NCBI RefSeq assembly: GCF_026151205.1
Contig: NC_087079.1
Span: 7,040,169-7,104,168 of the forward strand
Direction: 5' to 3'
Length of the DNA stretch: 64,000 bases
Origin: Bolinopsis microptera
Lineage: Eukaryota > Ctenophora > Tentaculata > Lobata > Bolinopsidae
In this document: one piece after another, positions 1-64,000 of the stretch
Position numbering within the stretch: the first letter of the stretch is position 1
Layout of the letters: every line of letters begins with the position of its first letter
Notes under the pieces: generated by a model
The model's input: the letters and a program-made list of their open reading frames with translations, nothing else
Databases searched by the model: none
What the model was told of the DNA's origin: nothing
Position numbers and translations under genes: made by a program

Positions 1-1752
1 TTCTTGGAGGATTTCTTCTTGAGGGATTGTTTGGAAGAGCAACACTGACCCATATTGTAAAGGAAGATGTAGATTGTTAAAGTTAGATAGATAGTAGACG
101 ATTGATGATATACTCTACGAATGAAGATTTGCTATTTATATGACCAGTTACCATGCTGTGGTATATTGCTTGACACCATGTAACAAGATCTCATTCATCT
201 TGGTGGAGCCACATGCTTACTGGAGCTCGGTCGCACCTCTGGGAGGGTGCTGACATCAGATCTCATGACGGATCAGATCACGTTCCCTGGTCAGATCACA
301 GTAGGTTGTGCAAAGAGAAACGGATACGATACAAGAGAGGAACAAATGAAATGGGATCACGTGATATGATCGGATTAGATAAGGTCACGTCATTGATAAT
401 GCCATACCTAATAACTGTAAATTTAAGTTGTATCACGAACATTTCAAGAAAACATTTTTACCTGAAACTGTGGATTTTGAAGCCATATCATTGAAACATG
501 AGCTGTGTTCACTACAAAACAGTGAGCTCCATCGTAATCAGCTTGAATTACTGTACACACTGATGTATTCAAGCTTTATACTATTTTAAATTTCTTTCAA
601 CACTTCGGAAAATAATGCACAAATAGCCTGCTTACAACCAATCCCGTTTAAAGTTATTAGATTGGACGGTCAGCTGCAAACCAGGAAACTAGTCCAGTTA
701 GTCAAGCTAGTGAACAAATCCATTACAAGATTCAGCAGGTAACTGCTCATTGATTTCACAAAACCATGACCGTTTATCATGGCTGATTTGTCAGTAAGAT
801 TCCTGTTTTCTGGGAGGGCTAAAAGTAAAACCAGTCTTCTTATAGGCGAGTGAGTTGTTAATGTTATCTAAATTCTTTTTACTTTCACTTTTCCCTCACA
901 ATTTTTCTTAATTTCTTTCTCAAAGATATGGAACATCTAAATTCTAAAAGTTGAACTCCTTTCCGGGGCCATATACATTAATTAATGACAGCGAAGTAAT
1001 AACCAGATATCTGTGTACTACAAAAATCCTGCCACACTATTATATTATTGGCAACATATTGTATTATTTATGATATAATATATATTTATTATATTATTAG
1101 CAACACCCTTCACAAATAATGTCAGATCGAGGTCTCTCAAATGCAGGATGATTTTAGCAGAGCTGATAGACAGTAATGTGTTCCCCCCTACTGTACCTCT
1201 AGTTAGTATCTAACGTCCGCCTGTTACAAAGTCTGCCGACTCGATAGCAAAGCCACCACGCACATTTTTGACCGTACATATTTCTGAATTCCTCATAATA
1301 GCAGCATCGCTTCAGTACGCGCTCCTCCTCCATCATAAGCTACTCACTTCTCATATTCATGCAATCGTAATACAGGCAGCTTGTTATAGGCCTGTAATAG
1401 ACAACTTTCTGATTTGATCTGAGTTCAGTGCCGTTTCCAGTTTCTCCTGACCTCACGTCAGTTTGTTTTTGACTCGTATAATTTTTAACTTCTCGTATAA
1501 TTTTTAACCCAGACCTAATCCAGCCTGTGCTTTTATCTGAGCTGTATCGAATGACAGGTTCCTAACGCGTATTTGCACACTTCTGGCTGATTGACGTGTC
1601 AGCTGACTGATATAACCTCCCCTGATTGGCTGTTTACTAGTCACGTGACTTGATTTCCGGCTTTTCATTGGTTCTGATTCCATCTCGTTTGTCAGGATTA
1701 GAACACAGCACACAGTGTATATCACTTATCGTTAGTTTTGACCTCGTTTTGT
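1..1752. other. Upstream region of the catenin gene, no gene seen
   Basis: AT-rich DNA with no convincing coding segment; the short open frame near 213-494 has no recognisable protein character. A 17-base string containing TCGTATAATTTTTAAC occurs twice in tandem around 1473-1508. A TCACGTGA E-box palindrome lies near 1639, about 110 bases before the first ATG of the catenin exon, so this stretch probably holds its promoter and 5' UTR. No clear TATA box was identified. Confidence 0.5.
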
Positions 1753-3039
1753 ATGACCGCCGATCATCAGGGGATGTTGGAGCATGAACCTCAGTCCAAG
1801 AAAAAGGGACAGTCGGGGACAAAAGAGAAGACGTCGGAGACTAAGCGTCAGAACGGAGACTCTGGAATCTACCATCCTAGAGAGATTGAAGTAGAAGCGC
1901 TGAAGGAAAAAGGAGAAAAAGGAGAACAGTCATGCTCAGAATCAGAGGGGGAAGAGAGCAGGAAGAATCTGAGGGAACTGATATCACAGCTGTCCAATGT
2001 GTCTCTAGAGAAGAATACGTCTCCCAACACGTATCATCCACAGTATGCTGAAAATTATCAGCAGTTCCGGCGGTCTTCTTCTGCCAACGAGTACAAGAAG
2101 TCTAGAAAGCGGATCATATCGAGTCGTCAATATTTCAGTCTCCCAAGAGGCTACAAAATATTGCAGTTGAGCGACTGCGACCTCTTAACCATATCTACTT
2201 CTTCTACGAGTAGCCGGAGCCTGTTCACATCTTCATCAGCTGTCAATGATCCTCTAAAATATACATCTCGTGATCCGCTTCAATACAGCTCACGGGAATC
2301 ATCTCAGGGTCGTGCTCGAGGAAAGTCTCGTCACCGCTCAACTAGCTCCAACAGTACCACACCTAGGGTCTCTAACCGCAAACTATCTAGCCGCAGGAGC
2401 AAGCTCCCTGCCGCCTGGACAGACCCTCCCCTCCTTCTATTCCTCAATACGTTCAGATAATACCTGCCCCCTCCCCTCTCACAAATCCTCATCTAACAAA
2501 TCCTCCTCGAACAGGTATCTCCACCACAGATCTGGTTCCCTCCCCAACTACCACTCCTCCTCCAACAGATATCTCCACCACAGATCTGGTTCCCTCCCCA
2601 CCTACCAGGAAGAACCAGGCACCCTACCACCTGATGATTTTACCCGGTGTAACAGTCTGGATAGGAAGAGTGTCATCAGAGATCCCTCAACTAAAAGACA
2701 GAGACCTCGGGGGATATGGGTCGCGTCTGTTAGACGGCTATCAGAGGAGGTTGTGTACTCTAATGAGGCTCCGAGGCAAGTAGAGAAACCTATACAGCGG
2801 CAGACAGTGAACAAGAAACGGCAGACAGTAGATGAAAAATGGCAGATAAAATTGGACAGACAATTACGGACAGCAGAGAGACGGTGGCAGACGGCTGATG
2901 AGCAGCTCCGTCGGGCTGTCTCAGACATAGAGATAGCTGACTTCGCTGTGGACAGCATAGACGACCAGGCAGCTAGGCTGGAGTTCCTGAGGTGCAGGCT
3001 GGAGATGGAGAGGAGGATGTTGAGTGCGTGTCCAGACAG
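1753..3039 (+). CDS. ctnnd: p120/delta-catenin-like gene, exon 1 (N-terminal, contains one frameshift)
   Basis: This probable first coding exon encodes a charged N-terminus beginning MTADHQGMLEHEP, then Ser/Arg-rich sequence. The reading frame changes by one base near 2397-2410. Frame one ends at a stop at 2458-2460; the second frame carries a duplicated motif around RYLHHRSGSLP and ends in a basic, probably helical segment (about 2800-3030, rich in Arg, Gln, Leu and Glu). The exon ends at a good donor, CAG|GTAGGT, leaving two bases of a codon. That phase fits the exon at 28369 exactly. Some vertebrate p120 isoforms start with a coiled coil, and the helical segment is consistent with that, but sequence similarity is too weak to prove it. 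The link to the Arm exons rests on splice phase, strand and protein style. It could be an independent gene. Confidence 0.55.
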
Positions 3040-3891
3040 GTAGGTTTCACACTGTTGTCATGTAATTAGGTTAATTGGGTAATTGATTAATTACCCGGGT
3101 ATTCGGAGTTGTTAATGATACAGGGTCTTGTTAGGGAGGTTGACAGGTAAGGAATGTTGAGGCTCACAGGACTTTCTATTGAATTCCTGATAACCGCATT
3201 TCAGGGCACTACATTTGGCATTCTCTACATTGTTGCTAAATTTCCACATGTCCCCCGCTAATAGTTGTTGATGTTTTTATTACCCTGATTTTACGCAAGA
3301 AACGGAACTTTTACCCGAGTCTCATCTCTTTTCAGCTGTTATATTCTAATATTTTTATGACATTTTTGAACTCTTAGAAGTGGATCCATCTCCTGCAGAT
3401 CACTATTTAAGGTCTAGGCACATCACCGGAATCACTGGAATATCACCGGAATCATCCTGGTGTTGATTTTCAACCCTTCTTGAGAGCAGTGATTTAATAT
3501 CGCCAATAGCACTCATATTGATGTCACGGTGTGCATATGTTGGGTATGCTAACTCTAAGTGAAATGTACGTGTCATTTTAGTACGATATATATTTTAGTA
3601 CGATATACCTGGTCCGTTTTTAGTAGAGGGTGTGACTTGTGTCTGTGTGTGTGTTAAAACTGTTCTACACGTGGTTTTACACTTTATACCTCTAGTTTAT
3701 ACTCTTCCTAAATGTTTATTTTGGGCGTTTCTTTCGTTATTTTGACGGGTTGTTAGTCCGATCATCTTACTTTCTGTACAAATTTTCTGTATAGTAAGAT
3801 TTACGGTTGTTTTCTTAGCAAATCCAGCATTATATGTTTTAGTTTCGCACTCAATTAGCCTGTAGTATATATACGGTGGATATATCCTTAC

Positions 3892-4041
3892 CTTCACAAG
3901 CATGTGAAATATGTCTAATATTTCATCATCAGTAAACACGTCACTGAACACTCCGCACGCGTTCCAACAACAAATTATCAAGTAACTTGTTGTTGTTAAA
4001 CAAACAAATATAAGCGTGTAAAAGTGTTTAGAGCTAATCAT
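3892..4041 (-). CDS. Possible first exon of a small secreted or membrane protein
   Basis: On the minus strand an ATG at 4041 opens 50 codons that begin with a hydrophobic, signal-peptide-like stretch (MISSKHFYTLIFVCLTTTS, then more hydrophobic residues and two Cys). An acidic helical stretch FTDDEILDIFHMLVK follows and ends exactly at a strong donor, AAG|GTAAGG (3890-3891 on the plus strand). No downstream partner exon was found and the protein is not recognised. A chance open frame next to a chance donor is quite possible. Confidence 0.22.
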
Positions 4042-6035
4042 GCGAGGGTGTACAGTGTCCTGGAACGTGTGTAAACGTGTGAAGGCTGAGAATGGTGTTT
4101 TGCGTGAGAATTATCAGTGTAGTACTGATTCTCCTGTCACAGCGTGTCACCTGTGAAGTTCCACTCTCCACTCTCTCTGCCCACTTTCCCACACTCCACT
4201 TTCTCCATGGTTTCCCACACGCTAGTTTCTCCATGGTTTCCCATTGTTTTCTGTTTTCTCGCTTACACTACGTGTTAATAACACTGTTAATCACTTTTTC
4301 ACCGTAATCCGATCTTTATGTCGTGCTTTATTATCCGTACTCTCTGCGGAAATATTAACATGATTAGCCAGGATTGGTTCCCCGGAATGCTCAGAGGAAT
4401 GTGGATGTTTTGATCGGGACTCCGGTGAAATCGTTTTGTCCGGAACCTCGGAAGCATACTGTGGCGGTGGTCCTTTGGGTCGGGCTTTTGATTAGATTTG
4501 GTGGACGTGGGTCCAAGCAAGATAACTTTGTATAATGTCTGCACTTACAGATTCAGTATTTGTGGTAGTAAACTCTATTTTGTTTACACAAAAACCCACC
4601 CTCCCTTGTCTGAGTTTTACAATAGTGCTTCTTGTCTCTTAACCACAGGTACTCTGCTATATCGAATATCAATACTAGTTTATCCCTTGAGGGTTCTTTC
4701 TAATGTTTGTTTCTTCTTCCGTCTTGCACAAGCATGTTTCACGAATTCCAATCGTGCTTCTGTTGAATTCCTTCCACGAGTATTCCCCTTTTATGTTCAC
4801 TTGCTCACATGTAACATTCACTGCACTTTTAGTAAACTTAACGGGCTACATTTGCCCAATATGTACGCTTTCGATATAATATTATGCAGGAAATGCAATG
4901 TTTATGGATTATTTATTTATTGTATAACTGTTTGACTGATGCCATAAATCTGGCAATACTATTTAGCTTTACCACATTAGTATTTCTGTATTAATATGAC
5001 CGCACTAAGTCATTACTCCAAATGTTGTCCTTTTTTCTGGATTCCTTGGGGATTACAAATTATGTTTTCTTCAATCGTTGTTTGGTGGGATATTCTTAGA
5101 AACCCTCAATATACACGATCATTGTACGTGATGTTTTGTTTGTTAAGGCATGTACATTTGTATGGACCATTCCTCGTGACAGAATCAATTCAATCATATT
5201 AGAACATTATTTTCACCGAACAAGCTACCCTAATGAAGCAACAGCTACAACCAATAAATACACTGTAACAGGGACGTTTTATCTTTAGTTTAACGTTGTT
5301 CTAGTTCTATCGTTATTAGGTTTATTAGTGTCCAGACTTTCACTGCAGTCTAACCAGAACTTTTACCTCACCACAATAAAACGGTTAACCAGATATTGAG
5401 ACGTTTAAATTAAAACATGCCTAAAATGTAGTGACTATAGCTGCACCTCTCATTCAACTATTTATTATTCAATAATAAAAGAAATTGATCGCGTCTATAG
5501 TGCAACTGCGGCGAAATAATATGTTAAGAACGCTAGTTTTTACCATCTCCGCATTAAAATGGCACTCCACCTTTTAGTTGCAATCTCCCAGATATTAGAA
5601 TTTAGTGGCTTATAAGCAAGCCTCATCCATACATAGTATAATGAGGAGCTGGGTATTATATCAGTTAATATAACCACCCATCCATCCAAATAAACGTGAT
5701 CTAATACTTTATGAAGGAGCACTTAATATTACCTGATACGGAGCACCTTTCTTAGGTGTAGTATATTATGAAGGAGCATGGGGTTTCCCTTCAGGTGCAG
5801 GACATTTGTGTGAACGAGTTAGTTCCATTAAGCAAGGATTGGTGTCTGCTGACGTATTAACGGTATATTGAGTGTTACTGAGTAGGGGTATTGTGTTGCA
5901 ATTTGTAGTGCTTTATCTTTTTAGCTCTAGTGTCGTGCGTTTCACAGCTTTTGTAAATACAATATATTAACACTACAGATTATTATCACAGTTAGATGCA
6001 GAATCTAACCGGGTTTTATATCAACCCTTCACATT
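4042..6035. other. Intronic stretch, no gene recognised
   Basis: AT-rich sequence with only short, uncharacteristic open frames. A phrase around TTTCTCCATGGTTTCCCA is repeated near 4200-4240. A plus-strand frame at 4092 starts with a hydrophobic segment but runs into low-complexity sequence. Confidence 0.5.
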
Positions 6036-6655
6036 AGTATAGGTATTAGTGTACCCTAGAATCTAGGTATTAGTGTACCCTAGAATCTAGGTATTAGTGT
6101 ACCCTAGTATCTAGGTATTAGTGTACCCTAGTATCTAGGTATTGGTGTACCCTAGTATCTAGGTATTAGTGTACCCTAGTATCTAGGTATTAGTGTACCC
6201 TAGTATCTAGGTATTGGTGTACCCTAGTATCTAGGTATTAGTGTACCCTAGTATCTAGGTATTAGTGTACCCTAGTATCTAGGTATTAGTGTACCCTAGT
6301 ATCTAGGTATTAGTGTACCCTAGTATCTAGGTATTAGTGTACCCTAGTATCTAGGTATTAGTGTACCCTAGTATCTAGTTATTAGTGTACCCTAGTATCT
6401 AGGTATTAGTGTACCCTAGTATCTAGGTATTAGTGTACCCTAGTATCTAGGTATTAGTGTACCCTAGTATCTAGATATTAGTGTACCCTAGTATCTAGGT
6501 ATTAGTGTACCCTAGTATCTAGGTATTAGTGTACCCTAGTATCTAGGTATTAGTGTACCCTAGTATCTAGGTATTAGTGTACCCTAGTATCTAGGTATTA
6601 GTGTACCCTAGTATCTAGGTATTGGTGTACCCTAGTATCTAGGTATTGGTGTACC
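6036..6655. repeat. 24-bp satellite array, copy 1
   Basis: About 26 tandem copies of a 24-base unit (GTATTAGTGTACCCTAGTAT then CTAG), with scattered G/A and A/T variants; the first two copies carry AGAATCTAG instead of AGTATCTAG. The unit has an imperfect dyad (TACCCTAG / CTAGGTA). The same satellite reappears at 25967-26503, immediately after the second assembly gap. Confidence 0.95.
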
Positions 6656-6681
6656 GGGGGGGGGGGGGGGGGGGGGGGGGG
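6656..6681. repeat. Poly-G run of 26
   Basis: Twenty-six consecutive G residues directly abut the end of the 24-bp satellite and precede the GGAC hairpin module. A second 26-G run is at 57869-57894. Confidence 0.95.
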
Positions 6682-6800
6682 ATCATGTTTTTTTGTCCGT
6701 TTTTGTCCGTTTGGCAGCTATATTTTCAAAACGGACAAAAATAAAGCGGACAAAAACGGACAAAAACGGACAAAAAATAACAAAATTGAAATAACATTTA
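6682..6800. repeat. GGACAAAAA inverted-repeat module, copy 1
   Basis: Repeats of TTTTTGTCCG on the left face repeats of CGGACAAAAA on the right across a short AT-rich spacer, so the module can fold into a stem. It ends in ...ACATTTAG, followed by ATGCTTCCTCC and the TCC tract. A close copy in the same context lies at 8270-8400. Confidence 0.85.
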
Positions 6801-7011
6801 GATGCTTCCTCCAGCCTCCTCCTCCTCCTCCTCCTCCTCCTCCTCCTCCTCCTCCTCCTCCTCCTCCTCCTCCTCCTCCTCCTCCTCCTCCTCCTCCTCC
6901 TACTCCTCCTCTTCCACCTTCTCCTCCTCCTCCTCCTCAGCCATCCTCATCAGCCATCCTCCTCAGTCCTCCTCAGTCCTCCTCAGTCCTCCTCAGTCCT
7001 CCTCCTCTGCA

Positions 7012-8085
7012 GTCCTCATCATCCTCCTCAGTCCTCCTCAGTCCTCCTCAGTCCTCCTCAGTCCTCCTCCTCTGCAGTCCTCATCATCCTCCTCAGTCCT
7101 CCTCAGTCCTCCTCCTCCTGGGTCCTCCTCCTCCTGGGTCCTCCTCCTCCTCTTCCTCCTCAGTCCTCAGTCCTTCTCCTCAGTCCTCCTCCTCATCCTT
7201 TTCGTCAGTACTCCTCCTCCTCAGTCCTCCCCCAGTCCCCCTCCTCCTCCTATTCAGTCCTCCTCCTCCTCCTCCTCAGTTCTCCTCCTTCTCATTCCTC
7301 CTTCTGAGTCCTCCTCATTCCTCCTTCTGAGTCCTCCCCCTCCTCTTTCTCCTGAGTCCTCCTCCTGTGCAGTCCTCATCATCCTCCTCAGTCCTCCTCA
7401 GTCCTCCTCAGTCCTCCTCAGTCCTCCTCCTCTGCAGTCCTCATCATCCTCCTCAGTCCTCCTCAGTCCTCCTCCTCCTGGGTCCTCCTCCTCCTGGGTC
7501 CTCCTCCTCCTCTTCCTCCTCAGTCCTCAGTCCTTCTCCTCAGTCCTCCTCCTCATCCTTTTCGTCAGTACTCCTCCTCCTCAGTCCTCCCCCAGTCCCC
7601 CTCCTCCTCCTATTCAGTCCTCCTCCTCCTCCTCCTCAGTTCTCCTCCTTCTCATTCCTCCTTCTGAGTCCTCCTCATTCCTCCTTCTGAGTCCTCCCCC
7701 TCCTCTTTCTCCTGAGTCCTCCTCCTGTGTCCTCTTTCTCCTCCTCAGTCCTCCTCAGTCCTCCTCAGTCCTCCTCAGTCCTCCTCCTCTGCAGTCCTCA
7801 TCATCCTCCTCAGTCCTCCTCAGTCCTCCTCCTCCTGGGTCCTCCTCCTCCTGGGTCCTCCTCCTCCTCTTCCTCCTCAGTCCTCAGTCCTTCTCCTCAG
7901 TCCTCCTCCTCATCCTTTTCGTCAGTACTCCTCCTCCTCAGTCCTCCCCCAGTCCCCCTCCTCCTCCTATTCAGTCCTCCTCCTCCTCCTCCTCAGTTCT
8001 CCTCCTTCTCATTCCTCCTTCTGAGTCCTCCTCATTCCTCCTTCTGAGTCCTCCCCCTCCTCTTTCTCCTGAGTCCTCCTCCTGT
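7012..8085. repeat. Higher-order repeat, three units of 360/357 bp
   Basis: Within the TCC tract a complex unit is repeated three times. Markers such as TTCGTCAGTACTCC recur at 7201, 7561 and 7918, giving periods of 360 and 357 bases. The copies are nearly identical, which implies recent unequal exchange or gene conversion. Confidence 0.9.
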
Positions 8086-8269
8086 GTCCTCTTTCTCCTC
8101 CTCCTTCTCAGTCCTCCTCCTCCTCCCTCTCAGTCATCCTCCTCAGTCATCCTCCTCAGCCATCCTCCTCAGCCATCCTCTTCAGCGATCCTCCTCAGTA
8201 CTCCTTAGTCCTCCTCCTCCTCAGTCCTCCTCAGTCCTCCTCCTCAGTCATCCTTCTCCTCCTCCTCCT

Positions 8270-8400
8270 CCAGGGGGGATCCTGTTTTTTATCCGTTTTT
8301 TCCGTTCGGAACCCTATATTATCAAAACGGACAAAAAATAGAGCGGACAAAAACGGACAAAAACGGAGAAAAAATAACAAAAAAGGAAATAATATTTAGA
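8270..8400. repeat. GGACAAAAA inverted-repeat module, copy 2
   Basis: A diverged copy of the 6682-6800 module: short G run, GATCCTG, TCCGTTTTTTCCG, AT spacer, then CGGACAAAAA repeats, ATATTTAG and ATGCTTCCTCC. The conserved junction with TCC repeats shows that module and tract were duplicated together. Confidence 0.85.
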
Positions 8401-8721
8401 TGCTTCCTCCTCCTCCTCAGTCTTCCTCAGTCATCCTCCTCCTCCTCCTGAGTCCTCCTCCTGGGTCCTCATCCTGGGACCCTCCTCCTCTTGGGTCCAC
8501 CTCCTCTTCATCCTCCTCCTCTTCCTCCTCAGTCCTCAGTTCTCCTCCTCAGCTCAGTCCTCCTTCTCAGTCCTCCTCCCCATCCTTTTCCTCAGTCCTC
8601 TCCTCAGTCCTGCCAGTCCCCCTCCTCCTCCTATTCACTCCTCCTCCTCCTCCTCCTCCTCCTCCTCCTCAGTCCTCCTCCTTCATTTCCTCCCCCGCCC
8701 TTCTTTCCTCCTCCCCCCTCC

Positions 8722-8821
8722 NNNNNNNNNNNNNNNNNNNNNNNNNNNNNNNNNNNNNNNNNNNNNNNNNNNNNNNNNNNNNNNNNNNNNNNNNNNNNNN
8801 NNNNNNNNNNNNNNNNNNNNN
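8722..8821. other. Assembly gap, 100 N
   Basis: Exactly 100 undetermined bases, a placeholder for a gap of unknown size, bounded on the left by TCC repeat. Confidence 0.99.
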
Positions 8822-9701
8822 GGATCTGACTGAATGTGGAAGTTACGAGCACTTACCCCTCGTGAGATAGTCCAATACAGCAGAGAACTAGAGGTAGTAT
8901 CCAGCATATGCTTGACTGAAGTTATAATATACTTAAAGCCTCGATTTACCTCAAACTATTTGCTCCACCGATCCAATTCCGACAGAACAACAATAACAAA
9001 CAGTCTAAAAGGTGCACTGCGCGCGTCACGTTGAGTGAATAAAGTATAATATAATAAGCGCGCGGCATAACGAAGTGTTAACGATGTCAACCTTTTGACT
9101 ATATTTTATGTGTTTTCCCGCCCTCATTATGAAAGAAAATGTGTTATTGCTCAAATGGCTTGTATCATGTCTTGCTAGAATATTGACTAAGAACAAGTAC
9201 AGTTACCTGGATAATATGAAGTCTCCTCATCATCTGATCGTTACTACTAAACTTCTGAGTAGAGACGGTGGCTTGGTAAATGTTGTATACCAAACAGCAG
9301 AACCACTTAGATTGCGCTATTATACAATACTGGAACATAAACCCTGTGTGATTAGAAGTTAACATCATAGAACATACTTCATATTTAATATTTAGTAAGA
9401 TAATTACTTGACAATTACTTGATAATTAGTGTTTAATTGATGGAACTTTAATTTGAGTTTGTTTAAATAAAATGACGGATAATACAGTTTAGTAGTCAGA
9501 AATAACTGAAGGCTTGCTGATATCTCAATATTTACCCTGAATTGTACAGAAAAGTGAGCCACTGTATTCGTCCTGTCGTATGATATACATCTGGGAGCAG
9601 TAGATATGTGTCCCCACAATAACAGGAATTCCAACAATCCACACACTGGTCATACTGCACATGCTGATGTAGATCGGGATCACGTGCGGAAACTTCTTCC
9701 T
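8822..9701. other. No gene recognised
   Basis: AT-rich sequence with short open frames on both strands but no domain, splice pattern or repeat that I recognise. Confidence 0.5.
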
Positions 9702-9800
9702 GTCAACATAAGATGTTGAATTATTATTGTCAACATGAGAAGTTGAATTATTGTCAACATGAGATGTTGAATTATTGTCAACATAAGATGTTGAATTATG
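9702..9800. repeat. Short minisatellite of 24-bp hairpin units
   Basis: Four units of about 24 bases (GTCAACATGAGATGTTGAAT then TATT; the first is 27 bases) followed by a decayed partial copy. Most units contain the inverted repeat TCAACAT / ATGTTGA around three bases, so each can form a 7-bp hairpin. Confidence 0.85.
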
Positions 9801-10149
9801 TTGAAATATTTTGAATTATTCACAGAAAGTAAAAGATATGTTGATTTTTGTGACCAACAACAAATTTTCATATATTTTAAAATAATAGATTTAGTGGTCC
9901 GCTCTTTGACAGCCCTGTGGGTTGTGACTGGTCTCCATGACTACAGTTATTATAAGTGTTGTGGCACAGATACGTTATATTATTATACCATCACGCAGGA
10001 TGGGCCAGTGTTGCAGTTTTAAAGCCGGATTTTCTCTTGTCTTCGTTTCGTGACGAACTTGAGCTGTTTATTTTCTGTTTTGTACTAGCCAAACAACGAT
10101 CTTTGATCGTATCAAGAGGTTCTTTACGCAGAAAGGTGTATCTTTCTAT
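9801..10149. other. No gene recognised
   Basis: Single-copy-looking sequence between the hairpin minisatellite and the foldback element; nothing convincing seen. Confidence 0.5.
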
Positions 10150-10153
10150 TTAA

Positions 10154-11511
10154 GGGGGGGGGGCCAATGGATATTTTTTTGTGAAACTTGATTTCGAGAT
10201 AGCAGTTGACCAACAAACTAAGACCAGTGACCGAACTTTTGAGGGGGTCCCGGACCCCAACCGCCAAACGGTGCCCGCGGGGCAGCCACGCCCATATTTG
10301 GTCCAAATTAGGCCCAATTTAGCCAAATACCCTGAGCATGCCCAAAACCCAAATTTTAGGTGCTCTACTTGTAGCTAGTGGTCTCCTGAACTCGTATATG
10401 AAATTTCATCAAGATTGGACAAAAAATGACTGAGTTATGAGCCAAAAACCATATGCCCATATTTGGGCATACGCACCAAATTTGGTAGATTTTGTCCCAT
10501 AAATTGGTCAAATATCAATATTTTTCACTGAAACTTACTTTATATGAAAGGTAAGCCTAAACTACATATTCTCTGTAAGTTATAGCTTTATATCTGTTTA
10601 AATGTGGATACTAAGGCGAAAAGACCACACAAAATGAACTAAATTGCCCATATCTTGGTTCGCGATATTCGCGGAATTGATCTCATTAAAATTGTAACAA
10701 CTCAATCAGTTTTCAAAATTTTTCCATGAAATTTTCGGAATCGACTCGAAATCGCATTTCCACCTTAGTTTGAGAACAGATTTTTGATTAAGGCCTCAAA
10801 AAAAATTTGGCGGCCAAATTCTGAATTTCTCCGGGAAAATTTTGGAATTTGGCCGCCAAATTTTTTTGGAGGCCTAAATCAAAAATCTGTTCTCAAACTA
10901 AGGTGTAAATACGATTTCGAGTCGATTCCGAAAATTTCATGGAAAAATTTTGAAAACTGATCGAGTTGTTACGATTTTAATGAGATCAATTCCGCGAATA
11001 TCGCGAACCAAGATATGGGCAATTTAGTTCATTTTTTGTGGTCTTTTCGCCTTAGTATCCACATTTAAACAGATATAAAGCTATAACTTACAGAGAATAT
11101 GTAGTTTAGGCTTACCTTTCATATAAAGTAAGTTTCAGTGAAAAATATTGATATTTGACCAATTTATGGGACGAAATCTACCAAATTTGGTGCGTATGCC
11201 CAAATATGGGCATATGGTTTTTGGCTCATAACTCAGTCATTTTTTGTCCAATCTTGATGAAATTTCATATACGAGTTCAGGAGACCACTAGCTACAAGTA
11301 GAGCACCTAAAATTTGGGTTTTGGGCATGTTCAGGGTATTTGGCTAAATTGGGCCTAATTTGGACCAAATATGGGCGTGGCTGCCCCGCAGGCACCGTTT
11401 GGCGGTTAGGGTCCGGGACCCCCTCAAAAGTTCGGTCACTGGTCCTAGTTTGTTGGTCAACTGCTATCTCGAAATCAAGTTTCACAAAAAAATATCCATT
11501 GGCCCCCCCCC
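10154..11511. mobile_element. Foldback transposable element with TTAA flanks (1,358 bp)
   Basis: Two arms of about 670 bases are inverted copies of each other around an axis near 10833, with only scattered mismatches (for example a TTTTGTCCCAT / ATGGGACGAAA pair) and a spacer of about 20 bases. The ends are (G)10-CCAATGGATA on the left and TATCCATTGG-(C)9 on the right. TTAA lies directly outside both ends (10150-10153 and 11512-11515). TTAA duplication is the hallmark of piggyBac-type transposition, which makes a non-autonomous foldback or MITE mobilised by such a transposase likely. No transposase is encoded. An old diverged relative lies at 13226-13520. Confidence 0.9.
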
Positions 11512-11515
11512 TTAA

Positions 11516-12288
11516 TCTTGTATAACTATATAAAATATATATAACTATATAAACTTTCGTTTTCATTTTATAGTTTCTTCTCCGTCAACTAACTTGTTTC
11601 ATTTACACCATTTGACACGCCCTGTCGTTAGTGTTGCGTGAGCCGGATTAAGTAACACAAAATCCAGAAAACTAAGTTTTTCTATAAGAAGTGGCTCACG
11701 ATAACAAAGAAAAGTTAGCATAATATAAAGTAACATGATATGAGGTTTTAATAGACACATTCTCTACCTCGTGTCACGTTTTCATTCGTATATTATATAT
11801 ATTGTAATCATTAATCATATACTTCATAGTGAAATAGCTACTGTAACATAGCACGAGACAGCATGGAGTAGAACTCTAAAGTTCTATAGAACGCATGAGT
11901 CCAGGTTACTCTGACTTTGTTCTTTCATAAAATACTTACTTCGTGATTATAATATTATATGCAATATCTTGAGATCTTGAGGTTGTTGAATGTTGATCGC
12001 TATTTCGGTAATTTCTTAATTCCTTACCTTCTTGTACTATAAACCGTTTTTTTTTTGTACTTTTTGGCATCTTCTGCGGCGGCGCATTCCTAATTAATCC
12101 GTTATTCACGTTACTATAGCTCTGGTTTATAACCGTACGAAAGTTTACGCGATATACATATAGATCAAAAGTGACTCACAGTGTGCTGATAATACCTTGG
12201 CTTCTCCTGCGGGAAATATCTGCAAATTATCAGCTCTCAGTGTCCTCGAGTTTTAGTGCATATAATTCCCGGAAATAGTTATACATTG
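11516..12288. other. No gene recognised
   Basis: AT-rich DNA between the foldback element and the first duplicated helicase-flank block. No coding or structural feature identified. Confidence 0.5.
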
Positions 12289-12855
12289 TATAATTGTCAC
12301 TGAATTTATGTTTATTGCCAAGTTAGATTTTGGCATGAAACCATAGTATAGCCTCACAACAAATGTTGCACCCCGTGAATCTGTGTGCGTCAGCTGAGCA
12401 TGCAAATAACTGATAAGGAAACTTGATAATGCTGAATAATGTAATAACTTTGTGTGTAACTGCATGATAACGAGTCATAGCGTGATGTAATTACGAATAA
12501 TATGATGAATATTTTCAGCCAATTATGTGTATGGGTTACCTGAGCATGTAAAAAACTTATTAGAAAACCTAATCACGTGTAATTACGAATAATATAATGA
12601 ATGCATAATAAAGTTATGTTTAACGAACGTTAATTGAGACGCTTAAAGTATTGTTGTTCATTTCTTATTATTTCATGTTAGGGTTATGTGACCTTATAAG
12701 ATGATGTATGCTGTCATAACATTCCAAGGTTAACTTCGTAACACAATACTGTGAGCTTTGTCTACATTCCCGTTTGGCTGGCAGAAGCACTGGCAGTGTT
12801 CAGCGCGGCTCTTCTATATCATGAGCACAGCACAAATCACACTTGTAATATTCGT
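12289..12855. repeat. Duplicated 5'-flank block, copy 1 (upstream of helicase A)
   Basis: About 570 bases closely match 23764-24345, starting at TATAATTGTCACTGAATTT and ending near CGCGGCTCTTCTA, with small indels. Copy 1 lies about 1.8 kb before the ATG of helicase A and copy 2 about 1.4 kb before that of helicase E, so flank and gene appear to have been duplicated as a unit. A short minus-strand open frame is shared by both copies (12253-12465 and 23746-23940) but carries no recognised domain. Confidence 0.85.
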
Positions 12856-12933
12856 TAGGTATCAGTTTTGCAGTCTAGTTGATAAGTGTTATTTTTATGT
12901 ACTGTACTATTTCACCTTCCGAAAACTGAATAT

Positions 12934-13100
12934 TTTCACTGTTATGAAATTCCTTCGCCGACTTTATACTGTGATATTAATAACTATGCTAGAAACCCTT
13001 AAATAAACTTGCTAGAAACCCTTGCAGTTTTCAACTTTGTATTTTGTGTTACCCTGTCTTTTATCTTTACTTTCTCTTTATTCGTTGTTTATTGTTCTCT
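12934..13100. repeat. Second shared flank block, related to 17110-17270
   Basis: Sequence containing ACTTTATACTGTGATAT, GCTAGAAACCCTT and TTTTATCTTTAC matches, with divergence and indels, a block at about 17110-17270 upstream of helicase copy C. It is further evidence that helicase copies moved with their upstream DNA. Confidence 0.7.
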
Positions 13101-13225
13101 CCTCGGATCTATTCCGTCCTTATTTTGGGAATTGTTAATTTCTCAAACCATTCACCATCTCAAGTCACAAAATATTTCTTAGACATAGAAGGTTCTTTAG
13201 AATACTCTGATTTTATATAACCAGT

Positions 13226-13520
13226 TTACCAACAAACTAGGACCTGTGAGCAAACCTTTAAGAAAACTAGAACACGGACCCCGGGCGCCCACCAGTGCAT
13301 GTGGATTGTGGGGCAGCCATGACCATATTTATTATTTGGGTTAAATTTTGACTAAATTGTGCCAGATCACCTAAAAATGCCCAAAACTAAGCTTTGTGGT
13401 GCTTTACTTGAAGCTACTAATCTCTTGAACAAGTATCTAAAGTTTTATCCAATTTGGACAAAAATTAGCTGAGCCAAAAACTATATAACCATACTTGGTC
13501 ACAGGTCCTAGTTTTTGAGG
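13226..13520. mobile_element. Diverged relic of the foldback element family
   Basis: CCAACAAACTAGGACCTGTG, GGGGCAGCCATGACCATATT, AATGCCCAAAAC and the following sequence align in order with one arm of the 10154-11511 element, but with many substitutions. Near 13500 an inverted scrap of the arm start (CACAGGTCCTAGTTT) suggests a collapsed second arm. This shows that the foldback is an established family here. Confidence 0.75.
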
Positions 13521-13658
13521 ACGATGATTAAACACTCTACACGGAACAAGCAGGCATGTTGAATTGAAACCGATACTCTTCATGTTCGAAGCATTGCATG
13601 CTCGGCGCACATCCTTGGACACGAGAACCAGCCCATTTTGGACCCGGCTAACGTCCGT

Positions 13659-13705
13659 TATGTGAACACATGCCGAGAGCTCGGCTCTCGGCATGTGTTC
13701 ACATA
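13659..13705. repeat. Perfect 22-bp inverted repeat with 3-base loop
   Basis: The left arm 13659-13680 (TATGTGAACACATGCC then GAGAGC) is the exact reverse complement of 13684-13705, around TCG. A further partial inverted copy (TATGAACACATGCTCTCGG) follows directly, so alternative hairpins are possible. Confidence 0.9.
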
Positions 13706-13834
13706 TGAACACATGCTCTCGGAGAGCTCAAACACTTCTTAATATACTTCATAATACACAGCTACTTACTAAACTGTCATGTGAACCCTACCCAGGTTCA
13801 TAGGATGGTTATACTATGGATCACATCAATTTCA

Positions 13835-13900
13835 AGTTTAATTCCAGTTTAATTCCAGTTTAATTCCAGTTTAATTCCAGTTTAATTCCAGTTTAATTCC
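13835..13900. repeat. Six tandem copies of an 11-bp unit
   Basis: AGTTTAATTCC is repeated exactly six times without variation, about 200 bases before the ATG of helicase A. Confidence 0.95.
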
Positions 13901-14063
13901 ATCACAAATGATACGTCACTGATTGGGCCATGTGATGTGATACCTGTGGGAGGCCGGAATGAGAGGTTCCTAGTTGTCGGTCACCGATCTTCTTTATATC
14001 GTCCTTATAATATCACGTGATCGAGAGAGAGTGTTTCGCCAATATCTTGCCATTAAACTTAAA

Positions 14064-14096
14064 AATCTCTATAGGTATCGAGTCAGTCGATAAAAA
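14064..14096 (+). promoter_or_regulatory. Conserved leader with splice-acceptor-like site before helicase A
   Basis: The leader reads TCTCTATAG, then GTATCGAGTCAG and an A-rich run into ATG. The same arrangement (TAG or ATAG, G, then TCGAGT or TCTAGT, A-rich run, ATG) precedes copies B (about 16841), C (about 17533) and E (about 25142). TATAG|G fits a 3' splice site and could be the acceptor of a 5' UTR intron or of a spliced leader. That reading is an inference. Confidence 0.4.
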
Positions 14097-16082
14097 ATGT
14101 CACAAAGTTACGGAGGAGAAGACAGGATTCTTTCATCAGATCCAGGACCGTCGACCAGAAATCAGATCTGTGAGGTATGTGATGAGAGAGGTCACTCTGA
14201 TGAAACATGTCCGTTGGTAGTTAAAGCCAAATATAACTACGAAGCACATCGAAGTAAAGCAACCATTAAATTTGAACATGAAACATCTATTTCTGCGATA
14301 GTCACAACACCAGGGACAGAAATTGCAAAACAGTGCAAAAAGTGCAAGAAGGCCGGAATCGGAGCGAACAAAAACGGTCGTAAATGGAACGAAGTATGCT
14401 CATGCTCAAAACCATCACCAGAAATAAAGCCAATTAAAGGATTCAACGAGCTCAATCTCGATGAAAATATGCAATTAAACATTGTCGGCAGGAGTCGGTG
14501 TGGCTTCAAAGTTCCCACCCCGATCCAACGATACGCCCTACCTATTATTATAAAGGGATTTGATGTAATGGGCTGTGCTCAAACAGGAACAGGAAAGACT
14601 GCAGCATACCTTATTCCAATGATAAAGTTAGTCAAAGAAAGGGGCTTCAGGAAAGTACAAGTGGGATGGGATGAACCTCAGAAGCCAGAGGTTCTGATAA
14701 TCGCTCCTACTCGCGAATTAGCCCAACAGATTCACGAAGAAGCTCTTAAGCTCACATTGAATGTGAGACCTCCTTTTGGGATCAAAGTCGTATACGGAGG
14801 AGCAAAAACAAAGTTCCAACGTAGTAAAATCAGGCAAGGCTGCAACATATTGATTGGAACTCCGGGTAGAATAAAACATTTCATCGACGACTACACAATA
14901 AGCTTGGAGAATACAGAGTTCCTGGTTCTAGACGAAGCTGATAAAATGATCGACGATGGTTTCCGGTCAGACATAGACGAAATTGTCAGACTTACTGATA
15001 TGCCAGAAAAAGAAGATCGCCAGACTCTCATGTTCAGTGCAACTTTCAGATCAGATCTCCAAGAACTAGCAGCCGCCTCCATGAGAGAAGATTTTAGATT
15101 GATCGAAGCGGGCGTAATTGGATCGGCACAGCCAAATATTACACAGAATTTTGAATTTGTGGAAACAGCTGCTCAAAAACCAAGTATGCTTAACCAAATT
15201 CTGCTGGATATTCAATGCTGGAACGAGTTAACTTTTCTTGAATGCAGCTGCTGGAAAAAGGAGCGAAATGAATTCAATACAGCTGCAGGTAGTGATCAGC
15301 CAAACATAGGACTCTTCCTTTTGCATGTCTTAGGTAAATGTTCCCAAGAAAAGATTCTCATCTTCGTTGAGACCAAATCAAAAGCCCAGCAACTTGCAGA
15401 CTCTATTTCTGAACATCTTTACAGAAACTTTAGAGCTCGTTTCATGACAAAGAAAAAGTTTAAACATTTTTACAACGATGGTGATGATCAAGATCTTATC
15501 GAAAATTTTGGAGCTATAAGTTTTCATGCTGATAAAGATCAGTATAACCGTGAAACAGCTTTGTCTTTATTCAACAGAGGAGTTTATCCTATTCTAGTGG
15601 CAACAAATGTAGCAGCAAGAGGACTCGATATAGAAGGAGTAACCTATGTGATCAACTACGACCTTCCAATGAACCTTAGCGACCTTGGAAAGTACCAGAA
15701 GATCGACACAAAAGCTCTGAAAGATAGAGAAATAAAAGAGAGACCAGTCCGAAATCAGTTTGAGGAATACATACACAGAATTGGGCGAACTGGCCGAGCA
15801 GGCAAAAAAGGAGAATCAATTTCATTCTTCCAGTTAGATAAAGATCGTCATTTAGCCGAACCCTTCAGACACATGTTAGCGGAAGCCGAACAGAGTGTTC
15901 CTGAGTGGCTTGGAGAAATAGCCGACAGTGAATGGTCTATTCGGAATGCTAGAAGAAAGAAAAACGCAAGTGAAAGACCAGCACCATCAGCAGTTGCGGG
16001 ATTGTCACGAGGTCCTGTCGCAAAAGAATGGGATGATTCAAACGGGCCCTGCAGTGATGAACTCTGGAAAAAAGAACCTTAA
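14097..16082 (+). CDS. Vasa/PL10-like DEAD-box RNA helicase, copy A (intact, intronless)
   Basis: An intact 661-residue ATP-dependent RNA helicase of the Vasa/DDX3 group (germline RNA metabolism in known relatives). In order: a CCHC zinc knuckle C25-x2-C28-x4-H33-x4-C38; a second Cys cluster (C80, C83, C101, C103); the Q-motif region F116 to PTPIQ144; Walker A AQTGTGKT (161-168); APTREL (203-208); DEAD (279-282); SAT (314-316); motif V VATNVAARGLD (about 500); motif VI HRIGRTGRAG (about 559). The phrase KEDRQTLMFSATF and the Trp/acidic tail (KEWDDSNGPCSDELW) favour Vasa. The C-terminal lobe is about 85 residues longer than usual because of three insertions. There are no introns, so retrocopy origin is possible. 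Every catalytic motif is intact. AATAAA signals at about 16163 and 16252 follow the stop. Confidence 0.93.
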   Translation: MSQSYGGEDRILSSDPGPSTRNQICEVCDERGHSDETCPLVVKAKYNYEAHRSKATIKFEHETSISAIVTTPGTEIAKQCKKCKKAGIGANKNGRKWNEVCSCSKPSPEIKPIKGFNELNLDENMQLNIVGRSRCGFKVPTPIQRYALPIIIKGFDVMGCAQTGTGKTAAYLIPMIKLVKERGFRKVQVGWDEPQKPEVLIIAPTRELAQQIHEEALKLTLNVRPPFGIKVVYGGAKTKFQRSKIRQGCNILIGTPGRIKHFIDDYTISLENTEFLVLDEADKMIDDGFRSDIDEIVRLTDMPEKEDRQTLMFSATFRSDLQELAAASMREDFRLIEAGVIGSAQPNITQNFEFVETAAQKPSMLNQILLDIQCWNELTFLECSCWKKERNEFNTAAGSDQPNIGLFLLHVLGKCSQEKILIFVETKSKAQQLADSISEHLYRNFRARFMTKKKFKHFYNDGDDQDLIENFGAISFHADKDQYNRETALSLFNRGVYPILVATNVAARGLDIEGVTYVINYDLPMNLSDLGKYQKIDTKALKDREIKERPVRNQFEEYIHRIGRTGRAGKKGESISFFQLDKDRHLAEPFRHMLAEAEQSVPEWLGEIADSEWSIRNARRKKNASERPAPSAVAGLSRGPVAKEWDDSNGPCSDELWKKEP

Positions 16083-16251
16083 ACTTGTGATTGTGCCAAT
16101 GTGCCTGATAGTTCGATAAACTGTCTTCATATTAACACAAATCATCTGATATGATAAGAACTAATAAACTGTTTCGATGCCTTTAATTCAAGAGCAGTTG
16201 ATAGAGTAGCCGTTAATTATTACTTAATTTGATTTACTGTTCATACAATTA

Positions 16252-16257
16252 ATAAAA
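16252..16257 (+). terminator. Putative poly(A) signal of helicase A
   Basis: AATAAA about 170 bases after the stop codon; another AATAAA lies near 16163. Either could be used. Confidence 0.5.
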
Positions 16258-16866
16258 CTGTTAGTTAATTGTGTTTAAAGAAATTAGAATAAATATTAAC
16301 CATCTTCTTTTCAAACATTTATTGGTTTATTTATCCGCATGCACTGATATTTTTTTTTTTATCAAGACACTTATTTTACTTCGGTGTATTCCAACAGCCA
16401 CATTGTTACACAAGTGCAACCAGCCAATTACAGGAAGCCGAAGGATCTTTTTGGCCAGTGACGGTTAAGGTAGTGTGTACCATACTTTCTTCGCCCGAGA
16501 CTTTGCTGCAATGTGCAGCTCCTCATTTAACCCTCACACCCGATTTCTCGAGTATTCGGCTGAGTAGACCGGGGGGCTGCATAGACCACTCATGATCCTT
16601 AGCTGAACGTCGACGACGCTCACCCCACTCGACGACGCTCACCCCACAAAAAATATAATTCAGATATAAACTGGAAATCTACTCTATTAGCCAAAATGGT
16701 TCCATAAGCATTCAGTTGACCGGAAATACGCTTTAAAACGAACTAGGAAAGAGACTTAAGTCAGTGGTTTCTTATTAGCAATAATCGAAAAGCAATAAAA
16801 AATTATCAAATCCACTGACTCATAGGTAAGTGCCGACATAATAGGTATCTAGTAATTCGATAAAAC
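16258..16866. other. Intergenic spacer with duplicated helicase 3' flank
   Basis: No gene seen. The stretch at about 16679-16765 (TCCATAAGCATTC, CTTTAAAACGAACTAGGAAA, CTTAAGTCAGTG) closely matches 22185-22262 after helicase copy D, so the 3' flank was duplicated too. CGACGACGCTCACCCCACTC is partly repeated near 16610-16645. Confidence 0.7.
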
Positions 16867-16926
16867 ATGTCACAAGGTTATGGAGGAGAAGATAGGATTA
16901 TTGCATCAGATCCAGTATCATCTTAA
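16867..16926 (+). pseudogene. Helicase copy B, 5' fragment only
   Basis: ATG followed by codons for MSQGYGGEDRIIASDP matches the first residues of helicase A, preceded by the same leader, then diverges and stops at TAA after 19 residues. The rest of the gene is missing, so this is a truncated scrap. Confidence 0.85.
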
Positions 16927-17384
16927 GTTCTTTCTTATTATTATTTGAGAAGCTGAGTTTTTATTATATTTTTCATTTCTTAGAGAGTTAGATTATGGTA
17001 CCTGATAAAAGATGTTGATACTCGATATGTTAATTTTATCAGATAATACGGTAAGGTAATACAGCATAATTTGCTTTATCATTGTCTTATGATATTTGTT
17101 AAAAATCTTTAATATTTACACTGTTAATATGAGGTTTCCTCGCCGTCTTTATATTGTGATATACAATATTGTAAATAACTATATTAGAAACCCTTGTATG
17201 AACTTAACTTTGTATCAAATTTCCCCTGGTTTTATCTTTACCTCCCATTTGTTCATTGTTATCTTTAATCCTTAATTTGTGATTTCTTAATACGGATTCT
17301 GCAAATAACCTTTTGTCTTAAATTACATTTTTACGTAAAAAATAGGGTGACTGACAACCTCCCGCTTTTCATATCCCTTTACAA
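16927..17384. other. Spacer between helicase copies B and C
   Basis: No gene. It contains the flank block at about 17110-17270 shared with 12934-13100. Confidence 0.6.
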
Positions 17385-17456
17385 TAAAACCCTGATTTAC
17401 CGCTGAGTTTGGGGAAACATCCGCAGTAAATCGTGTTTTGGTAAATCGGGGTTTTA
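17385..17456. mobile_element. Short inverted-repeat element (72 bp), MITE-like
   Basis: TAAAACCCTGATTTACC at 17385-17401 and its inverted copy at 17440-17456 differ at one base. No target duplication could be confirmed, so a simple hairpin is an alternative. Confidence 0.5.
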
Positions 17457-17553
17457 CTGCACAATACAAATATCACAAAGTAATTACCAATTAACGACCC
17501 ATCTTACTTCAATAGTTATGTATCCAAAAGTGTAGGTATCGAGTGAATAAAAC

Positions 17554-18084
17554 ATGTCACAAAGTTATGAAGAAGAAGAAAGGATTCTTCCATCAGAACC
17601 GGGACCATCGACTAGAAAACGGATCTGTAACGTATGCAAAGGAAGAGGTCATTCTGTTGAAAAATGCCCGTTGGTAGTTAGATGGAAACATAAATATGAA
17701 CCACACCGAAGTAAAGCGACCATTGTTGTTCCTGTGATAGACACAACACCAGAGACATATTGCGAACAGGGATTGTCAGGTGGTGCTGTCGCAAAAGAAT
17801 GGGATAACTCTAACGGACCCTGTGTTGATGAACTTTGGGGAAATGAACCGGAGTTCCTGGTTCTTAACGAAGCTGATAAAATGCTAGACGATGTAGAAGA
17901 AAATGCTGAACTTACTGAAATGACAATAAAAATATACCACGAGACTCTCGTATTCAGTGCGAATTTCAGATCAGATCTAAAAGAATTACTCACTTTGGCA
18001 AAGCCAAATATGACACAGAGTTTTAAATTTGTAAAAATAGCTGCTCAAAAAAAAGGTTTGCTTAAACAAATTTTGTTGGCTATT
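17554..18084 (+). pseudogene. Helicase copy C, internally shuffled and interrupted
   Basis: It opens like helicase A, with an intact zinc knuckle (C-x2-C-x4-H-x4-C in CNVCKGRGHSVEKC). After about 70 residues it jumps to the normal C-terminal tail (GLSGGAVAKEWDNSNGPC then VDELWGNEP), then back to the middle of the first helicase lobe (EFLVLNEADKM). Walker A, the Q motif and APTREL are absent, DEAD has become NEAD and SAT has become SAN, so it cannot be an active ATPase. Homology stops at 18084 where a retrotransposon begins; the frame runs on to a stop at 18145-18147 inside the insert. The homologous sequence resumes at 20014. An in-frame shuffled protein might still be made, but pseudogene is the safer call. 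Confidence 0.85.
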
Positions 18085-20013
18085 AGATTAGATAGATTAG
18101 ATTTGAAAAATTTTCAAAACGGTATATACAAATCAACAGGATTATAAAACATAAAAATAAAAACCGCTTTGTCGGCAAATGCCAGGGCCCTAACAATCCA
18201 CTCAAAAAAAATTCAAAACAGGACCCAGAAGCTTGTAAGCCACTGGTCAAAAAAAAAGTGAAATCTAATTAAATAAAGATTTTGTTCAAAAATCAAATAA
18301 AATCAAAATTACGCGACCAAAATTCAAAAACTCTCATAAATGTGAAAATCTTAGTATCAATCAATATCCATGATCAGAATAATTGAGGAAAAACGCGAAA
18401 ATCACATACATTACTGTATTACAACAGATGTCAAAAATTGTTATTAACAGAGATCCAATGTGTCCATAATAAAATAATAAAGTTCAACTAGCTTCCCAAT
18501 CAAAAGGTAGTCAAGACAGGGTAACTAGAGTAGTAGGCAGTAACTTAGTAGTAATAGCAGAGTAGGGATAAATTTGCTATCAGTGAGAAAGATGAGGGAA
18601 TAGTCAGCATCAGGATGCAGAGAGTTTTCCCGTATGTGTCCATGCTTTAGTTGTAGTGTCAAAGTTGTGACTTCCAGTAAGATCAGGTAATCTGGTGATC
18701 TTAAACCCGAGCATCTCGAACCCCGTTTGACTCTTCTCGCCCGGTGTCGCACAATACATGTACTGTGCGACACCAAGTGAGAAAAGCAGCTGAAATAAGG
18801 TTACGGAAAATGGGGGGGTTATCAAACCCCCACATAGTAAAGAAACGGGGCGTTTAATGAGGGGGAAGTGTTGGAGCTATGCCCCTCAGGGGGTAATTTA
18901 AGATTCAAAATAGAACATTAAGCAAGGTAAAACAGCTAAAAACGCAGCTCAAATGATCACACACACTGAATAAGAATTGTCACAAATTGAACATGAACAT
19001 GCACATGCAATCGGAATTACCCAGCTTGAATAAGAATCTAAAAAATGTCCAATTTGAACATGTAAATGTACATGCAGTCACATGCCAAAATATCAAAAAC
19101 ATGCAATATGGTAACAACATGCATGGTGTTAACGTGTAACTGAGTATGACTCGGGGTTCTTAGATGCAGTGACAAAAAATGTTTGCGCATCAAGATTGGA
19201 TGGTTCCCATGTGTTATTTGAACCATTAGATTGGTACATGAGAATGAACTGCTTAATATTGTTCTTGAAGGATGAAATTGTGGTGATATTTCTAGTGAGA
19301 TAACTTGAGTTGTTAACAGCATTCCAGATTCTGGGAACAGCGTATAACATGTTGTGCATATTATCTTTATAATACACTCTAGGACAAATAAGCCGTTTAT
19401 CGTTTACAGCTGAAGTTTGAAAGTGTTTTCTTAGTAACGTTGGGTAACCACCAGCATGCACTACCTGAAATCCCTCAGTGAGAATAAATTTATGATAAAG
19501 TCCATACACGGTAAGCACTTTGTTTTCACTGAAAACACGCTTCGTATTTCCTTGCTGATGTTTGTTAACTCTGCGAATCCCGAACACATTTCTCAATGCC
19601 TTTTTTTGATTGATAAAAAGTTTATTCAACTTATTAGTTGCTGTGCTGCTTCCCCAAACCGTGATCCCGTAGGAAAGATGCGACTGTACGAGTGCATTAA
19701 AAATAGCAATTCTTAACATTTTAGGGGCGGTTTTACGAAGTTGATAAAGCACACCATTAACTTTGGAAACCTTCTTCCCGATATAGTTTATATGATCTGA
19801 CCAATTTAGCGACTCCTCAATAAACACCCCTAGAAACTTGATACATTTAACTCGCTGTAAATTGTAGCCATCATAGGTCAAAGTATAATTATCAGCCTCA
19901 AGATTAGGCTTCGAGCGAGGTGTTCTGAAGAGCATGAATTTAGATTTAGTAAGATTAATATGAAGGTAGTTGGCATCAATATAAGATTTAAGATTGCAAA
20001 GATTATTATTATT
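18085..20013 (-). mobile_element. 5'-truncated non-LTR retrotransposon inserted in helicase copy C
   Basis: Helicase homology breaks at 18084 (..TTGGCTATT) and resumes at 20014 (ATTCAGTCTTGGAACGAG), so the inserted DNA is about 1.93 kb. It carries the 3' part of a non-LTR reverse transcriptase on the minus strand, with its 3' end toward 18085, where a tail-like TTAGATTAGATAGATTAG occurs. Only a few bases of possible target duplication (ATT) are visible. A hairpin with GGTGTCGCACA / TGTGCGACACC arms lies at about 18744-18775 in its 3' part. Confidence 0.85.
19129..20003 (-). pseudogene. Non-LTR retrotransposon reverse transcriptase, C-terminal fragment
   Basis: Read leftward, the protein starts without a start codon within NLKSYIDANYLHINLTKSKF and continues through FLGVFIEESLNWSDHI, LVQSHLSYGITVWG and KLNKLFINQKKALRNVFG to a stop at 19129-19131. 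This pattern (N..KSK.M.F, then FLGV.ID..L.W..HI, then YG...WG) is typical of the region just after the catalytic YxDD box of CR1/Jockey/RTE-type reverse transcriptases. The catalytic fingers and palm and any endonuclease are missing, consistent with 5' truncation on insertion. The remnant frame is still open. Confidence 0.88.
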
Positions 20014-21906
20014 ATTCAGTCTTGGAACGAGCTAACATTTTTTACTTGCACCTGCAGGAATAATGAACATAATGGATCCAACAGAGCTCGACGTAGTCGT
20101 CAGCCAAATATTGGGCACTACCTCGTTCATGTTTTAGGCAAATGTGCCAAGGAGAAAATCATAATCTTCGTTGAGACGAAGAAGGAAGCCGAGGAACTAG
20201 CAGACTCTATTTCTTATTATCTTCATAGCATCTTTAGAGCTCGTTTCATGACAAAGCAAAAGTTTAAAAATTTGTTCAGGGATGGTGATGATCAAGATTT
20301 ATTCTCAAATTTCGGAGCTATAAGTTTTCATGCCAATCAAAACCAGCCTGAGCGTGAACAAGCTTTGTCCTTATTCAACAGAGGAGTTTATCCTATTATA
20401 GTGGCAACAAATGTAGCAGCAAGAGGACTTGATATAGAAGGAGTAACCTATGTGATCAACTACGACCTTCCTATGAATCTGAGTGTTCTAGAAAAGTACC
20501 ATGAGATCGATATACCGGCTCTAAATGAGGAAGAAATAAAGCAGAGTCCCGTTCAAAATCGGTTTGAGGAATACATACAAAGAATTAAATGGACTGGCCG
20601 GGCAGACAAAGAAGAATCAATTTTGTCCTTTAAGTTAGATACAAATCATCGTCTAGCCGAATCCATAGGAGAAATGTTGGTAGAAACCGACCAGAATGTT
20701 CCAGTGTGGCTTGAGAGAGTCGCCGATAGCGAATGGTCCATTAGGAATGCAAGAAAAAAGAAAAACTTACGTCAACAACAAGTGGGATCAGAAGTTGAGG
20801 GATTTTTGGGTTTTAATTCCAAAGAATGGGACGATTCTAATGGTCCCTGCGTTGACGAACTTTGGGGAAACGGAGAATTGGCTGCCGCCTCCACGATAGG
20901 AAATTTTAGGTTGAGTGAAGCAGGTGTAATTGGATCGGCTCAGTCAAATGTTACACAGAATTTTGAATTTGTTGAAGTAGCTGTCCAAAAAGAAAGTAGG
21001 CTTAAGGAAATTCTGCTGGATATTCATTCCTGGAACGAGTTAACATTTCTCAACTGCAATTGCTGGAAAAAGGAGCGGAATGGATACAACTCAGCTACAG
21101 GTAGTGATCAGCCAAACATAAAGCACTTCTTATTGCATGTCCTTGGCAAATGTGCCAAAGAGAAGATTCTCATCTTCGTTGAGACGAAAAAAGAAGCCCA
21201 TAAAATAGCAGACTCTATTTCTGAACATCTTTACAGAAATTTTAGAGGTCGTTTCATGACAAAGAAAAATTTTAAACTTTTGTACAACGATGGTGATGAT
21301 CAAGATCTTATCGAAAATTTCGGAGCTATAAGTTTTCATGCTGATAAAGATCAGTATAACCGTGAAACAGCTTTGTCTTTATTCAACGAAGGAGTTTACC
21401 CAATTTTGGTTGCAGCAAACGTGGCAGCAAGAGAACCCGATATCAAAGGAGTGACTTATGTGATCAACTATCATCTTAATGTTTTAGAAAATTACCAGAC
21501 AATTAGCACACAAGTTCTCAAAGACGTGGAAGTAAAGCAGGGACTAGTCCGAAATCAGTTTGAAGAATACATACGTCGAATTGGACGGGCGGGCAAAAAA
21601 GGACACTCCATTTCCTTCTTCCAGTTAGATAAAGATCGTCATTTAGCTGAACCCATCAGAGACATGTTAGGAGATGCCCAACAAAATGTTCCTAAATGGC
21701 TTGAAAGAATAGCCGACAGCGAATTTTCTATTCGGAATGCGAGAGAAAAAGAAAGGAAAAAAAGAGTAAAGGAAGTGCGAGAAATGCGAGAAAAAGAAAA
21801 AAACGAGCGGGATCAGCATGAGAGGGATTCTCTAATAAATCGTCCGATTCTAATGGACCCTACGTTTATGTACTATGGCATGGGGAAATGGAACCTAGCT
21901 AGATAA
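20014..21906 (+). pseudogene. Helicase copy C/D: two fused C-terminal helicase lobes
   Basis: An open frame with two successive C-terminal RecA lobes of the Vasa-like helicase. Lobe 1 (to about 20877) has IIIFVETK and VATNVAARGLD, but motif VI reads QRIKWTGRAD instead of HRIGRTGRAG; it ends with the normal gene tail EWDDSNGPCVDELWGN. Lobe 2 then begins abruptly at ELAAAS, mid-gene relative to copy A. Its motif V is VAANVAAREPD and motif VI lacks residues (RRIGRAGKKG); it ends in a Lys/Glu-rich extension. No first lobe, Walker A or DEAD box is present. Lobe 1 is probably the 3' half of copy C, split off by the retrotransposon; lobe 2 came from another copy by unequal exchange. The frame stays open over some 630 codons, which suggests recent formation or an unknown product. 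Confidence 0.85.
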
Positions 21907-23763
21907 GCGACTGTGCCTGAAATTTTGATAAAACGTCTCCAGACACATTATCTGATATGATAACAACTGATAAATTGTTTCCGAGCAACATTGATATTAG
22001 ATTATCATCATGTAATATCATGATTTTCATTCGTGGTTTATTCAATCTATTAAATTGGGTAGAAATTGCCAGTTATAATTTAGGCTCAAGCCTCTAATTC
22101 CAGAGAAGTTGATGAAGTAGTCATTTAGTATGATTATTGTTTGCTTTAATTTATTGTACATAATTGACTTGAAATTGACTATATTAGCCTAAATGGCTCC
22201 ATAAGCATTCTGTTTACCAGAAACAAGCTTTAAAACGAACTAGGAAAGAGCCTTAAGTCAGTGTACCAAAGTTTAAGTTTATTTCTCAATTCAAGCCCGA
22301 TTGAGTTCTGTTTGATATAAATTGATGATCAACATTCATTCGAGAAATATTTCAAAATAAACAATAATGATGTTCATTTTTTACGACTGAAGGTTCATTA
22401 TTGCATTTTTCTCTAAGAAATCCATCATAGTAAGTGATATCATAATTCACAGACGGATTCTTCAGCTGACAGCTCGTGTCACGTGTAAATCATATGATCT
22501 TAAGTAAAGTTCAAGTATCATAGCGTAAGTCCACCTGGAGCATGATGATAAGGGTCTAAATCCAGGTCACTTCAACTATGTTCTTGAAATTGCCTCTTCT
22601 TACTCAGTTGATAAATGTACGGTCTACAGAGTCTACTTTACTGGCTTCAAAAGAGCCCAAACTCTGTGCTCCACAAGGGACAGTTTACCTCATCTACTGT
22701 CATAACAGTATAATGTACTAATATATAACATGTATATTTGCAGACTCCTTCAATATTGAGCTGCCTGATAAGAGGTTTTGAAATATGCACATATAACCTA
22801 GCAGTGTGGTTGTGTGACCACGAATGAGCAAATACCCGGCGTTTCTAAGCTACCTGGGGAGGGAGCTTTTTGTTGTTGCATTATTTGGCACCATTCCCAC
22901 ACTTTTGGTAGTGAGGTCCTATGCGACATTGATCTGTAGCTTTAACAAGGTCAACAGTTAACACCTGCCTACGCCCTACATTAACACATCCGGTCTTGTG
23001 ATGACATGTCACAACACAGTTACCATTAATAGAATCAATCGGTGTACTCAAGTACTCAAAGTTCAATTCAGACCAATAAGTCGGCACTTACCTTACTGTA
23101 CATGTATCATGTGACTACATCCCTGGTCATTGATTGCAGGAATATTAGCTTGAGATTCATAGATATTTTACATCTGTAACTATAGTAACTAAGTATCTGT
23201 AACTAGAGTAACTGAGCAGATTAAATTAAATATTAGAAATATTCCGAAGATATTATTCTATTCCGTTGTTTTACAGTTTGTAGAGGAATGTTACTGTATC
23301 ACACATGAATCAGTGTGCGAGAGTATGTAAACAACTCATTTGTAAAGTTAATACTATGCTGTAACTATGCTGTAATTTAGTTATTTAAGTAACTTATTTA
23401 AGTAGCTTATCGAATAAAGAACTGCTGTTGTTAATTTCTTACAGTTATGATACGTTATGTTGACATAACCTGTTCGGATAACTCCCCCTCACATTTCTAT
23501 AAGCTGAGCGTTGTAAGAATCTCTGTTCGGCTAGCAAAGTAGCTGACATTATGCTATTATGCTATAATATGTACTATGTAAGCGCTGCTCTGCCAGCTGA
23601 ACAAAGGATAGAAAATCTGCTTTTCATTTTTCAGTTTCAATTGGTTATATCGTTGGTGATCCAATTTGCTCCCCGTATGGTCATGCTTTCATGTTTTTAT
23701 ACTGTCAGTGATGATAGATATTTGGTTTTTGCTATCTTGAAAGTTTTAATGTAAATTGCGCGT
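21907..23763. other. Spacer, duplicated 3' flank, no gene
   Basis: The 22185-22262 stretch matches 16679-16765 (3' flank of helicase A). A conspicuous phrase near 22835-22870 (TTTCTAAGCTACCTGGGGAG) looks like repeat debris, but I cannot assign it. Short open frames near 22881-23087 and 23551-23754 are not recognised. Confidence 0.55.
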
Positions 23764-24345
23764 TATAATTGTCACTGAATTTCTGTTTATTGCCAAGTTA
23801 GATTTTGGCATGAAACCATAGTATAGCCTCACAACAAATGTTGCACCCCGTGAATCTGTGTGCGTCAGCTGAGCATGCAAATAACTGATAAGGAAACTTG
23901 ATGATGCTGAATAATGTAATAACGTTGTGTATAACTGCATAATAACGAGTCATAGCGTGATGCAATTACGAATAATATGATGAATATTATCAGTCAAGTA
24001 TGTGTATGGGTTACCTGAGCATGTAAACTGTAAAGTGTAAACAACTTATTAGAAAACATAATAACGTGATGTAATTACGAATAATATAATGAATACATAA
24101 CAAAGTTATGTTTAACGAACGTTAATTGAGACGCTTAAAGTATTGTTGTTCATTTCTTATTATTTCATGTTAAGGTTATTTGACCTTATAAGATGATGTA
24201 TGCTGCCATAACATTCCAAGGTTAACTTCGTAACACAATACTGTAAGCTTTGTCTACATTCCCGTTTGGCTGGCAGAAGCGCTGGTAGTGTGCAGCGCGG
24301 CTCTTCTACAAAGCACAGCACAGATCACTTTGGTAGTATTCGAGT
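23764..24345. repeat. Duplicated 5'-flank block, copy 2 (upstream of helicase E)
   Basis: Near-identical partner of 12289-12855, with a few indels. Its position upstream of helicase E mirrors that of copy 1 upstream of helicase A. Confidence 0.85.
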
Positions 24346-24684
24346 ATACCGTATACGTTACTTACCTGTATTTGTTGCTTCGTATCAGTATTTGTTGCAT
24401 GTTGTATTGTCATGTAAATATCTACATTAATCGGGACCCCTTTTACTAATCTATGTAAGTTTGTATAATAAATAATTTATATTGTGTTCCCATGTCTTGA
24501 ACATTATTCTCTTTTATCCGTATTTACTACTTTGTGATTTGATTATATAAATTTTGCAAAAATTCTATCGTCTCAAATTACATCTTTACATACATAAATA
24601 ATAAATATAAAACAAGTTGAATATTATCATCTTACGACTCCTTCTAGACTATCTATTCTCCGTCCTTTTTATTTCAGCTTTTGT

Positions 24685-24811
24685 ATACCTTACTCGGGAA
24701 TATTATGACTGGGATAAAGTGGTGGGTTTTGGAAAATTCCGCCATATTTTTCCCGGTCATTAATTTTCCCAGTCATAAATTAACCCGCTATAATATTCCC
24801 GAGTAAGGTAT
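24685..24811. mobile_element. 127-bp MITE-like hairpin element
   Basis: The arms 24685-24706 and 24790-24811 are perfect 22-base inverted repeats (starting ATACCTTACTCGGGAATATT). Inside them GACTGGGA and TCCCAGTC form a further inverted pair. TA at both outer ends would fit a Tc1/mariner-type TA target duplication. There is no coding capacity. Confidence 0.75.
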
Positions 24812-25158
24812 GTGCCTTAATCGATGTATTTTCTTTCGCTGGATTGTGCCACTTCTCGTAATGGTTGATAGACATAACTAATGCCAAAATGTCTCTTATT
24901 TTACAAAGTATTGTACTTAGTTTATATTTGGCGAATCAGTGCTGTTCCGTGAACCCTTCCGCTTTGTCAAACTCTTCTTTGTTGCAGGACATTTCCGATA
25001 GTCGCCGGTTCATCTTTTGGGAGCTGGTTTGTGACTACAAAAGTCACGTGATCAAACAGCATACAATAGTTATACTATGTAAATGTCACGAATTATTAAC
25101 CGATTAATAACCAACCAACTTACAGGTAGTTATATAAAACTATAGGCGTCGAGTAAAT
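24812..25158. other. Upstream region of helicase E
   Basis: Contains a TCACGTGA E-box near 25043 and the conserved leader ACTATAG|GCGTCGAGT just before the ATG at 25159. An open frame at 24865-25107 starts with a hydrophobic stretch but is not recognised. Confidence 0.45.
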
Positions 25159-25866
25159 ATGTCAAATCGTTATGGAGAAAAAGACAGAATTCCTCCAGAA
25201 GAGACGTTGCCGGTACCACAATCATCGAGATCATCGAGAAAATCGTCAAGAAAATACCAAAGATGTGAACAATGCGATCAAAAAGGTCATTCTCTTGACG
25301 AATGTTTGTTGGTAGTTAAAACAATGAACAGCTACGAAACCGACCGAAGCAAAGCGAAGATAAATTTTGAACTCCATAAATTCGTGCGTGTGCCAGTCAC
25401 AACGCTAAGTCCTATGTGCGAAGACTGCAAGACTCGTCAAACTCAACAAAAAATGGACGGGATTGGAGCGGCAGAAATTTATGGTGAACGTAAAGAATGC
25501 TCATGTTTCAAACTGGTAAAAGTTTTACCCAAAACCGAGCCAATTAAAGAATTCGGCGAACTCAATCTCGATAAACAGGTGCAATTAAACATTGTCGGTA
25601 AGACTCAGTGTGGCTTCAAAGTGCCCACCCCGATCCAACGATATGCCTTACCCATTATTATCGAAGGATTTGATGTAATGGGCTGTGCTCAAACAGGAAC
25701 CGGAAAGACTGCAGCATACCTTATTCCAATGATAAAGTTTGTAAAAGACAAAGGCTTCAAAAAGAAAAGGGTAGGATGGGATGAACCTCAGAAGCCAGAA
25801 GTTCTGATAATCGCTCCTACTCGTGAATTAGCCCAACAGATTCACGCTGATGCAATAAAGCTCCGT
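25159..25866 (+). CDS. Vasa/PL10-like DEAD-box helicase, copy E (cut by assembly gap)
   Basis: Intact 5' end of a helicase related to copy A. A zinc knuckle CEQCDQKGHSLDEC lies near residues 35-50, a second Cys cluster (CEDC ... CSC) follows, then the Q motif region ending VPTPIQ, Walker A AQTGTGKT and APTREL. The frame is open into the N run, where the remaining two-thirds of the gene would lie. It is well diverged from copy A in the N-terminus but nearly identical over the core, so it is an older paralogue under constraint or one homogenised by conversion. After the gap only satellite is present, so the 3' part is missing from the assembly or the contig end is misplaced. Confidence 0.88.
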
Positions 25867-25966
25867 NNNNNNNNNNNNNNNNNNNNNNNNNNNNNNNNNN
25901 NNNNNNNNNNNNNNNNNNNNNNNNNNNNNNNNNNNNNNNNNNNNNNNNNNNNNNNNNNNNNNNNNN
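25867..25966. other. Assembly gap, 100 N
   Basis: Exactly 100 undetermined bases joining a helicase coding sequence to a satellite array. Confidence 0.99.
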
Positions 25967-26503
25967 GTGATACCCTAGTGTCTAGGTATTAGTGTACCCT
26001 AGTATCTAGGTATTAGTGTACCCTAGTATCTAGGTATTAGTGTACCCTAGTATCTAGGTATTAGTGTACCCTAGTATCTAGGTATTAGTGTACCCTAGTA
26101 TCTAGGTATTAGTGTACCCTAGTATCTAGGTATTAGTGTACCCTAGTATCTAGGTATTAGTGTACCCTAGTATCTAGGTATTAGTGTACCCTAGTATCTA
26201 GGTATTAGTGTACCCTAGTATCTAGGTATTAGTGTACCCTAGTATCTAGGTATTAGTGTACCCTAGTATCTAGGTATTAGTGTACCCTAGTATCTAGGTA
26301 TTAGTGTACCCTAGTATCTAGGTATTAAGGTATTAGTGTACCCTAGTATCTAGGTATTAGTGTACCCTAGTATCTAGGTATTGGTGTACCCTAGTATCTA
26401 GGTATTAGTGTACCCTAGTATCTAGGTATTAGTGTACCCTAGTATCTAGGTATTAGTGTACCCTAGTATCTAGGTATTAGTGTACCCTAGTATCTAGGTA
26501 TTG
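25967..26503. repeat. 24-bp satellite array, copy 2
   Basis: About 22 copies of the same 24-base unit found at 6036-6655, in the same orientation, with one irregular insertion near 26325-26335. The array starts directly at the gap, so its real length is unknown. Confidence 0.95.
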
Positions 26504-28368
26504 TTACTGTGATTTAGTAGTGTTAAGTTATTATCGAGTATAGAACTACCAAAGTGGAACAGTGGTAGAAGTAACTGCACTGTTTTGCACGGTTATTGAT
26601 AACACTTGTCATCACTAGGTTTTTAAAACTGTGGAGTTGACAGATCACACGCTCAGTGCACACTTTACCGCACTTAACACACTTTAAACTGGTCTACTTT
26701 TCACGGGGTAACGATTCTGCAAAATTTGTAGTTTTCCCATTTATTGCGACAATGAAAAGGCTCCTATGATCAGGATGAATTTTTCCTCAGAATCATTACA
26801 ACAATTCGCGGGGCTTTTATGTATCTACGTTATTGAAGTTATGTATACCATGATGTATACATGAATTGTGGAATAGCGATGATTATATTAGAATCTGAAT
26901 CTTATCGCGCGTGAAAAAATATCCGACCTTCAAAAATAAATTAAAAATAAAGCTACTGTCATTTAACCTTTTAAATTATTCTTACTGCAGAGTTAGATTG
27001 GTGCCACTATCTTTCTATTTAAGCACGAATTTAAAATATCATTCTAAATTTAAACTCCTCAAACTATTCGCCCTACTGGATTACACGTGGTCCTTAATTC
27101 AATAATTAAATAATTAAATAATGGATATTATGCCTCATTCTCACAGGATACCTGACGACACTTACGTTATTAAAATATTACTGAATTATATATTACTGAA
27201 TCTTGTAAACCTTACGCCAACCTTGGACTGTATATTTATAACTTTCTTGCCTGCCCTATCAAACGATCTCTGCTGGTCAATGTAGATTAATAATTCATGT
27301 AGATTAATAGTTTAGGTACATTAATAGTTTATGTATGCAAATAACTAATTTTGGAACCATATTCTGGATCAACCACCGCGTCTGGTATGACCACCTTGAC
27401 ATTAAGGCCACCGACCATGGTTCATATATTGGTAACCATGTATGGTAATTTTATATGACAGTCTCTATAAAAACACTTAATACTCTCAAACTTTATAATA
27501 AAAACCACCACGCGCATAACACAATCTCGCTTTATATCCATCATGATTTCTCACTTTAAAAACCACGGACACCGGTCACCTTCCGTGAATAAAACTAACC
27601 AGCGGCCATCCACCCTGACCACGCTCTAAGTTTTAATACACTCTGTATCTTGCTTCATAATGACTCGTCCAGTGCGAGAGTGCATGATTACCGTTCTCAT
27701 TACAGTGCATTTTATTATGAGATTATTTTCTTTTTCTTCTCTCCAGACTTGTTATGAGTTATTATGATTTAACCTCACATTTTGAATATTTTCTCATTCT
27801 TTGAATATTTTACGAATTGTTGAGTTTTTTTTGTTGTTGTTAAGGCGACTGTCATCAAATATCTCTGTTGAATTTACACCTTTGCATATTTTGTATCGCT
27901 CTTACTGTTACTGTTAGTAATTAGTAAAGAATTGACGTGGTTCAAAACAGGCTGTAAAACATCTGATGAGGAAACCAGTCGACATTAGGCAGATTAACAC
28001 GCTCTCGGACATTTTTGAGAGCGTTGAAATTCCTTACGTTCCGAACATTACGGGGTAAATAAATCAGAAAAACTATTCCGGATAAATATATAAATTATGT
28101 ATTTCTAATCTGCATATAAATAATGACGTCACTGTTATGTAATCACGTTACTGTACGTGTTATGAGAACGTTTTTTACATTTAATATCCATTGATACCTC
28201 ACAAGATTCACGCTTCAAGTATTGATATAAAACGGAATGTTGTCAGATGAAAACTTCCTTATTTGATATAATGGCGTTCTAAATTTCTACACTAAACCAA
28301 CGAAAAAATTGTTCATCTAATCTCAAAAATTGTGTTTGTAAACCCTATCTTAACCACCCTAATTTCAG
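26504..28368. other. Intronic stretch before catenin exon 2, no gene seen
   Basis: AT-rich sequence lacking recognisable coding segments. It ends in the acceptor CCTAATTTCAG. Confidence 0.55.
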
Positions 28369-28454
28369 TGATTCGCCACCTCCCTCGCCCCCGCCTCCCC
28401 TTTCTGATGATCAGATAAAGATGGAAACTGTCAGTAACGACACTGGCCTCCCTA
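28369..28454 (+). CDS. ctnnd: Catenin exon 2
   Basis: 86 bases between AATTTCAG and the donor CTA|GTAAGT. In the frame set by exon 1 it reads DSPPPSPPPPLSDDQIKMET and on to ..NDTGLP. It takes one base to complete the codon left by exon 1 and leaves one base for exon 3. The proline-rich content suggests a flexible linker that could bind SH3 or WW domains. Confidence 0.7.
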
Positions 28455-29144
28455 GTAAGTTAGGATTTACATTTTACATGATAATTCATAGATCAGTATA
28501 GTTTCTGATTCATTGTTAAACTGAAGGTGTTGTTTAAAGGGTCATACATAATAGCGGATTTCGTGGATATCCAGTTTTACCCAAGTAAGGCATAATTGTT
28601 ATTTAATCCCAACAAACCGACCACCTACAATCTATATGCGACATGTATTATAGTGAACTAAACTTTTAGACAATTAATTAATTAGTTAATTAACAAGAAT
28701 TGCGCCCGTTGTTTCGTTTTGGCGGACGCTAGATTTCCATTCACTATAACTATAAATATAATCCAATCAGCTCACTTCATAATAATAATATTGATACACA
28801 TCAGTACACTATACTACGCATGCCACCTACATAAATTGGGCATATTACCTAATACTATATAGTATATACTACATATTATACATTAAAATACAGTCGCGCC
28901 GCGCATTCATTGACAGGCTAGCTGTATACATCATATCTCCGCAAGCAATACTCGCGCGCTGCACTGCACGCTAGTTGACATGGTTACTAACGGAAGTACG
29001 TACCGACGACATATTTTAACCCACCTACAACGTTCTCCAAAATCCACGTTTTTCTGCAAAAACGTCCATTCGTAACCTTTCACTATTGCCTTTTTATAAA
29101 TAAAAAGGGTGAACGGAAAAAATTAATCGATATTTCCTCCTCAG
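28455..29144 (+). other. Catenin intron 2
   Basis: GTAAGT...CCTCAG intron of 690 bases; nothing else recognised apart from ATTAATTAATTAGTTAATTA-type AT repeats near 28670. Confidence 0.65.
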
Positions 29145-29439
29145 GTTCCCAACCTCCCAGCTACTCCTCTTCCTCCAACACACCAGACCTCGACTTTTAC
29201 CCAACTAAATACATCGACCAGACCTCCCCTCCACCAGTTCTTCATCCTCGATCACGTGACATTAACGGATCACGTGACATTAACGGATCACGTGACTTAG
29301 CAGGATCTCGTGAATTTAAAGGATCCCACGATTTTAAAGGATCGCGCGACTTCAATTTGAGGCCTTCAGCTTTCACTAAATTCTCGAGGGGAGATCCTAA
29401 TGGGGACCACCATGACCCAGTCTTCGCTCCGTATCAGCA
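29145..29439 (+). CDS. ctnnd: Catenin exon 3 (SRD repeats)
   Basis: 295 bases between CCTCCTCAG and the donor GCA|GTGAGT, phase 1 in and phase 2 out. It encodes a Ser/Pro/Tyr-rich stretch (SQPPSYSSSSNTPDLDFYP), then a run of short repeats of the form SRDINGSRDINGSRDLAG, decaying to SREFKGSHDFKGSRDFN, and ends ..DPVFAPYQ. The region before the Arm domain in p120-family proteins is similarly disordered and phosphorylatable. The repeats are encoded by TCACGTGAC-type DNA. Confidence 0.75.
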
Positions 29440-29808
29440 GTGAGTTATGAGTTCTTGTTGTTGTTTAAAATCTTTTCCTTTACGGTTGTTATTCGAGAAG
29501 CATCAGGATGTTGCCAATAGATTGTTTAGAATGCCGTGGAAATCATTCATTCTCCAGTACTGATTACGATAGCTATAATACTCGTCTGCAATTTCGATAC
29601 TCTTATTTTTGGCTGTGCCATTCGTAGCACGATCTCAGTAATATTTCGCAATGCATATCAGGTAACCATAGTAACTGTACATCAGGTGTGAACTAATATA
29701 TTTTCAATATATCTCCTATTTAACTGATTTCTTGACGATGATATCCTATAATTGTTAATTGTATTGAAATGTTTTATTAGTTTTACTTTAATGTTTTTCT
29801 TTTTTCAG
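29440..29808 (+). other. Catenin intron 3
   Basis: GTGAGT...TTTTTTCAG, 369 bases, with no other feature seen. Confidence 0.7.
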
Positions 29809-30059
29809 ATTACCCATCGCCGAGAACGGGTCCCTCAACAGTCTATCACGTGACCAGCTAAACAGCCTGTCACGTGACCACCCCAACATAAACTCGCTAT
29901 CACGTGATCACATGAACAGCTTATCACGTGACCCCCGAGACCGGGTGCTCTCAGACGGTGCTATAATGAAGCAGGGCCTCCTCCACTCGGCCAGTCTCCC
30001 CCGGAACCAGTTGGGTGGGTCACAGATCAGTGGTCTCGTCTCACCGCCTCCTTACAACG
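29809..30059 (+). CDS. ctnnd: Catenin exon 4 (NSLSRD repeats)
   Basis: 251 bases between TTTTTTCAG and the donor ACG|GTAAGT, phase 2 in and phase 1 out. It encodes LPIAENG followed by four repeats of the form NSLSRD, then a segment with GAIMKQGLLHSASLPRNQLG and ..VSPPPYN. SASLPRN resembles a basophilic-kinase or 14-3-3 type site (inference). Its phase-1 end matches the Arm exon at 52121 (also phase 1), so exon 4 could splice straight to the Arm domain. Entry into the exon region at 47265 would instead hit an early stop. Confidence 0.75.
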
Positions 30060-33000
30060 GTAAGTGGGGTTTTGGTTAAAGTCTTGTAGAGGGAAGGTGA
30101 TAGTGGTAGATCATATCATGTACCCTGCTGAGGCTTGGGTTGTGGTAGATCATATCTTGATTTTATTACCATTAGGAACCCATTGTTATTAGCGATAATT
30201 AAAGTTCATTGTCCTTCTTGATCAATGGACATTGGACAACAAACATATGACATATCATATGAATTTTATCTACTGGCAAGGGGCTAAGAATTTGATGGGT
30301 TATGGGAGCGCCAATAATTAATTAATAATTCGGGGGTTTTAAGAATGTGCCCCCAGACGAACCATTAGCCTGACGTCACTTAAAGAATGCAGTACTTAAA
30401 GTGGGACTGTAAAGAGAGAGATAGACCGGTAGCCCCATTAGCATGGTTGATATTAATAATTACTGGAGCTAAATTGGACATGCAAGGTGGTAAATTGCTT
30501 GTAAATTGATAAATATTATTGTGCAGTATAAGATCTCGCACCTTGATGTGTAGTGCTGAGCTTGTATAGCGCCCTTTGTGTAATAGTTTCCGGTCCTCAA
30601 TGTTACGGCTTCTATTTTGTCGCTAAAAACATCGCGACCTAAAAATGCCACCTACCTGACACCTGTTGCGGTCTAACTGCATTTCAATTTGTTTGGACAT
30701 CTCCTGACAGTGATTGCTTGGATGATTTCTTTTTGCCACCCGTCCATCTTACTATTCTCAGCTTTACTATTGACTCAGAAAAGCAATTCAATTTGCTCTG
30801 AACATATGAGCTCGATCAGTGAACCGATGTATATTGCATGACTACATGCACTGTTATTTTATCACGTGACACAGCGTACAGATCACGTGATATGCTCAAT
30901 ACAGCTGCTGAGTCCGCTCCACCCTTTGCTTACTGTGTTTCGGTTGTTTTCTGCTGGTGCTTGATAACCGCACTTCTACGACAAGTAGCCTGTTGTATTG
31001 TAGGATGAACTGTAGAGTACTTCAGTTTAGGTTTAGGGGGGTTGTATGTTAATCGCTGCGAACTGTTAATGCAGTGATTGATACATATTAATTGATATCT
31101 GATATTGATCTAGATTTTGATATTGTTATCTGATATGTATATTGATATCTGATATCTGATATCAATATCGCTTGATACATTCGCTTAAAGAACAAGGTCG
31201 TTTCAAGGAGTGCTAATTGTGTTTATTTCCATATTACACAAATATGGTTCAAAGCTTCATTGTTGGTATGAAAATTACCGATATTTAACCTTACTGACAG
31301 CATTTTACAGTATGATTGAAATTTTTTAAATCGCATTTTGAGTTTCACAAGATCAAAATCGCGATACTGATTTATTCTTGATAAATGCTCACTATTTTGA
31401 TCGACAAGTGATCATTCTTGAATCTATGCTTGTTATCGCTTGTACTGTACTCCTAAAACAGCATCTTTATTGTCAAGTCGATATTTTCTGCGTGAGAATT
31501 TTTATTTCGTTGAATTAAACTCTTTTTAAGAGCTGTGTTACTGAAGCACGATACTTTTAACCATTCTTAGCCACATAATATTACTCTAGAATTTCTAGAG
31601 TTATTCTCGTTTGTTCGAGTTGGTTAAATCATACGAACATTATTAATGCAACGACATTGTTCTTTACAGCCATCCCCAGCAATCATCTCAACAACATTGT
31701 CCTATCCTTGCGATCTTTCATTTCTACCCCAGTCCTTCATCTCTACCCACGTGGATTAAAACGCAAATTGGCTTATGAATTATTAATTTTTTCCTATTAT
31801 TCATATAAATTAATAATTATGAAGGTGAAATGAAGTCTCCACGTTTAGTTTGAGATGGCCGGTTTAATCATTGCCCTGCACATGTTCCTATAAGGCCCAT
31901 GTCTTATGAGACACATGGCAGATGTTAAACAGCGGTAATGAATTGAACCTCATTACAATAATGGACATAATTAGAGTCAGCCTCAATCCACCATGCTAAA
32001 TAGCGGTAATTAGCGGTAATTAGCGGTAATTGGAAACCACAAAGAACCTTATCGTCCCTAAACACCCCCATTAGGAATGTTTATACCAATTTCACTGTCT
32101 TGGAGCCTAATCAAGTACCTTAAATTTAGTAATCAGTGAGCTGAATCGCCATTGGGGATCAGATCTTCGAATTTAATCCCGTCAATTAATTCTTGTGAAG
32201 CCTATCATACGCTTACTTTAAGAAGCTGGACTGTAGTGAGTAGAATAATTTACGGCTGATGAAATATAATTATCATGGAGCCTTAATTTGTGATCTTAAT
32301 TCCAGAATTAATTTCCCTATCTTTGAGGTCTCCCAATGGTTTTAGCCGCTTAACTTCGAACCACTATGGCGGCAGTTCTTTGAAAACCTCCTCCTCCGAT
32401 TGATCCACAATCACCGCTAAAACGGTTGCCAATGATGGGACTGTGACTTTCTACAACCGGGGGCTCTCTTTTTGAGCCCTGTAATTCACCAGGTATAATC
32501 TGTAAATTTGCACCCGGGAATTACCAGCCCCCTTGCCCTGATCCCTCGTCCCCTGCGAGATAAGGAATACAATGTGCGGTTCTAATCAGACAGCGCCTCA
32601 GGTATATTATGTTTCCGGAGTGGTGTCCCCTTATGTTCCGGAGTGATGTCCCCTTGTGTTCCGGGGTCTTGTTGACTCGTTTCAGTCGGAAACTTTATTT
32701 AGGCTGACGTCTTCTCCTCAGTTAGGTTTCGCAAGATTGGCGTGTTTCTGACATACTCTTCCGGTGTGACCCTGTGTTAGTTTGTGTTTCTGTAACCTCG
32801 TTACAAACGTAGCTTTTACCTCTTATCCTGGCATATACCCATCTATAACAAATGGTTAAAGTTACCCAATTACCCATAATAATTACCGATAAACCACCAG
32901 TATCCACGTGTGCTCCACATTATAGTAACTCTATTGATAAAACCCTCCACGGTCACCACGACATGCTCGTTTCTATGGTCCCTGTAATGAAGCTGGACCC

Positions 33001-33983
33001 TGGTCGGGTCCCTAGCAGATTGTTTAGTACTGATGCTCTGCACAGTAGCCCCCTCAGAGCAGCCCCGGCCCCTCTCTCTGGAGGGGGACCGTAGTGGTGC
33101 GGTGTAGAACGTAAAAAGACCACTTAATCTGCAACATGATCCGTGTACCTGCCCTCTGTTTATAACGATCATACCCCTCCTCTCCTTCTTCTCCCCTTAC
33201 AGACTACACTACTTTCAGGAATTGTTCAGTGGAGTGTGGAGCAGTGTGCAGTGCCCAGAACCCGGGTGCAGTGTCCGGGTGTTGAGAGAGCTTTATCTCC
33301 CTTTCTGATTACCGGGAACATTTGTATTGCGTATTTTTCAGTTTGAAAAACGGTGCTGCACTAGCCCTTTAGTCTGCTTGTTCTTTCCCTGGTTCTACGT
33401 CATCAGACCCCCTATTGTGTCATTTTTCTGGGCCGTATTTTTCGACTTAAATACAATTATAAAGTTAGAGCTCTGTCCCTAACCATTAGTAGGGGAGGGA
33501 CACCACTTTGTAGCGATTGGTTGTTGAGAGGGAGAATCCCCTCATACAATATTATTGTCAAGTGTAGAGAGTTTATCCCTTACCGAGATCTCGACCCGCT
33601 GAGACCATCTCGAGATCTTTTATTTGAAACTTCTCTTCGAGCAGAGTGGGATTTCAACATTTCCCCTTATTTGGCAATGTTCAATTTGTTCTCTGCTCGG
33701 CAGGATTTATATTCGGTCCCTCGACTGCCGTGCTTTGTGGTATGCTGAAATATTCTCATTTTGACCTTTTTATTGACCTGGAGGATCGTACTGTCAAATA
33801 CCTTTCACGGAATGTTATAGATCCAGGTTAATCTCTCCGGGTGATCTGCCGTGCATTAAGATTCCATTACCATTATTAAATCTGCATTATTGATTTTACT
33901 GGCTTCCCTCTCTCTGTCTGTCAGTAGTCAATAGTGTACAGGTATTTTAAATGTTGAGCCATCATTGCTCTGTCTCCAGCCCC
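30060..33983 (+). other. Intronic region, no gene recognised
   Basis: Start of a very long intron. TAGCGGTAAT is repeated three times near 32006-32030, ATGTTCCGGAGTG-type phrases recur near 32610-32650, and two TCACGTGA sites lie near 30871-30893. Open frames around 32722-33831 show no family features. Confidence 0.5.
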
Positions 33984-35722
33984 CTAACCACTCCCTTCTC
34001 TACGCTGTGTTTAGTGTAACCTCACAGTACCTAACCACTCCCTTCTCTATGCTCTGTTTAGTGTAACCTCACAGTACCTAACCACTCCCTTCTCTACGCT
34101 CTGTTTAGTGTAACCTCACAGTACCTAACCACTCCCTTCTCTACGCTCTGTTTAGTGTAACCTCACAGTACCTAACCACTCCCTTCTCTACGCTCTGTTT
34201 AGTGTAACCTCACAGTACCTAACCACTCCCTTCTCTACGCTCTGTTTAGTGTAACCTCACAGTACCTAACCACTCCCTTCTCTACGCTCTGTTTAGTGTA
34301 ACCTCACAGTACCTAACCACTCCCTTCTCTACGCTCTGTTTAGTGTAACCTCACAGTACCTAACCACTCCCTTCTCTACGCTCTGTTTAGTGTAACCTCA
34401 CAGTACCTAACCACTCCCTTCTCTACGCTGTGGTTAGTGTAACCTCACAATACCTAACCACTCCCTTCTCTACGCTCTGTTTAGTGTAACCTCACAGTAC
34501 CTAACCACTCCCTTCTCTACGCTCTGTTTAGTGTAACCTCACAGTACCTAACCACTCCCTTCTCTACGCTCTGTTTAGTGTAACCTCACAGTACCTAACC
34601 ACTCCCTTCTCTACGCTCTGTTTAGTGTAACCTCACAGTACCTAACCACTCCCTTCTCTACGCTCTGTTTAGTGTAACCTCACAGTACCTAACCACTCCC
34701 TTCTCTACGCTCTGTTTAGTGTAACCTCACAGTACCTAACCACTCCCTTCTCTACGCTCTGTTTAGTGTAACCTCACAGTACCTAACCACTCCCTTCTCT
34801 ACGCTCTGTTTAGTGTAACCTCACAGTACCTAACCACTCCCTTCTCTACGCTCTGTTTAGTGTAACCTCACAGTACCTAACCACTCCCTTCTCTACGCTC
34901 TGTTTAGTGTAACCTCACAGTACCTAACCACTCCCTTCTCTACGCTCTGTTTAGTGTAACCTCACAGTACCTAACCACTCCCTTCTCTACGCTCTGTTTA
35001 GTGTAACCTCACAGTACCTAACCACTCCCTTCTCTACGCTCTGTTTAGTGTAACCTCACAGTACCTAACCACTCCCTTCTCTACGCTCTGTTTAGTGTAA
35101 CCTCACAGTACCTAACCACTCCCTTCTGTACGCTGTGTTTAGTGTAACCTCACAGTACCTAACCACTCCCTTCTCTATGCTCTGTTTAGTGTAACCTCAC
35201 AGTACCTAACCACTCCCTTCTCTACGCTCTGTTTAGTGTAACCTCACAGTACCTAACCACTCCCTTCTCTATGCTCTGTTTAGTGTAACCTCACAGTACC
35301 TAACCAATCCCTTCTCTATGCTCTGTTTAGTGTAACCTCACAGTACCTAACCACTCCCTGCTGTACGCTGTGTTTAGTGTAACCTCACAGTACCTAACCA
35401 CTCCCTTCTCTATGCTCTGTTTAGTGTAACCTCACAGTACCTAACCACTCCCTGCTGTACGCTGTGGTTAGTGTAACCTCACAGTACCTAACCACTCCCT
35501 TCTGTACGCTCTGTTTAGTGTAACCTCACAGTACCTAACCACTCCCTTCTCTATGCTCTGTTTAGTGTAACCTCACAGTACCTAACCACTCCCTTCTCTA
35601 TGCTCTGTTTAGTGTAACCTCACAGTACCTAACCACTCCCTGCTGTACGCTGTGGTTAGTGTAACCTCACAGTACCTAACCACTCCCTTCTGTACGCTCT
35701 GTTTAGTGTAACCTCACAGTAC
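33984..35722. repeat. 47-bp minisatellite, exactly 37 units
   Basis: The unit starts CTAACCACTCCCTTCTCTAC and ends GTGTAACCTCACAGTAC. The span of 1,739 bases equals 37 x 47 with no visible indel. The middle copies are almost identical, while copies at both ends carry variants (CTGTACGCTGTG, TATGCTC), the usual pattern for a repeat homogenised from the centre. Confidence 0.95.
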
Positions 35723-38700
35723 GTGTTGATGGTTTAGGTTGGGTGAGCTGGTTATCATTGGGCGTTTTACTTTGAGTGCAGCCATTTATTATTTAATATT
35801 TTAAAAGTTAGATGGTTTCTTGATAAAAAAACTAGCGCACATAATGAGTTAAATGCAATTACAGGATCGGAATGTATATCCAAGTTCCGACACGTTAACC
35901 TTTAATAGAACATACTAAACATACTGAACATACTGAAATTCCTAATACTCTAATAGAACATGCTAACATTGTCAAGCTGCCAAGAGTTATCAGTCAACAA
36001 GAATTATAAAAATTACAACCTGACTGTCTAGCTGAGATGGAGGAATTATCACCGCCACTCTGTATAACACACTATAAATCATAATCTAATATATCCCTGC
36101 GAGTGTATCACTACTGCAGGTTGAAGCAGCTGGTTATGATAATTAGGGGTCACACTAGATGTGCCCCGGAATTTGTCTTTGAATACCGTTTGTTTTGGTG
36201 AACAATTTGTGAAATTTTTGTTTGAGTAACTCGGCCGATGGGTTATAGTCGGAGAATTTTAGCATAAGTAGCCGGTCTTATGGTATTTCCTTTCTCACTA
36301 GTGATTATTTTCTTAAATTGTGAAACGGAAAGCTTTGTTAAATGTTCTACGCGATTCTTTCCATGTTCACTTTCAAAAAATATACGTAGTTTCGCCTTCC
36401 GGCTATCTTTTTCGCTTTCTCAACTGTTTGTTACTTTTTTCTTGGCATTCAAATCATTTTGATTTTTAAACCTATGAACATTTTGTGAAACTCAGATTTC
36501 CATCAAGAATTTTTTGCCTTCTTTTTAATTAGCTTGCTACTACTCATATTATCAGTGAGGCCCTAATCACCTCAATACGTTCAGCCTGTGTTTAATGTCA
36601 CCGCGATACTATCCCACTACCTCCGCATACGTTTCACCACCGAGACATAGTGCCATGCTTGTTCCGGCTATAGAACTATTGAACACGTGGGCATTAATCA
36701 CGTGTCAGATTATTATCTTATTTTAGAAGTGAAACATACCGCTTGTGTTTGAGAGATGCTGTGAGATTTCAGGAGTGTTAATTTGCTCTAGTTTACACCA
36801 TCTCTGTTACCAACTGTTGTCCCGCGTTGGTTTTTAACAGCAGCTATCCACTAGGAATACCTAGGTATAATTCTTGACATATTTATTGATGGTCCGGCGC
36901 TTATCATTCGAGACAATTTAAGATATTTAAACAAATATTTGGAATGTTTTAACAGCCCCAATAAGTTAAACTGATCAGCACTTCCTCTCTCCCCAGGATT
37001 GCAGACAGCCCCTTAACTATTATCACTTAATAAACACACACAGTCTCAACTAGTTCTCTCACTCCGTTTATATTCGATGACATCGTCACTTCTCGGCCTG
37101 CTACTCATGTTTCAATTAGTTGGAACCAGCTCTGAGAAGTTGCTCCCACGTGACCGTGCCGTCTAGCGACTAGCAGTAACCATAGTAACCCACGTGACCG
37201 AACCGTGGAGTTCTGATTGGCTGTGTAGAGTGAGGATAGAGGATTATCTTGCTCAGCATCATATGTTGTAATGTTTGTAACGTTTTCATTGATTCTTCTG
37301 GAAGATTCTATTCCAGTATTTTCCACGACCATCTAAAAGTGATGGCCTCAAAATAAAGTCATTCTGTTATTATTTGCGGATAAACCGCTTTTTAACCGCT
37401 CTGGAGAGGTTGTATGAGCTGGTTTTACAATTACCTGCAGTTAACCTCTAATTATAGTTTTGTTATCAGCTGGTTCTGTACTGTCACGTTCTGATCACTA
37501 TTCCAGCCTAGCTGTTAGTATTTACTTGTTAAGTAATAATTAACTAGTTAAGTAATAATCTGTGGGTGTTTCAAGTCAAACTTAGCGTTTCTCCGCCCAT
37601 TCAGAGGTTGTTAGTAAAGCACTCTCGTTTACAATACAATTGCAGCGTCCATTTGGTATTTGGCACAAAATACGACGCCTGACGCCATAAGTCCGGCGTC
37701 ACGATTCTGAGGTAAAGCCCACGCCTAATCAAAGTGTCGCGCGTACTTTACAATTACAATTTTACACGTCATGAAGGCGCGAGGAACCTTGTCCATTTCG
37801 TTGAGTTTATTTCGGTTTTGTTGATTTGAGACGCAACAAATTAAGTCACAAAATGCATCAATAGTACCCTGAATCTATCTGCAGACAAGGTTATAGTTGG
37901 TACAGCTATTTCTCAAATACGGCATATTATTCTGTTATTAACATCTGGCTCTGAATGTTAACACAGTGTTATCAGTATCCATTATTAATGAGATTACCCG
38001 ATGTCAACGGCTCTGGTATGTCTGCTCTACTAGGAGCCTACACATACTACTAGACATCTCGTTTACATTCAGACTATACGTCAAGAGGTCATTAATCTGT
38101 CATGAATACTTCTGCTTTTCCTAGTTAATCTAGTTACTTACTTTAGGTACGTTAACACGGAGTGTACTTTGTTTTTTTGGTAAATCCTCATTTTTCGATC
38201 ATTCTCTTTTTAGTAGGTTCGAGGGTTCTATACTTATGCCCTTGGTCGTGGCACTTCAACTGAACAGATTTGATTGTGCTAGAATTAAACACTGTTTTGG
38301 TGTATAGTAGTTTGTGCCCTGTAAGGCTTGGTGCCAAGAGAAGATTGCTCTGAACCCAGCCCTGTATAATATCCGCACCCTCAAGCGCTCACAGCTCAAG
38401 CCATCTCCTCTAACCGCTAAGTGCTTAACGTCCGCTTATCCACTGACCAATCACAGCTGTGGATTGTGACACGTGGGCGAGTTAGGACCAATCAGCTGCT
38501 CGTAATAAGTCACGTGGGCTCCCTCTACAGACTGTAGAGTCTGTGGTGGTGAGGATTGTACTTGTAGTATGTTGTGTATATATCTGTTATTATAGTGTTA
38601 TGTAATGGTGTGTACACTGAAATGTTGTAGAACTGGGATCAGAGTGGGTATTTACTATTAGTAATTAGCCGTGGGATTTTCATTCTGTGACTAATCGTCG

Positions 38701-41700
38701 TGTTTTGTTATATTTTGACTTTAGTTATGAATAATAAAGCGTAATACTCATCTTAGTTCGTTTCCGAGAAGCCGATTTGTTTGATTATAAGAGTCAAATT
38801 TCCAAACATCTGGCCCCTCCTACCTGTTTCCAGTATAAAAAGGCTTTAGTATAATAAGGCTTCACAATTCACATAATATGTGCACTTAATTTCGAAATCC
38901 AGTCACCATCTTCTTATCTTTGAGTGTAGTAACCTTTACACGAAATGTAGTCATCTTTACACAGAGTGTGGAATGCAATGTTTACGTTTCTTATCACTAA
39001 ACCCAAGTCCTAATCGCTCCTTTGATAAACGCTGCCGTTTACTACTATTGTGACCCCTTTTGTTTAAAATACTAGCAATTAGGTTAAATAATAAAGGTAT
39101 AAACTCAGTAATAAACTCTGTAATCAATTCAGCAATAAAGTTTAGATAAACGATAAGTCGACGTCTTAAATCTGTGCGTCTCGTGGATTATTACCGGAAT
39201 ATCTACTCGTGCTTGCACGCCCTTTGAATCTACAAATATTAAGGGCACCGTCCACACACCACACTGCCCATGTGCCTAAATAATGTGGGCATGCAATGGG
39301 AACATCTTCTCGTGGTCCTCCAGCTCTTTGTTTTAAAAGATGTGAGTGATCTTGTAGCTCCCGAATATTTGTAGGATATTTGTTTCACGTCCTTGTATTG
39401 TTGAATATGTAACATCGTTAAGATTGAAAGTTATTTTGTCTTGAGATTGATGACTCACCATTGAGGTGCTTACAGCAATTAACGTACTCTAGTTCGGCAC
39501 GGACTATAGTTCGACAACATAAGTTCACCAAAAATCACCCCTGTCGAACTAATCCAGCTTTTACACCTGCGTGTTAGTGATTGTTTTAATCGTCTTCATG
39601 ATTGGAAGCAGTTTAGTTGGATTATTCTGTGGTTTTAATTTCTGTCATCTAAGACCTGGGGCTCACAATCAGTTCTTACTGAGTTAGTTTACGAATCTAC
39701 AAACGCTTTTAGTCTAGACATCTTTTGCTAGGGACTCAAACCGAAATCCAACCTTTCTCCAGAATCGCACGTGCACCTTCAATCTAATCGTACCAGTAAA
39801 CCATGTGCAAGACCGGCCACTCCTTTGTCAACAGAGAGCCGTGGAAATTGGGCACTTGTGAGTCCATCACCATGGTTACATCATGCTACTACCGTATTTC
39901 ACACCTATTATATCCGGTCAGTTTCTTGTCGCTAATTGGGTGGTTTCCATGGTTTCAGTCACATGACTGGAATGGGGCTGTCTGATTGGGTCTGGGTGTT
40001 TTTAATTGATACTAGCTGTCTAATGGAATAGTTTCCACTTTCCACTTTGATTTAGGTAAATTTTATAAGTTGATTTAGTAATCTCTGGTTATTTTGTTTT
40101 CCTGTGTTTGGCGTCAAGTTATGAGTCATCAGATTTCAGTACCCCGTTGAAAGTCTCATCAATGTTTTTAACTTCACATTTAAAACTTTGCAGACTTTGA
40201 TTTTAACATCTGGTCATCTAATTTTCACCGATTCTTATTGTAACAATGTTACGTTTTCATCTTGTGGTTCTTTCTAGGTGTTTGTTGAAATTGTATGCAG
40301 ACAATACTGCACTTGTCTCCTGATAAATAATGACAAAATTTCATATTATATCCTTATGTTATGATTTGATTTGACTTTCTTATTTGTCGCACCACATTTC
40401 TTATTCTCCTGACTCCCCCCGTCTCTCAAATGTTACACAAGTTTACATTCTCAGTGTTGGATTTCAAGTTCCCCACCCTCAATTCTCAAAGTATGACAAA
40501 AATCAAACTTCTCACAAGTTTAACTTTCCAAAAGTTTAACTTCTCGGAGCTTGATTTTAAATTTTCTCTACAAAATTAACTGTAATACACGTGACCCCCT
40601 CCAGCCCCTTCAGCCACTCAAACCCTCTCATGTAATCCCCGATAACTATCGGGACTTTGTGATTCTCACCCCTTGTAAGCCTCAAACCCCTGGTTACCCT
40701 TGTACGCTTGTCCAGGTAGCCTCTTAATCCGTTCCTAAACGATTGGTAAATTTACCGCGGTTACTGCTCAGAGAACCCTTGTTATCAGTTTGGTGTGTCA
40801 TGTGGTTTGTTAGAGCTTTATATTTACCTTTACTTGTGTGGTGGTGGTTACCCACAAAAACCTTGCTGTTGTTGTTTCTTATATCTGCTGTAGACGATTT
40901 TCAGCCATTACAGCTTAGCTATCGGAAATGAAAAAGGCGGGGCCTTTGCTTCAGCTTATTATAATGTACACAAATTATTCGAGTAGAGAGCATTTTCCTG
41001 GCATTGAGTTATCAGAAGTTGAGTGCAACCTCGCTGCCTGCCCAATTCTTCACGCCACATGCAAGGATACTTATCGACTGTTTTTAGTAATGAAAAATAC
41101 AGGTGTTAATATTGCAATTGCTTTCGCATAATATGTAATTAATTTTACATAATTAATACACTCCCACGAGGAGACTAGTTGACTATTTGTCGTCGTCCTG
41201 TGACCACTCTTCACATCCGTTCTGTACCAGCTGCCTTGCCATATTGTAAGAGTGTAAGGTGTTGTCGTCTAAGCGCTTTGAATTTGCTTCTTGACGCGAT
41301 TTAAACCGCTTCTCTTAACTTAAAATCCTACTTTAAATTTAAAATATTCAATCCAATTTCTAAAGTCTAACTACATACTTGAATGGGATCACGCGTGACG
41401 GAAAATTAAATTCAGACATCATTTTAAATTTAACCAGCATCTTCCTGTACATAATTTGTATTTAGAGTAAAGTTAAGTAACTGTCCAGACGTGATTTGAT
41501 GGATTACATTTACGATTTGATTTAATTTCAGCCTCACTTTAGCCTCCGGGTTTTCTAGAAATATTATCCGATATTCTCCCTGTGTGGTTTTATACCCACG
41601 TCATTCCAATGGTCACGTTGTCTGTGTACATGTTTTGGTTTTGTTAATAAGGCTATATTGGTACGGTTTATAACCCCAGCTCATTACATAAGTTAGTAGG

Positions 41701-43766
41701 TTAAGGGGGCCGGGAGGGAAACCTTACCAACCAGAAACCTTGTAACTGTGACCGGGCTTTGTGATTAATCTACATCGCCCCCACTGATTGAACTTGTGTT
41801 TTTGTGTTTGATCGTGACTCAGTGACTGTTGTTTTGTAGTGAACCTTACTTCCCGTCCCCTCCGTATCTTTGTTACGCTGTGTCCACCCTACCATGACCC
41901 TAATTACCATCCAATTAGCTGCTAATTAGCTGCTCACGTTGTGACTCAGTATCTTTACAATACTGAGACATGACATGACCCAATTATCCATACTCATCTG
42001 CATAACAACTACCTGACCAGCCATGGTGACCTCTACTGTCCTAATAATAATACTTTACAGTGCCCTGTGGTATTGAAACTAGGTTCCTGCTTCCTGCCTC
42101 CTGCCGGGGCATGTCCGCCTGTCCGGCCCTGCTGGGCACGTTTGCAAACTTCTACCATTATCTCATTAAGCTATTAAGTAGCCATTCACTGCTTTTAATG
42201 ACCCGGGTGATTAGTGCCGGGTGATTAGTGTCAGGTCAGCCAGGCGCCTGAAATTGATGGATCTCACCCGTTTATCTTTCAGCTTAGACCATCTCACAAT
42301 TTTGTTCACCACGTCAGCAATTTGGTTCTATCTATCCCATGTCCATTCCTCTGAAACAATTAAATAATTATTAAACATGGTTCGTCTTTTTTCCGTTTTA
42401 AAAACGTCAAAAGTTTAAATGTCGTTAGCCTCTCTAGGAAGAGACAGCTCGTTTATTCCATCTAGCATAACCTACTCCTTCATAATATTATTCATAACAC
42501 ATCTTACCCAAACAACACCAGTGCCATGTTGTTGTATCTACAATCCTGTGGTAAGTGTGAAGCAGCTCTCTTTAAGACCTCGCTAGTGTATCCTCCTGGT
42601 TAACACGTGATACGTCACGTGTTACGAGGGGATCATGTGATCTGAAGTGGATCATGTGCTCTGTCTGGTTGTGGCCTGATTACTCTCTGCTTTCACTCTT
42701 CCCTTGTTTGTTTCAACCTACTCTGATGGTTTTTACGGGTGATGTGGCTTACGTTGTGCAGTGTTGCTGTGTGTGATGAGTAGTATGATGTATTACTTAA
42801 TAATCACAAGTCACTCCAGTTCTGTTGTGTTCCTCTAAGATACTTGGTTTTCCCAGGCTGGTGGTGTGGTAACCACAATCCAGGCACTCAACTAACTTTA
42901 CTTGTTAACTTTTCCCGTACGTAATATCCACCCTACCTAGTGGCTAGTAGTAGTATAGTAGTGGCTAATCACGCCGGTTTGTATACATAATTTTCACGTT
43001 TATTTGGCTACACCCCCAGTGCTCGTCCAGACCGATTTGGCAACCTATGCTTACCACCTGCACTGCAGCCTGCAGGCTCTCCATCTGCCATATCTCCCCC
43101 TTCAGCTAGAACTTGCCTTGTGAACTGGGCTAATTCGAGCGTTGTGCCGCGTTCAATTGAGGCTAGGCTTGGCTCTCTTTTATTCAACAGTGCCTCCCTA
43201 CAGATGACACATGTTTATCTTGGCACTTATGCTAAATTCCCCAAATTGTTAGGATATTATTACCCCACATTCCTGCTCCAGGCGGTGGTTCGCGTGTAGT
43301 ATTATCACTTCCTCCTTCCTTCCCATTTCCTTAGGAACCACAGCTAATGAAGATTCCATGACATAATTTCCGTGACGGTTATTCATTACCACCTATTATT
43401 ATATTCATCATTTCTCGTGCATGCAATCCACTAATGTGTATATAACGCGGCGCATGGCTCATGATAATGCGTCTCTGTTAAATACACCGAGGGAGGCGTC
43501 TTATTAACTGGTTGTTGTGTCGTATAGTTATCTGCTATCTGTAGTCTGTTCTTTTAGTCACTTAGTCAGTTCTTTTGCTTTGGGAAGTGATATTTTGGCA
43601 GGTTTCCTCTATTCTTGTCTATTTCTGGTATGTACCGTTTTCATAGAGTTCCTCAATGAACCCAGACTGTAGTCATTACCGTTTCCAGTATAGTGACAGG
43701 TAGCCGACTGTAGTCACTACTCACTAGTTATGTGTGAGTACTGAGTAGTGATAGGTAGTTTGCAAG
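35723..43766 (+). other. Intronic region, no gene recognised
   Basis: About 8 kb of AT-rich DNA without convincing exons, RNA genes or transposons. CACGTG sites are scattered through it (for example near 36684, 36698, 37147, 37191, 38470, 38510, 40589 and 42605). Short hydrophobic open frames near 36280-36462 and 40743-40931 lack supporting features. Confidence 0.5.
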
Positions 43767-43813
43767 GTTTAGCACACTTGCCAGCCTTGACAAGGCTGGC
43801 AAGTGTGCTAAAC
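43767..43813. repeat. 23-bp inverted repeat with one-base centre
   Basis: The arms 43767-43789 (GTTTAGCACACTTGCCAGCC then TTG) and 43791-43813 are perfect reverse complements around a single A, so the site is a near-ideal cruciform or hairpin. It lies 30 bases before a tandem array. Confidence 0.95.
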
Positions 43814-43842
43814 TTCCCCCGTTGTTTTCAGTATCTTTACAG

Positions 43843-44526
43843 CAGGTTGCTACTGCTTCACAACAAGGTCACAACAGGTCACTGCAGGTTGCTACTGCTT
43901 CACAAGTTCACACAAGGTCACTGCAGGTTACTGCAGGTTGCTTCTGCTTCACAAGTTCACACAAGGTCACTGCAGGTTACTGCAGGTTACTGCAGGTTGC
44001 TTCTGCTTCACAAGTTCACACAAGGACACTGCAGGTTGCTACTGCTTCACACAAGGTCACTTCAGGTTGCTACTGCTTCACAACAAGGTCACAACAGGTT
44101 ACTGCAGGTTGCTACTGCTTCACACAAGGTCACAACAGGTTACTGCAGGTTGCTACTGCTTCACAAAAAGGTCACAACAGGTTACTGCAGGTTGCTACTG
44201 CTTCACAACAAGGTCACAACAGGTTACTGCAGGTTGCTACTGCTTCACACAAGGTCACTTCAGGTTACTGTAGGTTGCTACTGCTTCACAACAAGGTCAC
44301 AACAGGTTACTGCAGGTTGCTACTGCTTCACACAAGGTCACTTCAGGTTACTGCAGGTTGCTACTGCTTCACACAAGGTTACAACAGGTTACTGTAGGTT
44401 GCTACTGCTTCACAACAAGGTTACAACAGGTTACTGCAGGTTGCTACTGCTTCACAACAAGGTCACAACAGGTTACTGCAGGTTGCTACTGCTTCACAAG
44501 TTCACACAAGGTCACAACAGGTTGCA
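43843..44526. repeat. Minisatellite of about 42-bp units
   Basis: Variable units built from GGTTACTGCAGGTTGCTACT, GCTTCACAACAAGG and TCACAACA, roughly 17 in all, with insertion or loss of sub-blocks. The array is open in three plus-strand frames only because it repeats; these are not genes. Confidence 0.93.
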
Positions 44527-47264
44527 GTGCACTTCATCTTCTTCACTACTACTATATGCTTCACAGGTGGTATAAGAATTAACACACCGCCTCACGACAG
44601 CCTTATTCTCACTAATACTTGTTGTACGGGTTCTACAATGGTTTTACACTGGGTCTGCAATGGTTTTAATGCATTTACTTGGTGGTGGATGTTGTCTGCC
44701 AACACAGTGTATTTAGTGTCTGTTCCACCGAGCTCTTAGTTTTCGTGATCTCCAGTTAAACCTGGTTAACCAACTCTCGTTTGAAACTAACTTATACATT
44801 TTAACGCTGTCATTAAAAAATTAACTGCCGGATCTGGTCTCAAAAACTTACAAACTTCTCATCAGTTCCCACTAAATTGTATTCATCTCCAATTACCATG
44901 ACTACAGTAACAATTACCATGACTACAGAGACAATTAGGCCGGATACTCGGTATTATCCCTAGTACAATAGCATCCGGTAAATCCCAGACAAACTCTCTC
45001 CCAAGCTTTTCCGTTTTAGTCTACAACTGAAACCAGCTCTGAAGTCTGAATCATCTCTTACACTTGGCTCCACTCATGCATATCTCGATTAGGAAAGAGG
45101 GTTCATCATTGCATTTAACTTGGATTGTTTGAAGTCATGCTATTTGGGAATTGGTAATGAATATACGTTGAAAATTGCGATGAACTCCCTTCCCATTCTC
45201 TCCTCTCCTTTGTTGCCCCTCCCCTCCAAGATTCTTCCCAGTTTGGCCACATGGTCACCCAACCCTCATTTAGCGCACGAGCCTCATCACTAACGATAGT
45301 GGAAAATACCTGGTAATTACTGTGACATATGAGCATTTATAATTAGTGTGTACAGTAAATTGCTAATGAAAATCATATTATCGGGATATGATAACTGTGC
45401 TGATGATAATAATAATCTCTGGTTGGCTGGATATAGTATAGACATGATTTCCTGGTTGGTAACTACCCTCTCTCCTTGATGTCGTGTAGAACTACCCCCT
45501 CTCTTTACTCCTTATTGTCCCGCTGTAGCGGCCTTGGTTAACTCCTTCTGCCTTTTCCCTCTCATTTTCTACTGCCAGAGTTTAATATACTCTGTTATCG
45601 ACCTTATCTGGTTTATTACACGGCGTGATTGAATTTTGTTCGTCATTTATTCTTATCTTATCTTAATCTTTTATCAAGGCTGCCAGTACTTGCCACTTAC
45701 CACATCTGCTATATTCGTGAGATGATCGAGAACTTTCTTCTACTAAACCGCCACGCACGATATTGTTGTCGACACTTAAAATTTTTTGACTTTGTCTCTG
45801 CAGCTACTTCCGTTGTTAACGAAGTAACGTTCTATAAATTTCTCGTGATGCATCAAGTCCAGCTATAAATACTTATTTAAATGTTAAAACAACTTATGAC
45901 TTATAAGGTTTATATTAACTTAAAATAACCTCCTTTGTTGCTTATTACAAGTACTATAACATTTAGAATATAAGTGTACTGTATCTGATCTCATGCGTTA
46001 CAATGGACACCTCCTGCAATATTGTTATAGATTTATTATTAGCAAGCATTTGTGTCTCTATAAGGATGGTCACTACTTATGGATGTCAGTATTTGCTTTA
46101 TAGTTGTTGTTATAGAAAGTGTGTCGCAGTTGTGATGACTAGTCTGTATCTGCTTGTTTGTTTCTCTTTGTCTGATTGTCGTAGTTCAACCGTACTTCTA
46201 TTTTCAAAGTACAATCCTGAATTGTTCCCATTTCTCCATGTTGAACGGTCAAGTATCAGTTTTAACTTTTTCTTAGTATCCAGGAAACACTGATTCAAAC
46301 TTTGAGCTAGGCTGTATCGTTCACAAAATGTCTGTGTTGTGAACCGCTGATTTGTGACGTTAAATTCAAAGAATTCTGTTTTCTCGAAACATGTTGTTCC
46401 CTTATTTATGCCATTTCTAGATATATAGTAAGTGCTTGCCGGTGCAGCAGCTGTTTGTTACAAATATCAAAGTTTGGAAGTGTCACGGTTCGTAGGAACT
46501 AAATGATATATCTCGATTGCCCATATTTGGGACATGATTTTCTTTGTTCGACTGTATTGGTCAGTACGGACGTCGATGAATATTAAATATTCGTTATTCT
46601 CATAGAAATATTCATAATCGTATTCTTTTTCCATGCTAGATTGCTCACAATAAATGAAAAATAATCTATATCCAGCTTTCGTGTCTCGAATTATGCGTCA
46701 TTATTCTTGTCAATGTGTGTATTCAAGGAGGATGCATTAATCTTATCTTATCGTTCATTGCAACTTTAAATTGGTTCATAATTCGATTTCAGTGCTTAAT
46801 TTCCTACTCGAGATTACTCGAAAGAAGGAAGAAAGATTTCCCGTGAGTTATCACGTGTCTTTATCACATTATATTCTACACATTTTCTCATTTCTTACAC
46901 TTATTTTCTCATTTCTTTGCGTTTTTTCTTTTTTCATTATTTTCTTTGCCGATTGTTGCAGAGATCACCGCAGTTCGTTCAATGAATTGTACAATTAGCA
47001 AAACAAAGTTTAAACATGTGATACGTGACATGCACAGTGTGATGCACATAATTATAACAGCGTTATTAAGCTGCTCTCAACGTCAACATTATCTCTCGTT
47101 TGTCATTCAATCGTGTTGTTGTTTCTGCTAAACACGTATTTTAAATCGTTCTCAAATGTCATTATTTCAGTGAAGTCGTAATCTTCAAAAAAACTTTCAT
47201 TTTGCTGCCATAATTTCAGTAAAACAGTAATTCTCAAAATATTACTATATTACTAATTTCGCAG
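44527..47264 (+). other. Intronic region before the 47-kb exon, no gene seen
   Basis: AT-rich DNA with small open frames only. It ends with a reasonable acceptor, TACTAATTTCGCAG; TACTAAT fits a branch point. Confidence 0.5.
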
Positions 47265-47317
47265 GACTCATGATCGCTCCATCAGCCCGATCGTAGGAAT
47301 GTCCTCAACCATGGTAA

Positions 47318-48770
47318 ATGGCTTCCCTAATACTCTCTGAATCTATGATACTCGAGTTCGAGCGAATCAAAAATTCACTAAACGCGATCGTATCAGAGTT
47401 TGATTTCGATACTAAGCTGCTGGGTAAGCCTCGCACGGCCGCCCTGCTGGGATCAGCTCAGTACGAGCCCAGCATCGTCCTCTCACCTACCAGCGATGAT
47501 ATCAATACTTTCTCTCCTGATCTCTCTTTCCCTGATATCCGCAAGAGGAAGAAGAGTTCGGACCACAATGATAGACTGTACAAATCGGAGAACGATATTA
47601 ATAAACTGTTTGAGATTCTGAGTTTGAAGAATAAAGCAGAGGAGTTGAAGAGTGGGAAGTTGAACCGGTACAGTTTAGGAAGTCAGCTCCAGTTTAACGA
47701 TCTTAACTCCTCATCTGATACCTTCGTGTCGGAGGGAAGTATTGGTTCCTTTACTTCTCAGCCGAATATCACAGACGAGGATAGAGTTGATGATACCCCA
47801 ACTCCCCAAAACAATGGAGGATTGCTGGAGGACGATCACGAGGACAATTATACTAATGACTCTCATATTAATGACTATAATAACTCAAATGTAAATAATT
47901 CTAATGAGGACAATACGGCGGTCAATAATTCTGACGGAACAGTTAACTCCTCCGGAGAGACTATCATCCCAGTAGATCAGGAGTATGACACAACCTTCGT
48001 GTTAGGTAGACTATCCGAACAGTTCCCAGATAAGTGCGGTATTGAAACTGAGGAGGAGAGTCTACATAACAAAAGTGCTGCCAGCCAGTGTGATTTCAGT
48101 GAGGAGTCCGACCAGGAGGAGTATGTTGAACCACCTCTAATCTTGCTGGATGGGAACTGTTCTGACACCTTGGAGACCGGACTGAGGAACCTCACTCTGA
48201 AACCGGAGGACATGTCCTTCCGTTCCAAGGCTAAGATGTTCGAGGTGTTCCAGGTAGATGGAGTGACTTACAAACGTCTTAAGAAAAAGGCAAGTTCAAC
48301 AGGTGACCTGGAAGACCGTCCAGCCTCTCCGGGAGAAGTTGAAATTGATAGCGCTCTTGTTGAACTTGACAAGGTTCTTGTTGAGGAATCTGCTCAGGAG
48401 ATTTGTGTTGAATACCACGACACAGAAGAGGAAGATGAACCCTTTATACTGCCTGAATCTCTAAACGCTGATATGGCTCGCGCTAGAAAACGCAAAAAAG
48501 TGAGGATCAAGCCGTCCCAGTGCTACATCCGTCACCCTTCAACTGTTATGGAGGAAGGGAACTATCCCTACATCTTGTGTCCAAAGCACTTACAGGACGG
48601 TGGTATGTCTGCTACGGTAGAGAACAATTGTCCGCAGTGTACAGATAATGCTGCTGCTGAGTTCGGAATATGGCCTCTAGTGAATGTGATGGAACAAGCA
48701 CGGGGCTCCACTGGGTTCCTGTGTGGACTGAGGGGGAGTAGTCTTAGTCTGGCTGATAGCTACTATCAAG
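47318..48770 (+). CDS. ctnnd: Catenin large acidic exon (alternative first coding exon?)
   Basis: 484 codons from ATG at 47318 to a donor CAAG|GTAGAA, phase 1 out, joining in frame to 48936. The protein is acidic with Asn/Asp/Ser-rich tracts. It has a basic patch (ARKRKKVRIK) that could be a nuclear signal and a Cys/His group (CYIRH ... LCPKH ... NNCPQC) that might bind zinc. No known domain is recognised. TAA at 47315-47317 lies directly before the ATG, and an acceptor (TTTCGCAG) lies at 47257-47264. Splicing in from exon 4 (phase 1) would reach TAG within about ten codons. The frame is therefore most simply the first coding exon of an alternative transcript, with 47265-47317 as 5' leader. 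The length and downstream phases argue that it is real. Confidence 0.72.
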
Positions 48771-48935
48771 GTAGAATAACTTCTGGGGTGTGGGAAGGGT
48801 AGAAAAGTCAAAAATTAACTAACCATGTTCGTTGATCAAGAAGAATATGATTTGATATTATGTTTTTAGGTGCCATCGCTTTTGTGTGATAACATTACGT
48901 CAGTCCAATTCGTGACTAACAGACTATTATTTCAG

Positions 48936-49018
48936 CTCTGTCTCCGCAACCGTGTCCCCAATCTAGAGGGTATGCGTCCTCTATGCCCTTCCTGGACGCT
49001 GAACACTATGTGGATAAG
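48936..49018 (+). CDS. ctnnd: Catenin small exon (after the 47-kb exon)
   Basis: 83 bases between TTATTTCAG and AAG|GTAAAT, phase 1 in and phase 0 out. It reads ALSPQPCPQSRGYASSMPFL then DAEHYVDK. Exact phase continuity with its neighbours supports it. Confidence 0.72.
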
Positions 49019-49266
49019 GTAAATGGCTAATTCCATTTTCTTCAGTGATACTTACACTCTGTATCATTGTGCGACAGGTTGAAGGTTGTCTGTATTATTT
49101 TTTCCTACCTTTTAGTTCCTAGGTAGTACCTTAGTTCCTACCTTTTAGTTCCAAGCCTCAACACAAACCAAAAATATATGAAGATTACAGCTTAATTGTG
49201 TAGAGGCCGTTGTACGTGATATTAGTATTATATTGTATTCGTAATAACCCCACTTTTCCCTCACAG

Positions 49267-49393
49267 AGAACGGGCCTGTCCCACTCTCCAATGAGCGAAT
49301 GTTCCAGAACCACGAATACCTCCCGGATCAGCCTTGCGAAACGAGCGATACACAACTCTCACCGTCACAACTCGGACGACCAGAGCCAACATG
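49267..49393 (+). CDS. ctnnd: Catenin small exon (Ser/His-rich linker)
   Basis: 127 bases between CCCTCACAG and CATG|GTGAGT, phase 0 in and phase 1 out. It reads RTGLSHSPMSECSRTTNTSR and on to ..HRHNSDDQSQH. It leads directly into the first Arm exon at 52121, which needs the same phase. The Ser/Thr/Arg-rich sequence suits a phosphorylated linker. Confidence 0.75.
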
Positions 49394-49500
49394 GTGAGTC
49401 CAATGTCTGCGGGCAGGAATCTTGTAAAGTTGTGTCGTGTTGGTGTCACGTGTATGTGTATTAATATGTATCATCTTGTGGTCCGATGACACTGCTGCGG

Positions 49501-49584
49501 CATTGTTCACCACCCCTGTGGCACTGTTCACCACCCCTGTGGCACTGTTCACCATCACTGCGGCATTGTTCACCTTAACTGTGG
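49501..49584. repeat. Four copies of a 21-bp unit
   Basis: CACTGTTCACCACCCCTGTG plus G is repeated four times with a few substitutions. The length is a multiple of three, so it stays open in frame, but it lies in an intron. Confidence 0.9.
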
Positions 49585-49775
49585 TAATGTGGTTTTACTC
49601 CCCCGGAAGTCGGAACTGCTGTTACGCAGTTGTGGTGATGGGCCTTTCATCATATATCTTTGAAATATCATGCAGGGGACAGCGTATTCACGTCATTCCA
49701 TCCAGTTCAACGCAAAATGTAGGCTTTTAGTCCTGAAAGTATAGCTTTTCCGCCGACTCGGTGTTTATCATAGTA

Positions 49776-49813
49776 GTCACCACCTACAACTAGTAGAAGT
49801 CGTAGGTGGTGAC
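49776..49813. repeat. 12-bp perfect hairpin
   Basis: GTCACCACCTAC at 49776-49787 and GTAGGTGGTGAC at 49802-49813 are exact inverted repeats around 14 bases. Confidence 0.85.
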
Positions 49814-52120
49814 AAAAATAGGCAAAAGGAAAACGAAAGAGAGGAAGCACATTATTTACCAGCTTGCTTCTATGCGACAAATATTAATATGCATAAAATT
49901 AACTATTTAAAACGAAAATCCAAAACAGTGCCAGAGCAGCTCTCCAAAAATACAAGTACACTCTGCTTTCTCTCCACAAAGAAGCAAAAATTCAATACAA
50001 AGTAAGATTAAAAAACCGATAGAAAGAGAAGGAATTTTACCGTCGGGCGGCTTTTATGTTCACAGTAGGGACGGCTTAATGCTTCACCAGTGGGCGTGTC
50101 CGGATACGTACCTTCACAAACAGGGATCTTGATAAATGTTGATGAGCTGATTCTAGGTTATGGTAATTCTATAATCTAGGTAGTATTTATAATTTTATAC
50201 TACCTATTAGTAGTTACGCTCCTGGTATCTGTCTTTGTTTCCGTTTGTTAAATTTGTCACATACTTACATCAGGAGAGTGTAGAATGAGTGTAAAATATT
50301 GGTCCCTCCCCCCTACTAAACTCTGATAATGCAGATATCGAGAGAGCTGTTATTGTCTCTATCATGTAAATGTAATGTGTGATTAACTGTTTATCTCATT
50401 GCCCATTCCCTGTGTGTAGTTAGTGGTATGCAATAATGTCGTTCCATTATTCATTGTGTCATATTTTCAACTATTGTGTAAACAAATGATTAATTGATTA
50501 ACATTAAGATTAATCTAACCGCCTCCCTGAAGATTACACACATTTCTCTTGAGTTCTGGGTACTTCCCGATTTGTCGCCCGACAGTGGAATTTTTGTCAT
50601 TCTTTGGATGGTAATTACATTTCAAGCCTGGATGATGCAACGATAACGACATTTATTATTTGCAACACTTTATTTTACCCTGCGACCCTTTCTACCTCTT
50701 GCCAGATAACCAGGAAATTATTGTTTGTAATACAGATAAAAATACCGCTGCCCGTTTCTTTTTAACTTTAACTCACGGCTATCTTTAAAAGTTTGACAGG
50801 TACAATTCACTTCCTCCCCGAATATATTACCTGCTCCCAGCTTGTTCGCATTAATCAGTGATACTGTGGGTAAAGTAGTCATATTACATGCTGCAGTTTT
50901 ACTTTCCCCGCTGCTTAGTCTTACCCTCTCACGATACCGCCACTTAAAACCCAATTTTCACATTGTTTTGTTGTGCTGTCTTTCGCTCTAAATTTATTAA
51001 AAAACGCTTCTGTTTTTAAGGGTGTTAAGTTGTTGTGTGGTTGTTTTAAAGCTGATTTAAATTTGATTTTCAGTTAATTTTTAAAATCTCGACACGGGTC
51101 AGGTCGGGAATCCCCAGAGTTGGTTTTTAGTTTGTTTGCTCTGTGGTTAGTTTCGTGTTTATAGAAAAGTTTGTCCGAAAACGCTTTTCGGTTTATCAAA
51201 GATGTATCTAAATTTAAGCTAGAGTTCATCGACGCTTTGTCTACAGTTTACGTAAAGGTTGTTGATGATTAATAAAGCTTGATAATAGTTGCAGAACGTT
51301 GTTATCATCTAACTATCAGTTTAGCGATCATTCCTTCAAAGGACGGGTTCCTGCTAGTTCCTTTAGAGGATGGGGTAGTTGTGGCATTTTCTTCAAGTTG
51401 ACATCATATCTTAAATTAGCGTATATAACATTAAATATTTGTCGCACCGAGCTTAAAGTTAATTAAAAGTATATCGGAGATTACATTAACTTGATCTAAA
51501 ATTGATCTAAAGTTGGTCTAGAAGGAGTAGAATGTTAGCGGGACTGCTCCCCCTTCTACTGTCAGCATGCGACTCACTTACATGGATCTGACAAACCTCA
51601 TCATTGCCGAGAAATGGCACACCCTCCGGTCCAACTCAAGTTGGTCAGGTTCGTCTACAGTTGATCTAGTTTTTCTAGAGTTGGTCTAGAGTTGGTCTGA
51701 GGGTAGTTTGTTTAAGTCATAAGTCGGGCATGTCTCATTGTGAGAGTGGGAGCTGGCTGCATCCGTACTTATTAGTAATGAGTTATCACATTACCTGGGC
51801 ACTCAGGTGTTTGGAACTGTGCTAATCATGCTAACACGTGACACAGTATATCTGGATGAATAGCCACCACACCACGCTAACGACCTAACGTGTGTACCCT
51901 AAACTAAACACCACACTAACGTGTGGACTCTAAACTTAGAACCAATGAAAAACATCTTACACATGATGTTATAAGTGATTGTATCTTGTCCACTGTTGAG
52001 GTTGTGTAAATGTGTGTAAAGTGTCCACTGAAATTTGTAGTTATTCCTCATTTGATTTCCTCATTATATCAGCAAATTAAGTATCTAATTTTGTTCCCTT
52101 CTAACCCTCCTTCCCCCCAG

Positions 52121-52262
52121 GTTCCTCCCACCAGGACCACATAGACCTGTCCCACATAATGCAGATACTAACCACCTCCACCAACGGTAAACTCCTCAGC
52201 ACTGCAGCTGGGTGTCTTCAACACATGGCTTACAACCACGACCATATGAAAGGGAGAATCAG
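52121..52262 (+). CDS. ctnnd: Catenin Arm exon (first Armadillo repeat)
   Basis: 142 bases, phase 1 in and phase 2 out, between CCCCCCAG and CAG|GTGGGT. It reads ..DLSHIMQILTTSTNGKLL then STAAGCLQHMAYNHDHMKGRI. This matches the start of the p120-family Arm domain, where the vertebrate pattern is a helix followed by SNAAAYLQHLCYRND and K.. at the same spacing. Arm repeats of this family bind the juxtamembrane region of cadherins. The family assignment is secure; the exact paralogue (p120, delta-catenin or ARVCF type) is not. Confidence 0.92.
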
Positions 52263-52837
52263 GTGGGTTTTTTATTTTAAAATTCAAATAAATTGTAAAT
52301 CAATGTATATTACAGTTACATTTTGCAAAAAACATGCTCTTCTCTGTGCCTGTTTTGTGTTCCATAGATAAGGCTATTTATGGTAGAGTTGAAATGTTAG
52401 GGAACTCAATAACATCATTGTGTTATCTCTAGTCTCTACCTTAAAATTAAATAGCGCTTATCAAAACCAAATGCTCGAATATTCGTGGCAACTGTTTTCA
52501 TGTTATAAACGGTTGTCACGGAAATTTGAGCATGTAATTTTTCTAAATTCATTCTGTTATCTGTCCTTTAAATAGCGCCTATAAACGGTTGCTACGGAAA
52601 TTTGAATATTTGTTTTCTCTGAATTTTTAAAGCCGACTGTTCGCGGTTGGATCAAATTTCAACAGCTCAAAGGTTTTAACTCAGCTCTAACCATGTTAAT
52701 AAGCCTCTCTTCAAATTAAATCAGATTGCGTCAAGTGATTTGAGCTTGAAGAAGCTGTTCTTTTTCAATCACCTTATCGCACATGATAACCTAATCCCGT
52801 ATAATATAAGAAAGCTTCTGACCACAAGTCTCCTCAG
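52263..52837 (+). other. Intron between Arm exons 1 and 2
   Basis: 575 bases. AT-rich phrases recur (TAAATAGCGC, AAACGGTTG.CACGGAAATTT near 52450-52600). It ends in GTCTCCTCAG. Confidence 0.75.
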
Positions 52838-52955
52838 GGATGTTGGTGGGATCCCCATCCTAGTTAGACTCCTGCAAGCAGAGGAGGAGGTTAGTCTCTC
52901 CGCTCTGGGTGCTCTCAGGAACCTGTCCTTCGGTCAGCAGAACAACATCAACAAG
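52838..52955 (+). CDS. ctnnd: Catenin Arm exon (second Armadillo repeat)
   Basis: 118 bases, phase 2 in and phase 0 out. It reads DVGGIPILVRLLQAEEEVSL then SALGALRNLSFGQQNNINK. It matches the family pattern G.P.LV.LL....EV...A.GAL.N.SFG....NK very closely. The donor AAG|GTTCGT is weak, which may allow regulated splicing at this point. In frame the natural continuation is the exon at 63565, which starts IAIKDAHGVP, giving the NK-IAIK junction typical of the family. Confidence 0.93.
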
Positions 52956-53597
52956 GTTCGTTGGAATCTTAATTTTTTAAATCTTTTCTATATTGATATC
53001 TTTTAAATATCTATAAGGAATGTGTTTTGAATTGATTTCAGGAATGATACAAGCCTAAATAGCAAATTTTCGTTGTTAACTTTTTAAAATAGTTCTTTCG
53101 TAGCGCGAACATGGTATGGTTATTAAACTTTACAAAAATTCTCCGACAAACATAATGAATTTTGTTTTTCTACGATCGCATCGATATTCGATAGGTTCAC
53201 TGTTTATGGTAACCACAATAACAATAAACCGGCGTATGTCCGGCTGCTTGTTAATAAGTGTCAGGTCTTGTCACCTCTGTGCGGTGTCAGTCAGTCTCTT
53301 CCATAGTGTGTATTAGGCGGGATCACATGCCCATCTCTATTGGCATGATGCCAGCTTGGTATGATCACGTGACTATGTTATAGGACCTTGATCTGCTCGC
53401 TAAATTGAGCTATCTGTTAAATGGGATCTCAATTAGAGAAGGTGATCTGCTATATGAGAACTGTGATTAACATGCTGCAAGTATAAAAACCAGAAACACT
53501 TTCATCGAATTATCATTCATTCGATATTACATCTTCTATCTTAACAACTAAAATAGTGTGAACAACTAACTACAACAACATCTCTTATCTTAACAAC
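52956..53597 (+). promoter_or_regulatory. Probable promoter and 5' UTR of the nested homeobox gene
   Basis: TATAAAAA occurs near 53483, about 115 bases before the homeobox ATG, in a position that would set transcription start near 53510. A TCACGTGA E-box lies near 53365. The leader between the two has repeated TTAACAAC and ACAACTA phrases. The assignment is by position only. Confidence 0.45.
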
Positions 53598-54455
53598 ATG
53601 AGTTCTTTCGAAGAGTACCTGAACAACTTATTTAGTCTGTCAACTCCTCCACCCAACCATCTCCCTAACTATCCTACACCAGTTTATCCTACACCAGTGT
53701 ATCCTACACCAGTGTATCCTACACCAGTGTGTCCTACACCTACATACCCTGTACCTTCTTACCCTACATCTTATCACTCTCTTGGATATTCCTACCTTTC
53801 TCCTGGATCCTACTATCCTGGTTCCTACCTAACTTTACCAGCTGAGACCCCCTACCAATACAGCATCAGCCCAGAGATTACCCCTCTGAAACCACCCAGC
53901 CCTTCAACCAGTCAGTACTGTAGTTTCTCCTCCACCAACACTTCCACTCTGGAGACACCTACCTTCACACCGGAACCTGTAGCTACCTCCACTCCTGCAT
54001 TTCCTCTGTCACCTAATCACGTCACCCCGCCCCCGACTCCAGGAAAACAGCAGATTAGCTCACCTCCCCGCTTCTTCTTCCCTCCAGACTTCTCCCTCCC
54101 AAACAGTGGTAACACGGAGGAAGTGCCCAGTGGAGCCCCACTCAGCAAACAGACCCCCTCCTCGTTCGGTAAAACTCAGAGACGGAGACGACACAGAACA
54201 AAGTTTACCATCTGCCAGACGTCCGCCCTTGAAGCTGAGTTCAGCGTCTGTTCCTATATCTCGGCTGAAAGGAGGAGAGAACTCTCGGAGGTACTGGGGA
54301 TTAAGGAGCTTACTATTAGAGTGTGGTTTCAGAACAGACGGACCCAGGAGAAGAAGAAGGAGAACAATCGTCCTACACACTCATCCTACACACCTAGTCC
54401 TACACACTCATCCTACACACCTAGTCCTACACATCTCTCCGGCTGGTCGTCATGA
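53598..54455 (+). CDS. Homeobox transcription factor, single exon, nested in the catenin intron
   Basis: 285 codons without an intron. Residues 1-195 are Pro/Ser/Tyr-rich, with five repeats of the form YPTPV near residues 25-45, a likely activation or interaction region. The homeodomain is residues 196-255 (54183-54362) and has R5, F8, L16, F20, Y25, W48, F49, Q50, N51 and R53, so DNA binding should be intact. Helix 3 reads ELTIRVWFQNRRTQEKKK. The RVWF.NRR..EKK pattern and the ALE..F..C of helix 1 recall POU homeodomains, but there is no POU-specific domain and residue 50 is Gln, not Cys. Family assignment is therefore open. The C-terminus repeats HSSYTPSPT. A TATA-like box at about 53483 and AATAAA at about 54546 frame a compact gene of about 1 kb on the same strand as its host. 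Confidence 0.92.
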   Translation: MSSFEEYLNNLFSLSTPPPNHLPNYPTPVYPTPVYPTPVYPTPVCPTPTYPVPSYPTSYHSLGYSYLSPGSYYPGSYLTLPAETPYQYSISPEITPLKPPSPSTSQYCSFSSTNTSTLETPTFTPEPVATSTPAFPLSPNHVTPPPTPGKQQISSPPRFFFPPDFSLPNSGNTEEVPSGAPLSKQTPSSFGKTQRRRRHRTKFTICQTSALEAEFSVCSYISAERRRELSEVLGIKELTIRVWFQNRRTQEKKKENNRPTHSSYTPSPTHSSYTPSPTHLSGWSS

Positions 54456-54545
54456 ACCAATATTGTGTAATTTTGGGATATATTGCGTGGATATTAAATG
54501 TTGAATCTTTATTTTATATTGGTGAATCAAGTTAACATATTGAAT

Positions 54546-54551
54546 TAATAA
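54546..54551 (+). terminator. Putative poly(A) signal of the homeobox gene
   Basis: AATAAA within GAATTAATAAATGTC, about 90 bases after the stop codon. Confidence 0.6.
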
Positions 54552-55494
54552 ATGTCATAATTTGTCATAAAGTGCAAGTCTCGCCATGGAGCCTCCAGCC
54601 TCATTACAGTAAGTTTCGCTTGACAAGTAATCCCCGACCTCATGACGTCACAACTCAAATACTCTCTCAGCTAATGGAGTTTCTAAGACTTTGTAGCACA
54701 ACATGACATCACCAGAGCCATTAGATAATGTCTTGCAACTGTGGATCCTTCCAGTGCCACTTGATGGTATTTTAGCGTGTTACAAATTGTTGGCATGCCA
54801 GACATCTATTATATTGTTTGTTTCGTGTGGAATTTAGCTCTATTTTCCGTGTTGTTTGTACTTATGATTTTAAGTTTAGATCAGAGTTCAAGTGAATTAA
54901 TTTTGTTAGTTCTTTGAGATAATATCTCGTAATCACTTTCCCCATTTGTAGATTTGTGTATATTTGCGTAATTATATCAGAACTTCCTCCCCCTCTGCGA
55001 TTACGTAACATGCGAACGGCCTATTTCCTCTTCGCTCTAATTGATACACCTGCATAAGATATTTGTAATAGCTTATTCGATTGTAAGGGCACGGGATCTC
55101 ATTATTGCCACAAAGAGATTACGTAGTCAAGGATCCCCTATTGCTCAACATCTTCCAAAATACTTCAATATAGCTGCAAAAATATATGACGTAATATTAG
55201 TTTTTATAACTCTGATACCTACACGTATTCATTCCACCACTCTCTCTCTCTCTCTTTTGCTTCCCGAAATAGCGTATCTTGCGATTATAGCTGAGATAAT
55301 GACACATAATTATCTCATTATGTCATTATCTCCAACTCTCTTACAGATAGCTAGTTGCTCCAGACTTAGCATCTGTCTTGTGTGTGTTTTATGTTGTTCT
55401 TTGTGTAGTGTGTGTGTACGCCTCTTAGAGTTCTTGTAAAATATCAGTTACATTGCGGAGGTTACTGTTCTCTTTCCGTCGTTCTAATCTATAA
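54552..55494. other. No gene recognised
   Basis: Intronic DNA between the homeobox gene and the 17-bp array; a (CT)n stretch lies near 55240. The open frame at 55041-55439 is not recognised. Confidence 0.5.
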
Positions 55495-56661
55495 CAGCCA
55501 CTGCGAAACAGCATCCACTGTGAAACAGCAGCCACTGTGAAACAGCAGCCACTGTGAAACAGCAGCCACTGTGAAACAGCAGTCACTGTGAAACAGCAGC
55601 CACTGTGAAACAGCAGCCACTGTGAAACAGCAGCCACTGTGAAACAGCAGCCACTGTGAAACAGCAGCCACTGCGAAACAGCAGCCACTGTGAAACAGCA
55701 GCCACTGCGAAACAGCAGCCACTGCGAAACAGCAGCCACTGCGAAACAGCAGCCACTGCGAAACAGCAGCCACTGCGAAACAGCAGCCACTGCGAAACAG
55801 CAGCCACTGCGAAACAGCAGCCACTGCGAAACAGCAGCCACTGCGAAACAGCAGCCACTGCGAAACAGCAGCCACTGCGAAACAGCAGCCACTGCGAAAC
55901 GGCAGCCACTGCGAAACGGCAGCCACTGCGAAACAGCAGCCACCGCGAAACAGCAGCCACCGCGAAACAGCAGCCACCGCGAAACAGCAGCCACCGCGAA
56001 ACAGCAGCCACCGCGAAACAGCAGCCACCGCGAAACAGCAGCCACCGCGAAACAGCAGCCACCGCGAAACAGCAGCCACTGCGAAACAGCAGCCACTGCG
56101 AAACAGCAGCCACTGCGAAACAGCAGCCACTGCGAAACAGCAGCCACTGCGAAACAGCAGCCACCGCGAAACAGCAGCCACCGCGAAACAGCAGCCACCG
56201 CGAAACAGCAGCCACCGCGAAACAGCAGCCACCGCGAAACAGCAGCCACCGCGAAACAGCAGCCACCGCGAAACAGCAGCCACCGCGAAACAGCAGCCAC
56301 CGCGAAACAGCAGCCACCGCGAAACAGCAGCCACCGCGAAACAGCAGCCACCGCGAAACAGCAGCCACCGCGAAACAGCAGCCACCGCGAAACAGCAGCC
56401 ACCGCGAAACAGCAGCCACCGCGAAACAGCAGCCACCGCGAAACAGCAGCCACCGCGAAACAGCAGCCACCGCGAAACAGCAGCCACCGCGAAACAGCAG
56501 CCACCGCGAAACAGCAGCCACCGCGAAACAGCAGCCACCGCGAAACAGCAGCCACCGCGAAACAGCAGCCACCGCGAAACAGCAGCCACCGCGAAACAGC
56601 AGCCACCGTGAAACAGCAGCCACCGTGAAACAGCAGCCACCGTGAAACAGCAGCCACTGTG
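55495..56661. repeat. 17-bp CpG-rich minisatellite, about 68 units
   Basis: The unit CAGCAGCCACCGCGAAA is repeated about 68 times with essentially no indels. Variants are C/T or G/A changes at its two CpG sites (CCGCG, CTGCG, CTGTG, CCGTG) and are grouped in blocks along the array. Because 17 is not divisible by three and the unit has no stop in any frame, long open frames of a 17-residue repeat occur on both strands. They are artefacts of the repeat. Confidence 0.96.
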
Positions 56662-57868
56662 TGTTATCGTTTACATTCCATTCTCCAATCTTTTCAGCGT
56701 ACTTTGTCCGGTGTGCTTGCTACATATTTGGTTGGAACTACATCCTTTCAGCACATTTCATGCTTGTCCCCCTTAGTCTGCTAATTAGCCCCCGTTTCAA
56801 CCCCGCCTGCATCATTCAGCACCATTCAGCACCCCTATATTACACGTACTGTTCTCTATTCTTGTATGTGTTATTCCAGTGCCTCATCCGTCCACTAAAC
56901 ATTCCACCCGGCCTAAACATTATAAACATATCCGAACGATACATGATGTATATTCTATTCTTATACAAATCAAATTCCACTGACTACTCCACATTCCTCA
57001 ATGTCCTGCCATGCCCCTCTGATCAGATTATCCTCATTACCATAACCTCTCTCTCGCCTTCTCACTCTCTCACTCTCTCTCTCTAGTGCTTCTAGTGTAG
57101 GATCTGAGATTTGAAATGCTGTTACTTCAAATCCGATTAGTTCTCCGGTCTCATTTTCTCTGCATGTTCCGGTGAATTTGTTGTCAGATTTGTAGCTACT
57201 ACTTTCATTGTGCCCGCTTATTATTATTGTTTAGTTGCTTATTTTTATCCGTTGACCCGTTTTTAAAACCTCGTGTTTATTTTAATTTCTCTGTTTTGTA
57301 ATATAACTCTCGTGATCATTAAGGTCTGCACATTCTTTTCCCATGCATTAAGCCATGCTCATGGTTCCTAGTTGGCACAAAATCAGGACATTTGGTGATG
57401 ATGAGTTCACTTAGTACAGATGATCTAGCCAGATAAGTAGACTTTAAACGATGTCATATTATTTGGAATACCTCCCCACAATACTGTTACTTAAGTAAAC
57501 ATGTTTTTTTACACGATGTTATTTACATTTTACACACCAAGTTGGCATGCCAACTGCCACCAACCTCTCACATCTTCTTCCTAATTAGGCCCTCCTACAT
57601 TGTTTAGATTTTTGTGAGTTCTGAATTTCTTACAGTGGGTCGTTTGCGGCCGCTTTAGTCAATTTGTGCCATTTTTCATCGTATTTTGTCCGTGATCACC
57701 TGATTTTGGCTGTTGTGCTCGCTTCTGAGCTCAAGCAGGAATTTAACAGGAATTCCGAATTAAGCAGGAATTTAACATGAAACTGTCCGATGGAACAATT
57801 TAATTGAAGTTGTCTAGACTAAATATACAACATCTGTAATGTGTATAGTAGTGTACGCCACTTGTAAT
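56662..57868. other. No gene recognised
   Basis: Intronic sequence with a (CT)n stretch near 57050-57085 and phrases such as GCAGGAATTTAAC repeated near 57735-57775. No coding signal. Confidence 0.5.
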
Positions 57869-57894
57869 GGGGGGGGGGGGGGGGGGGGGGGGGG
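57869..57894. repeat. Poly-G run of 26
   Basis: Twenty-six consecutive G, the same length as the run at 6656-6681; here not next to a satellite. Confidence 0.95.
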
Positions 57895-60456
57895 TATCAT
57901 GCACTTAGTAATGGACGTGACGTTGGGGTGACGGGTCAGATATGTTGAAATATGGCGAAATCTGTACGCCATTTTCCGTCCTCTGACCCCCAGACTAATG
58001 CGCTAATATAACTCCACATCACGGCATTACACATACCTGATAATCTTAAATACTGATAATCTGAAATACCTGATAATCTGAAATTACACATACCTGATGT
58101 TAATATGTACCCCACTATCTCTGCAACTGCATATTATCATAAAACTGGCTACATTCCAATCCCATCCTGGTTCTCACCCCCATTGGCTGCCCCTCCCCAC
58201 CTGACCCCCTCCCTGCTTCCTGATTGGTGCTCACACTGCAGTGACGTCACGACACTGGGGGCAGCGTAACGTGATATCCGTTATCCAGCCTGGCTTTCTG
58301 TTGATTTTAATGAAAAGCCAGCTGGTCGCTGTTATCCTCAGTTTCTTGTATCGGTTAGTCTATTTCTTTCTTTCTAATCAGGCTGCAACTGTTTTATCGG
58401 GTGTTCGTTTTATAGATAAGCTGTGTTTGCAGACTGCAAGAGTGATGGGTATTTATCGAGGGTTATTTGTAGATTTAATATGAACTGCTACTCTAAATTC
58501 ATAATCTTTACCTATTTTGTGGATAGCATATTATATTGATTTGATTTGTCTGGTGGTTGATAGTTTTATTTTAGTAACTGCCATCTTGGATCAGCTACTT
58601 CTCGCCCGTCGCGTCGGTAAACTTCTTGCTTGAGTGAAACTGTTTAATTTGGAAACTTGGAGCCGTTCTTTGTTAGATAAGGCACCAATCACCAAGCGGA
58701 AAATGTTCATAGTTACGTTCATGTACTACCCACCTCTCTGCATTGCACAGTTCATTATGTTGCGTTATTCTGTCTAGCTAATTGAAAAGTAGAGATAAGC
58801 GACTGCAGCTCACGCCTCACAGTGCACTAACTGAAGACGATACTCGTATATAGTATGACAAACAATCTAATAATAGATTTTTAGAAATGGAAAATTTATT
58901 CTCTTAAAACTAGGCGTGGTATCACTGGTAAAAGGCTAGAGCAGCTGTTGTCCCAGCTGAACAACGTTACCACCCTCACATTACGTAAGTGAGTGAGTGC
59001 CCTGCACATTGACGCAGTCACAGAGTACCTCATTGTTTCATCTTCTTTCTTCTTTCTACCTTATATGTGGGGCGTGGCGACCTCCCTTGCAGAGAACCTG
59101 CGCTCTGTAGCTGCTTTTTGCATTTTCTATTCGCTAAATTGGCTGTAGTTTGTAATACTCTGCAGTCTGCTATATGTTCATTATATGCAAGCCTCTTGAT
59201 TTATAACGACCCACAAGATCATTATCCCGGGAAGCAGTGAGTAAACACTTCCTCTGTACAATTCAACAAATTACATTATTTATGAAGGAGCACAGTATTG
59301 CTGGGGCACTCAAAAGCAGCTTCACCCCTTCTTCACTTCTTCAAGCTCTTAACATTGCTAAATAACCAGTCTGTGATAGTCGCTAAATGTAACCACTCTC
59401 TGCAGTTCTCATTTCTCCGTGATACTACAACATCTCCTCACCAGATGTTGAACCACCTGTTCGCTCTATTCTAAACAGCCTCTCCTCGCTAACTCCAAGT
59501 TCCCTTTGTCTGCTCTGGTTAAGTCCCATTACAGTACCAGGTAATTCCAAGTATAAGACCACTCACAATCCACAGCAGGGTTCTTGTGTTCTCGTGATAA
59601 TTACCCAGCTTAGCACCTCTCTACTCCGACTGGTTAGTCTTATGGTTAATGATCTTTCTTGTGGCTGGTTAATGGCCTTTCTTCGTCCCCTGGACTTCAT
59701 GATATGCATGTCTCCTCCGCCTCATCACAGAACAAACAACACACTATACAATATACACTATACAATATACAATAGACATTGTACATTGTACATTGTACAT
59801 TGTACATGTTACTGTTAACGGTAATTCAGCTACACACCAACCCCCCAATTAGCAGCTCGTCCCTCCAACCACATCACTATTATATGCAGGAAACTTATAG
59901 TAACTATAGTGTGTAACTACAGTGTGTAATTAGATTACGACAATGCTAGAAAGTTCCATGATAGCCTACATGGCGTCTCCCTGACTGCCCTCTCCCCCTT
60001 TACCTTCCCTGAATAACGTTGGTAATGCATTGCTGTAGTGTTGCTGCTTCCCATGTTGCATCAGTAAGTGCTGGCTCTAACTTTAAGATAGATTATAGAG
60101 GCTGTATAATCATTATCATCATATCATTACTGCTCATCTTTCTTAGAAAGCCAGTTTCTGGTTCGTTTGGATCCGGTTCGTTTGGATCCGGCTCAGTCTT
60201 GTTGTACTGCAGTTGTAGCTGATCACTGATCGGTAGTTGTAGTGATCTAAGGTAGTAGGGACGATTGACGAAGTTCCTTTTTTCCATTTGATTGGATCAC
60301 GCTTCATTTGATCTAATAAACAGTGACAGATCTTGAAATGTCTTCTTTTCTGATAACATTATCTGATCACTTGATTATTATCACATACTCTGCTCCTTCT
60401 GCTCGCAATATAGTCTATCATATTGCATTTTGTTTTATTTCGCAAACCATCAACCT
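57895..60456. other. No gene recognised
   Basis: Intronic DNA. Small repeats: CTGATAATCTGAAAT phrases near 58035-58085, ATTGTAC tandem units near 59775-59810 beside ACTATACAATATAC, and GGTTCGTTTGGATCCG near 60158-60190. Confidence 0.5.
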
Positions 60457-60528
60457 TATCACGTGACTAAGCATTGTCACGTGACTAAACCTTGTCACGT
60501 GACTAAACCTTGTCACGTGATTAAACCT
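60457..60528. promoter_or_regulatory. Tandem E-box array, four 18-bp units
   Basis: Four units of TGTCACGTGACTAAACCT (first unit TATCACGTGACTAAGCAT, last with GATT), each centred on the palindrome TCACGTGA. Three of the four contain the full GTCACGTGA core of the motif bound by TFEB/MITF-type bHLH-Zip factors. Clustered identical sites in the catenin intron, about 6 kb after the homeobox gene and 1.8 kb before the 62-kb exon, could act as an enhancer, or could simply be a minisatellite. Confidence 0.55.
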
Positions 60529-62249
60529 TGATCAATCGTTTAGCCCACAGCTTACTATAAACTCATACTGATCAGTACAGAGCGAATGATGATATAAAAG
60601 CTATTAATAGCCACACATAACTTTAATCGATGATTTTAGATATGCGTTATATTTGTTTGTCTCGTTCATATTCGTATCAGATATTCGGTGATGCTATGGA
60701 ACTTGTCTCCATTCCAGGACTACAAGGATTAGGGGGGTGCATGGTAACCGGTTATATGAGGACGTGACCATGGTGACGAGTGATGCTATCTGGTTCACGT
60801 CTGTAACATCAGGTGGCGATATGTCATTCCATTCATTCTCCAGCCTCATAAGGATCATATATAAGCACATTAAAAATACGGATAGTATACGTAATCTGAT
60901 CTATCAGAATATAATGGTTACATTGCAGCTCACTGCCCACTGAGACACTACACATCTGGCCACGTGCCAAGTTATTGACCAGTCAGAAGCAAGGATGTTG
61001 CCCACGTGACTCTTTGTTGACCACGTGACTGTTTCACAAACCAGGCACCTGGGAAGAAGGGTCTCGTGTTACACTACCTTTTGTGTGCTTTATTAGTTTT
61101 ACTGTGCCTTCAATATATTGTACTGCTCTGCTGTCTTTATTGTGAGAATGTGCTTTAGGTTAATCAGGATTTAATGCTCGCATATTAGGATCCATACGCC
61201 TGCCTGAAATGTAATGAATTCCATTCATCCCACTCTCCCCACATGAATAGTCACATACCTCCCTCATACTCCCATTACATATAGCTCCGGATAATGTACA
61301 ATCACACAGGAAGATGGGTAATTACACTGACTAGCCGGTCTCAACTCACACAGGAAACTAGTTATATTATAACTTTTTGTAGTACACTCATGTCTGTGTC
61401 AAGGTGCTCAATCAACTAAAACAAACACTTTTCTAATCGAACTATTTGAGTTGTACATTAGCCAGTTTCTATTTGTTCACATATTTACGAGTGCTATGAA
61501 CTCACACTAATGCATCTTTCTCTATTACTATACTATTTTCTATTTTATACTCTAGCTTTCCATTCGATACTTTGTAACGTCTCGTTAGGTCAGATGACAG
61601 ATCAAGTGTAATTGGTCTATAATTATGTGAAATTGATCTATAATTATGTGTAATTGGTCTATAATTATGTGAAATTGATCTATAATTATGTGAAATTGAT
61701 CTATAATTATGTGTAATTGGTCTATAATTATGTGTAACGATAGTTTACAGTCTACCTAGCCTCCTCTAACTGGCTCATTGTTTGTGTTGTAGACAGTCTA
61801 TAATTAGCGCTTTGTTTAACTCATACCTACGCTGTTCTATTTCTAGTGTTGTGGTTGTTACTGTGTTCAGCTTGTGGTGTATAATATACACTTAGTTTTT
61901 ACTTTTTGTTTTGTTTGTTACAGTGCAGTTAGTTGGTTACTGTTGTTTATGTCGATTATGATTATACCATTTACGGCTTGGTTGAACCTAGTTGCGATTT
62001 AAGCGAGTAAGCCCGATCTTTTAGGAATATATTCCAAACCAATGTTGCTCATGTCATTAAGAGTAGGGGCCATTGAAACATTTTAAAATACTTTGTGATC
62101 GGACTATTGAAGATATGGTGTGACTTTTGGCCCATACTGTAGTTAAAAATATGCTGATTGTTGATAGTGATCACTTTACCTTTGTTGTTGCGATTGGTCA
62201 GTTTTTTTTTATCAAATCTGTTAAAATATAACCCTTATCTTGTTTATAG
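60529..62249. other. Region upstream of the 62-kb exon
   Basis: AT-rich DNA with further CACGTG sites near 60959, 61000 and 61018 and the 21-bp repeat below. If the 62-kb exon is a first exon, its promoter should lie here. No TATA box was identified. The acceptor-like TTGTTTATAG ends at 62249. Confidence 0.45.
61606..61731. repeat. Six copies of a 21-bp unit
   Basis: GTGTAATTGGTCTATAATTA plus T and the variant GTGAAATTGATCTATAATTA plus T alternate over six exact 21-base units. Confidence 0.95.
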
Positions 62250-62278
62250 CGCTAAGAGCAGGAAATTCACAAAATGTG

Positions 62279-63244
62279 ATGTTGATAAAATCTGACACAA
62301 AAGAAGCCGAATTAAACCGTCTCCTGTCAGACCTCTCCACCCCATGCCTGACAGACAATGTAGTCCTGGGTACCTCTACTTCTAATATTGAAGAAGAGTT
62401 AGGGGACGAGGTGATAGAAAGCCCTGTTGACGAGGTGGCTGTAGCCATGTCAGGTGATGAGGGTGTTACTGAAGGTGATGGTGGTGTTACTGAAGGTGAT
62501 GTTGACATGTTGCCGGATGGAGGTGACGCTCTGGAAGTAGCCAGCACGGTTGCCAGCACTATTCACAGCCCTGAAGAGTACCTGGTGACGGACAGCAGCG
62601 ACTACATGGATAGTATAGACGGGGAGGACATGTCCACCCACCCTGTAACCGTATCAGAGATATCCCCCCAAACTTACCTCACCATCAACACTCCGCCCCA
62701 GACCAGTGGAGAAGCAACACTGCCTGATGATGTGGACGATATGGGTGATCATATCTACGTTAACAGGCACATGGTGCCTATTGACGCTAACACGGGAGAT
62801 GTGGATCTGGATGCCTGTCCCACTATATCTGATATTAATCCTACCCCTCCTACTACCCCTCCCGGGCCCGCTGGGGATAATCTGTACGAGAACCTTCCTG
62901 AGGAAATACCTCCTGATTCTAATGATTTATACGAGAACCTCCCAACAAACGACCTATCAACAAACAGTCCTAGCTTGGTTCTGGAACCAGCAGTGGTTGA
63001 CGAGGATATGGTAGAAGGGTACCACTCACCAGCCTCGCCCTTCTCAATGACTCTAGCTGCTGATGACGAGTTTACGGACCCGAGCATTGCTTTGTTGGAG
63101 ATGAGTAATTTGGAGGAGAGGGATGATTTGTTAGAAGACAAGTTAAAGCCTGATGTGGAGAGTTTGAGGCGGCGGTTGTGGTTTTATCTGAGGCAAGATG
63201 TCAGGCGGCAAAATATCAAGTTTTGTTACGATCTGCTCGATAAT
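62279..63244 (+). CDS. ctnnd: Catenin large acidic exon inside the Arm region, with YxN motifs
   Basis: 322 codons from ATG at 62279, very acidic, ending ..CYDLLDN at the donor AAT|GTGAGT (phase 0), which joins in frame to IAIKDAHGVP at 63565. It carries three Tyr-x-Asn motifs (IYVNR at Tyr160, LYENL at Tyr203 and Tyr218 counted from this ATG). Phosphorylated YxN is the known binding motif of the Grb2 SH2 domain, so a signalling role is plausible; that is inference. The previous Arm exon ends in phase 0, and splicing it to the acceptor at 62249 reads one codon and then TAA. The frame therefore needs its own start, or a small unseen exon. Candidates are an alternative first exon giving a catenin lacking the first two Arm repeats, or an exon that ends translation early. 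Confidence 0.7.
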
Positions 63245-63564
63245 GTGAGTAACCTGGTAACCTGGTAACCTGGTAACCTGGCGAGCCCTGAGTTTGCCCT
63301 TTTATCTAATATAAACGTTTTTACGCGAAATTAATCATCAAATATTTCGGCTCACAGTTCTGATCTTGGAACCTCAACTGTATATGCCACGACCGCGACT
63401 GAATTATCAGAAACACTACGACATTTACTGTAATTGGAGTTAAAAGTCTCGAAAAAGTTAGAAAGTCGCGCGTTGACGGTGTGTATCATTCCTGCTCCAT
63501 AAATTATAACTAGGAGTTGTAGAGTATTAATTAAGGAGTATCTCTTAATGGGTTATATTTACAG

Positions 63565-63633
63565 ATCGCAATTAAAGATGCGCACGGTGTTCCACTCCTA
63601 GTCCAACTTCTGAAAACGTCAGAAAACTTCGAG
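63565..63633 (+). CDS. ctnnd: Catenin Arm exon (third repeat, first half)
   Basis: 69 bases, phase 0 on both sides, between TATTTACAG and GAG|GTTTGT. It reads IAIKDAHGVPLLVQLLKTSE then NFE, the close equivalent of IAIKN..GVP.LV.LL.. in p120-family proteins. Confidence 0.93.
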
Positions 63634-63807
63634 GTTTGTTCAACTCAGACATATTCGGTTTTTTATTAGTGTTCCCTCGATTAGAACTCCCTCAATTAAG
63701 ATCCACCCATATTGGATATAAAGCAATGAAAGGCATTAGTTTGGTCAAATCAAACAGATATGGCGCGGTTTAAAATGCTCAGGAATGTGACCCCGCCTTA
63801 TTTTCAG

Positions 63808-64000
63808 ATCCAGGAACTTATCACAGGCGTGTTCTGGAATTTGTCCAGCTCCGAACAAGTGAAACCGCAACTCTTACGACAAGCTCTAGAATCTATTGTT
63901 AAGAGCATCATCATACCTCAATCCGGTTGGAAAGGAAGTCAGATAATGCACGATTTAACGAGCGAGATCCAATGTACCACAGTCTTCAGGAATGCCACCG
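63808..64000 (+). CDS. ctnnd: Catenin Arm exon (runs off the window)
   Basis: It starts after TTATTTTCAG in phase 0 and is open to the window end. It reads IQELITGVFWNLSSSEQVKP and later SIIIPQSGWKG and ..TVFRNAT. The ITG..WNLSS and IIP.SGW signatures are diagnostic of the p120/plakophilin group, and the overall match favours p120/delta-catenin over plakophilin. The IIP.SGW stretch lies in the long loop that interrupts the Arm repeats of this family. Remaining Arm repeats and the C-terminus must lie beyond 64000. Confidence 0.94.
   Translation, partial: MQELITGVFWNLSSSEQVKPQLLRQALESIVKSIIIPQSGWKGSQIMHDLTSEIQCTTVFRNAT

What the first reader, a model, noticed from the sequence alone, without database searches (positions are those of the whole stretch)
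62250..63633. A 322-codon acidic exon sits exactly at the NK|IAIK junction of the Arm domain
The Arm exons at 52955 (phase 0, ..NINK) and 63565 (phase 0, IAIK..) fit together perfectly without it. The exon between them splices out in phase 0 to IAIK, but entry from NINK gives Lys-Arg-stop. It must have its own promoter and start (giving a catenin without the first two Arm repeats), be a regulated poison exon, or be preceded by an unseen microexon. I know of no such exon at this place in p120-family genes.
Basis: partly seen in the sequence, partly recalled or inferred. Interest (0 to 1): 0.85.

Follow-up and report, generated by a model that had tools for sequence, protein, structure and literature searches.

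The report
Alternative exon splitting a p120 catenin
An animal gene for a cell-adhesion protein of the p120-catenin family carries an extra protein-coding exon, found at the same place in a second such gene of this genome, that would swap the start of the protein, including a part expected to grip cadherins, for a different front end; no RNA evidence could be checked.

Summary
A 995-nt coding exon (62250-63244; 322 codons from its ATG) lies in the 10.6-kb intron between Arm exons ending NINK and starting IAIK. It leaves in phase 0 into IAIK; entry from NINK gives K-R-stop.

One other p120-family gene was found, 0.73 Mb away (47-70% identity in the Arm exons compared). It has a large open exon at the same junction. 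Only the last ~50 residues of the two exons are alike (40%), and the likeness ends exactly at both donors. Among same-strand ORFs in the two introns (80 and 54) no other pair matched. The exon most simply predates the duplication and is very probably spliced into the Arm domain; a poison exon or nested gene is unlikely.

I favour an own start. Either way the lysine matching human K401, needed for E-cadherin binding, is lost. No RNA was available; the species (a ctenophore, perhaps Bolinopsis microptera) is inferred.

The parts
62250..63244 (+). alternative coding exon (genome C8:7102418-7103412): phase 1 in, phase 0 out; in-frame ATG at 62279
   Evidence: coding composition; counterpart in the paralogue
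62248..62249 (+). acceptor AG (ccttatcttgtttatag); either cis acceptor for a phase-1 donor or candidate spliced-leader trans-splice acceptor
   Evidence: 3.5 bits; 21 of 591 intron AGs, itself included, score at least as high
62279..63244 (+). 322 codons from the exon's own first in-frame ATG (MLIKSDTKEAEL..LLDN)
62756..62941 (+). three Tyr-x-Asn motifs (YVNR, YENL, YENL), possible Grb2-type SH2 docking sites (inference, motif recalled); 3 of 9 tyrosines, shuffle p 0.009, two of them in a short tandem repeat; not enriched in the paralogue (p 0.25)
63077..63244 (+). conserved C-terminal segment (..LEERDDLLEDKLKPDVESLRRRLWFYLRQDVRRQNIKFCYDLLDN), predicted helix, ends at the donor
   Evidence: 40% identity to the paralogue; helix
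63245..63250 (+). donor GTGAGT, phase 0; without splicing the frame stops at 63266-63268 after VSNLVTW
   Evidence: (2 of 612 intron GTs, itself included, score at least as high)
63565..63633 (+). common downstream Arm exon (IAIKDAHGVPLLVQLLKTSENFE), phase 0 both ends; a PF00514 repeat begins 4 residues before it
63808..64000 (+). next common Arm exon (IQELITGVFWNLSSS..), continues past the window (locus L002)
52121..52262 (+). first Arm exon of the main form (phase 1 in, 2 out); holds the Lys aligned to human p120 K401
   Evidence: K401 role PMC4996431 (passages)
52838..52955 (+). second Arm exon of the main form (..NINK), phase 0 out; absent from the alternative form
49267..49393 (+). upstream catenin exon with a phase-1 donor that can join 62250 in frame (DDQSQH|ALRAGN)
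48936..49018 (+). upstream catenin exon, phase 0 out; joining it to 62250 gives stops
   Evidence: likely homologue in the paralogue at L009 8212 (17 residues, 71%, E 0.011)
47318..48770 (+). proposed first coding exon of the main form (484 aa, MASLILSESM..), phase 1 out, also frame-compatible with 62250; its start is a model

Best explanation
The exon is a functional alternative 5' coding exon of a p120-family catenin gene. Transcripts that use it begin inside or near the 10.6-kb intron, get their 5' end at the acceptor before 62250 (quite possibly from a trans-spliced leader), start translation at ATG 62279, and are spliced from 63244 to 63565. The product has a long disordered acidic front and a helix of about 45 residues that runs into the Arm domain at the boundary before the repeat starting NINK/IAIK and stands in for the missing repeats. 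It lacks the usual N-terminal region and the first Arm repeats, including the lysine matching human K401, so it should not bind cadherin in the usual way and should act as a cytoplasmic or signalling catenin, or compete for partners of the rest of the Arm domain. Shown by computation: the exon, its phases, its coding character, its counterpart in the paralogue and the exact end of similarity at both donors. Inferred: transcription, own start, trans-splicing, the cap role of the helix, loss of cadherin binding.
For: Frame and donor. Coding signal. The other p120-family gene found has a large open exon at the same junction; the last 60 residues align with score 94 against a maximum of 46 in 500 shuffles, while the rest of the exons is no better than shuffled. 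Of 80 window-intron and 54 paralogue-intron same-strand ORFs of 30 aa or more, this is the only pair alike at E 0.01. Third codon positions differ more (0.62) than first (0.42) or second (0.40) over 53 codons. C-terminal segment predicted helical. For an own start: the paralogue's ORF opens with ATG 7474 in context GGGAGCATGG (A at -3, G at +4), and the best acceptor between L005 7380 and 7700 scores only 0.1 bits. For trans-splicing: six 22-nt matches (1-3 mismatches) to the end of the Hormiphora leader plus GT lie within 83 kb on C13; the two read in full align along nearly all of the printed leader and are followed by a GTA donor. The leader was on 56% of Hormiphora Iso-Seq reads, given as a lower bound (PMC8527503, section 37 read). 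K401.
Against: No RNA was available. The exon's own ATG context is only fair (G at -3, T at +4). The phase-1 entry also fits two upstream donors. No promoter was looked for by tool. Genome-wide the paralogue's exon is a modest match (E 0.005 one way; 0.07 the other way, next to a chance-level C7 hit at 0.16): the homology rests on its position and on the shuffle test. The leader pattern at up to 3 mismatches has 43 matches in the genome against 20 for the reversed control, and 12 of the 43 are one tandem array; only the C13 cluster speaks for leaders. Acidity and Tyr-x-Asn enrichment are not shared by the paralogue. The AlphaFold models are weak: best mean pLDDT 40 for the whole exon; for the 56-residue segment with two sequences 74 in the best of five models and 45-66 in the others. 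The genome's identity as a ctenophore is inferred; the 18S search did not complete.
Confidence: 0.6

Rival explanations
1. Mutually exclusive cassette: donor 49393 (or 48770) splices to 62250, skipping exons 52121-52262 and 52838-52955, so the N-terminal region is kept and only the first Arm repeats are exchanged for the 331-residue segment.
For: 49393 and 48770 are phase 1 and the joined frame has no stop (2 of 5 upstream donors tested). The exon pair it would replace is also phase 1 in, phase 0 out: 260 nt and 995 nt leave the same frame. Acceptor score 3.5 lies within the range of the six main acceptors (0.4-6.8).
Against: A phase match has one chance in three per donor. In the paralogue the best acceptor near the start of the open frame is weak (0.1 bits, though also phase 1) and the frame opens with a well-placed ATG. 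The splice would leap 12.9 kb over two Arm exons.
Confidence: 0.25
2. Regulated poison exon: inclusion after 52955 gives Lys-Arg-stop and destroys the message.
For: 52955 to 62250 reads K-R-stop.
Against: A poison exon needs no open frame, yet 331 codons are open, have coding composition, and the last ~50 residues are conserved in the paralogue in the frame that continues into Arm.
Confidence: 0.04
3. Separate nested gene whose last exon ends at the stop 63266-63268, unrelated to the catenin.
For: The frame runs past the donor for seven codons to a stop; an intronless homeobox ORF sits in the same intron; nested genes are common in Hormiphora (PMC8527503, passages).
Against: Similarity to the paralogue ends exactly at the donors of both exons; past the donor one reads VSNLVTW-stop, the other a GTCT repeat. 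A counterpart at the same junction of the other p120-family gene found needs linkage to the host.
Confidence: 0.05
4. Decayed relic: an ancestral alternative exon no longer used in this copy.
For: Most of the exon is unalignable to the paralogue.
Against: Open frame, intact donor and coding composition in each of the ten 180-nt windows tested along the exon.
Confidence: 0.06

Closest known systems
Vertebrate p120-catenin (CTNND1) isoforms 1-4, alternative N-terminal starts
   Same: One gene gives catenins with different N-terminal ends feeding one Arm domain; isoform choice changes regulation (PMC7372553, PMC3353978, PMC3013132: passages seen).
   Different: Known starts are at residues 1, 55, 102 and 324 (PMC7372553) and the isoforms share the central Arm domain (PMC3353978). 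Here the alternative end replaces the first Arm repeats and brings its own coding sequence.
p120 K401M, cadherin-uncoupled mutant
   Same: The alternative form lacks the residue aligned to K401, whose change stops E-cadherin binding and sends p120 to the cytoplasm (PMC4996431, passages; alignment).
   Different: K401M is an engineered point change; this would be a natural isoform lacking whole repeats.
Second p120-family gene of this genome (C8:6.36-6.376 Mb)
   Same: Same junction, large alternative exon, phase-0 donor, conserved C-terminal helix segment.
   Different: 736-codon open frame, near-neutral charge, no counterpart of the nested homeobox gene among the 54 intron ORFs compared.
Ctenophore p120 (Mnemiopsis)
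   Same: p120 with a conserved cadherin-binding surface, bound by Ml-CDH in yeast two-hybrid (PMC13245172, passages).
   Different: That paper reports a single p120 homologue, and its main text has 'splic' once and 'isoform' and 'exon' not at all; two p120-type genes with alternative exons were found here.

Membership tests
p120/delta-catenin family (host gene) | Arm repeats (PF00514) | tested here: met
   62 bits against a cutoff of 20.6, E 4e-17, two stretches
p120/delta-catenin family (host gene) | closest natural solved structure is a p120-family member rather than beta-catenin | tested here: met
   3l6x catenin delta-1 4.9e-28, plakophilin-2 2.3e-19 and plakophilin-1 1.6e-18, against 3.5e-10 for the best beta-catenin; one designed Arm protein scores higher (1.7e-34), other designed ones, ODA-docking and Vac8 Arm proteins lie between
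p120/delta-catenin family (host gene) | phylogenetic placement in the p120 clade | not tested
   no tree was built
p120/delta-catenin family (alternative isoform) | complete Arm domain with the K401-type cadherin contact | tested here: not met
   the alternative form starts its Arm domain at IAIK; K401 aligns into skipped exon 52121-52262
alternative first exon | own transcription or trans-splice start and start codon in the exon | tested here: inconclusive
   ATG 62279 and paralogue ATG 7474 are present; no RNA
mutually exclusive exon | frame-equivalent to the exon(s) it replaces | tested here: met
   49393|62250 and 63244|63565 open with no stop
mutually exclusive exon | never included together with the alternatives in RNA | not testable with these tools
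   no transcript data held
poison exon | inclusion introduces a premature stop | tested here: met
   from 52955 and 49018, R-stop; but the exon is coding and conserved in the frame into IAIK, which a poison exon does not need
nested intronic gene | independent of host splicing | tested here: inconclusive
   conservation ends at the host-directed donor in both paralogues, which speaks against it; no RNA

The most novel reading that the evidence does not exclude
In this ctenophore-like animal the p120-catenin genes carry, since before their duplication, an intragenic, leader-trans-spliced start that makes a second class of catenin: no usual N-terminal region, no first Arm repeats, a dedicated helical cap on the truncated Arm solenoid, and a long disordered front that docks signalling proteins. 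One locus would thus make an adhesion catenin and a cadherin-free signalling catenin by choice of start.
Probability: 0.3. Interest if true: 0.7.

Novelty: new variant of a known kind. Interest (0 to 1): 0.52.

Why it matters
p120 isoforms described in the passages read differ in their N-terminal starts and in exons 11, 18 and 20 but share the Arm domain (PMC7372553, PMC3353978). An exon that exchanges the first repeats for another coding segment, kept in both p120-type genes found in one genome, would be a natural switch between cadherin-bound and cadherin-free catenin. If the animal is a ctenophore, it bears on how adhesion and signalling roles of catenins were divided near the base of animals. 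It could be tested with Iso-Seq data of the kind that PMC10232365 says was made for Bolinopsis.

Tried and rejected
Domain searches of the exon: no Pfam family for the whole exon or the paralogue's exon; the 56-residue segment alone gives DUF7602 at E 0.026, 14.9 bits against a cutoff of 27, not taken as real. PDB searches gave no hit better than E 0.058 (four capsid chains; eight chains, interleukin-3 first). Similarity of the exon to the gene's own long N-terminal exon: none (best E 0.37).

Acidity as the conserved feature: rejected, the paralogue's exon is near neutral. Tyr-x-Asn docking motifs as the conserved feature: three in each exon, but not significant in the paralogue (p 0.25), so kept only as a possibility. 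The local alignment that extends into the YENL region is not supported: the part before the last 60 residues scores 48 against 200 shuffles with mean 45 and maximum 68.

dS was very high (1.7 to 2.8) or undefined in these comparisons, so dN/dS is not used; codon-position differences are given instead. Splice scores use weight matrices from recalled consensus frequencies and only rank sites; the entry phase of the paralogue's site was worked out by hand from its offset, because the script's phase column was faulty. DNA comparison of the two host introns gave one 26-bp opposite-strand match (88%, E 0.005) and two matches at E 0.68, not followed up. A first attempt at exon joins used some ends off by one and was corrected. 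The homeobox ORF was scored one base out of frame; that score is not used. The repeated 22-mer ATTAAACTATTTAATTTGAGGT (17 places, 8 exact, 0 in the reversed control) shares longer flanks in the two copies read (L036, L039), like a dispersed repeat, so I do not call it the leader. The Hox test used one Antennapedia homeodomain: 8 matches at E 1e-6 or better, identity 42-55%; it suggests but does not prove absence of Hox genes. Species: 264.65 Mb fits Bolinopsis microptera (265 Mb, 346 scaffolds in PMC11797021, passage), but the held genome has 232 contigs and the 18S search did not complete.

Paper searches behind 'not described': (p120 with invertebrate, Nematostella, splicing, alternative promoter or first exon, armadillo repeat, ctenophore terms). 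Nothing like this exon was seen in the listings or in the passages read; subscription journals are mostly not held. Papers: PMC3013132, PMC3141441, PMC13245172, PMC4996431, PMC7372553, PMC3353978, PMC10232365 and PMC11797021 seen as passages; PMC8527503 as passages and section 37; the rest as search listings only. The 3l6x construct numbering (chain position 83 = residue 401) rests on recall of the construct's start (residue 324 after five tag residues).

Full report
1. What is there. The window is C8:7040169-7104168 of a 264.65-Mb genome in 232 contigs. A p120-family catenin gene runs along the + strand: modelled exons 47318-48770, 48936-49018, 49267-49393, 52121-52262, 52838-52955, 63565-63633 and 63808-64000 read through without a stop and continue downstream in L002. 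The Arm part matches PF00514, and its best natural solved relative is catenin delta-1 (5.9e-37 with the first repeat included). In the 10.6-kb intron between 52955 and 63565 lies the exon of the finding, 62250-63244. A PF00514 repeat begins 4 residues before the junction (residue 36 of the query), so the junction falls practically on a repeat boundary.

2. More than chance. The frame is open for 347 codons from stop to stop. In frame, codon log-odds is +0.23 per codon against -0.44 +/- 0.09 in 71 intron windows and below zero in the other five frames; the synonymous part alone does not separate it. The donor is one of 2 of 612 intron GTs with so high a score, the acceptor one of 21 of 591 AGs.

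3. The second copy. A search of the genome with the exon scored two candidates: itself and C8:6368383-6368529, E 0.005, 45% identity, covering only the C-terminal end. That place lies inside another p120-family gene, 0.73 Mb upstream on the same strand: Arm exons from L005 3116 and 3471 (47 and 51% identity), a 736-codon open frame ending ..VERRLLFYFKQLKNVKYCYDIVEK before a GTGTGT donor at 9628, and then the exon IAIQDAHGITLLVQLLNTTESFE at 9863. So the large exon sits at the same junction, leaves in the same phase and meets the same partner exon. The last 60 residues align with score 94 (500 shuffles: mean 23, maximum 46); the rest does not align (48 against 200 shuffles with mean 45, maximum 68). 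In the 56-column alignment 21 columns are identical. Among 80 ORFs of at least 30 aa in one intron and 54 in the other, same strand, only this pair matches at E 0.01. The reciprocal search with the paralogue's exon returns itself, the window's exon at only E 0.07, and a C7 hit at E 0.16; so the claim of homology rests on shared position and the shuffle test rather than on genome-wide E-values. A search with the Arm sequence finds p120-type exons at these two loci, plus weaker matches on C3 (E 1e-4, 31% over one 182-aa frame) and C13 (E 0.14) that I did not examine; the tool calls its counts lower bounds. Both p120-type genes found thus carry the exon, and it most simply predates their duplication. 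The similarity stops at the donors: beyond them one frame reads VSNLVTW-stop and the other a GTCT microsatellite. That is the best evidence that both exons are spliced onward into the Arm domain.

4. How it is entered. (a) Donors 49393 and 48770 are phase 1; joining either to 62250 is open throughout (2 of 5 donors tested). The exon is thus interchangeable in frame with the pair 52121-52262 plus 52838-52955. (b) The genome appears to trans-splice leaders. A 22-nt pattern from the end of the Hormiphora leader plus GT, at up to 3 mismatches, has 43 matches against 20 for the reversed control, and 12 of the 43 form one tandem array on C8; but six lie within 83 kb on C13, and the two of these read in full align along nearly the whole printed leader and are followed by a GTA donor. 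An acceptor with no partner upstream is what a trans-spliced intragenic transcript would show. (c) The paralogue's open frame has no good acceptor near its 5' end (best 0.1 bits between 7380 and 7700, also phase 1) but starts with an ATG in a good context. I therefore favour an own start (about 0.6 for the full account) over mutual exclusion (0.25). That the exon is used and spliced to 63565 by one route or the other I hold at about 0.85.

5. What it would do. Both routes give an Arm domain that starts at IAIK. The lysine aligned to human K401 is in exon 52121-52262 (HMKGRIR, numbering partly recalled); the paralogue has a lysine in the same column (LMKNKI). In mouse ES cells K401M p120 does not bind E-cadherin and sits in the cytoplasm (PMC4996431, passages). 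So the predicted product is cadherin-uncoupled. The conserved tail is predicted as one helix running to the junction (residues 287-330 of the exon, block means of pLDDT 45-59; 56-residue segment with its paralogue, mean 74 in the best of five models, 45-66 in the others) and would cap the truncated solenoid in place of the lost repeats; this step is inference from weak models. Most of the rest is modelled without regular structure (a short helix at 18-27 and three short strand assignments aside, all at low confidence) and diverges freely, as linkers and docking regions do. Three Tyr-x-Asn motifs in the acidic part could bind Grb2-type SH2 domains (recalled motif), but this feature is not significant in the paralogue.

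6. The animal. I infer a ctenophore, perhaps B. microptera; this is not proved. PMC13245172 reports one p120 homologue in Mnemiopsis (passages); two p120-type genes here would be an addition if the species is right.

7. Against known isoforms. The p120 isoforms described in the passages read differ by N-terminal start (residues 1, 55, 102, 324) and by exons 11, 18 and 20 (PMC7372553) and share the central Arm domain (PMC3353978). An exon replacing the first repeats was not seen in six paper searches. It is a new variant of a known kind (alternative N-terminal exon of a p120-family gene), not a new kind of system.

Noticed in passing
53598-54455: Intronless homeobox ORF (MSSFEEYLNN.., PF00046 E 1e-18) nested on the same strand in the same catenin intron; no counterpart among the 54 ORFs compared in the paralogue's intron.
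   Followed up: partly
G000:C8:6.359-6.376 Mb (L005, L006): Second p120-family catenin gene on the same chromosome and strand, 0.73 Mb away; several of its Arm exons read open.
   Followed up: yes
14094-25992: Several long open frames with DEAD-box helicase motifs and a Cys-rich knuckle (recalled resemblance to vasa/PL10, no family search run), some partial; looks like a local duplication array.
   Followed up: no
55495-56650: Minisatellite of a 17-bp unit (GCAGCCACYGCGAAACA) open in several frames on both strands; its long ORFs are an artefact of the repeat.
   Followed up: no
G000:C13:12811466-12894453: Cluster of six sequences resembling the end of the ctenophore trans-spliced leader; the two read in full are followed by a GTA donor.
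   Followed up: partly
G000:C8:7889746-7895419: Twelve copies of one 22-mer mostly 513 bp apart: a long-period tandem array.
   Followed up: no
L005 9628-9775: The donor of the paralogue's alternative exon runs straight into a (GTCT)n microsatellite that fills much of the 235-bp intron.
   Followed up: no
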